A stretch of 38,094 nucleotides of DNA. Origin: Spongiibacteraceae bacterium. GTDB taxonomy: Bacteria > Pseudomonadota > Gammaproteobacteria > Pseudomonadales > Spongiibacteraceae. Below are positions 1-38,094 of this stretch, piece by piece; within the stretch, counting starts at the first letter, position 1, and each line of letters opens with the position of its first letter. The notes beneath the pieces are model-generated. The model was not told the DNA's origin. It did no database searches and worked only from the letters and a program-made list of their open reading frames with translations. The stretch covers positions 1-38,094 of the forward strand of contig PAKT01000095.1 in NCBI GenBank assembly GCA_002710725.1, in the 5' to 3' direction. Made by a program: the position numbers and the translations under genes.

Positions 1-33
1 ATTCATTAAACTGATTTTGCGACGATCACTTTA

Positions 34-210
34 ATGGAGCTACCGATGTCCCACGCAGGAAGAATTATAGGCATACCTGGGCTTGAGATTGAACGGGTAG
101 TACGCACACAGGGCATAGAGGTTTGGGCGAAGCCGAGTTTCAGGCCGCGCTGTAAACACTGCCAGGTCGCGGCTTTGCGGATCAAAGCGACCTATCTGAA
201 AACGGAATGA
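34..210 (+). pseudogene. Truncated ISL3-family-like transposase N-terminus (58 aa)
   Basis: Reading ATG at 34 gives MELPMSHAGRIIGIPGLEIERVVRTQGIEVWAKPSFRPRCKHCQVAALRIKATYLKTE*, which resembles the N-terminal CxxC zinc-finger segment of ISL3 transposases; no catalytic domain follows. Below the length cutoff of the ORF track. Confidence 0.5.
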
Positions 211-513
211 GTGACTGGAAGGGAGGGATTACTGCTCAGGAGAAAGGCTTGGCTCGGTTTGCGATGTTGCGGTTTGGTGTCTGAAAATTGCGCTCGCTCC
301 CGGCGGTCTGTGCACTGCCCGTATTTCGATGACGATATCGGTGACTACAGGTCTGCGCACTTCCACACGCTACGGGGAAAACACGTGTGCTGCTCCGCTA
401 CAACTTAATAACGCTCGTTCCTGTGTCTTGACTCCTTGCACTCTGAATGTGTTCACTACACACTTCCTGCACAATTAATAAATTAACGGTCGCGCTCCTA
501 TCCATGGAGTGCT

Positions 514-3042
514 GTGGGGGCAAACGATATGAAGTGCGTGGCAGAAATTTTACTAACAGCGGTGCTGCTCACCCTACTAACAGGCTGCAATGCCGGTAGC
601 GGTTCAGGCAATGTACCTCCGCCAGCCAGGGGCGGGGATACCAGTGGCGATGGCAACCAGGGCGGCGACGGGAATGGGGATGATCCCGACCTGACCTATG
701 ACGTTTCTGTGCGACGCACCTCTTTCGGTGTTCCCCATATCCGGGCTGATGATTTCGGCAGTATGGGCTATGGCTATGGTTACGTGCACGCCCAAGATAA
801 CCTGTGTGTGCTGCTTGAAGACTTGATTACCATTCGTGGCGAGCGCGCCCGCTATTTCGGTCGTTCCGGCCCGAGCTATCAAATTGTCGCTAACGGCTCC
901 TCTGCCTCACCGGTAGACTCAGACTTTTTCTGGAAACTATTGGCCACCGATGAGGCCATTGCGGGCCTAAAAAACGATATTGTGCCAGAGGCTGAAGCGG
1001 CAACCCGGGGGTTTGTAGCGGGCTTCAATCGCTATGTCCGGGAGATTAAGGGCGGAGAGCATACGGGCCGCCATGAGGCCTGTCGTGATGCCGAGTGGCT
1101 ACTGGAAATCGGCGAGGACGATATGTATCGCCGCTATTTCCGTCTGGGACTGCTGGCAAGCTCGTCGGTATTCGTCAGGGATATCGCTACTGCGCAACCG
1201 CCCGGACCAGCTAATCCACCAGCACCGGTTAACACGGCGGCTATAGCCGGCCTGCCGCCCGCAGACCTCCCCTTCCCGTTGGGGGGAGAACTGCCCATTG
1301 GCAGTAACATGTACGCCCTTGGCCCGAAAGCCACCGCGAACAATCGCTCCATGCTCTTCGGAAACCCCCACTTCCCCTGGACGGGTACCGAGCGCCTTTA
1401 CCTTTCTCACTTGCAGGTAGGCGATACCGATATTATGGGCACTTCACTGTATGGTGTGCCGGCTGTTCTGATTGGTTTTAATGACAAGTTTGCCTGGAGC
1501 CACACTGTCTCCACAGCCTACCGCTTCAGCTTTTACGAGCTGACACTCAATCCGTCAGACCCGACCCAGTACCTTTATGACGGTGAATTCCGGCCAATGC
1601 AGGAAGTGCCGATACAGATTGAGGTGCTGGAAGACAATGGTGAAACCACTACCGAGTCACGCACCCTCTACCGCTCACATTTTGGGCCGATGCTGGAATT
1701 TGCGGTTAGTGGTGTAACTATCTTCGAGTGGAGTTTCGCCAAAGCATACACCCTGCGAGATGCCAACGCTGAAAATACACGGCTGATCAATCAGTTTTAC
1801 GCCTGGAACAAAGCCCAGAGCCTTGAAGAGTTCATCTCCTTGCACGCGAGTGTGCTGGGCGTGCCCTGGGTTAACACCGCGGCCACGGGGCCGGGGGAAA
1901 GTGCTTACTATGGTGACGTGACCGTGGTGCCGAATGTGCCCGACAGCAAGGTGCAGCAATGTACTACTGCATTATCACCGGCATTGGGACAATTGGTGCC
2001 TGGTTTGCCGCTATTGGATGGTTCACGTGCCGATTGTGAGTGGGATAACGATGCCGACGCACCGGCACCGGGCATTTTTGGGCCTTCCAACCTGCCAAAG
2101 CTGGTGCGTGAGGATTGGGTGCATAATTGCAACGACAGCTATTGGGCCACCCACCCGGCGGAGCCTATCACTGGTTTTGCCGCCATCATCGGTGACGAAG
2201 AAAGCGAGCGATCGCTGCGCACAAGGCTCTGCATGAAGCAGATTATCGATCAGCTCGATGTAGGCAGCCTGGGCGATGCCGAAGGTCAGACTAGCGCATT
2301 TCAATTTACCGCTGAGGATATGAAGACCGTTGTGCTGGACAGTGCGGTGTTCTCTGAACAACTCGCGCGCGATGCAGTGCGATCAGATTACTGCAGCTTG
2401 GGAACGGTAATTGGCAGTATGGGCCCCGTGGATATAAGCGAGGCGTGCACGGTTCTAGCAAGCTGGGACGGCAAGAACAACCTTGACTCTGAAGGCGGCC
2501 ATATTTGGCGGGAGTTCTGGCGTAGCGCCAATGGGGGCAACCTGCTGTGGACCAATGCTTTTGATGCAAGCGACCCGGTCAACACCCCGTCAGGCCTGGC
2601 TACCGTAAACCCGGAAATTCAGCGGGCATTCGCAGACGGGGTAAGTCGGGTCGCAGGTTCACCTTTTGCTTTTGATACCCCTATGGGCGAGATCCAATTC
2701 TCTGGCATACATCCCGCCGAAAATGGCGAAGATCGAATCCCTATTTTTGGCGGCGAGGGGTTCGAAGGCTCTTTCACCATTGCCAACGCGCGTGGCAGCG
2801 GACTATCGGATACCGGCTATAACATCACCTACGGCAACAGCTATATACAGGTAGTAACCTGGGACGAGAACGACAACCCCTTGGCGGATGCTTTCGTCAC
2901 ATACTCCCAGTCCACTGACCCTGCGTCTCCGTATTATCGAGACATGACCGAGGCCTATTCTGCAAAGTCTTGGATAAGGCTGCCATTTACAGAAGCTGAC
3001 ATCGTAGCGGATACCCAAGAGGCGCTAATGTTGCAGGAGTAG
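514..3042 (+). CDS. Penicillin acylase family (Ntn-hydrolase) lipoprotein; acylase
   Basis: Lipoprotein signal (LLTGCNAG; start may be 529), VRRTSFGVPHIRADDFGSMGYGYGYVHAQDNL..., and GSNMYALGPKATANNRSMLFGNPHFPW with the internal G/S autocleavage-type junction of penicillin/AHL acylases. Confidence 0.85.
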   Translation: MGANDMKCVAEILLTAVLLTLLTGCNAGSGSGNVPPPARGGDTSGDGNQGGDGNGDDPDLTYDVSVRRTSFGVPHIRADDFGSMGYGYGYVHAQDNLCVLLEDLITIRGERARYFGRSGPSYQIVANGSSASPVDSDFFWKLLATDEAIAGLKNDIVPEAEAATRGFVAGFNRYVREIKGGEHTGRHEACRDAEWLLEIGEDDMYRRYFRLGLLASSSVFVRDIATAQPPGPANPPAPVNTAAIAGLPPADLPFPLGGELPIGSNMYALGPKATANNRSMLFGNPHFPWTGTERLYLSHLQVGDTDIMGTSLYGVPAVLIGFNDKFAWSHTVSTAYRFSFYELTLNPSDPTQYLYDGEFRPMQEVPIQIEVLEDNGETTTESRTLYRSHFGPMLEFAVSGVTIFEWSFAKAYTLRDANAENTRLINQFYAWNKAQSLEEFISLHASVLGVPWVNTAATGPGESAYYGDVTVVPNVPDSKVQQCTTALSPALGQLVPGLPLLDGSRADCEWDNDADAPAPGIFGPSNLPKLVREDWVHNCNDSYWATHPAEPITGFAAIIGDEESERSLRTRLCMKQIIDQLDVGSLGDAEGQTSAFQFTAEDMKTVVLDSAVFSEQLARDAVRSDYCSLGTVIGSMGPVDISEACTVLASWDGKNNLDSEGGHIWREFWRSANGGNLLWTNAFDASDPVNTPSGLATVNPEIQRAFADGVSRVAGSPFAFDTPMGEIQFSGIHPAENGEDRIPIFGGEGFEGSFTIANARGSGLSDTGYNITYGNSYIQVVTWDENDNPLADAFVTYSQSTDPASPYYRDMTEAYSAKSWIRLPFTEADIVADTQEALMLQE

Positions 3043-3154
3043 GAGTTGAGCTAACACAGCTAAGGGGAGGGGCAACCACCTCTCGATTCCAGGAGAGTTA
3101 ACGATAAATTCAATAAAAATGGGCGGGAAGCCAACAACCCGCCCAGCTGGGCGC

Positions 3155-3544
3155 TTAAATAGACCGGCGCAATAGAACTGTTCGGAGACGGGAAACGCCA
3201 GCGGCTAACAGCAACTCACCCAATCCGACCCAAAAATGAAGGCTCAAGCCTTCGCCATTGGATAAATCCATCCCGAGGCGTATACCGCCAACACAGGTAA
3301 ACGCCCAAACCACCATCCTTAATGACGACTCCAGAGAACCCCCTCGCACAACCTCGGTCAGTAGAAACGCCCCCAACCCCAGCTGAATCCCTCCGTAGGT
3401 TGCTCTAACGTCGAGCAGAGCCTGACTATTCAGCTGGAACTCGCCAGTCAACGATAGCATCATGCCAGGTACGATAAGGTAGGCGAGACCCAGGCCAACC
3501 AGCGAAAAGCCAATAACTGTTAGTGCAGCACGTTCATTTATCAC
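3155..3544 (-). CDS. Small integral membrane protein, DUF4345-like
   Basis: 129 aa, hydrophobic, GLGLAYLIVPG...RATYGGIQLGLGAFLL pattern typical of DUF4345-like proteins. Confidence 0.6.
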   Translation of the reverse strand: MINERAALTVIGFSLVGLGLAYLIVPGMMLSLTGEFQLNSQALLDVRATYGGIQLGLGAFLLTEVVRGGSLESSLRMVVWAFTCVGGIRLGMDLSNGEGLSLHFWVGLGELLLAAGVSRLRTVLLRRSI

Positions 3545-3559
3545 GTTATCAGCCTCGAT

Positions 3560-6076
3560 TTAGTAGTTATAGATAATGTCCAGACCATAGCTGCGAGGTT
3601 CGCCCCAAAGTACCGCGCGATCTGCATGGGGCAGATTATCGACAGCGTGTAGCTCGTACTCCTCGTCAAAAATGTTCTTGACCCAGAGCGCTACATTGAG
3701 GGAACTTGCCCCTCCCACAGGAATGTCTGCCATTGCCAAGCGCGCATTCAAAAGCTCAAAGGCTGGTAGTTCAGTCAGTCCTTCTCGGCCTTTTAGCACG
3801 AGCCCCTTGCGCAAATCGATATAGCTGTAATCCATGTTGAGATTAAGACGGCCCCAATTGGTATTCAGCAGCGTCCAGTCAATCCCCAGCGTCGCTGAAT
3901 GCTCTGGAGCTGACGGAAAATCGACTTCCGGCGACAGCGTGGCCGAAAGCGCAGGATCACCTTGGATGTCGACATCAGTATTCAGGTAGGTGTAGTTAAA
4001 CATAAAGAAAAAATCGGCGGTCAGGGCAAAAACTAGCTCAGTTTCAAGACCGTACATCTCAGCCAGACCGATATTGTCTGCCTTGGTATCAGCCACTGTG
4101 CCATTGATCAGCACCGGAGCTTGGAGATCCTCGTAGGTGCTTTTGAATATATCCATATTCAAACGCAGGCGGCGATCCAGCATCTCACTCTTCATGCCGA
4201 GTTCATAGGAGATCACCTGCTCCGGATCAAACCCTTCAACAAAACCATAGCCGTAGTCCACACCATCAGAAGCCGGCCCCTGGTTGCCATCTACTTGAGG
4301 GTCACGCGTGTTAAAGCCACCGCTCTTGTAGCCTTCTACACGCTTGACGTAAATATTAATGTCATCCGTCACGTCATACCCCAGCACGATACTGGCCGAC
4401 GTGTCGTTATATTCACTCTCACCGACGACATTGTCGAAGCCACGATTTTGTGGAATTACAAATCCGGCCTGCGCCAAAATGGCCGCGGTCAACGGGTTGT
4501 TGAACGCGGGTGAGCCGAGGTCAAATGCAATGCCCTGGCCACCGGAGGTTCCCTCAATATAAAATAGATCAGTCTGGTTCTTGCGAGCCCAGCGGGTATC
4601 TCTGGAACCCCGGAAGCCCACAATAGCGTAGGCACGATAGTCAAAAACCTCCGGGCGGAAGCTGAACTGACCAAATAGCGCTGCAGCCGTATTTTCAATT
4701 TCATAGTGTTGGCTTACGAAATTGACCAATCGACCATCGCTGACGGAAAACAGGGGGCCGCCTATAAGAGGTAATAACTCATCGTCAACGGGGCCACTAA
4801 ACTGGTGATGCAAGGGGCTGTTATCTTCGGTCGCCTCTTCCTCGAAGTAGTAAGCCCCAAGGATGTAATCCAGTTGCCCGTCAAATAAACCGTCTTGAGA
4901 AAACTGAAACTCGTGACTCGACTGGCTTTGTGAGATAACTGGCACGACCAGTGGGGTTGGTCCGCCCAAAAACTGTTGAGCAGCGATGCCATCATAGCGA
5001 TGGGTATCAATGCGATAGTCCAATGAGCCACGACCGCCACCCAGATCAGCGTAGGACGCGTCATCCAGCGTTCGGTAAGCGCCAATGTATTTCAGCTGAT
5101 AGTTTTCGCCTTGCCAGTCGAGCGTTAAAGCGTGCCCGGCGATCTCGGTTCTGGATTCCTCATAGGGCGGTCCTGAGGAAAGTTCATCAAGTCGGTCATC
5201 GCTGAAAACGGTGGCGCTTGCCCCGTTGTTTTTCACTGGATCAGACTGTCCCTTGTCAATTCTAGGCCCGATGACTCCCTGATACATATAGTTGTGGTAA
5301 TTGAAATCGGAGCGGTCGTAGGTGTAGTCTGCCGTCAAATTCTCGCTTGGCTCCCAGCGCAGGTCCAGGCGCAGGCCTTGCACGTCTTTATCGCCAAAGT
5401 TACCCCCAGGCCCAGTGTTATCGATATAGCCGTCCTGTGTGCTGTACATATAAGCAAGCTTGGCGGCAATGTTCTCGCTCAATGGCACATTAACCATCGT
5501 GTTGCTGCTGAAGCGATTACGATTCCCCAGCGTAAACTTTTGCTTGAGTTCAAATTCATCAACACTGGGTCGTCGGGTAATCAGATTGATTGCGCCACCG
5601 GTGGTATTGCGGCCATACAAGGTACCCTGCGGCCCCTTGAGGATTTCTATACGCTCAAGGTCTGCAACATCGACGGCGGTACCGGTGGAGCGTGCGATAT
5701 AGACCCCATCCATGTAGACGCCAATGGGAGCATCCTGAGTAACCTGCACATCAAAGATACCCACACCCCGGATAAAAATGCGGAGCGTTGCATTGTTGAT
5801 GGGAAAGGGCTCAACGGTCATGCCTGGGACCTTTGCGCCAATATCGCCGAGACCGTCAATACCAAGCACTTCCAGTTGCTCCGCGCCAAATGCCTTTATG
5901 GATATTGGTGCGTCCTGCAACGATTCAGTCTTCTTCTGAGCCGTGACAATGACTTCCTCCAGTTGGGCTTTGCGCGCGTCAGAGTAGGAAAGTGTCGACA
6001 AGACGAATAGTGATGCCACGAGACCTGCGCGAGTCATACCCCTAGGGCCATCTATGAAGTTATTCTTTATGTACAT
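3560..6076 (-). CDS. TonB-dependent outer membrane receptor
   Basis: Signal peptide, TonB box region EEVIVTAQKKTESLQDAPISIKAF, plug domain (RGVGIFDVQVTQDAPIGVYMDGVYIARSTG...LKGPQGTLYGRNTTGGAINLITRRP), C-terminal barrel. Confidence 0.95.
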   Translation of the reverse strand: MYIKNNFIDGPRGMTRAGLVASLFVLSTLSYSDARKAQLEEVIVTAQKKTESLQDAPISIKAFGAEQLEVLGIDGLGDIGAKVPGMTVEPFPINNATLRIFIRGVGIFDVQVTQDAPIGVYMDGVYIARSTGTAVDVADLERIEILKGPQGTLYGRNTTGGAINLITRRPSVDEFELKQKFTLGNRNRFSSNTMVNVPLSENIAAKLAYMYSTQDGYIDNTGPGGNFGDKDVQGLRLDLRWEPSENLTADYTYDRSDFNYHNYMYQGVIGPRIDKGQSDPVKNNGASATVFSDDRLDELSSGPPYEESRTEIAGHALTLDWQGENYQLKYIGAYRTLDDASYADLGGGRGSLDYRIDTHRYDGIAAQQFLGGPTPLVVPVISQSQSSHEFQFSQDGLFDGQLDYILGAYYFEEEATEDNSPLHHQFSGPVDDELLPLIGGPLFSVSDGRLVNFVSQHYEIENTAAALFGQFSFRPEVFDYRAYAIVGFRGSRDTRWARKNQTDLFYIEGTSGGQGIAFDLGSPAFNNPLTAAILAQAGFVIPQNRGFDNVVGESEYNDTSASIVLGYDVTDDINIYVKRVEGYKSGGFNTRDPQVDGNQGPASDGVDYGYGFVEGFDPEQVISYELGMKSEMLDRRLRLNMDIFKSTYEDLQAPVLINGTVADTKADNIGLAEMYGLETELVFALTADFFFMFNYTYLNTDVDIQGDPALSATLSPEVDFPSAPEHSATLGIDWTLLNTNWGRLNLNMDYSYIDLRKGLVLKGREGLTELPAFELLNARLAMADIPVGGASSLNVALWVKNIFDEEYELHAVDNLPHADRAVLWGEPRSYGLDIIYNY

Positions 6077-6082
6077 TATTTG

Positions 6083-7468
6083 TCACCCTGAAGTTTTTGA
6101 ATTATCTGTAGGCACATTGCTATGGCGTTTTTGTATCCGGACCTTGAATCTGTCTGATAGCGTAGGCGACGGATCGAAGATCATGTCGTAGTGCTTACCG
6201 GGCTCTGCTGCAGAAATGTTGTATTCACTGAGCAAGGTCGCCACTGTCGTGAGCATCATGCTTTCTGCCATCCCGGCGCCCAAGCAGATATGGGGCCCCC
6301 GACCAAAAGGGTTAAAAGCGTAGCGCTGGCGGTGTTGGTTGTGCTCTTTATCGTAGCGGCGCGGGTCAAAACATTCTGGGTTAGGGAAAAACGCCTCGTC
6401 AAAATGCGTCGAGGTGGTGAATACAAGCAGGTTTTCGCCCTTCTTGATTTTGTAGCCGCTAAACTCAAAGTCTTTGGAAGCACTGCGGCCGTTGCCAAAA
6501 GCCACCGGGTAGAGGCGGAGTATCTCCATGCAGAAACCAAACAGCTCGGGGAGTTTGCGTAATGTTTCGGCATCGGGAATCCCGCCATGTTCAAGTACGG
6601 CTTGATCAAGCTCAGTGATAAGTCGCGCGGTGGCTTGAGGATTTTCAACGACTTCTCGCAGAAGAAAGGTCAACCCGGCGCCGAGCGTATCCAAGCCTGC
6701 CCAGAACGGCGCAAGGAACATAAAGTCGTAGTCGCCGGGTGTAAAGCCAGGCATCTTGCCCTTAATGTCCATCACCGCTTTGAAGAACCCGGATGTTGGC
6801 GGAGATGTTTCAAATTGCTGCTGAAGTTCGCGCACAAACTTGAAGGATTGTCGTTTGTGCCACAAGTACCACGGGGACAGGAGCATCAGGCGTGGCCATT
6901 TTCCCAGTACCAGTACATTGAAAGTGATTCGCTGATATTCGGCGATTGACCGCGCTACGGATGGTTCAACCGTTGGCCAGTTGCCTGTCATCAACAGGAA
7001 CAGTTCGCTATTGGTCAGGGTTCGTGTAAGCGAGCGAGCAGACACGGTGTCGCCTTGTTCGGTATAGCTGGCAACCGTATCGCGTACGATACGAATAATA
7101 TCCTCTTGCCGTTCAATAGCCGCACCGCGCACCATACTCGACTTGAAGTTGCGCCGTACTTCAATATGCTCACTGCCGTCCATCGCGCTAAGAAAATGAG
7201 GGCATTGCCAGAACCGGGTCAATTTCCCCCAGAATTCGTTTGAGACGAAGCAGTCCTTGCCATCCTCATTCATAAATTTCACGGCATCCCAGCCACTGAG
7301 AATTACTAACTCACGCGGTCCGGCTTTTACTCTGAAAACCGGACCTTGCTTGGCTTGCTGCTGCCGCAGAAACTGTAAAGGATTGCGCAACATGGAGACT
7401 GCACTGCCCAATAACGGCACGCCGTCTGCGACAGGAATGGTGGGGTCTTTCAGTACATTTTCGTTCAC
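6083..7468 (-). CDS. Cytochrome P450
   Basis: Heme-binding FNPFGRGPHICLGAGMAE, I-helix FLAPFWAGLDTLGAG, ExxR MEILRLYP. Confidence 0.92.
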   Translation of the reverse strand: MNENVLKDPTIPVADGVPLLGSAVSMLRNPLQFLRQQQAKQGPVFRVKAGPRELVILSGWDAVKFMNEDGKDCFVSNEFWGKLTRFWQCPHFLSAMDGSEHIEVRRNFKSSMVRGAAIERQEDIIRIVRDTVASYTEQGDTVSARSLTRTLTNSELFLLMTGNWPTVEPSVARSIAEYQRITFNVLVLGKWPRLMLLSPWYLWHKRQSFKFVRELQQQFETSPPTSGFFKAVMDIKGKMPGFTPGDYDFMFLAPFWAGLDTLGAGLTFLLREVVENPQATARLITELDQAVLEHGGIPDAETLRKLPELFGFCMEILRLYPVAFGNGRSASKDFEFSGYKIKKGENLLVFTTSTHFDEAFFPNPECFDPRRYDKEHNQHRQRYAFNPFGRGPHICLGAGMAESMMLTTVATLLSEYNISAAEPGKHYDMIFDPSPTLSDRFKVRIQKRHSNVPTDNSKTSG

Positions 7469-7473
7469 TGTAA

Positions 7474-8076
7474 TTATTCTCCGTCCCGCAAAGCCTTTAA
7501 GAGGCTGATAAACTCACTAATTTCCTTGCTGGATAGTTTTCCATCCTTAAATTTTTGAACGCGGCCAGCACTGTCCAATACAATGACCGCTGCGCTTTTT
7601 CGTTTCAGTCTCCATGCCTTCTGTGCTTTGCTGGCATCGTCCAGCACAAACATTGCATGGGCATTTTTTGGCTGTTGCCTGGCTTCCTCGAAGGCGCTGC
7701 GGGCGAAGGCGCCCCCCATGGGAAAAACGTCGTCAATATTGATCATGCTGACCACTTTCATTTTTTCTTCGGGAAAGGCTTCAACGCCGCCTTCGGCTTC
7801 CAATGCGTCCAGCAGGGCTTGATTGACTTCGTCTATACCCATGCGTGCTGCCACGATGTAAAGCATATATGTGCGACCTTGCAGGCTGTCGCTAGACCAC
7901 GTGGCATAACTGATTTCACCTGATTCCAGTTTCAGTTCGCCAGCTCTACCGCTCAGTTCGACCAGGGGCAACGGCTGCCCGATTTCAATTGCCATGTTTT
8001 CTCCCGCTCTCGCGATGTTGCTCATCAACAGCAAACAAAAAATAAGTGACCGCATACGACTCTCCCTTTGACGCAA
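7474..8076 (-). CDS. YtfJ/thioredoxin-like periplasmic protein
   Basis: Signal peptide; GQPLPLVELSGRAGELKLESG...YATWSSDSLQGRTYMLYIVAARMG layout of YtfJ-like proteins. Confidence 0.6.
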   Translation of the reverse strand: MRQRESRMRSLIFCLLLMSNIARAGENMAIEIGQPLPLVELSGRAGELKLESGEISYATWSSDSLQGRTYMLYIVAARMGIDEVNQALLDALEAEGGVEAFPEEKMKVVSMINIDDVFPMGGAFARSAFEEARQQPKNAHAMFVLDDASKAQKAWRLKRKSAAVIVLDSAGRVQKFKDGKLSSKEISEFISLLKALRDGE

Positions 8077-8134
8077 TACACTGTAATATGAGGAAATGAG
8101 CGAATCGATCAGGTTCTTCAGGTGATAAAAATCG

Positions 8135-8770
8135 ATGGCAAAAAAAGAAAAAGGGCCGGTAAATCAAAGGCGTATACCCAAGCAAAAGCGTGCTATCGCC
8201 AAGTACAATGCCGTATTGGATGCTTGCGCTCAGGTTTTAGCCAAGTATGGATACCAAAAAGCGACGGTTTTGGAGCTTTCACTGGTCAGTGACGTGCCCG
8301 TGGCAACGATCTACCAGTACTTCCCCGATAAGGAGTCAATCTTTCAGGCGTGGTTCGAGCGCACGCTGGATCAGCTGTTTGAATTCATGGCCGTGTCGGT
8401 AGAAGAGCACCACGACGACGACATTGAAACGTTTATCTATCAGATGATCAGGCTGGTGCTGGACACGGTGTCGGCCGACCGTGAAAGCGTAAAGCGTCTG
8501 ATTACAGATTTGCCCCACATCATGCTGTCCCATTTGCTGACAACCACAGAAAAGAAGACGGTGGCGGTTGTTGCAACAATGACAGAGAGTTACCTGGGGC
8601 TCCCAGCAAGCGAAAAACTCTCTGCCAAGCTTCATATTTTGACCCGCTGCATACTGGGTTTCATGCTCCAGTACTTGATGGCAGAGGAGAGCGAAAACGA
8701 GATAGACCATTTAAGTGACGAACTGCGTACGCTGTCGCTTCTTTATTTGGCCGACGCATTGAATAGCTGA
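8135..8770 (+). CDS. TetR/AcrR family transcriptional regulator
   Basis: N-terminal HTH: AKYGYQKATVLELSLVSDVPVATIYQYFPDKESIF. Confidence 0.9.
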   Translation: MAKKEKGPVNQRRIPKQKRAIAKYNAVLDACAQVLAKYGYQKATVLELSLVSDVPVATIYQYFPDKESIFQAWFERTLDQLFEFMAVSVEEHHDDDIETFIYQMIRLVLDTVSADRESVKRLITDLPHIMLSHLLTTTEKKTVAVVATMTESYLGLPASEKLSAKLHILTRCILGFMLQYLMAEESENEIDHLSDELRTLSLLYLADALNS

Positions 8771-9068
8771 GCCTTGACGGAATTCCTGGGCAGTTTACTT
8801 AATTCAATGTCCGCATTGAGCTGTTACCAGCCATTGATGTCGAGGCCAAACCGTCCGCTTATTACCAGAAAGCGTCGGTAGGGCCTTAAGCATATGGCAA
8901 CGTAGAGCCTTCAGGATTAAGTTGTTGGCCAAGGTTTGGTGTATGGCGGATTGAGGCCTTGGTTGCCTTAAGGTCAGTTTCGAGTGGAGCTCCAAGAGGC
9001 CAATTTTCAAAACCGTCACAGAAACCGTCACAGATCGTCACAGAAGCCTAAAAACACCAGGCAATAAA

Positions 9069-9101
9069 AAAGGCGAATCAGTAAGCTACTGATTCGCCTT
9101 T
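9069..9101 (-). terminator. Strong intrinsic terminator, probably of the tRNA gene whose 3' end remains at 9109-9124
   Basis: Perfect 15-bp stem AAAGGCGAATCAGTA/TACTGATTCGCCTTT with 3-nt loop, followed on the minus strand by TTTATT. Confidence 0.8.
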
Positions 9102-9108
9102 AGTTTTT

Positions 9109-9124
9109 TGGTAGCGGGGGCAGG
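9109..9124 (-). other. tRNA 3'-end remnant (initiator tRNA-Met-like), probable left attachment core of the mobile element
   Basis: Minus strand reads CCTGCCCCCGCTACCA, as at the end of an fMet tRNA, and is followed by a terminator; the T-arm and the rest of the tRNA are absent. Confidence 0.6.
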
Positions 9125-9223
9125 CAACCGACACTGCTTGCTCTTTTCAATCTTCGATGTTAAGACACACATAACGTGTTGATTTTATAAGAGTTTATGT
9201 GTTTTGATGGGGGGTGGGTCAAT

Positions 9224-9335
9224 AAAAAGGGGTTCGCCAGGACCCCTTTTGTGCATAAATTCCGTTTGAATCCAGAACTTACGCTGCGCATGTGTGTGTA
9301 GCTGCATACAGCCATTAACTGTTTGACGAAGCGCG
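9224..9335 (-). ncRNA. Candidate DRT3-associated ncRNA with ACACACACA template-like loop
   Basis: Immediately 3' of the second RT gene on the same strand; ACACACACA (minus strand of 9291-9299) lies in the loop of hairpin 9283-9312; ends in a GGGG/CCCC hairpin plus T-run. The 5' boundary is a guess. Confidence 0.5.
9225..9250 (-). terminator. Intrinsic terminator closing the RT operon/ncRNA
   Basis: AAAAGGGGTCCTGGCGAACCCCTTTTTATT on the minus strand. Confidence 0.75.
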
Positions 9336-9340
9336 AACGG

Positions 9341-11449
9341 TCAATATACCTCTTGGCTGCGCTTTGCGTCTAGCGCTTTTCCAAGGTCAAAATCTAGCCA
9401 ATTTGTAAACCATTGCTGAGGCTTGCCTTCAGGCGTTTGAAAATTGATGATATCTATTGCATCAGATGAACTGGACACACCGAAAATAGATAACGCATCG
9501 ATTTTTATAGTGTCATTGATGTATGGACAAGAGATCAAGTCAAACAACAGCATGATAGACTCAGCATCCTTCTTCAGAGTTTTAGATCGCTTTTTTAGTC
9601 TGCTAATTGCTATATCAGTTATGACATTTCTAATTTCGTCATAACGAACCTTATCCTTCATGTAAAACAAAGATACTACAATTGAAAAGTAATTCAGCTC
9701 TCTGGGGGGTAATGATGAACTATGGCTAAGCCCCAAGTACCTAGATAAAACTTCTGCCTCAAGCCAATAATTTCGACCAAGCTCTGACAGGGTGACTAAC
9801 AAATAAAGAGTTTCAACTTGCGTGTGGCTACCAGCCCTGTTTTTTTCCAAAATAAAGCTGGTGTTATCAAATATTTGTTTATAAACCGTATGCACAAGCC
9901 CTGAATTAAACTTTGCCGATCGTAGAAAATGAGTGTAAATCCGCAAAACCCGGCATATTCTGATAGTAGTATTAACCCTTGGCGACACGGAATAAATAAA
10001 GAAAACAAAATCGAGAATTTCAATTATTGCTTTAGTTAGATTTTCTTCTGACCTCTCTCCTTGAGATACTTGTAAATAGTTTTTAAGCAACAGCTTAGAT
10101 TTCCTCTCAACTATAGCAAGTGTATAGTTAAGAAGGTCTTTGTAGGAAACATCGCACGACTTGATAATTGACTTAAAGTCAGTGATTAGCCTATTTGAAT
10201 TTACGTATATAGCGCCTTTTACAAGGTCTTCATCTTCCCCCTCAACGACTTCTTTTTCCAATTTAAATTGTATTTTTTCATTCAAAAGTCGAGCTATTTG
10301 ATCTTTAGCCATTGTTATTTCAGTAATAATTGGCTTTTCATAATCAACGGCTTTTGCAGAGTTCAAATGGAGTTTAAATTTTTTCAAGACATGCTGTAGC
10401 TGCTCTAAAATAGCGTCCTTGTCTTCTTGATTGTTATAAAAGACAAAGTAATCATCGACATACCTAAAAACCTCATAATCTCGTTTGTTGTATATTGGCT
10501 TTTTGGATGCCAAAAGCGCTCTTTCTACTTCTTGGTCGATTGCTTGAAGAATGATTTCAGCAAAAATCCTAGAAAATTCCGGTCCAATTATTATTCCGTT
10601 CGTCTCCCCAAGATTCATTGACTGCATTAAAGAATCAAACCCATCCGGGAAATTAGATTTTACTTTTCCCAATACCTCTTTTTGAGTTTCCTTTCCAAGT
10701 AACGCCCAGCCAACCGAATGCGTATATATGCTGTCAAAACATTTCGAAACATCTAACTTTATAAGGCGGTTATATTTTTTTTCAGAGCGGTGAAAGCGAT
10801 AAGATTCATAGAACTTGTATATATTGCTATAGTCTTTATATACGAAAAATGATTTTAAACTCTCGTATTCTTTTCCGCTCTCTTCAATGATTTCCTCCCC
10901 AACCGAAAGACGCTTGGCATGAAGCCCGTCATTAGGAAAATAAAACTTGGCTATTCTGACCGGAGCGCGAATAGAAAAGGGACTATTCTTCGTAAATGAA
11001 AGTATAGTCTCCTTAAATCTGTCATAGAAATCTACGACTTTCAATTGACTCCTGGGGTGTGGCACGCAGAGTTCCCTAAACTCATTCTCCTTATGGCTGA
11101 TCTTGTATGAGAAAGGTGACAAGAACCCCGCAACATCGGATAGTTTCCCCTTTCTATCCATTGATAACTTATACTCAGTTACGTCTTCGGATTTTTCGCC
11201 TATGAATTTTTTATGCGTAGTAATTCGTCCGGGTTCAAAATTTAATCCGAGCAATAAAATAATTATATTTTCTAGTACGCTAGACCCTTTTATCCATAAC
11301 ACCTTATTCCCATTCACTTCCAGACGATTACGAAGCACGAAATCGTAAAAATCTCTATTCGAGAATGTAACAGGAACTTCGTATGGCAAAACATCCGATA
11401 ACAAACACCTTTCTTTCTTATATGGGATACCTATTTTTCTTTTAGACAT
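9341..11449 (-). CDS. drt3b: Reverse transcriptase, DRT3 second-RT (UG8/Drt3b)-like
   Basis: 702 aa; RT motifs LIKLDVSKCFDSIYTHSVGWALLG, GIIIGPEFSRIFAEIILQ, FRYVDDYFVFYNN; long helical C-terminus; overlaps the upstream RT by 8 bp. Confidence 0.7.
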   Translation of the reverse strand: MSKRKIGIPYKKERCLLSDVLPYEVPVTFSNRDFYDFVLRNRLEVNGNKVLWIKGSSVLENIIILLLGLNFEPGRITTHKKFIGEKSEDVTEYKLSMDRKGKLSDVAGFLSPFSYKISHKENEFRELCVPHPRSQLKVVDFYDRFKETILSFTKNSPFSIRAPVRIAKFYFPNDGLHAKRLSVGEEIIEESGKEYESLKSFFVYKDYSNIYKFYESYRFHRSEKKYNRLIKLDVSKCFDSIYTHSVGWALLGKETQKEVLGKVKSNFPDGFDSLMQSMNLGETNGIIIGPEFSRIFAEIILQAIDQEVERALLASKKPIYNKRDYEVFRYVDDYFVFYNNQEDKDAILEQLQHVLKKFKLHLNSAKAVDYEKPIITEITMAKDQIARLLNEKIQFKLEKEVVEGEDEDLVKGAIYVNSNRLITDFKSIIKSCDVSYKDLLNYTLAIVERKSKLLLKNYLQVSQGERSEENLTKAIIEILDFVFFIYSVSPRVNTTIRICRVLRIYTHFLRSAKFNSGLVHTVYKQIFDNTSFILEKNRAGSHTQVETLYLLVTLSELGRNYWLEAEVLSRYLGLSHSSSLPPRELNYFSIVVSLFYMKDKVRYDEIRNVITDIAISRLKKRSKTLKKDAESIMLLFDLISCPYINDTIKIDALSIFGVSSSSDAIDIINFQTPEGKPQQWFTNWLDFDLGKALDAKRSQEVY

Positions 11450-12809
11450 TCTTCCAAGCCTCGACTATTGCAGAAAGGTCTTGAGCTGAAAACTTATGAT
11501 ATCTTTTTCTCTGAAATCCTTTTTCAAACGAATAATTAGACAATCTTGCTTGTAATCTTGAGACAGTCAAAGCAGATACATATGCCTGCAAATGAGCATC
11601 AAGATCCTGAAGATCATCTAACTCTGTCAGTAAGGGATTTGAAAAAAACACACCGGAAACCACATGCTTCTTATTATTAACAAGTCGAGTATTGCTGGTT
11701 AAAAACCGAATGCGTTTTTCCAGAAGACGTCTAGCTTGTTTTTCGTTATACCTCGATTTCTTTTGGTAGGCAGCGAACACCAAATCAATTCGCCTTTTGT
11801 ATCTATCTAACTTCGCATCAGTCATTGCCAGTTTGGCTGGCACGGGGTGCTTTTCCTTACCAGAGGAAAAAGTAATTTTATAACCCAAATATTCGATAGT
11901 ATTTTGAGGAATCGATGAGTCTGGTACTTTTTTTATATCTGTTTTGCTGCTATTCCTCTTTAATCCATGCTTTCTGAAGCACGTCAATATCGTTTTTGCC
12001 AACTCGAAACCATTTTGGTTAGGCTCTGGGCAGAAAACAATTAGCATATCGTCCACATATCTGGAATAGTAGATAACTGCTGGAGGTTTTATTATTGTCT
12101 CATCTATTTCGCGCATATAGAGCTCTGCAAGATATGCGCTGATACCAATCCCCCTCGGGATTCCCAATGAGCTTCCCGAAAGCCGACAATATTCAAATAT
12201 TATCTTTTGAACAATTCGCCTGGAATCAACAGAAAGAAGAGAGTCATCACGTAACTTTTTCAGCAACTTGTCCGTAGGAATGCTCTCATAAAAGGATGAG
12301 ATATCAGTGCGGATTACATATTTAGGAAAGCTATCGCCTAATAATTCACGGACTTGGCAAACTATTTGATGCCTATTTGCCTGTTTAACCTTATACAATC
12401 GCCGAAAATTGTGCTGGATTTGCTTAAGAGCAAAAAAGCTTTCGGCTGTATTATCGGTTGTGTAGACAGGCTTTCCTCCAATGGAGGCACCCTTCTGTAT
12501 ATTCAAAGAAAAGCTTTTTTCCCTAATTTTCTCGCTGACTTTAGTGAGTTCAGCGTCGATCAGAGTATCCCGTTCTTCTTTTAATTCCTTCAGTTCATTG
12601 TAAGCAGAATTAACCTCGTTCTCAGAATCATCTGACTGAACGGCAGCATGTATTTTCCGTAGCTCTCGCAATTTTTTTGAGCGAGATTGTATCTCTTTAC
12701 TTTTATCAGCAATATCGGGAAAAAACCTTCCTTCGAGATAATTGCCTTTTCTATTTTCTAAATCGAATATCTTTCTAAAATTGGAAGCTGAAAATGATTG
12801 ATCAAGCAC
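11442..12809 (-). CDS. drt3a: Reverse transcriptase, DRT3 first-RT (UG3/Drt3a)-like
   Basis: 455 aa; YVIRTDISSFYESIPTDKL, GSSLGIPRGIGISAYLAELYM, YSRYVDDMLIVF; GTG start overlapping the stop of the upstream GIY-YIG gene. Confidence 0.7.
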   Translation of the reverse strand: MLDQSFSASNFRKIFDLENRKGNYLEGRFFPDIADKSKEIQSRSKKLRELRKIHAAVQSDDSENEVNSAYNELKELKEERDTLIDAELTKVSEKIREKSFSLNIQKGASIGGKPVYTTDNTAESFFALKQIQHNFRRLYKVKQANRHQIVCQVRELLGDSFPKYVIRTDISSFYESIPTDKLLKKLRDDSLLSVDSRRIVQKIIFEYCRLSGSSLGIPRGIGISAYLAELYMREIDETIIKPPAVIYYSRYVDDMLIVFCPEPNQNGFELAKTILTCFRKHGLKRNSSKTDIKKVPDSSIPQNTIEYLGYKITFSSGKEKHPVPAKLAMTDAKLDRYKRRIDLVFAAYQKKSRYNEKQARRLLEKRIRFLTSNTRLVNNKKHVVSGVFFSNPLLTELDDLQDLDAHLQAYVSALTVSRLQARLSNYSFEKGFQRKRYHKFSAQDLSAIVEAWKNV

Positions 12810-14028
12810 TTTTCGCTCCCTCGCCAGGCTTATCCGAGAGAGATTGCAAGCTCGCGCTTTTCACATCGTACTTATAGTTTTCGATTTCTCCGCTCTTAAT
12901 CTTCTGGACTGCTTCATCAACGATGAACAACGGCACCAAAAACCACTCTCGCGGTACAACCGGTTTCCCAAACCGGTCTTTAATATCTATTTCCAGACGT
13001 GCCGCGTCGAAAAATCTATGGATTAACTTTTCAAGTTTGCTACGGTTTATGTTGTAAAGATCGTAGGTAGCCACCACCTCAACATCAGCAAGAAGATAAG
13101 TGGCATCGTTCTTTGAATTAGCTATTCTTCGGCTTACGTCACCGCCGGTTACGCCAATCTTATGAATTAAATCTCGATTAGCGGCCACGGTAGGATGATC
13201 GGACTTGCTGCGCAGTACATATATCGTCCCGCTTTGTTGGTCGTCTTCTGAGGCTTCACCAGCGAAAAGCGGACCGGCATTAGGGTCGGTAATTATGCGG
13301 CTAGCCTCGTCTTTATACAGAGCCCGTTGCATTGACCGCAATAACAGGTCACTTTCTGTGCCGTTGGAATAGATTACGCGCAAACGTGCGTCAGTCTCCC
13401 CATTTGGAGCGGTAAAATTCTCGCCAACTTCCGCGATATAGGCGGTCTGTCCACCAAGAATGAAGAACTCTCCTTTCCTGATATCTGTTTTGAGAAAGCC
13501 AGCATCTTTGCGAAATTTCTTAGTTTCACGCACCCCTGAATCAAGCTCTTGTTTTACAGCGTCGAACAATGGTTTGAATTTTTCGAAATCCTCGCAAACG
13601 GTGCGGTTCGCTATTTCTTCCGCAGCACGCTTTTCTGCGCTTGATCGGACGTGTTTGAGCTCTGTGAGTCCGCTATTGGCCTTATCTACGCCTAATTCGG
13701 CAAGCAGCTCTTCGTCGCCAATATCCTCCTGCGAGGAATACGTGGCAGCCGACGGTTCGCCAAGGAGGTTTTGATGATCAATTTCAGACACCAAATCCCG
13801 GCATTCTGTCTGTTCTCTAATCCTGTCGAGGCGAACGGCATATAGTCGCTCGAAGATATCCTTTTCTTCACCATGAGCGGGAGATCGCCCATTTTCTTCT
13901 ACGAAGCGCTGAATTTCCTCGAAGCCCGCAATTATTCTTTCCTCGCGCGGTGTACGCGCTGCTTTTTTTTGGGGCGTTGCTTCTACCCCTAGCGCATCCA
14001 GTAGCTCCTGATCAGATAGCTCAGCCAT
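12802..14028 (-). CDS. GIY-YIG / T5orf172-type domain protein
   Basis: GTIYVLRSKSDHPTVAANRDLIHKIGVTGGDVSRRIANSKNDATYLLADVEVVATYDLYNINRSKLEKLIHRFFDAARLEI. Start placed at MAELSDQELL, overlapping the upstream stop. Confidence 0.75.
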   Translation of the reverse strand: MAELSDQELLDALGVEATPQKKAARTPREERIIAGFEEIQRFVEENGRSPAHGEEKDIFERLYAVRLDRIREQTECRDLVSEIDHQNLLGEPSAATYSSQEDIGDEELLAELGVDKANSGLTELKHVRSSAEKRAAEEIANRTVCEDFEKFKPLFDAVKQELDSGVRETKKFRKDAGFLKTDIRKGEFFILGGQTAYIAEVGENFTAPNGETDARLRVIYSNGTESDLLLRSMQRALYKDEASRIITDPNAGPLFAGEASEDDQQSGTIYVLRSKSDHPTVAANRDLIHKIGVTGGDVSRRIANSKNDATYLLADVEVVATYDLYNINRSKLEKLIHRFFDAARLEIDIKDRFGKPVVPREWFLVPLFIVDEAVQKIKSGEIENYKYDVKSASLQSLSDKPGEGAKSA

Positions 14029-16078
14029 TCTTGGCCTCCGCTGTCTTCTTCTGTAGGAAAGCCACGCCTTCCGCCATCCTTCTCTCCCAAGGGTCAGCAG
14101 CGGTAATCTCTGGCAAGCGGCCACGCTCCTGTTTGAACTTTAAGGCTCGTTTAGCTAGCTCCCGTGCTTCTTCAATGGTTAAGTTTACCCGCCGTCCGGC
14201 AATGACTGCGGCCACCTGTTTTAGGCTTTCTTCACTCATGGCCTTTGCAAGAATGGCGTAGGCCTCACCAAACGGGTTAATGTGATCGATCAAATCGATA
14301 TCGAGATCGCGTACATCCATAGTAAATTTTCTGACGCCATCTATTAGTGCGGTGCCACCACTTCCGCCCTCAGTCTCAAGGCCGCCTTCTTTGATAACAC
14401 GGTCTGCTGCCTGGACGAGGTTTAGTGCCGCTATGGCGTGCTGCCTTACTGCTTCTTGATCTTCTTCATCTAAGTCTGGATATTTGTCCTTAATGATTTT
14501 TCCCATTCTCACCTGGGTCAATTCTTCCGGGATCATTTCTTCATCAAAGATACCGCGCTCTAAGGCTGTCTTGTCCTGGACAAATGAAGTGATCACCTCA
14601 TTCAGGTCTTCGCGGCATATGCGCTGGGCATCTGGGCTTTTAGGCTCAATCAGGCCGTTGATCTCAATTTCAAACTGGCCGGTTTCCTGACAGAACCCAA
14701 CATTCGTTTTGTCGGCGTTGTAACCGCCTTCTCCATAATCAAATCCATCGGTGGGGCCACTTGCCTTCGCTTTGGGGGTAAAGTTAAATCTCGGGGCTAA
14801 CACCTGTTCCATCAGCAAACTCGCGGCTATCGCCTTGAGCGTATCGTTTACAGCTTCGGTTACCGCTTCTTCTGAAGCATCAGGCTCGGCAATTAAGTTT
14901 GTGAAGCGGGCTCGCTCTTTACCAGGCGCATCGCGGGTTGCTCGTCCAATGATCTGGATAATTTCGGTAAGACTAGAGCGATAGCCAACTGTCAGTGCGT
15001 GTTCACACCATATCCAGTCGAAACCCTCTTTAGCCATGCCAAGTGCAATAATGATATCGACATAATCACGATTGTCTTTCTGCGTGGGGTCTTTCAGCGC
15101 AGTCGATACCTTATCGCGCTTGTTTGCGTCATCCTCAACCAAATCAGCAATTCGCAGAGTCCGGCCATCTTTTGTCTCTACAAGGTGAAAGCCCGTAGCG
15201 GGATCAGTACCCTTCCACGAACCAAGTTCCTCAATAATGTGCTCAACTTCTTTTATCTTATCTTTCGTGCTTTCTCGTGAATTGACGTTTGGAATATGGA
15301 CAATGGTCTTCTCGGCAGGATTTAGCACGCTTAGAATTTCATCGACATAAGAGCCGGAGTAGAAGTAGTAGCCAATATCAAGCGTTTTCAGGTGCTCATA
15401 GCCATTTAGTTGTTCGTAGTAGGTGTAGGTAACCGTAGCAAATCGAGATTCATCTTCGGCGGCCATTACAGGTACTGCATCGCCTCTAAAATACGAACCG
15501 GTCATTGCAACGATATGGACTTTATCGCGAGAGATAAATTCGCCTAAATGAGCGCCCAGCTTATTGTCGGGATTTGCGCTTACATGGTGAAACTCATCTA
15601 TAGCAATCAGGCGATCATCAAAAGCTTCTGCACCAAATCGATCAACAGCGAAGCGGAATGTTGAGTGGGTACAGACGAGCACCTTGTCGCTGCTATCAAG
15701 GAAAGCTTTGACCGAATTTACCTTTCCGCCTTCTTCACCTGGGGCATTGCACAGATTCCATTTTGGCTCTACTGACCAATCCCAATAGAAACCAAACTTA
15801 CTTAGTGGTTCGTTGCTAAAGCTCGACCCGATAGATTTTTCAGGAACCACAATGATCGCTTGTTTTAAGCCCTGATTATTCAGCTTATCGAGCGCAACAA
15901 ACATCAGCGCGCGGCTCTTCCCTGAAGCAGGCGGAGATTTAATAAGCAAATACTGCTCGCCCCGACGTTCATAGGCTCTTTCTTGCATGACACGCATACC
16001 AAGCTCATTTGACTTTTTGGAGCTGCCATTACGCGCATACGCTACCGAAACAGATGGGATATGTTTTTGCTCAGTCAT
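14021..16078 (-). CDS. DEAD/DEAH-box (SF2, restriction-type) helicase
   Basis: LLIKSPPASGKSRALMFVALDKL (Walker A-like), LIAIDEFHHVSANPD (DExH), IIGRATRDAPGKERARFTNLI (motif VI). Confidence 0.88.
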   Translation of the reverse strand: MTEQKHIPSVSVAYARNGSSKKSNELGMRVMQERAYERRGEQYLLIKSPPASGKSRALMFVALDKLNNQGLKQAIIVVPEKSIGSSFSNEPLSKFGFYWDWSVEPKWNLCNAPGEEGGKVNSVKAFLDSSDKVLVCTHSTFRFAVDRFGAEAFDDRLIAIDEFHHVSANPDNKLGAHLGEFISRDKVHIVAMTGSYFRGDAVPVMAAEDESRFATVTYTYYEQLNGYEHLKTLDIGYYFYSGSYVDEILSVLNPAEKTIVHIPNVNSRESTKDKIKEVEHIIEELGSWKGTDPATGFHLVETKDGRTLRIADLVEDDANKRDKVSTALKDPTQKDNRDYVDIIIALGMAKEGFDWIWCEHALTVGYRSSLTEIIQIIGRATRDAPGKERARFTNLIAEPDASEEAVTEAVNDTLKAIAASLLMEQVLAPRFNFTPKAKASGPTDGFDYGEGGYNADKTNVGFCQETGQFEIEINGLIEPKSPDAQRICREDLNEVITSFVQDKTALERGIFDEEMIPEELTQVRMGKIIKDKYPDLDEEDQEAVRQHAIAALNLVQAADRVIKEGGLETEGGSGGTALIDGVRKFTMDVRDLDIDLIDHINPFGEAYAILAKAMSEESLKQVAAVIAGRRVNLTIEEARELAKRALKFKQERGRLPEITAADPWERRMAEGVAFLQKKTAEAKNG

Positions 16079-16080
16079 GA

Positions 16081-18831
16081 TTAGTTCGCTTTCTTCTTAG
16101 TTGCAGATGCACCTTGCGAGGTCATCTTTGTATAGAGCTCAAACAATTTTTCAAGCCGCTCAGTGTCATTTTTGAATCGACGACCAATATAGATTCGCTC
16201 TAACACTTCATCGTTTCTATCGTGTGCCCGACGCAAATTGTCCGGCATATTTTCCGGGTCATATAGGTCGGCGATGGTGTCTGGAAAATGTGCTTCGCGG
16301 GCCAAAAGAATATCCTCAGCGCAACGAGTTAGGTCTTGTTTATTCTTTTCTGTAAGGCTTGGCAAGGGGAAGGTATTCCAGCCAAGAGTGTTCCCGTATG
16401 AAAATCGCATCTCCAATCGAGAGCAAACAGTCCCAATCCAAACTATATGCATGGTCGATGCGATTATAGAGAGGTTCCAAAGTTCGCAATCATAAATAGC
16501 GTAGCACTTATCTCCTATTACAGGCCCTGACTGGAAGTAATCTACTGGTAAATAAGATCGATTCTCGGATGAAACCCGAGGGATAATAACTGCTTTGTCA
16601 CCACCTTTAGCAGATAATTGGACGAAACGATATGGGGTTTTCGCGTGAGCTCTGGTTGAGGCAGCCTTGCTATCAGCTCGAAATAATTTGACTTTATCCA
16701 CTCGAGATTTAATTAATGGATTTGAAAGCGCTTCTTCACAATTGTGTTCTGTTATCCAAAGACAAGCTCTAGGCTTCGAGTTAATTAGCTCGTCTGACCC
16801 GAAGAATTGGCGAACAAACGTTGGATTAACATCTTGAGAAATTAACTCTCTCCCCTCAGAGGCGCTCATGATTAAGTTACCTCCGTCTTTAGCCATATTA
16901 CCGAGGTACATATCATCTACTTCAGAAATAGGCGAATTCGTCTTTTTAACAACAACCGAAGAATTAGGAATCAAGTAAGGTCCAATTTCCTTAACCTGAC
17001 GGACTTCCGATTCTGAGTACAACCTTGCGTCATAGTGAGAATTTGAGATTCCAACGATTACTACAGTAACTCCAGCCTTATCGGATGCCAGGTTAGACCA
17101 TTTAAATGAAGAGTGAGCGAACGAAATACTAAATCCCTCATTGAAAATGATCGGCCAGAGTAAGGCCACCTGTTCACCTTGACATATTGAATTAGTAGCC
17201 ACGAACGCGGCTTCTCCATCAGTGTTTCTAAAATATTCACAAGCCTTTACAAACCAATTCGAAACATAATCTAGAGACGCATAAGACCCTGGATAACGCC
17301 CAAAAACCTGCTCTGTATCACTTTTTTCTTCCGGCCCTTTTTTATTTCGCCCTTTGTATGGCGGATTCCCGCAGATATAGGTTTCACCACCTTCGTTCTC
17401 AAAGTCGATTTCGGCCTGATCAATAGGAGAATGGAACAAATCATCTGAATAATGCTTTACTCCGGTGCCAGTAGGCGGGCAAATAGAAAGCCAATCAACT
17501 CGTAGTGCATTGGCACAAGTAATCCAATTTTGTGTGTCAAGGGGCAAGAATTCCGCTAGGGCTTCCTTCTGACCGCGATACATTACATCGCATTGATACT
17601 CAGCAATGATGAGGGCGAGGCGGGCTATTTCAGCGGGGAAGTCTCGGACCTCAATACCTCTGAAATTTGTTAACGGTATATCAGTGCGCCGATCACTTTC
17701 ACCCCGTAGACGGTTAATCTCGGCCTCTATCGCTCGCATTTCTTTATAGGCGATTACAAGAAAATTTCCTGAGCCACACGCGGGATCAAAGACCCGGATT
17801 TTCGCAATACGCTTGCGCAGATTGAGAAGCTTTTGCGGGCTATCTACCACACTCTCAAGTTGCTCACGCAAGCCATCCAAAAATAGCGGGTTTAGGACTT
17901 TCAAGATATTAGGCACGCTGGTGTAGTGCATACCCAAGTGTCCCCGTTCTTCATCATCGGCAACTGCCTGGATCATCGATCCAAAGATATCGGGATTGAT
18001 TTTTTTCCAGTCCAGCTTGCCGATATGGAGCAAATAGGATCGAGCAATCTTGCTGAATTTCGGTGTTTCAGTGCTGCCTGAAAACAGCCCGCCATTCACG
18101 TAAGGAAAGCTATTTGCCCAGCGCGGGATATTGGCCTTTTCCCGCTCTGCCGTTTTCGTATTCATGGCGCGGAAGATTTCGCTTATCACATGATCAGTGT
18201 CTGATGCATCGCGCGCGCTCATTTGGTCGATAGTGGATGTGAATAGGTCATCCCCGTGAAAAATATCGGTATCTTCGGCAAAGAAGCAGAAGATCAGGCG
18301 CGCCATGAAATGGTTCATGTCCGGCCTGCGCTCTGCTGTGCTCCATTCTGGGTTGTCCTTCAAAAGCTCGATATACAGCCGATTAAGGCGGCCTGTTGCC
18401 TTAATATCAAAGGAACTTTCACGAATTTGCTTTACCGTAGTTATTCCGGCGAGCGCAAGGAAGAACCCGAAGTGGTCGGGAAAGTCTTTATATTCACAAG
18501 CGACAGTTTCACCTGAATTCAGGTCTTCTGCTTCAAGCTGAATGCCGTCAGTAGCCAGTACAAATTTTGCCTTTGCTTTTGTGGTGGCAGGGCTCGACTT
18601 CAAAGCCTCAAGGGTTTGAGCTACGGAACCTTCTTCACAGACTTTGATATGGATGTGGTTTCTTTGCAGTACACCGCCCTGGTCGGAGGAATTCGAATTA
18701 CCAGATTGCAGGCGCTTAATCGTAGTCTCTTTGTTACCAAACGCCCTCAAGAAGTCGAACGGAAATTCCTCTCCGTTGAAAGGTTGCTCTGCTAATTCAG
18801 TTATAGCCTGTTCTATTTCTACTGCGTTCAC
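16081..18831 (-). CDS. MmeI-like class I SAM-dependent DNA (adenine) methyltransferase
   Basis: HFMARLIFCFFAEDTDIF spacer, FDPACGSGNFLVIAYKEMRAIE (motif I), YICGNPPYKGRNKKG (motif IV). Confidence 0.85.
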   Translation of the reverse strand: MNAVEIEQAITELAEQPFNGEEFPFDFLRAFGNKETTIKRLQSGNSNSSDQGGVLQRNHIHIKVCEEGSVAQTLEALKSSPATTKAKAKFVLATDGIQLEAEDLNSGETVACEYKDFPDHFGFFLALAGITTVKQIRESSFDIKATGRLNRLYIELLKDNPEWSTAERRPDMNHFMARLIFCFFAEDTDIFHGDDLFTSTIDQMSARDASDTDHVISEIFRAMNTKTAEREKANIPRWANSFPYVNGGLFSGSTETPKFSKIARSYLLHIGKLDWKKINPDIFGSMIQAVADDEERGHLGMHYTSVPNILKVLNPLFLDGLREQLESVVDSPQKLLNLRKRIAKIRVFDPACGSGNFLVIAYKEMRAIEAEINRLRGESDRRTDIPLTNFRGIEVRDFPAEIARLALIIAEYQCDVMYRGQKEALAEFLPLDTQNWITCANALRVDWLSICPPTGTGVKHYSDDLFHSPIDQAEIDFENEGGETYICGNPPYKGRNKKGPEEKSDTEQVFGRYPGSYASLDYVSNWFVKACEYFRNTDGEAAFVATNSICQGEQVALLWPIIFNEGFSISFAHSSFKWSNLASDKAGVTVVIVGISNSHYDARLYSESEVRQVKEIGPYLIPNSSVVVKKTNSPISEVDDMYLGNMAKDGGNLIMSASEGRELISQDVNPTFVRQFFGSDELINSKPRACLWITEHNCEEALSNPLIKSRVDKVKLFRADSKAASTRAHAKTPYRFVQLSAKGGDKAVIIPRVSSENRSYLPVDYFQSGPVIGDKCYAIYDCELWNLSIIASTMHIVWIGTVCSRLEMRFSYGNTLGWNTFPLPSLTEKNKQDLTRCAEDILLAREAHFPDTIADLYDPENMPDNLRRAHDRNDEVLERIYIGRRFKNDTERLEKLFELYTKMTSQGASATKKKAN

Positions 18832-18845
18832 TTAGACTTTAACCC

Positions 18846-19874
18846 TTATTCATCATCCATCATTACCCAAATTTGCTGTAGGGGTATCTCAGCGCGAAGC
18901 TCTTTAGGTAGAGTTTCGTAGTCACCCTGTATGGCGGCAACCAAGTCATCAGAATTCCATAAACGGATATTAAAAAAGTCACGTCGCGCCTCTTCAATTA
19001 CGGTACTTTTGAATCCGCCCCACGAAACAAATAGGCCATGTTTCGCACCAAATTTTTGCATTACGCCCTTTAATTCGTCGTAGTCTTTCGAGCCAGTAGC
19101 ATCATCGCTTGACTTAACTTGTACACAAAGTCTAGGTTCGTCGAATCCCATTGGCCCTCTACCAGCGAGAATGTCAGCGCCGCCATCGGCTCCTTTCCGC
19201 TTATTAACTTGAACCTCATAGCCTTGGGCTTTGAGAACTTCAGCCACAAGCTCCTCCATTCTGTGGCCTTTGAATTTTCTGCCGATATGATCGCTAATCT
19301 GCTGCTTTGCAATTTCTGCAATATCCAGAGATTCACTTTCCGACGGGGTAGTGTCAATTTCCGCTGATTTTTCGGTAGAGACTGGGATTTTAGAAGAGCG
19401 GCCCGCAAGAATAGCTTTTACTCTTTTTTCAGCATTATTTTTCTCGACTCGAAAGACTGTTAGTGCTGAACCAAATGAATAAAGTAAATCTTGATCAAAT
19501 TTACTACGAGGAATAGGCTCGCCTATCCACTTAATTTTACGGCTATGCCGAGCTCCGTCTGGATTGTCGGGAAGATATTCGTACGGCCCTGCTACGTGCC
19601 CTAACGCTATTGCAGGACGGCTCTTCAAGGGAAGCGCAAAGAGGTCGCCGACCTGTAAAGAATTTGCAAAATTGAATAGCTGCCCCGCGTGATTAAAAGC
19701 GGTTTTGGTTTTTATCTCTGGGTCTGCTTGCTCGATACGTTCTTGAATTTCCTCTTTACTACTGAATTGGGTCAAGTCTTCTATTTCACCCCAGCCAATA
19801 AAGCAGCGGCCTTCATCTAGTGCCTGGTTTTCTCGCTCTCCATACCGTCCCGCTCTTGCTACCCAAATAGTCAT
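18846..19874 (-). CDS. Mrr-type restriction endonuclease with N-terminal EVE/PUA-like region
   Basis: C-terminal GRKFKGHRMEELVAEVLKAQGYEVQVNKRKGADGGADILAGR...LCVQVKSS (Mrr_cat D-QxK); N-terminal CFIGWGEIEDLTQF. Confidence 0.85.
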   Translation of the reverse strand: MTIWVARAGRYGERENQALDEGRCFIGWGEIEDLTQFSSKEEIQERIEQADPEIKTKTAFNHAGQLFNFANSLQVGDLFALPLKSRPAIALGHVAGPYEYLPDNPDGARHSRKIKWIGEPIPRSKFDQDLLYSFGSALTVFRVEKNNAEKRVKAILAGRSSKIPVSTEKSAEIDTTPSESESLDIAEIAKQQISDHIGRKFKGHRMEELVAEVLKAQGYEVQVNKRKGADGGADILAGRGPMGFDEPRLCVQVKSSDDATGSKDYDELKGVMQKFGAKHGLFVSWGGFKSTVIEEARRDFFNIRLWNSDDLVAAIQGDYETLPKELRAEIPLQQIWVMMDDE

Positions 19875-20059
19875 GGAGTTTCAGCCCCTTCCTTTATACT
19901 TTTATTGATCCATTGTTCTATGTCTTCTGTCCGAAACCGCCAGCTCCCTCCCACTTTGAATCCGGGAAGCTTACCCTCGGCTGCCAGCTTATAGGCAGTT
20001 TTCTCTGCTAGCTTCAGGTAAGCAGCGACCTCTTTTAAGGTCAAAATTTGATCAGTCAT
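19871..20059 (-). CDS. Excisionase/MerR-type helix-turn-helix protein
   Basis: MTDQILTLKEVAAYLKLAEKTAYKLAAEGKLPGFKVGGSWRFRTEDIEQWI; overlaps the Mrr-like start (ATGA). Confidence 0.85.
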   Translation of the reverse strand: MTDQILTLKEVAAYLKLAEKTAYKLAAEGKLPGFKVGGSWRFRTEDIEQWINKSIKEGAETP

Positions 20060-20190
20060 AGCGCAGAACACCTTTAGAACTAAAAGGAGAATATGGGAAA
20101 ATCGAGGAAAGAACAACCGCCGACAGGGCTTGTCATCCACAGACTTTTAGGTACATTGGATTACAGAAAAGCTAACAGCGACAACGAGTT

Positions 20191-21627
20191 ATGAATAACA
20201 ACCTCAAGCGTCCATATATTAAGCCTAGTGATGCAAAGGCCTGGAGCCTGTGTGCCCGGCGGGTATGGCTGGATAACAAGGGCGACTTGGAGCTGGCACC
20301 CGTCGAAGATGCGTTTGAAAAGCTAGTGATAGAGCTTGGCCTTGAACATGAGCAACACATTCTCGCTGATCTCCGGGCAGGAAATGAGGTTCATACCGCC
20401 ACCAGCCCAGAAGACACGCGGCGTCTTATGGCAGAGGGTGTCGATATTATCTATCAAGCGCAGCTACTAGACGAAAGCGAAGGCTTTGTCGGCTACCCTG
20501 ACTTCCTCATACGTCACGAAAATGGCGAATATCAGCCAGCCGACGCCAAGTTGGCGCTTAGCGCCGATAAGAAGGAAATTCAGGTCCAGCTTGGCTTTTA
20601 CCGACGGATGCTCGGCAGCACATTACCTGCCATTACGTTTCTCGGCGATGGAACAAGAGATTTTATCGGGGATGAGGCTAATCCCATCACGAACCAGTTT
20701 ATCTCTGAAATGCGCTCATTGCTGGCTACCGATGAGGAACCATTGGTTCGATATAGCCATAGCAAGTGCAAAGCCTGTTCCTATTATTCCCATTGCAAGC
20801 CAGCCTTTGAGGCCAAGGAGGAGCTTTCACTTCTCTATGGCATTCAGGGCCGCGCGGCAGACGGATTAGAAGCGGCTGGTATTTCGACGATAAGCGAATT
20901 GGCGGCGGCTGATCCGGCAAACCTTCCCGATATTCCGTATTTGAACGGATTTGAGAATAAGCAGCGCGCGGTCTTTCAAGCCCAGTCTTACTTTAGCGGT
21001 GAGGTTCACCAAATTGCGCCCGTATCTCTGCCGGATGGTCAGTGGGTTCATTTTGACATTGAAGACAACCCGCTGACGGGCACTGGTGAAAAGCATGTCT
21101 ATCTCTGGGGCTTCTTAGTGCCGGATTACGGCCATGATGCGTTTGAGTACGTTTGGACTGACGAGGCCAATCAAGATTACGAAGGGTGGCAGGCCTTTCT
21201 TCATCAGGTAGAAAATTACCGTGCCAAATACCCCAACTTGATTCTGGCTCATTACTCAGCCCATGAACGAACAACGATTAGGGCCTACGCAAAGCGGTAT
21301 GGCATGGAAGACAATGATACTGTCCTTTACCTGCTGGGTGATGATAGCCCGCTTTTCGATATGCAAAAGCCGGTATTGGATAGCCTCGTACTTCCTTTGC
21401 AGGGCTATGGTCTCAAGGACATTTGCAAACACAAGGATTTGGTCAATTTTCAGTGGGAGGATGATAGTTCCGGGTCGCAGTGGTCTGTCGTTCAATTCAA
21501 CCGCTTCATTGCAGAAACCGATATAACCAAGAAATCCCTCTTAAAATCGGAAATTCTTGGCTATAACCGAGATGATGTCATGGCGACTAGAAAGCTGGAG
21601 GAATGGCTACGAAAGAATTATGTGTAG
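20191..21627 (+). CDS. TM0106-type RecB-like nuclease with RNase H-like domain
   Basis: PSDAKAWSLCARRVWLDNKGD, DFLIRHENGEYQPADAKLA (PD-(D/E)XK-like), CKACSYYSHC cysteines, VHFDIEDNPLTGTGEKHVYLWGFL. Confidence 0.75.
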   Translation: MNNNLKRPYIKPSDAKAWSLCARRVWLDNKGDLELAPVEDAFEKLVIELGLEHEQHILADLRAGNEVHTATSPEDTRRLMAEGVDIIYQAQLLDESEGFVGYPDFLIRHENGEYQPADAKLALSADKKEIQVQLGFYRRMLGSTLPAITFLGDGTRDFIGDEANPITNQFISEMRSLLATDEEPLVRYSHSKCKACSYYSHCKPAFEAKEELSLLYGIQGRAADGLEAAGISTISELAAADPANLPDIPYLNGFENKQRAVFQAQSYFSGEVHQIAPVSLPDGQWVHFDIEDNPLTGTGEKHVYLWGFLVPDYGHDAFEYVWTDEANQDYEGWQAFLHQVENYRAKYPNLILAHYSAHERTTIRAYAKRYGMEDNDTVLYLLGDDSPLFDMQKPVLDSLVLPLQGYGLKDICKHKDLVNFQWEDDSSGSQWSVVQFNRFIAETDITKKSLLKSEILGYNRDDVMATRKLEEWLRKNYV

Positions 21628-21652
21628 CCAAGGAACGCAAGAATTTCTCTGG

Positions 21653-21925
21653 CTAGTGCTGAGTCAGGTCGATCTCGACCTCATAGTGATCGGCGAAGCT
21701 ATCTTTTTCCGATACAAGCACTTCATTAAGCCCTCGTGGCTCATCGATTGTTTCTCCTTCCAGCAACATACCCTCAACATGAAAATCGATGGCTTCGGCA
21801 AAACTCGCACGCGCTTCTTCGATGGTCTTACCGGATGATACGCACCCTGGGATATCAGGTATATCGATCCAATACTCTGTTCCGGCCTCTTTGCGAATTA
21901 GCGCTATATAGGTGCGTTTCATCAT
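21653..21925 (-). CDS. HicB-family antitoxin-like protein
   Basis: TYIALIRKEAGTEYWIDIPDIPGCVSSGKTIEEARASFAEAIDFHVEGM. Confidence 0.85.
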   Translation of the reverse strand: MMKRTYIALIRKEAGTEYWIDIPDIPGCVSSGKTIEEARASFAEAIDFHVEGMLLEGETIDEPRGLNEVLVSEKDSFADHYEVEIDLTQH

Positions 21926-22182
21926 ATATCTCCTGTTTCATCAGGCTTGGAAATGCAAACACTGAACGGATATTGAGCCACCTCATATTCCATCAGGTAA
22001 CGCCATACATTTACCCAGAACATTTCTGCTTCTTCCAGCCCGGCGACGGAGTGGGCCAAGATCAGTTGATCTGCGTACTGAATGGCTGAGCCATCACCAT
22101 TGACCGCTTGCTCACGACTGAGTAGCCGCATTGCGGCATCATAGATATCGGCATTCACGTAAATTGTATGTTGATCTGACAT
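21922..22182 (-). CDS. Hypothetical protein, overlapping the hicB-like gene
   Basis: 86 aa, ATGA-type overlap with the downstream HicB ORF; no recognised family. Confidence 0.6.
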   Translation of the reverse strand: MSDQHTIYVNADIYDAAMRLLSREQAVNGDGSAIQYADQLILAHSVAGLEEAEMFWVNVWRYLMEYEVAQYPFSVCISKPDETGDI

Positions 22183-22193
22183 TTTAATCTCCT

Positions 22194-23873
22194 CTATCTA
22201 CCCCGATCTCTGCCTCGGCGTGGCCGTCTTGACCGGCGAGGTCGAGAGTTTCGGTTATTGTCATGGCTTGGGCCATTATCATCATCGCCGCCAGTATCAC
22301 CATCGTCCTGATCAGCACCGGAGGCTTTGTCGAATTCAGCGGTCAGGTTTGGAATATCCTTTTTGCCTTCGCCGCTTTCCTGTCGGCCCTTCTCGGCTGA
22401 TCCGGCGGCCTTATCAAAGTCAGCCGCAAGGTTAGGTATATCATTCGCGCCCCCCTGGGCTCCCTCGCGGGAACCTCGCACCTGCCCAGACGCATCCCGG
22501 AAATGCTCACGGAGATTTACGGCTTCACTACGTTCAAACTGCTTCTGGATATCGCGGCTTTGCTCGCGCTTGAAGTTTGCATCAAGGGCAGCGAGCTCCC
22601 TCGCGTCGATCTTGTTCAGATTTTGCAGGCGACGATCCAGGTCGTGCTCCATCGCTTGATGGACGCGGTCCTGCAATTTCGTTTCTTGCCGCTGGGCATT
22701 CGCCAGCGCTTCGAATTCGTTCGCCTGCTCGGCATGGCGCCTTTTGTCCTGATATTCGTGAAGCTTTTTGCGGGCAAATTCGACACCGGTCACGCGGCCC
22801 AGAAATAAGGCGAGCCCCTGCGGATTGAACCGCGCCCGCTTATCAGTGATTGCCTGCTCTTCGCTGGCTATTTTTTGCTCAAGCCATTTGCCTTCGGCAT
22901 CCTGCTTCTGGATGAGCGCTGCCTTTTCCTTTGTTATTCGCTCGGCCAGCTTCGGACGCTCGGCCTCCAACGGTTTGCGCCGTTCAAGCTGATCCTTTTT
23001 GAGGGTTTCGTATTTCTTGGCCCATTGCTCAAGATCATTGTGCTGTTTGAACTGCTCCCGCTGCTTGGCGGCTATCTGCCGCGCCTCGTCAACGGTCGGC
23101 AAAAGCTCGGTCGGATAATCGTTCTTCAGGAAGGCAGCAACATCTTTTGCCCGGACCGACTTGTCATCGATCATGCGGGGAAGCGCACTTGTGTGCCCAT
23201 GAAGATCAACCACCACATAGGGCCGGTCGCCTTGCGCCAGGATATAGCCCATATCGGCAAGGGCATTCACGAAGCCTTTGGCGCTGTCAGCCCTGTGCCA
23301 GGCTTTAGTGATCTCGGCCATCCGTTCTTCTTTGGTGCGGCCCGTCTGGTTTTGCTGGTGCTGGTCGTAAAGCGAGTTCTGTTTGTTCTTTTCCTTTTGA
23401 TCAGGCTCGTAACCATCCGGCAGGATTAGGTCGTGATCGCGGGCAAACTCCCGCGTCACCTTCATGAGCTTTTCACGATCAAAACTGAGCTGGACGGCTT
23501 TGCCTTGCTCGGCATCAATCCGCGACCAGACGACGTGGGCGTGCTCGCGTCCTTCCTTTATATGGAAGACGACAGCACGGGGCTGATCTTCCAGCCCAAG
23601 CTTTTGTTCAACCCGGTCTATATAGTCCATATATTGATCACGGCTCATCTGGCCGTTGACCTTGGTCCAGGGATTGATTGACAGGCTATATAGGTATTTC
23701 TGGCATTTAGTGAGACAGTGGGCCTGTAACTCCCACTCGGCAAAAGCGCCGTGAAGATCGTCGGCAACGGCTCCACGGATATGGGCAATTTCCACCTGCT
23801 CATTATCCGCCTCATTTTGCAGGTGGGTGGCCAGATCACCGCCACCACCGCGCTGGGAGGCAAAGGGAATCAT
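22194..23873 (-). CDS. MOBP/VirD2-type relaxase
   Basis: GREHAHVVWSRIDAEQGKAVQLSFDREKLMKVTREFARDHDL (HxH region) and long coiled, basic C-terminus. Confidence 0.88.
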   Translation of the reverse strand: MIPFASQRGGGGDLATHLQNEADNEQVEIAHIRGAVADDLHGAFAEWELQAHCLTKCQKYLYSLSINPWTKVNGQMSRDQYMDYIDRVEQKLGLEDQPRAVVFHIKEGREHAHVVWSRIDAEQGKAVQLSFDREKLMKVTREFARDHDLILPDGYEPDQKEKNKQNSLYDQHQQNQTGRTKEERMAEITKAWHRADSAKGFVNALADMGYILAQGDRPYVVVDLHGHTSALPRMIDDKSVRAKDVAAFLKNDYPTELLPTVDEARQIAAKQREQFKQHNDLEQWAKKYETLKKDQLERRKPLEAERPKLAERITKEKAALIQKQDAEGKWLEQKIASEEQAITDKRARFNPQGLALFLGRVTGVEFARKKLHEYQDKRRHAEQANEFEALANAQRQETKLQDRVHQAMEHDLDRRLQNLNKIDARELAALDANFKREQSRDIQKQFERSEAVNLREHFRDASGQVRGSREGAQGGANDIPNLAADFDKAAGSAEKGRQESGEGKKDIPNLTAEFDKASGADQDDGDTGGDDDNGPSHDNNRNSRPRRSRRPRRGRDRGR

Positions 23874-24220
23874 GACTGCCTGCCCATTGCTTTGAAGCAG
23901 CCATTACGGATCGTGACCAATTCTGTGAGAATTTGCTCAAGCTGCAAAGCAACATTTGCGTCATTTCCAGCCACCAAGGCTATCTCGCGCAAATCGTCAT
24001 GGAGGCGGGCTGTCTGTGCCAAAAGATGACCGATAACCTGCTTTTCGATGACAGGCTTTCTGGCTGCGCGTGCAGGTTCCTTGCCGAAAATTGCCTGTGT
24101 GATAAAGGCATTTTTCGAGAGCCCTGACCGCTCGACCCGCAACCAAAATTCGGCTTCCAGCTCTACGGGCGGGCGGTAGGATATCGGTCCTCTGCGCTTT
24201 TGGTCATTTTGCTTTTCCAT
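23870..24220 (-). CDS. mobC: MobC-type relaxosome accessory protein
   Basis: RGPISYRPPVELEAEFWLRVERSGLSKNAFITQAIFG; start at MEKQNDQ preceded by GGGAGG; overlaps the relaxase start. Confidence 0.75.
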   Translation of the reverse strand: MEKQNDQKRRGPISYRPPVELEAEFWLRVERSGLSKNAFITQAIFGKEPARAARKPVIEKQVIGHLLAQTARLHDDLREIALVAGNDANVALQLEQILTELVTIRNGCFKAMGRQS

Positions 24221-24310
24221 GCCTCCCAGCTTACTGAGGCTTTTCTGAGCCGAGCCTCGCGGCGTCATCGTGGCATCCAAACCTGCGGCAGGGTTGGTCC
24301 AGGGTTTTCA

Positions 24311-24607
24311 GGGGAGGCGAATTCCCCTGAATGCAGGTCAAGGCGGCACACGCCTTGTGGAGGGTTCCAAGGGGCGCACACTGCCCTTTGGTCGATGGGG
24401 CCGCCGGGGAGAGCGAAGTCTCCCCTGCTCGTGATGAAACGGCGAAACGTTTACCTCAGCCAGAGAGGTTCGATACCGATCTGGCTGACACAATCCCTTG
24501 GCGCGTCGATTCCCAAAGGATCGACAAGCTTAGGGATTCCGAGGGGGTGTCAACGGGGGATGGGAAGTCCCCCTCCAAGGTGGGCGTGGTATTACCACGC
24601 ACACCTT
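24311..24607. repeat. Array of nine consecutive hairpins
   Basis: Stems at 24311-24327, 24339-24357, 24367-24391, 24406-24425, 24437-24452, 24457-24487, 24492-24538, 24555-24573 and 24577-24607, read directly as inverted repeats. Confidence 0.8.
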
Positions 24608-24817
24608 GTGTTCCATCTTAATGCCTTCCTCCTGCTCTCCTTCGAGTCTACGGAAGAGGTCGTTACCATAATCTTAACAAAGCGCCAAAAACCGCCGTTT
24701 TCCTATGGTTTTCGGGTTTATTCGGGTCGATACGGATCGTTTCAGGTCGCCGCTTCCTTTGGGGAACCGGCGGGCCAGAACGGGCTGGTTCTGACTCTAT
24801 CAGGATGTGAACAAACG

Positions 24818-24848
24818 AAAAGCGGGAACGCTGTCGCGCCCCCGCTTT
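24818..24848. terminator. Hairpin, possible terminator
   Basis: AAAGCGGG...CCCGCTTT, 8-bp stem. Confidence 0.5.
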
Positions 24849-24874
24849 AATTGTGGGTAAGAATTTGGTGGTGT

Positions 24875-25096
24875 TTAGCCTTCGTTATTTTCAGGCTCTT
24901 GCCCGGCTTCACGAAGAACGATGCGGCCACCATTTGCGGGAATCAGGTCGAGCTGAACGGTCATCCCTTTGGCATCTTCATGCCCCCAGGCGGCCCCAAT
25001 CCGGGTCCAGTAGGATTGCTCTCCGCGCTCTGTAACGTGGTAGGCGATGAGTGCCGGTGTCTGGATTTCGCGATTTTGGTTGCGAGTATCGATATT
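24875..25096 (-). pseudogene. 5'-truncated conserved plasmid/ICE-type small protein
   Basis: Start-less frame NIDTRNQNREIQTPALIAYHVTERGEQSYWTRIGAAWGHEDAKGMTVQLDLIPANGGRIVLREAGQEPENNEG*; in frame with and directly after the stop of 25097-25477. Confidence 0.6.
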
Positions 25097-25477
25097 TTAA
25101 TTCAACTCAGCTTTTAATGATGATTTAAGGTTTTCATATCTCTGCTGTGAATGGGCCCAATCCAAGGGGGCTTTAATAAACTTAAGCCCTTTCGGTGGAG
25201 GGGGTGGCACACAGCCCTTTAACTCGGACTTAATAACATCTTCTAAGTAACCGAGCCATTTTTTGTCTCTCTTTTTACTCGATATTTCAATTTCTTCTAT
25301 TTCGGTTCGTGATTTCTCGATGGTTACAGATTGCGGCTGCCACCCAGCTTCACGAGACTTTCGGTAGGGAGCCAGAATTGTCGATCCTCCGAGATACGAG
25401 TCATTTTTCTTAGCCATATTCAGCGTCCAATTTATAGATTTTGTAGTTTCAACCAACTTAAATTTATTACTTAGCAT
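25097..25477 (-). CDS. Hypothetical protein with YLGGSTIL N-terminus (start may be MAKKND, 25420)
   Basis: MAKKNDSYLGGSTILAPYRKSREAGWQPQS... Confidence 0.6.
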   Translation of the reverse strand: MLSNKFKLVETTKSINWTLNMAKKNDSYLGGSTILAPYRKSREAGWQPQSVTIEKSRTEIEEIEISSKKRDKKWLGYLEDVIKSELKGCVPPPPPKGLKFIKAPLDWAHSQQRYENLKSSLKAELN

Positions 25478-25627
25478 GTGAAAAAGAACGCATCAAACAT
25501 AAAATGTGAATGAAGAGCATTGCTAAAGTACCTTCCAAAATCACGAGCCACGATGATGCCGCGAGGCTCGCCATTTTCATGGCGCGTGATAATCCCTGCT
25601 ATCGGAATTGGCAGGACAATATTTGAA

Positions 25628-27163
25628 ATGAGCAGCAAAGACAGTGATGTACTTCTTGGCGACATTCCGCGTGGTGTATCAACCCGCTCGCTGAAGCAGC
25701 AAAGTGCCCCGCAGGCTCGCTGGCAAACCAGTGCCTCTATACAGCAAAGCGCGGCGCTGGCCTATGATCCCGAAGCCCCTTACGGAAAAATCCTCGTGGG
25801 TGCCATTGGCAATAAACTCGTGGGCATTGAAGACAACCGTCATATATTGACCGTCGCCGGTAGCCGCGCCGGTAAATCTGTCGCCGTTATTGGCAATATG
25901 TGCTTTTACCCCGGCAGCATTTTAGCAACCGATCCGAAAGGCGAGCTTGCGAGCCTGACTGCGGCCCGGCGGGCGGCCCTCGGCCAAAAAGTCTATGTGC
26001 TTGATCCCTTCGAGCAAACAACCGGCTTCGCGGCGGAGCATCGGGCGATATTTAATCCGATGGCTGCGCTAAGCCTTAACAGCCCCACCATTATTGAAGA
26101 TGCGGCCTTAATTGGGGACGCGATGGTGATTGCCGCAGGCAAAGACCCCCACTGGGATGAAAGCGCCCGCAATTTTATAGAGGGCATCATTTTGCATGTG
26201 GCTACGGCGGCGCAGTATGAAGGTGAACGAAATTTGATCACCGTTCGTAGCCTGCTCCGGCGTGCAATGGATTGGCAGGGCGACGATGACAATGGCGATT
26301 TCACGCTAAAAGCCGAGATGCTGGCAAACGCTGACTGGCTTGGGCAAGGATGCGGCTATACCGATGTTGCAGACGCTATTGAGGGCGCAGCGTTCGATTT
26401 CTTTGATAAGGGAGAGAATGAGCGCGCGAGCGTCCTTTCCACCGTTCGCCGCCATACCAAGATACTGGAATATACGGCAATGCGCCGGGTACTTTCCGGC
26501 CACGATTTTGATCTCGCCGATCTGAAGCGAGAGGATGGCGGCGTTACTATTTACCTTTGCCTGCCAGCCAGTCGCATGGGGCTGTGCAATCGCTGGCTTC
26601 GTATCTTCATCAATCAGCTCCTTGATGCGATGGAGCGTGAAAAAGCGGCACCCAAAAATCCGGTGCTGGTGGTGCTGGATGAATTTCCGGTGCTGGGTCA
26701 CATGAGCCAGCTTGAAAACGCCGCCGGTCAGATCGCCTCTTTTGGGGTGAAGCTATGGTTAATCTTGCAGGACTGGGGACAAGGAACCACCCTATATAAG
26801 GAAAGATGGGAAAGCTTTGCAGCCAATGCCGGGATCATGCAATTTTTCGGGAACAATGACCTCGCCACTACGGAATATATATCCAAGCGGCTCGGCAAAA
26901 CTCAGATCAACGCAATTCGTGGCGGTGAGGTCGGGCAGGATCAGGCCCGCCAGGGAATGACCGGAAAATCGGAAACATTGGAGCTTCATGATCTCATGAC
27001 CCCGGAAGAGGTCACTCGATTCTTTGCGCGCTCGGATGGCAAGAAACGTCAGCTCGTGATCTGGGCGGGCTACCATCCAATGATTTTGCAGCGGGTGGAG
27101 TATTTCGACCAGAACGGGCCGTTTGCGGAACTATTTTCTGGTCTGGCCGAACATCCGAGATAA
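25628..27163 (+). CDS. VirD4/TraG-type type IV coupling protein
   Basis: GSRAGKSVAVIGNMCFYPGSILATDPKGELAS (Walker A), VLVVLDEFPVLGHMSQLENA (Walker B), LWLILQDWGQ. ORF open from 25520; start chosen at MSSKDSD. Confidence 0.9.
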   Translation: MSSKDSDVLLGDIPRGVSTRSLKQQSAPQARWQTSASIQQSAALAYDPEAPYGKILVGAIGNKLVGIEDNRHILTVAGSRAGKSVAVIGNMCFYPGSILATDPKGELASLTAARRAALGQKVYVLDPFEQTTGFAAEHRAIFNPMAALSLNSPTIIEDAALIGDAMVIAAGKDPHWDESARNFIEGIILHVATAAQYEGERNLITVRSLLRRAMDWQGDDDNGDFTLKAEMLANADWLGQGCGYTDVADAIEGAAFDFFDKGENERASVLSTVRRHTKILEYTAMRRVLSGHDFDLADLKREDGGVTIYLCLPASRMGLCNRWLRIFINQLLDAMEREKAAPKNPVLVVLDEFPVLGHMSQLENAAGQIASFGVKLWLILQDWGQGTTLYKERWESFAANAGIMQFFGNNDLATTEYISKRLGKTQINAIRGGEVGQDQARQGMTGKSETLELHDLMTPEEVTRFFARSDGKKRQLVIWAGYHPMILQRVEYFDQNGPFAELFSGLAEHPR

Positions 27164-27187
27164 CTTAACGAAAAAGCGGAGAATTTG

Positions 27188-27628
27188 TTACCAAATGATT
27201 TTTGATCCGTGTTTTATACCAATCTTGTCTTTGGCTATATTCACCAAGCGGGGAGTCCACTTTTCGCCAGAGGCTGTTTTGAAGCCCGTTTCATTCCAGA
27301 ACTTAGCTACATCATCGGCCCTGGTTAATCCTGCGTCTTTAGACCGGTCAAACTGACCTTTGATACTTGCTAAAAAATTCTTCCATCCAGAAGAATACAT
27401 ACCTATATCATTTTTATCCTGAGAAGAAACTCGAATAGTTTTCAAATCTCTCCTGATTTTTCTTAGCTCTTTCTCTTTGCTTCCAACTTCATCAAGATAA
27501 TCTTGTGTCCTTCCCTTGCCATGCATAGCCTTTATTTTTCTGGATAACCGCTCGGAAGAATTCTTAACTCCAATTTTTGGCGAGCAATGTAAAATAGTGC
27601 TACCACCAAGATAATGATTTTTCCCCAT
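27188..27628 (-). CDS. Hypothetical protein with YLGGSTIL N-terminus
   Basis: MGKNHYLGGSTILHCSPKIGVKNSS... Confidence 0.65.
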   Translation of the reverse strand: MGKNHYLGGSTILHCSPKIGVKNSSERLSRKIKAMHGKGRTQDYLDEVGSKEKELRKIRRDLKTIRVSSQDKNDIGMYSSGWKNFLASIKGQFDRSKDAGLTRADDVAKFWNETGFKTASGEKWTPRLVNIAKDKIGIKHGSKIIW

Positions 27629-27722
27629 ATCTAATGCGCCTATTTTTCGCTAAATTGGTGATTTCATCATTAGCGCAAGAACCTACAAATCCATAATAAT
27701 ATCTGGGCGATAGGTTTCCAGT

Positions 27723-28160
27723 TTACTCATTACCTTCGCTACTGATTTCTTTATTCTGCGCGTTCATTTTTTCATATTCTGCTTTCATTTCCTGCACAGA
27801 TGGATAATTCTGCGGCTTCACCCCACAGTTTTTTGACATAGCCAATGTTGCCAAATAATTATATCTCTGACGGTATGCCTCATATTCTGTTTGCTCAGCA
27901 TTTTTAAAATCCATAAAGAACCAAGGAACTAATAAAAACCAACCCGCGACGCCGAGCGCAACGTTTTTACCAGTTTTATCAGTATTCGGTAGAAGATGAG
28001 CAATTTCATTCTGGACAGTGGACATTTCAAATTCCAGAGCCTCACAGGATTTATTTTGATCGCCGTACTGGGTGATCATAACTGGATTTGGCGTTCTACC
28101 TCCGCAGGCCGAAACAAACAAGATAGAAGACAAACAAACAGATGAGACGAGCTTCCTCAT
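27723..28160 (-). CDS. Putative lipoprotein
   Basis: MRKLVSSVCLSSILFVSACGG lipobox; internal VALGVAGWFLLVPWFFMDF. Confidence 0.75.
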   Translation of the reverse strand: MRKLVSSVCLSSILFVSACGGRTPNPVMITQYGDQNKSCEALEFEMSTVQNEIAHLLPNTDKTGKNVALGVAGWFLLVPWFFMDFKNAEQTEYEAYRQRYNYLATLAMSKNCGVKPQNYPSVQEMKAEYEKMNAQNKEISSEGNE

Positions 28161-28248
28161 TCAAAATACCTTTACATTTATTTTTCAAGATCATCTTCAA
28201 TAAAAGACTAGAAAAATAATGTAAAGATTAAAAATGAAAAAGATCGAA

Positions 28249-28800
28249 CTAAACCATTGACCGGCGTGTAACAGAAACGCCCTGAACCTTGCCCTGCTTA
28301 CGCTCTTTATTCCCAAGCAGTCGCGCGACGGCGGGATTGCCACCAAAAAGATAGGCCATTTCCGAAGCGAGCCGTCCGCGATTATCCCGCATGAGAAAAT
28401 CACATTGACGGGATTCTATCAGCAGCTTGAGAACATCTTTAGCGTCGCGGGCGGCGGCAATATGCAGGGCTGTATCATCAAGCCGCTCTCGTCTTATGTT
28501 TATGTCATACCCGATGCGAATATAGGCCAAGACCGTGATGGCATCGCCACGCTCAACCGCAGCGAAAAATCGTCGAGCCAGTAATATCTCCATGCCGTTG
28601 CCACGAGCGCTATCATTACCGGCCTGGTAACCACCAGTTGATACCATCCCCATTGGCTGAAGGTCGGCGAGATGTCGCAGCCGGTAAGCTTCCTTGGTAT
28701 CAGCGTCTAGCTGATCTTCTATTTCTGATACGCGCTTCGCGTTAGTGTCGGAAGACAGGAGTTTGTCGGTAAAGTTTCTTTTATCGTCAGAATCTGCCAT
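28249..28800 (-). CDS. Ankyrin-repeat protein
   Basis: FFAAVERGDAITVLAYIRIGYDINIRRERLDDTALHIAAARDAKDVLKLLIE. Confidence 0.8.
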   Translation of the reverse strand: MADSDDKRNFTDKLLSSDTNAKRVSEIEDQLDADTKEAYRLRHLADLQPMGMVSTGGYQAGNDSARGNGMEILLARRFFAAVERGDAITVLAYIRIGYDINIRRERLDDTALHIAAARDAKDVLKLLIESRQCDFLMRDNRGRLASEMAYLFGGNPAVARLLGNKERKQGKVQGVSVTRRSMV

Positions 28801-28803
28801 ATA

Positions 28804-29649
28804 TCACCTCTTGACGCGGGCGTAGCGGTGAAGACTCTTCTCCAGATTTTCTTGCGAAGGGTCCTTAAAGCTTGCTAATGAGCGAGCATGTTGCACTTCC
28901 ATAGGCGCATGGAAAAATAGCAAATTGAACTCTAATGGGCTGTTTTCAACGTTGAGTCCCAGCGTACTATCAAGAAGTAGATAGTGCCGGTTAAGTCCGG
29001 TACTAACTTCTTTTAAGAAGAACATCATATTTTCTTCTGGCGAGACGGCCAGCCAACCATCAAGCCTCGTTTGAGATTTGTAATTGAGTGACATATCGCC
29101 AATGGCAACGTCAACCAAGCTTGGCTCTTCTCCCTTCATATAACTGCGTTCGAGCAAGTGAACAATTGCAATGCGATTGTCGAGTGGCTGATCAATGGCT
29201 AGTTCTGAGCACCACACCTGGTCGCCGTCCTCGCGCCAGTTGTAATACCGTCCTGCAATGTTCGCTGGAATCCCGAGCTGCGTATATTGCTGATCCTCTT
29301 CGAGGTATTCGACCATCCGGTTAGCCGCTTGCAGCCCGAAAGTTCTTTCTTTAAGTTCGTCTTCATTCAGAAGGTTCAAATCTTCTTCCTGGACGAATTT
29401 AAAAATGGCGTGAATACGCTCGTCTTGCGGACCTTCGGGTGTCGAGTATTTTCTTGTTCCGTCTTTCTTTTTTACGCCTTCGACAAATTTTCGCAAACTC
29501 TCTTGAGGTACTTCGACATCACAATATTCGGCTATCGCCTCCGAAACGTCGATCCAGGTGTAAACATCGCCATCAAAATAACCGCCATAGCGGTGATAGG
29601 CCCGAAGCGCATTGCGCATTCGCAAAAGCTGCCAGTCTGTATATGCCAT
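28804..29649 (-). CDS. Hypothetical protein
   Basis: 281-aa ORF packed against the ankyrin ORF. Confidence 0.6.
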   Translation of the reverse strand: MAYTDWQLLRMRNALRAYHRYGGYFDGDVYTWIDVSEAIAEYCDVEVPQESLRKFVEGVKKKDGTRKYSTPEGPQDERIHAIFKFVQEEDLNLLNEDELKERTFGLQAANRMVEYLEEDQQYTQLGIPANIAGRYYNWREDGDQVWCSELAIDQPLDNRIAIVHLLERSYMKGEEPSLVDVAIGDMSLNYKSQTRLDGWLAVSPEENMMFFLKEVSTGLNRHYLLLDSTLGLNVENSPLEFNLLFFHAPMEVQHARSLASFKDPSQENLEKSLHRYARVKR

Positions 29650-29740
29650 AGAGCACTAAATCCCGAGCGCGATGAAGCTGCGAGGAAGTTTCTCAATCCA
29701 AGGTTTTAACCTGTCCCTAACATAATCAGGAGGCAGGATC

Positions 29741-30418
29741 ATGAAACAGATATCACCGTTTGACGGAGCCCCAAAAACCGAAATCGTAACCGATGATCAG
29801 GGCCGCCGCGCATTTATTGTCACCCCACGCTACCTGACGCCCTGGCGTTTTAAGGTAGCGCGCTTCACCGCCAATGTCACGGCTTGGGCCTTAATGTTCG
29901 CCTTCGTGGCTTTGGTTGATCGTATGGTGAGTGAGCCGGGCTGGGAGGTCTTAGCAGCGCTCATTGCTCCCTGGGTCCTTTGGCAGTTGTGGTTTGTCAT
30001 CGCTCGTTTTATGTGCAGCCGCACGACTCGTTTCGAGCTCACTGAAGACACTCTCAAGGTTGGAGGGCTGTTCGGGAGCCGCAAATTCGACCGCACCATA
30101 CCCAATAGCTTCGCCTTACCCCCACATAACAGCGCCATAGCGGAACAGCGCAAACATGAGCTGATTGTCCGCCAAGAAGCTAGCAAAGGGCGCGTGATTG
30201 CCAAGATGCCCATCTATGCTAATTCCTGGCATCTCTCATTCGTTTACTTGGGACAGCGCAATGATCTTCTGACCATTTACGGGCAGCAAGATGCGGAAGC
30301 GCTTCTGTGCCGGTTACAGGCCTGTAACGAAGTGTTGAATCGTCAAGCTGGGTTAGCCGAGGGGCTGTCTATGAGCGCCGATGATGACTGGACCGATAGT
30401 CCAGGTGATGTCGGGTAG
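29741..30418 (+). CDS. Hypothetical membrane-anchored protein
   Basis: Two hydrophobic helices; upstream AGGAGG. Confidence 0.65.
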   Translation: MKQISPFDGAPKTEIVTDDQGRRAFIVTPRYLTPWRFKVARFTANVTAWALMFAFVALVDRMVSEPGWEVLAALIAPWVLWQLWFVIARFMCSRTTRFELTEDTLKVGGLFGSRKFDRTIPNSFALPPHNSAIAEQRKHELIVRQEASKGRVIAKMPIYANSWHLSFVYLGQRNDLLTIYGQQDAEALLCRLQACNEVLNRQAGLAEGLSMSADDDWTDSPGDVG

Positions 30419-30437
30419 GCCCAAGGAGGACGCTGCC

Positions 30438-31316
30438 GTGGAAGATTATGAACATAAAGAATGGGGTTATGTGGTCGGGTTTTTGATCGGTGTGTCGATT
30501 TGTTGGCACACCCCTTTCTGGGTCGCCGAGGCTATTGGCTATCTGGATAAGTTAGAAGCCTGGGTTGCCATTGCTGACTCATGGGAAAACCCTTTAACCC
30601 TGTTGAGCCATTTGATCTTGGTCATAGTGGGTGCAGCGATTAACGCTGCGGCGTTTTTCATCCTGTTCCTGATCGGTTACGGCTTGTGGCGGGTTTCCGT
30701 CGCGATAGGTAAATGGCTGCTCTACCAGTTGGAAATTTTACTGACAGCGCTTATCACAATAGCACAATGGTTGGTGAATGGCGTGATAAGCATCGTAACG
30801 ACGATCACGCGTGCGATCTGGGATTTTTTGACATGGCCTTTGCGGTTTATTTTTGAAGTGATTGGCGATCTCTATGCTGCCTTTGCACAAAGCACCAATC
30901 GCCGCCGCCATGAGCGCGTGCAGCTAAAGCAGGCCTATAACGAAAAATACCGGCAGGATTTCCGCTCATTTCGGGCCTTTATGAAGTATTGGAAAGCGCT
31001 TCAGCGTGGCGAAAATCCTCCATATCCTGGATCAGAGGGTAACGGGAACGGCTCAGGAGGCAACAATGGGCGCAGGCAAAAAGAGAACAACAACCCCGGA
31101 GGTTCTGGTGCTCCGGGAGGAAATGGCTCTGATCCCTATCAGTTCGCGCTTAATGTCATAGGGCTTACAGAGCCATTCACCAAAGCTGAGCTGAACGCAC
31201 GCTACAAAAGAGCAATCGCACGTTGTCATCCCGATAAAACTGGCGGCGATGATCGCGAAGCAAAGAGGGTCAATATGGCCCGTGATGTTATCTTGAAGAG
31301 GAAGGGCTGGTCATGA
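30438..31316 (+). CDS. Membrane protein with C-terminal J-domain
   Basis: GTG start with AAGGAGG 8 nt upstream; several TM helices; C-terminus KAELNARYKRAIARCHPDKTGGDDREAKRVNMARDVIL (HPD motif). Confidence 0.75.
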   Translation: MEDYEHKEWGYVVGFLIGVSICWHTPFWVAEAIGYLDKLEAWVAIADSWENPLTLLSHLILVIVGAAINAAAFFILFLIGYGLWRVSVAIGKWLLYQLEILLTALITIAQWLVNGVISIVTTITRAIWDFLTWPLRFIFEVIGDLYAAFAQSTNRRRHERVQLKQAYNEKYRQDFRSFRAFMKYWKALQRGENPPYPGSEGNGNGSGGNNGRRQKENNNPGGSGAPGGNGSDPYQFALNVIGLTEPFTKAELNARYKRAIARCHPDKTGGDDREAKRVNMARDVILKRKGWS

Positions 31317-31951
31317 AAAAACTTACAATTTGGAACAACAATACAGATATCGTGCATTCCGATCCTGTTACTAGCAAAGAAATCCGAGATTTTGACAGCA
31401 CAATGCAGGCTTTACAGCAGGCAAGCGGTCATACCGAATATAGGGTGATACCAATGCGCTGTGATAAATATGACAAGCCTTATACTGTCGTATATAAGCG
31501 CGCTCCAGGCTTCCTTAGTTTTTATGTTGATGATGTAACCAAGGAGTTTGCCACAGAAGAAAATTCCCGGAGTTTGTTTGCAGGTCGTTTTTCAAACAAA
31601 AGCGCGGGATTAACAACCTACCATCAAACCGAATTTTGCCATGATGGACGTTACTGTCCTTGGTGTGGCCATGACGGTGGAACTGTTTTTTGTCATGACT
31701 GCGGCGAGCTTTATTGTGGCGGAAAAAAACTTACGCTAATCAATGGCAAGAGGATTCATGAATGTGTGCCACGCTGTGGCTCAAGGGGGGAATTATCAGC
31801 CTCTGACCATATTAACGGGCATCAGCGCCAGAACCAAAGCCAGCAGTCACTTAGCATCAGTGCGTCTTTTCGTATCGAGCATAAGCCTGAGATGGTCGAG
31901 GTTCGCAAAACAATCCGCCAAGAAATTACGTATCGGATCACCAAGAAATAA
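31313..31951 (+). CDS. Hypothetical zinc-ribbon protein
   Basis: YCPWCGHDGGTVFCHDCGELYCGGKKL; ATGA overlap with the J-domain gene. Confidence 0.65.
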   Translation: MKKLTIWNNNTDIVHSDPVTSKEIRDFDSTMQALQQASGHTEYRVIPMRCDKYDKPYTVVYKRAPGFLSFYVDDVTKEFATEENSRSLFAGRFSNKSAGLTTYHQTEFCHDGRYCPWCGHDGGTVFCHDCGELYCGGKKLTLINGKRIHECVPRCGSRGELSASDHINGHQRQNQSQQSLSISASFRIEHKPEMVEVRKTIRQEITYRITKK

Positions 31952-32082
31952 ATCCGGCGGCTACTATGCCGGATTGTCAGCGCGCGGCGTCAAACCTGGC
32001 GACGCGCGCCAAATTTTCCGCGACGGCCCCATCTTCGCGGAAAATTTTAATTTTGGACCGCCCCCGCTAACAGGGGCAGTCC
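31951..32082. repeat. Hairpin cluster between convergent genes
   Basis: AATCCGGC/GCCGGATT (31951-31975), a GC-rich imperfect hairpin, AAATTTTCCGCGA/TCGCGGAAAATTT (32011-32047, 13 bp perfect), GGACcGCCCC/GGGGCaGTCC (32055-32082). Confidence 0.8.
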
Positions 32083-32113
32083 ATAATCATTTTGAATGCT
32101 GGTCTATTTCTGG

Positions 32114-32626
32114 TTAGTGGCTCCAGAATATATGCACTTCGTCATACGCGGTTTCAATGGTGAAGATATCGCCGCTATATTCCATGTCACGCCCCATTTT
32201 TTCATAGTCGATGTAGTACGCGAGATTTTCGGGAATCTCGCTGGTTTGCTCGGTCAGTTCCTCAGCGTAGTCGGCCAGGGATTTATAGCAGCCGCAATAA
32301 TGGTCTTCGAGTGCTTTTTCGGCATCGCCCAGATCATCGCCGTAATAATTCAGGATTTCCGCGCCCAGCTTGCCGTGTTCTTCGATGAAACAAGCTTTTT
32401 CATGGGCTGACTCTATTCCTTCATACTCTGAAAGGCTGGCCCCTTCAAAACCTTCATAGTCATGAATAGCGAACTCTTCGGAATCCTCTACCGGAGAGCT
32501 TGCCAGTATTTTGTTGATCTCTTCCTGGATTTCTTCAGGGTCAAGAGTAGCGTCAATCCATTTACCGTGAAGGTATCCCGCGTTATAGGCCGCCAGGTCT
32601 GCTACATAGATATTGATATCGCTCAT
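32114..32626 (-). CDS. ardA: Antirestriction protein ArdA
   Basis: INIYVADLAAYNAGYLHGKWIDA..., acidic protein, YIDYEKMGRDMEYSGDIFTIE. Confidence 0.92.
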   Translation of the reverse strand: MSDINIYVADLAAYNAGYLHGKWIDATLDPEEIQEEINKILASSPVEDSEEFAIHDYEGFEGASLSEYEGIESAHEKACFIEEHGKLGAEILNYYGDDLGDAEKALEDHYCGCYKSLADYAEELTEQTSEIPENLAYYIDYEKMGRDMEYSGDIFTIETAYDEVHIFWSH

Positions 32627-32668
32627 TGTCTTTACTCCTTTAAATCGCCTTTATGGGTTTTTGATCAA

Positions 32669-32924
32669 GCACCGCGTGGTGCGCTGCTCATGAACCCTTG
32701 GCGACTAGGCCGACTAGGCGGGGGTGAAAGAATCCAGAAAAATTGCGGAGGGTCTGTCGTAGCGAATAGCGGCCACGACGGAAACCGTCATTTTTCTTGA
32801 TTCTGAGGGGATGCAATGCCCTTGAACTCTTTTGCTTTTCCGGGGCGTTACGGGGATTCCCCGTTTGAAGGGGTAGAGGAAACTGCCGTCAAGGCAGTTG
32901 GATCGAGGGGAAGGCATTCCCCTC
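32669..32924. repeat. Hairpin array upstream of ardA
   Basis: GCACC/GGTGC (32669-32682), AGAATCCAGAAAAAT/ATTTTTCTTGATTCT (32729-32804), GACGG/CCGTC (32777-32789), ACGGGG/CCCCGT (32850-32864), AACTGCC/GGCAGTT (32881-32899), GAGGGGA/TCCCCTC (32905-32924). Confidence 0.8.
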
Positions 32925-32935
32925 CTAAATTATTT

Positions 32936-33186
32936 TTGCCACAAATTTGCCACAAGGAATTTCAGACCGATTCAGAGAATGGCGGATTCCGGCGGTTTTG
33001 CGTGTGGCAAAAAGTTGTGGCAAAAATGGCCCCGAAGGGCCATTTCTTTACGTATTATTCCGCTAAGTCATTGAAAATAAAGTGGTGACCGCTGAGGGAT
33101 TCGAACCCTCGACCTACTGATTAAAAGACAGTTTTTAATCCCTTTATTTCTGCGGGTTAACGAGAACTTGCCACAGATTTGCCACA
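32936..33186. promoter_or_regulatory. attP-like region: six TTGCCACA arm-type sites around a tRNA-derived core
   Basis: TTGCCACA at 32936, 32947, 33168 and 33179; inverted copies at 33003 and 33016. Confidence 0.65.
33083..33129 (-). other. tRNA-Lys(TTT)-like 3'-half fragment (att core)
   Basis: Minus strand CTTTTAATCAGTAGGTCGAGGGTTCGAATCCCTCAGCGGTCACCA: anticodon loop, T-arm and CCA present, 5' half missing. Confidence 0.75.
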
Positions 33187-33193
33187 TGAAAAA

Positions 33194-34363
33194 TCAGGTT
33201 AACAGACGAGAGAGCATTCCCTGGTCGCTATTCTGTTCCTGCTCGACCTTATCAATGAGGTGGCCATAGACATCGAACGTCGTTGAGATATTGCTGTGCC
33301 CCATCAAGGTTTGAATGCGTTTAAGATTTAATCGCTGCTCAATCAGCATAGAGGCGTAGAAATGGCGAAGTGAATAAGGCTTGTATTTGGGACGCTCAAC
33401 AGTCTTTCCGTTTTTAACTATCGTCATCATAAGCCCTGCTTCGATACTTAATGCGCCAAAGCATCGCTTACTCCAATTATTGATACACTGCCATTTTCCA
33501 CCCTTGGTAGGAAATACCAAGTCGTACATATTGGGTGTGGCATGATGGTCTCTATAATGCCTTACCATATCCAGAACATCTGGGCTGATGTCTATAAATC
33601 TCCTTGAGGCACGGGTTTTAGGAACTGAGAGCTTCCCGCAACGCTCTATTGCGCGCTCAACCTGTATGCCGTTTTCTTTGATGTTTTCACCGGCAAGAGC
33701 GAGGTATTCCTGTGGCCGCATCCCTGAATCAATTGCAAGATAAATCATTGGCCGGTAGCGCTCCCACGTTTGTGCCACCTGAGCATTTTTTGAGTTTGCC
33801 AGCCTGTCGGCAGTCTGGAGCATTTCAGTAATTTCGTTAGTAGTGGGGATTTCGACCGGTGTCTTATAACGCGTCGCATTTTGTACCGATACGCCTGCCG
33901 CCACATTATTGTCTATGTAACCACGCAGGCTCATTTCGTTAAGAACGGATTGAAAGCAGGAGAGCACCTTTCTGGCTAGATATCTTGTTTGGGTTCTGAG
34001 CAACCATGATCGGAACTCCACCACATCGGTAGATTTGAGTTCAACCAATCCGCATGGCCATGCGAACCCTTTCATTATCTCAGCGAGATAACAGTAGTTT
34101 TGATAGGTATAGCGCGTTACAGGCTCTCTTCCGCCACGGCCTTCCGTTGCACAAATTTCCAACCATTGATCTATCGCATCCGGCACCGTCATTCCTGATT
34201 TAGAGTTGGTTTTTTCCCAGTCCGACGAGTTTTCACGAAATTCGCGAGCTTCTTTAAGCGTATCAAATGTTTTGAAAGCGTAGCCTGATTTTGTGTGTGG
34301 GGCCGGGTATCTGACCTGGTAGGTCGTTCCTTTTTTACCGGTTCTTTTTCTTATATCGGCCAT
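33194..34363 (-). CDS. int: Tyrosine recombinase/integrase
   Basis: IDSGMRPQEYLAL (Arg), YSLRHFYASMLIEQ (HxxR-type), LMGHSNISTTFDVYGH (catalytic Tyr). Confidence 0.92.
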   Translation of the reverse strand: MADIRKRTGKKGTTYQVRYPAPHTKSGYAFKTFDTLKEAREFRENSSDWEKTNSKSGMTVPDAIDQWLEICATEGRGGREPVTRYTYQNYCYLAEIMKGFAWPCGLVELKSTDVVEFRSWLLRTQTRYLARKVLSCFQSVLNEMSLRGYIDNNVAAGVSVQNATRYKTPVEIPTTNEITEMLQTADRLANSKNAQVAQTWERYRPMIYLAIDSGMRPQEYLALAGENIKENGIQVERAIERCGKLSVPKTRASRRFIDISPDVLDMVRHYRDHHATPNMYDLVFPTKGGKWQCINNWSKRCFGALSIEAGLMMTIVKNGKTVERPKYKPYSLRHFYASMLIEQRLNLKRIQTLMGHSNISTTFDVYGHLIDKVEQEQNSDQGMLSRLLT

Positions 34364-34380
34364 GATTCGTCATAGCCTTT

Positions 34381-34653
34381 CTACCGGTGTCCGTCAAACT
34401 TATTCGACAATGATCCTGGTTTAAAATGTGAGTTTCTTTCAGCTTCAACGCGGCACTGCGTATATATCGACACCAGTGTGCCGCGTTCGATTTTCAGTTT
34501 CCCTTCGATAGGGTCCACGAAGAATGGAAGTTTGCGCTTTCCGGTCGCATCGGGCTCCGCTGCCCGTTTGATTTGCCGCTCATTGAGCTCTATACCCATT
34601 GAGGCAAGAACGTCTCTGGCTTCTGATAAGCCAATATATTTTGGTGGCTCCAT
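34381..34653 (-). CDS. Hypothetical protein, possible excisionase-like role
   Basis: Small ORF immediately upstream of int; YIGLSEARDVLASMGIELNERQIKRAAEP. Confidence 0.5.
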   Translation of the reverse strand: MEPPKYIGLSEARDVLASMGIELNERQIKRAAEPDATGKRKLPFFVDPIEGKLKIERGTLVSIYTQCRVEAERNSHFKPGSLSNKFDGHR

Positions 34654-34664
34654 AGCACTGCCTT

Positions 34665-34943
34665 TCACATTTCAAAGTCGAGGCAGATCGGTCGATAATG
34701 ATTTGTATCGAATTTCGAGATTCTTTCACCGCTTGGCTTTCTGAGATCGATATGCTCACCATATTCGTTGGTGACTGGTAAAAAAAGCCGCACGCCGGTC
34801 GTAAACTTGGCGTTGTAGTCGTCTCTAAGCACATGAATGTCTGTAACCAGTGCCTGAATAAGCTCGTCCATTGAGACTGTGCCAAGTCCTCGGTACTCGA
34901 TAAGTATGCCAGATTGCCCCTTATTTCTTTTCTTCTTATCCAT
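34665..34943 (-). CDS. Hypothetical protein
   Basis: 92-aa ORF in the int operon. Confidence 0.5.
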   Translation of the reverse strand: MDKKKRNKGQSGILIEYRGLGTVSMDELIQALVTDIHVLRDDYNAKFTTGVRLFLPVTNEYGEHIDLRKPSGERISKFDTNHYRPICLDFEM

Positions 34944-35208
34944 AACTCTATTCTAGGTTGCATTTGGTTAACGAAGGTTTAACAAGGGTCAGTAATGGAT
35001 AGCGCAGATTTTCGCAACAGTCCGTTTCATACCTTTTGATCCCGAACGAACCCGCCTCGACCTGCATTAATCTTGGGTAGCAATTCCCGTTTTTCTTTTC
35101 CTCTTCCTTTTTTCCTCTGCCTGTCAAAGGCCTTAGCCACTGGATGATGATGTGTGGGCCGGGCGTAAAGGCCTTGGCAGTCAGGGCCTTCAGGAAAAGG
35201 AGCCAAAA

Positions 35209-35403
35209 ATGAGAAAGTCCTACACAATCTTTGAACTGCAGTCCTACAGCCTGGGCTCGTTGCAGGCCCTGTTTCGCGCCGAAGCGGACGGGCTGCAAGC
35301 TGCAAAAATGGATCAATCCATCGCCACAGCTAACCTTCATGCCATCAGCGGAGTGATAGAAGCAAAGCGGAAAGCACCCGCGCCAAAGCCGCCTGGATTT
35401 TGA
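35209..35403 (+). CDS. Hypothetical small protein
   Basis: MRKSYTIFELQSYSLGSLQALFRAE...; AAAGGAG upstream. Confidence 0.5.
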   Translation: MRKSYTIFELQSYSLGSLQALFRAEADGLQAAKMDQSIATANLHAISGVIEAKRKAPAPKPPGF

Positions 35404-35449
35404 AAGTAATCAACCTGCTGGCCGCTAGCTAATAAAGCTGGCGGCCTCT

Positions 35450-36709
35450 TTATCGCTCAATCGCAAATGGGTTTAAAAACTGTCTACCCCAAAAGAGCTT
35501 CTTATCGACTTCACTGAGCTCAGCCTCATCGCAGACTTCATCCCAGTGTTTTTCAATAATGGCCTGCTGATGATCAAATAGCGTCGATGCTTCCTCTTCA
35601 GATACCAGAAAATTATGAGCGGCTTCCCTGCAGCTTTTAAGCTGACTTAGCCTGTTATCACCGGATATCAGCATGGCTTGTGTCGCTTCATTGCCGGTTC
35701 GCCCTTGAGGGCAGATATCGTAGGCAGGAGTTAATGCCAGCCTATGACCATCCCAGAACGCGGCATGGTTGCGGGCATGATCATCGGTGTTACCACACAG
35801 GATATTAAAGACCAGACGGGCATACAGCTCTTGAAGCGTATCCTTCGGATCGCTGAACCTGCGGCGAATGATTTCTGCGAGCGTTTCATAGCTTGCATAG
35901 CGCGCCATCATGTCATCCAGCCCGAACAGCGTAAGTGCCGAGACCATTGCCTTGCGTGACCATCCGGCCCCCTTGGGCAGCCGGTCAAAGCGCTCAATAA
36001 GAAGCACTTCTTTGTTGGCCGCTTTCACCAGCTTTACCGGCGCGACATCAAGCCCCGCAAGCGCGGCAAGCCGCATCGCGATGAACTCTGCTTTTACAAC
36101 GCTGTAAAGATCAGCACTTGATGAAAACTTGGCAACGTATTTTTTACCCTGGTCCTGTATCAGTGCTTTGGGGCGTGCTCCCCCGATAGAACTGCCATGA
36201 AACAGCGCCTGATCGAGCTCGGGCGTGAGGGGCACGCCTTTCTCCACCCGCGCAGCGGACTCAATCAGCTCTTCCATGCTGACGTTATTCGCTGAGCGCG
36301 GTACGTATTCTGTAGGAGAGCGCTGAAAATCAAGTGCGCCAATACGGTCGGAGCCGGATTCCAGTAAATAGGTCAGTTCACCCAGTTCGGCAGTATCTGT
36401 TCCTGCGCCTTTTAGCCCCAGCTTTTTGTTGATGATTACACGCCGCCCCCATGCATCGGGTGCGGCATCACGGATGCAACCAGGCATGGATAAGCCATCA
36501 AGCAAGGGGAGTATTCCCTGCTTTAATGGAAGTTCCGGCTCATAAATGGAAATCGCGGGCTTACTATCACGAACCCGTTCAAGATAACTCTTACCGTAGT
36601 TGAACAGGACATTACCGTTATCGGCTTCAAGCCGTCCGGCAACGACGGGTTCGGTTTCTTCCGGCAACCATATCCAAACAAAAGCCTCGTTATCAGCACT
36701 AGAAGTCAT
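35450..36709 (-). CDS. hipA: HipA-family kinase toxin
   Basis: DAAPDAWGRRVI, GSSIGGARPKALI, FNILCGNTDDHARNHAAFWDG, LTPAYDICP. Confidence 0.92.
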   Translation of the reverse strand: MTSSADNEAFVWIWLPEETEPVVAGRLEADNGNVLFNYGKSYLERVRDSKPAISIYEPELPLKQGILPLLDGLSMPGCIRDAAPDAWGRRVIINKKLGLKGAGTDTAELGELTYLLESGSDRIGALDFQRSPTEYVPRSANNVSMEELIESAARVEKGVPLTPELDQALFHGSSIGGARPKALIQDQGKKYVAKFSSSADLYSVVKAEFIAMRLAALAGLDVAPVKLVKAANKEVLLIERFDRLPKGAGWSRKAMVSALTLFGLDDMMARYASYETLAEIIRRRFSDPKDTLQELYARLVFNILCGNTDDHARNHAAFWDGHRLALTPAYDICPQGRTGNEATQAMLISGDNRLSQLKSCREAAHNFLVSEEEASTLFDHQQAIIEKHWDEVCDEAELSEVDKKLFWGRQFLNPFAIER

Positions 36710-37037
36710 CGCGCACCACCTTTGTGGTTTTGCGGACGGATTTCGGTAGGAGAGCGAGCTTGTCCTTTACCTGGCCAAGCTGTTTTGAGAGTGCGAGCTC
36801 ATCGGCTTCAAAGAGTGTGACCCCGACAATCGTGGCCACCTCGAATACAACCCCGATTTCGCACTTCATATCTCCCTTTTCGATCCTTTGTAATAGCCCA
36901 CGGGAAATTCCGGCGCGATCAGCGACCTCCTGTACTGTGAACTTCCGTTCGGTCCGTGCTTCGCGGATCAATAAGCCAAGAAGAGAGACCGCTTCGCGGC
37001 TATAGCGAGAATATGTGCGCGTTACTGATTTAGGCAT
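36699..37037 (-). CDS. hipB: HipB-like XRE-family antitoxin
   Basis: LIREARTERKFTVQEVADRAGISRGLLQRIEKGDMKCEIG; overlaps hipA. Confidence 0.88.
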   Translation of the reverse strand: MPKSVTRTYSRYSREAVSLLGLLIREARTERKFTVQEVADRAGISRGLLQRIEKGDMKCEIGVVFEVATIVGVTLFEADELALSKQLGQVKDKLALLPKSVRKTTKVVRDDF

Positions 37038-37268
37038 AGACTTACTTTGTTTCGTATATAGCCCATAAGGGCCTATTGTGACTCATATACTAATCATAAT
37101 AGTGTGCTTTTGCCCACTTCGTCAACTTAAAAATGATCTATAAAAAGAGCATGTGGCCTTAATATGATCCATATATAGACCATATTTCAAGTGGAAAGCC
37201 GGTTGAGCGCCGTCACGTCGCGCATCCATGTGCAATTATCAGGTTTTGTAGCGGTTGTTTATTCGCAT

Positions 37269-37309
37269 CATATTGGGAAATCCATCAAAACGATGGATAT
37301 TTCAATATG
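37269..37309. repeat. Long imperfect inverted repeat
   Basis: CATATTGGGAAATCCATC / GATGGATATTTCAATATG around a 5-nt loop. Confidence 0.6.
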
Positions 37310-37485
37310 AAACAGAAAACCTGAAAGAATCTTCCCCCTCTCAGACTCTTTTATGAGCCATTTTGATAAGCTGGATTCGCCTCCTTGCCAATGCCACTAA
37401 TTTACGGAGGTCCCGATAGAGCGCAGCCGCGACTCGCGATGATGCCGCGAGGCTTGGCCCTACAGCCATCCCGTAGTCTGGCTGC

Positions 37486-37656
37486 ATGGAGCGTTCAAAG
37501 AAAAATCAGACAGCGACAGCGCAGCATTCACCGGAGCTGATAGCCCTGGTCAAACTGCTAGCGCGGGCGGCAGCGGAGAGCGATCACAAAGCCTCCGGCG
37601 AGGCCCTTGATCAATCGTCGCACGAACATCGCCAGAATGGCGAGGAGTCTGCATGA
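37486..37656 (+). CDS. Small protein preceding the serine recombinase
   Basis: 56 aa, MERSKKNQTATAQHSPELIALVKLLARAAAESDHKASGEALDQSSHEHRQNGEESA*; ATGA overlap with the recombinase. Confidence 0.55.
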   Translation: MERSKKNQTATAQHSPELIALVKLLARAAAESDHKASGEALDQSSHEHRQNGEESA

Positions 37657-38094
37657 CACGCTCACAAGCAAATATCGCGATCTACGCGCGTTACTCAACC
37701 GATATGCAAAGTCAGGCCTCGATTGAGGATCAAGTTCGCCTTTGTACCGAGCGGGCTGAGCGCGAAGGCTGGACTATCGTTCAAATCTATACCGATCACG
37801 GCCTGTCTGGGGCAAGCATGATGCGCCCTGGCATTCAGGCGCTCATGCAGGATGCCCAAAGCGGCAAGTTCGATATTGTCCTGGCTGAGGCACTGGATCG
37901 ACTTTCGCGCGATCAGGAGGATATCGCCGGAATTCACAAGCGCCTGAGCTTTGCCAATGTCCAGATGGTTACCCTGTCCGAGGGTGAAATCTCCCATCTT
38001 CACATCGGCCTGAAAGGCACGATGAATGCCTTGTTCTTAAAAGACCTTGCCGATAAAACCCGTCGCGGCCTGCGCGGTCGTGTTGAAGCTGGTA
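37653..38094 (+). CDS. Large serine recombinase, truncated by window end
   Basis: ATG at 37653: MTRSQANIAIYARYSTDMQSQASIEDQVRLCTERAEREGWTIVQIYTDHGLSGASMMRPGIQALMQDAQSGKFDIVLAEALDRLSRDQEDIAGIHKRL...; resolvase N-terminal domain. Not in the ORF track because it runs off the end. Confidence 0.9.
   Translation, partial: MTRSQANIAIYARYSTDMQSQASIEDQVRLCTERAEREGWTIVQIYTDHGLSGASMMRPGIQALMQDAQSGKFDIVLAEALDRLSRDQEDIAGIHKRLSFANVQMVTLSEGEISHLHIGLKGTMNALFLKDLADKTRRGLRGRVEAG

Follow-up and report, generated by a model that had tools for sequence, protein, structure and literature searches.

The biochemistry and structures of DRT3 have been investigated in E. coli systems, and a second large clade has a much smaller RNA. 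E. coli DRT3 is reportedly also the subject of a study by Deng et al. in Science in 2026, which is cited here by way of a review. The locus described below raises the question of what form the smaller RNA takes and how it holds its template. The window, by which is meant the whole stretch of DNA analyzed, comprises 38,094 nt of Spongiibacteraceae bacterium (GCA_002710725.1, contig PAKT01000095.1, positions 1-38,094, forward strand). For the locus itself, the identity of the genes, the conserved residues of their products, and the location, fold, pseudoknot and template conservation of the RNA were determined. It is regarded with little reservation as a complete DRT3 antiphage system that belongs to a clade with compact ncRNAs, the RNA core being pseudoknotted.

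Identity of the reverse transcriptases

The open reading frame at 11442-12809 (minus strand) encodes a Class 2 (UG3) reverse transcriptase of 455 residues with a YVDD motif. It matched the NCBIfam equivalog NF041747 (2.9e-121, 405.7 bits; cut-off 200), was assigned to Drt3a by PADLOC (2.5e-116), and its product matched PDB 9z6y_A (1.4e-28). The open reading frame at 9341-11449 (minus strand) encodes a Class 1 (UG8) reverse transcriptase of 702 residues, also with YVDD, that matched equivalog NF041748 (1.2e-222, 741.1 bits; cut-off 350) and was assigned to Drt3b by PADLOC. The solved proteins nearest in sequence to the pair are those of E. coli DRT3 (26cz and 9z6y), and since the similarity is to solved DRT3 the protein identities are considered settled. 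By analogy, poly(GT) is the expected product when Drt3a copies the ncRNA template.

Residues E22, R71 and R241 of EcoDRT3b gate the alternating addition of dA and dC, and Y666 primes synthesis (PMC13174585). Alignment with 26cz and 9z6y placed E24, R125, R294 and Tyr702 of the window Drt3b at these four positions; Tyr702 is the final residue and aligned with Tyr650 of 9z6y. Among 109 aligned Drt3b sequences, R294 and the two catalytic aspartates were invariant, the R125 position was arginine in 106 with a gap in 3, and the E24 position was glutamate in 100 and aspartate in 6, with a gap in 3. The six sequences with aspartate in place of E22 (L006, L100, L102, L103, L107 and L108) all belong to the E. 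coli-like clade. A terminal tyrosine was found in 108 of the 109; L082, which ends in AY, is the exception and reflects a shift in the alignment.

Location of the compact ncRNA

The DRT3 template ncRNA of the compact class was located at 9225-9340 (minus strand), a length of approximately 116 nt that starts immediately downstream of the drt3b stop codon, from which point the minus strand reads CCGTTCGCGCTTCGTCAAACAGTTAATGGCTGTATGCAGCTACACACACATGCGCAGCGTAAGTTCTGGATTCAAACGGAATTTATGCACAAAAGGGGTCCTGGCGAACCCCTTTT. The location was supported by a covariance model, R1, trained on 40 compact-clade sequences from which the window and its closest kin had been left out. R1 matched the window at 9226-9339 (minus strand) with 80.5 bits and an E-value of 1.8e-17, the second-best match within the window having an E-value of 0.13. 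In a search of 369 genomes of the same class at E 0.001, a match was obtained only in the genome of the window, where no other match was significant. Over 63 other loci the model recovered the close kin excluded from training, together with most of the other loci of the compact clade, all significant matches lying downstream of drt3b, and no significant match was obtained in E. coli-like loci. R1 is a practical means of finding compact DRT3 systems. A search of Rfam 15 returned no family match anywhere in the window.

The results agree with the preliminary description of this DNA, which had proposed a DRT3 ncRNA with an ACACAC template in a loop: both reverse transcriptases are DRT3 equivalogs, the AC run is conserved as described below, and the RNA is found by a model built from other loci. 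Position and strand also fit as had been suggested, an ncRNA with a looped 5'-ACACAC-3' lying downstream of DRT3b as in EcoDRT3 (PMC13174585). The search for a promoter belonging to the ncRNA itself gave one sigma-70-like site (9372-9343) at chance level, and operon read-through is therefore preferred as the source of the RNA. Just past the ncRNA, at 9069-9101, lies a 15-bp bidirectional terminator-like inverted repeat.

Conservation of the AC template

The putative template, ACACACACA (9291-9299, minus strand), is single-stranded in the predicted fold. Homologous loci were gathered from plasmids, from one genome per species and from viral contigs; a scan of the viral contigs with a single protein gave no match, and an alignment-based scan of them did yield homologous loci. 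Downstream of every Drt3b homologue with a C-terminal tyrosine there was an (AC)n run of 6 nt or more. The run contains ACACAC in all genuine Drt3b loci among 110 checked except L034 and L038, which carry CACACA. Nine weaker reverse transcriptase matches without the terminal tyrosine (L113-L121) had no AC run of at least 6 nt. Within the compact clade, ACACAC lies no more than 60 nt from the Drt3b stop codon in 78 of 86 loci and no more than 140 nt from it in 84, the remaining two being L034 and L038. These two loci, from Orbaceae gut symbionts, have CACACA at a distance of 77 nt from the drt3b stop codon and a larger 5' insertion. The background frequency of ACACAC, taken from the rest of the homologous loci, is 1.1e-4 per position per strand, equivalent to approximately 0.006 expected per 60 nt. 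Both the ACACAC core and a GC shortly 3' of it were invariant in an alignment of 66 sequences, designated A3. The preliminary description had staked its proposal on conservation of the AC run across homologous loci, and the run is conserved.

Among alternative dinucleotide templates sought within 60 nt of the stop codon in compact loci, GTGTGT, AGAGAG, ATATAT and TGTGTG were absent, and CTCTCT was seen in 4 loci. The sequence does not reveal the template register or the repeat step, since the AC run repeats its dinucleotide perfectly.

Fold of the RNA and covariation

The minimum free energy fold of 9225-9340 (minus strand), computed for the lone sequence, comprised four helices, P1 to P4, with an energy of -37.8 kcal/mol and a z-score of -3.17. 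The same helices were found with compensating changes when homologues were compared side by side, together with a pairing of the P4 loop inside P1. Pairing was counted per cell on A3, a MAFFT alignment of 66 loci made from sequence only. For the whole structure 84.0% of cells were paired versus 71.6% in shuffled controls and 40-49% in slid versions, with 335 double-change cells versus 138 shuffled; these A3 figures, like those for the pseudoknot, are somewhat inflated because the 3' ends in A3 were selected partly by pseudoknot score.

The 5' strand of P1 (GCGC, 9331-9334) pairs with its 3' strand (GCGC, 9286-9289) to close the template loop by just 4 uninterrupted base pairs in the window. 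Core P1 was paired in 96.1% of cells versus 79.2% shuffled, with 50 versus 12.3 double changes. The P2 hairpin (GGCUG-UAUG-CAGCU, 9300-9313) lies directly 5' of the template and was paired in 92.0% of cells versus 86.8% shuffled, with double changes in 5 of 5 pairs. P2 is a putative 5' template boundary element. The P3 hairpin (9253-9284) is variable in sequence, with 56.7% of cells paired; its pairs differ widely across loci and align poorly, and covariation is weak. P4 (9225-9250), an intrinsic terminator hairpin followed by a U-rich tract, was paired in 99.8% of cells with double changes in 6 of 7 pairs. All four helices, on the minus strand, belong to the minimum free energy fold. RNAalifold applied unaided to the full alignment recovered P1 and P4, and P2 was not recovered in that run. 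P2 was not found in six compact loci (L055, L061, L070, L071, L084 and L090), in which the motif lies 24-31 nt after the stop codon. Since some compact loci are without a detected P2, its presumed boundary role is not universal, and these loci offer natural tests of the need for a boundary hairpin.

Pseudoknot with the terminator loop

The preliminary description had recognized the intrinsic terminator hairpin at 9250-9225, which is confirmed; in addition, its 8-nt loop supplies one strand of a conserved pseudoknot. The 5' strand of the pseudoknot, UCGUCA (9324-9329, minus strand), lies just inside P1 and pairs with UGGCGA (9239-9234) in the P4 loop. On A3, with the inflation stated above, 95.5% of cells were paired versus 75.1% shuffled (66 loci), with 90 double-change cells versus 26.8 shuffled and compensatory change at 6 of 6 pairs. 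Because of the way the A3 ends had been selected, the pseudoknot was retested with P4 chosen by hairpin strength alone. The mean score was 13.9, versus 11.1 ± 0.24 with shuffled 5' strands and 11.2 ± 0.24 with loops swapped between loci. Pairings elsewhere include CAGUCC/GGACUG (L024), UCACCCU/GGGGUGA (L036) and AUCUCC/GGAGAU (L073). Because the terminator itself provides P4, the pseudoknot would be restricted to transcripts that have terminated. We infer a role for the pseudoknot, as a requirement of the complex or in stabilizing the RNA.

Two clades of Drt3b with different RNA architectures

The Drt3b tree resolved two deep clades, one E. coli-like with 21 rows and one of 87 that includes the window, the separating branches having 100% SH-aLRT support. 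The E. coli DRT3 known from experiment falls in the former. The E. coli-like rows include L096-L098, of which L097 is near-identical to 9z6y; L003, placed by identity with the long group at first, falls in the compact clade on the tree. The compact clade spans Pseudomonadota, Bacteroidota, Acidobacteriota, Verrucomicrobiota, Campylobacterota and Nitrospirota. The median spacing between the positions of E22 and R71 was 91 residues in compact-clade Drt3b versus 56.5 in E. coli-like Drt3b, approximately 35 residues more. The E. coli-like RNAs mostly have a long terminal P1 (up to 12-16 bp; in L097 the closing stem is GUUGAAGCAACC/GGUUGCUUCAAC), several internal hairpins, and the template near the 3' strand. 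The RNAs of the window clade have a short P1, the template after P2, and a 3' module of P3 and P4 that carries the pseudoknot. The window RNA accordingly lacks the long closing stem and the template near the 3' end that mark the E. coli-type ncRNA structure. A compact-clade DRT3 also occurs on an E. coli plasmid (L001, CP083496.1), with a Drt3b 42% identical to that of the window and possibly broken, since it is annotated as two pieces.

Alternative explanations

The preliminary description had drawn the AC run in the loop capping a bulged 8-bp stem, reading GCTG-TA-TGCA-GCTACACACACA-TGCG-CAGC on the minus strand (9312-9283) directly downstream of the Drt3b stop codon (ORF 9341-11449). If this were the fold, the terminator could be nothing more than a terminator. 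The sequence is as described, standard pairs suffice to draw the stem, and the isolated 30-nt piece folds with -6.8 kcal/mol into a structure related but not identical to it. Across 66 homologues, however, 54.6% of cells of this stem were paired versus 54.9% shuffled, with no compensatory excess, and forcing it gave -29.7 kcal/mol, a cost of 8.1 kcal/mol relative to the best fold. The stem also competes for the same bases with P1 and P2, both of which covary and with both of which it is incompatible. With covariation at the shuffled level and this energy penalty the stem was rejected, and its apical-loop reading is considered highly improbable. What stands of the earlier proposal is the presentation of the template in a loop; the loop is closed by P1, with P2 inside and the template directly 3' of P2. 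That the AC repeat arose by chance or as low-complexity sequence in the 3' UTR, and has no template role, is hardly credible. That role, as proposed for the window, is read from sequence, but ACACAC (CACACA in two) follows every genuine Drt3b checked at a far lower chance expectation, is invariant in the 66 rows, and is the demonstrated template in EcoDRT3 (PMC13174585).

Pairing of the 5' strand with the P4 loop could instead be a regulatory switch, for example one tuning termination or RNA stability, and not a structure bound by Drt3a. P4 does have the form of an intrinsic terminator and pairs with transcript just upstream, and the pairing in the compact clade is known here from sequence alone. 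Since the pairing engages the P4 loop and not the stem, the terminator is not disrupted as it would be by an antiterminator. The pairing is also kept together with the template core across Pseudomonadota, Bacteroidota and other phyla, and in DRT2 the ncRNA of the solved complex is stabilized by a pseudoknot (PMC12596737). A switch is for these reasons thought unlikely, and a pseudoknot in the working RNA is preferred. A different product in the compact clade, or an RNA that is chiefly a scaffold with a secondary template role, would be in keeping with the distinct RNA architecture and the approximately 35 extra residues of Drt3b; a scaffold role of the ncRNA is also reported for E. coli DRT3 (review, PMC13314766). 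The template core and the Drt3b gate residues are nevertheless identical in both clades, which makes such a departure distinctly improbable.

Proposed mechanism

In the proposed mechanism the ncRNA would be the 3' end of the drt3a-drt3b transcript, extending from the drt3b stop codon to the terminator hairpin P4. P1 would enclose a loop holding P2 and then the single-stranded template, and the P4 loop would fold back on the strand just inside P1 to give a pseudoknotted core. Drt3a would copy the ACAC template from its 3' end toward P2 and stop there, P2 serving as the template boundary; such a role fits the precedents of DRT10 and EcoDRT3. The product would then slip back by microhomology and be recopied, yielding poly(dTdG). 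Synthesis of the complementary poly(dCdA) by Drt3b would start from Tyr702, need no nucleic-acid template and be gated by E24 and R294, and the two strands would form double-stranded DNA. By analogy, the compact clade probably yields the same products as EcoDRT3.

The balance of the results leans toward a separate compact class of DRT3 template RNA, spanning at least six phyla, in which the terminator hairpin is structural and its loop pseudoknots beside the template loop, so that only a correctly terminated transcript folds into active RNA. The finding links a transcription terminator to the folding of a reverse transcriptase template RNA. Since the two clades strongly share only the ACACAC template and a hairpin that is usually 5' of it, as seen here, a minimal functional core is indicated. 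The compact RNA may represent a simpler form of a telomerase-RNA-like core composed of template, boundary hairpin and pseudoknot.

Genomic neighborhood

The system forms part of a packed run of defense genes on the minus strand (9341-20140), the ends of which overlap or nearly touch. The run contains a mad1-like HTH gene, PDC-S02/Mrr, an MmeI-type IIG restriction-modification gene, a DEAD/ResIII helicase, a GIY-YIG (T5orf172) gene, drt3a, drt3b and the ncRNA. In L010 and L019 a GIY-YIG gene also immediately precedes drt3a, suggesting that part of the defense cassette travels together. A TIGR03491 RecB-like/RNase H nuclease (20191-21627, plus strand) adjoins the island, and in L010 a DUF2779/RNase H gene lies just after DRT3. 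The RecB-like nuclease is of note because the toxicity of DRT3 is reportedly limited by RecBCD (PMC13174585). Farther along are a MobA-type relaxase identified by Pfam (22194-23873) and, judged from translation, a TraG/VirD4-like coupling protein (25520-27163), a tyrosine integrase (33194-34363) and a HipA-like kinase (35450-36709). In view of the mobile-element features at 22194-36709 the island is probably mobile.

Comparison with known systems

The system is a known DRT3, and the compact form of its RNA is apparently undescribed: no compact pseudoknotted RNA class was found in the literature searched, outside of which lie Deng et al. 2026 and Mestre et al. 2022. The nearest comparison is EcoDRT3 (PDB 26CZ, Wang et al., PMC13174585; PDB 9z6y/9z6z), with which the window has in common the order Drt3a-Drt3b-ncRNA on one strand, a looped ACACAC template, the gate residues E22/R71/R241, YVDD and the C-terminal priming tyrosine. 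The ncRNA requirement, products, tyrosine priming, gating and defense have all been shown for EcoDRT3, in which poly(dTdG) arises from copying of the template by Drt3a, and poly(dCdA) is extended by Drt3b from its own tyrosine; synthesis has been proposed to end when copying runs on into the neighboring stem-loop, and close relatives of EcoDRT3 supplied the seed of the published ncRNA model (PMC13174585). The two differ in that E. coli-like Drt3b are approximately 26-32% identical to the window protein, and in that the RNAs of the EcoDRT3 clade mostly have a long closing P1 whereas the window RNA, of approximately 116 nt, has a short P1 and the P4-loop pseudoknot.

Three other defense systems offer more distant parallels. 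The DRT10 ncRNA likewise has a short template directly 3' of a stable hairpin and is copied into tandem repeats by realignment, its SL5 being inferred to set the 5' template boundary (PMC12632851). DRT10 differs in pairing one reverse transcriptase with SLATT, in its diverse template sequence and in the position of its ncRNA, upstream of SLATT, and belongs to another family. In DRT9 the template loop of the Class 2 reverse transcriptase is at an analogous position (PMC13174585), but a single reverse transcriptase makes poly(A) from a poly-U template. The DRT2 ncRNA resembles that of the window in being a defense reverse transcriptase RNA with a pseudoknot bridging distant segments (PMC12596737); DRT2 differs in having a single reverse transcriptase and rolling-circle-type copying of an ncRNA segment, and the sequence and fold of its RNA are unrelated to those described here.

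Follow-up and report, generated by a model that had tools for sequence, protein, structure and literature searches.

The chain of hairpins that separates a mobC-like gene from a VirD4/TraG-type coupling protein gene in the window, a stretch of 38,094 nucleotides spanning contig PAKT01000095.1 of a Spongiibacteraceae bacterium, is probably the origin of transfer (oriT) of an integrative mobilizable element. In this proposal, which draws on sequence comparison, the nic site, the strand that is transferred and what the upstream hairpins do are inferred. What was observed in its favour is a family of related arrays, covariation within them, a sharp one-sided boundary, a fixed geometry at that boundary, and an association with one clade of relaxases. 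The family is widespread and apparently undescribed. The features of the array and its flanks are collected in Table 1.

Table 1. The hairpin array and neighbouring genes in the window (^ marks the predicted nick)
Feature	Position	Strand	Basis or remark
Upstream hairpin array, eight hairpins	24282..24550	+	+ single strand folds preferentially; local folding, covariation
Upstream hairpins 1-4	24282-24303, 24304-24334, 24339-24357, 24367-24391	+	
Upstream hairpins 5-8	24406-24425, 24437-24452, 24456-24488, 24492-24538	+	
Penultimate hairpin, GGGGGA..TCCCCC	24551..24575	+	Homologue of the family's conserved GATGCAAC-GGG..CCC-TTGC hairpin
Terminal hairpin, inner stem GCGTGGTA/TACCACGC, outer arms CAAGGTG/CACCTTG	24576..24608	+	Proposed oriT relaxase recognition hairpin
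Predicted nic, CACCTTG^TG	24608..24609	+	Inferred; transferred strand would be +, with its 5' end at 24609
Downstream motif, TCTTAA	24616..24621	+	+7 to +12 after CTTG^Y; conserved in the family, conservation stops there
mobC-like gene	23870..24220	-	Divergent from array; ATG at 24220, tool start TTG 24280
Relaxase, PF03432, HUH	22194..23873	-	Profile match, tree, predicted fold
VirD4/TraG-type coupling protein	25520..27163	+	Follows the array in the same orientation, as it does in most relatives
Ankyrin-repeat protein	28249-28800	-	In a convergent pair that often accompanies the array
Putative HTH-like protein, 281 aa	28804-29649	-	Partner in the convergent pair

Local folding resolved about 330 bases, 24282-24608, into ten hairpins. 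The initial annotation had reported nine at 24311-24607; the array itself was borne out, with one hairpin more and a start about 30 bases further upstream. Every inverted repeat that had been named was found in the window sequence, including CAAGGCG/CGCCTTG (24339-24357), CAGCCAGA/TCTGGCTG (24457-24487), AATCCCT/AGGGATT (24492-24538), which does enclose GTCGAT/ATCGAC, and GCGTGGT/ACCACGC, nested in AAGGTG/CACCTT (24576-24608). The repeat given as 9 bp, CCAAGGGGC/GCCCTTTGG, is present as well (24367-24391), but its nine pairs include G-T pairs and are not all Watson-Crick. The loops were also as described, three of them GCGAA-like (GCGAA in 24304-24334, GCGAAG in 24406-24425, GCGAAA in 24437-24452) and two GCACA-like (GCACA in 24339-24357, CACAC in 24367-24391). 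One assignment by local folding, 24426-24444, is weak, and homology instead supports the stem AAACG-GCGAAA-CGTTT at 24437-24452. The minimum free energy of the + strand of 24311-24607, folded as RNA, is -152.1 kcal/mol versus -116.4 +/- 5.6 for dinucleotide shuffles (z = -6.42), and none of the 200 shuffles reached the + strand value; the - strand gave z = -5.0. Two open reading frames on the + strand overlap the array (24200-24850 and 24331-24621). As suspected, such frames look spurious: the 96-amino-acid frame 24331-24621, the only one of the array that was scanned, has no Pfam match, and it is pairing, not frame, that is conserved in relatives. An apparent second copy of the array in the same genome was dismissed as a chance match of 37 nt within a gene.

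About 50 loci of the family were recovered, chiefly from Alphaproteobacteria and some from Gammaproteobacteria. DNA similarity alone connects the array with Spongiibacter marinus (96%) and with pSymB of Sinorhizobium meliloti (71%), where it again lies upstream of mobC and the relaxase gene; a serine recombinase follows the array in both of two further gammaproteobacterial loci found in this way, and DNA similarity gave no matches in phages or E. coli genomes. A covariance model built on the 3' part of the array (R1) matched 8 of 399 proteobacterial genomes, the window's own among them, one restricted to the final two hairpins (R2) matched 25 of 385 alphaproteobacterial genomes, and a pattern search matched seven contigs of a viral collection. 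The terminal module of two hairpins is present in every family locus, and the hairpins 5' of it range from none or a few to a dozen. Several loci, among them plasmid pTF4.1 and locus L061, have only two hairpins left and still retain the terminal nic-like one. Across the family the upstream hairpins keep their order and carry distinct conserved loops (GCGAYA, UCRAU and GCGAAG). The modules compared were 45 distinct ones, to which four from plasmids were later added, giving 49. CsrA sponges were ruled out, as the loops are not of the GGA type, as were REP elements, since stems differ among loci whereas loops and order persist, and attC sites of integrons, the cassette arrangement being absent. 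In the Bradyrhizobium plasmid pCC829_1 (locus L138), a palindromic terminal hairpin scores on both strands (7210-7264, +; 7230-7301, - of that locus), as is also the case, weakly, in the window.

In most loci on long-enough contigs, the array shares its element with a PF03432 relaxase and a VirD4-type coupling protein and usually sits between them. In type A loci, mobC and the relaxase gene are divergent from the array and lie within about 1 kb 5' of it, and virD4 follows the array in the same orientation. The relaxase gene of type B loci shares the strand of the array and is found 5-25 kb upstream; here too virD4 is downstream.

Compensatory changes, whose absence from homologues the initial annotation had named as a refuting result, were found. 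In the five type A arrays that could be aligned, pairing holds in 89.5% of cells and double-sided change is seen in 19 of 73 pairs, compared with 40-45% and 2-8 pairs in sliding controls. In the 45 terminal modules, 97.4% of cells are paired, a figure somewhat inflated because the alignment was fitted to its own model, and 17 of 23 pairs show double-sided change (158 cells), changes that are present in the sequences regardless; the controls gave 37-55% and 3-20 double-change cells. G-U is rare in the terminal module, at about 13 of 1001 cells, and almost all of its pairs are Watson-Crick. The + strand is the better folder at 42 of 49 loci and, when full arrays were folded without G-T pairs, the single mismatches within helices were G-T in 37 cases versus A-C in 4, an excess which argues that the + strand is selected as a folded single strand.

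This strand preference, together with the many hairpins, their conserved order and their distinct conserved loops, is also what one would expect if the whole array were a structured noncoding RNA of the + strand, large and of a new kind associated with mobile elements, for example a relaxosome scaffold, a decoy or a regulator of mobC and relaxase, and the specific conserved loops and G-T pairs of many upstream hairpins, being RNA-like, count against the oriT reading. However, the predicted transferred strand is the + strand as well, so the bias cannot separate a + strand RNA from transferred DNA. The terminal module, moreover, is nearly free of G-U, the nic-like CTTG^Y forms its invariant core, DNA is conserved 7-12 nt past the helix, and the presence of the array tracks a relaxase clade. 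Both a sigma-70-like promoter and a + strand terminator are absent at the locus, and no Rfam 15 covariance model matched the array at its gathering threshold or at E values up to 1. We consider an RNA unlikely.

In 48 of 49 modules the terminal hairpin has CTTG as its last bases and C or T directly after them; in 45 of the 49 a purine comes next. Between the inner stem and CTTG^Y there are 7-8 nt in most of the parsed modules, according to the pattern A[CT]NNCTTG^YR. RP4 and VirD2-type MOBP systems have the nic consensus (C/T)ATCCTG(C/T) (PMC3772185), and the nic sequence of an IncM plasmid is ACATCTTGT (PMC7440800). A full match to YATCYTG^Y occurs in 28 of 49 modules, the variant of the window, CACCTTG^T, being one position off, a departure that speaks against the oriT reading. 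A CTTG^Y placed in this way beyond an inner hairpin has the geometry, and belongs to the type of sequence, of a nic for MOBP/MOBQ relaxases. The last arm varies (CATCTTG, CACCTTG, CAGCTTG, TGGCTTG and, in L061, CATCTCG), and the first arm co-varies with it. Since CTTG pairs with CAAG in the folded hairpin, a nic at this place would need opening, which counts against the oriT reading.

On the 3' side, a second, weak motif (approximately YCTTAW) is conserved across the family at +7 to +12, with no conservation further 3', and arrays of different elements, compared in pairs, cease to be similar between 0 and about +12. Structure extends over the 200 nt 5' of the module (median z -2.75; z < -2 in 29 of 44) but not over the 200 nt 3' of it (median z -0.1; z < -2 in 4 of 45). 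So sharp an end to the similarity could also mark a recombination or transposition end, whether of a serine-recombinase cassette or of a rolling-circle transposon, and about 15 loci do have a CcrB-like serine recombinase on the downstream side of the array. Yet many loci are without one (the window, pTF4.1 and S. meliloti among them), the distance between recombinase and array varies from 0.2 to 6 kb, and a conserved target or terminal sequence is absent past +12; such an end is very improbable in our judgement. The recombinases at these roughly 15 proteobacterial loci are large and encoded on the array strand (L028 2060-3235, L022 8130-9923 and L030, for example); the one that was scanned is most like CcrB of SCCmec.

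In a phylogenetic tree all relaxases linked to the array except that of G323 fall into one clade (support 98/97), within which type A is monophyletic (95/84), and 11 of 13 unlinked relaxases from the same genomes lie outside it. With membership of this clade set at more than 160 bits, a cut-off picked after the scores were seen, 25 of 385 alphaproteobacterial genomes carry a clade relaxase, 25 carry the array and 21 carry both (Fisher p = 7e-27), so that the array occurs in 21 of 25 genomes with a clade relaxase versus 4 of 360 without. Among these last four, G377 has a more distant, divergent relaxase less than 1 kb from the array, and two genomes are fragmented or incomplete. Several observations count against the oriT reading: four genomes carry a clade relaxase without a detectable module, the elements of G959 and G310 have arrays without such a relaxase, and in type B elements the relaxase gene lies 5-25 kb from the array and it, instead of the array, has mobC at its side. 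The idea that type B elements have their oriT at mobC, away from the array, was considered and rejected, no module being found near the relaxase there.

The array occupies the intergenic position of the relaxase operon in the window, in eight other genomic or plasmid loci, in L061, and in four of six plasmids found independently. The latter six were new plasmids, retrieved with the relaxase protein alone and then read. In the four, the module lies directly upstream of mobC or the relaxase gene and points away from it: Sphingopyxis pSREG01 and Frigidibacter pcai42B have full arrays, Bradyrhizobium pCC829_1 has the module in this place, and Acidithiobacillus ferrooxidans pTF4.1 (4.1 kb) has a minimal module of two hairpins, 45 nt from mobC, which lies in the short gap upstream of that gene in a record with no other matching module. 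In the Sphingobium and Peteryoungia plasmids the module was not found within 20 kb. According to MOB-suite, pTF4.1 and related plasmids are of type MOBP, and the position homologous to the mobC-like gene of the window is annotated as mobC in pTF4.1, pSREG01 and pcai42B.

These plasmids bear on a further explanation, that oriT lies elsewhere and the array serves solely for single-strand initiation, as an sso or an Frpo-like single-strand promoter, of complementary-strand synthesis or of early expression. A strand-specific hairpin array within a conjugative element would fit this, and sso elements are defined by stem-loops and not by sequence (PMC4595007). However, where the array shrinks to two hairpins, as in pTF4.1 and L061, the terminal nic-like hairpin persists; the module of pTF4.1 sits in the gap upstream of mobC without a rival in the record; and the association is with a relaxase clade, not with a host RNA polymerase or primase. 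We regard this explanation as quite improbable. The initial annotation had left open a structured RNA, an oriT-adjacent structure and single-strand initiation or promoter elements. Because of the association with the relaxase clade, the nic-like geometry and the adjacency to mobC, the oriT option is now strongly favoured; single-strand initiation is plausible for the upstream hairpins, and the RNA option is weakened.

As an oriT, the terminal hairpin together with CTTG^T and the +7 to +12 motif would be the recognition site of the adjacent PF03432 relaxase, which would nick the + strand at about 24608^24609. A nic at CTTG^Y makes the + strand the transferred one and places all of the upstream hairpins at its trailing end. 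The transferred strand would thus lead into the virD4 side and end with the array, and the upstream hairpins, all 5' of the nic, would become single-stranded only at that trailing end, where they would most likely fold to serve end recognition, recircularisation and/or sso-like priming of the complementary strand. It is plausible that they constitute a complementary-strand (sso-like) origin. In rolling-circle plasmids, the sso is usually upstream of the dso and is exposed only once the strand is nearly complete (PMC4595007). Like the sso of such plasmids and of ICEBs1, the array consists of strand-specific stem-loops 5' of the predicted nick origin, with structure prevailing over sequence; unlike them it is far longer, and the likeness is one of arrangement, with no claim of sequence similarity.

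The array resembles the oriT of MOBP systems (RP4, the VirD2-like tfs4 of H. pylori, IncI/IncM type) in its intergenic position upstream of the relaxase operon, in the inverted repeat just 5' of a predicted nic, which fits the (C/T)ATC(C/T)TG^(C/T) type in full in 28 of 49 modules, and in the company of a PF03432 relaxase with a MobC-like accessory protein. In contrast to them, its CTTG is near-invariant but the preceding bases co-vary with the other arm, CAAG is available as a pairing partner for its nic strand, as many as about ten extra covarying hairpins lie 5' of the nic, and its relaxase clade lacks the tyrosine of motif I. In MOBQ systems (R1162 MobA, pSK41-type NES), the nic lies about 8 nt after a hairpin and reads TAAGTGCG^C. 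The module shares this hairpin-then-nic layout, and the predicted fold of the relaxase is closest to MOBQ structures (2ns6 and 4ht4); the predicted nic, in contrast, is CTTG^Y, and TAAGTGCG is absent from the array on reading its sequence.

A sequence search of the PDB with the relaxase profile returned no matches, and a fold search was therefore used. The relaxase domain model (pLDDT 90.5) is closest to R1162 MobA (2ns6) and a Staphylococcus aureus relaxase (4ht4), at low TM-scores of 0.46 and 0.40, respectively. In the alignment of the array-linked clade (A7), motif I lacks the invariant tyrosine and a histidine, His17, is nearly invariant instead; the lack of the usual catalytic tyrosine counts against the oriT reading. 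A histidine nucleophile has been reported for MobM, of which His17 is reminiscent, and the clade is possibly of the His type.

Some mobile genomic islands carry oriT only (PMC5704250). The arrays of G959 and G310 likewise lie in islands without a relaxase, and these could be oriT-only islands, although they differ from the known ones in using CcrB-like serine recombinases. Neither a PF03432 relaxase nor a PF02534 coupling protein was found in the G959 genome, which is 99% complete. Its locus, L083, is a small island of the chromosome that includes a serine recombinase; two convergent modules there (7549-7618, +; 9089-9158, -) lie 1.5 kb apart and flank one gene. A broader and more tentative proposal, somewhat doubtful as a whole, is that of a new kind of modular cis element in which a long series of ordered covarying hairpins with distinct conserved loops acts as folded single-stranded transferred DNA, or as a dedicated RNA, at the trailing end of conjugative transfer, and that such hairpins serve possibly His-type relaxases, and have been co-opted by relaxase-less CcrB islands.

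If the oriT reading is true, an oriT with a predicted nic becomes available for a widespread alpha- and gammaproteobacterial relaxase clade for which we found no described oriT, and so does a mobilization route for many defence-carrying islands, some of them relaxase-less. Folded structures at the trailing ends of transferred strands, and their job, would become testable on one short sequence. R2 already detects the element in unannotated genomes.

The pairing of a putative HTH-like protein (240-310 aa) with a small ankyrin protein, convergent with the array, recurs in about ten loci (also L019 4091-5396 and L021 3351-4444); the larger, HTH-like member matches no known family. As cargo, the element of the window carries adjacent Drt3b and Drt3a reverse transcriptases (9341-12809, -), which PADLOC assigns to the DRT3 antiphage system. 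A helicase-like gene (14021-16078) stands beside a type IIG restriction-methylation enzyme (16081-18831, -) and the candidate defence protein PDC-S02 (18846-19874, -). A HipA/HipB-like pair, judged from sequence, adjoins the tyrosine integrase end of the element (35450-37037, -).
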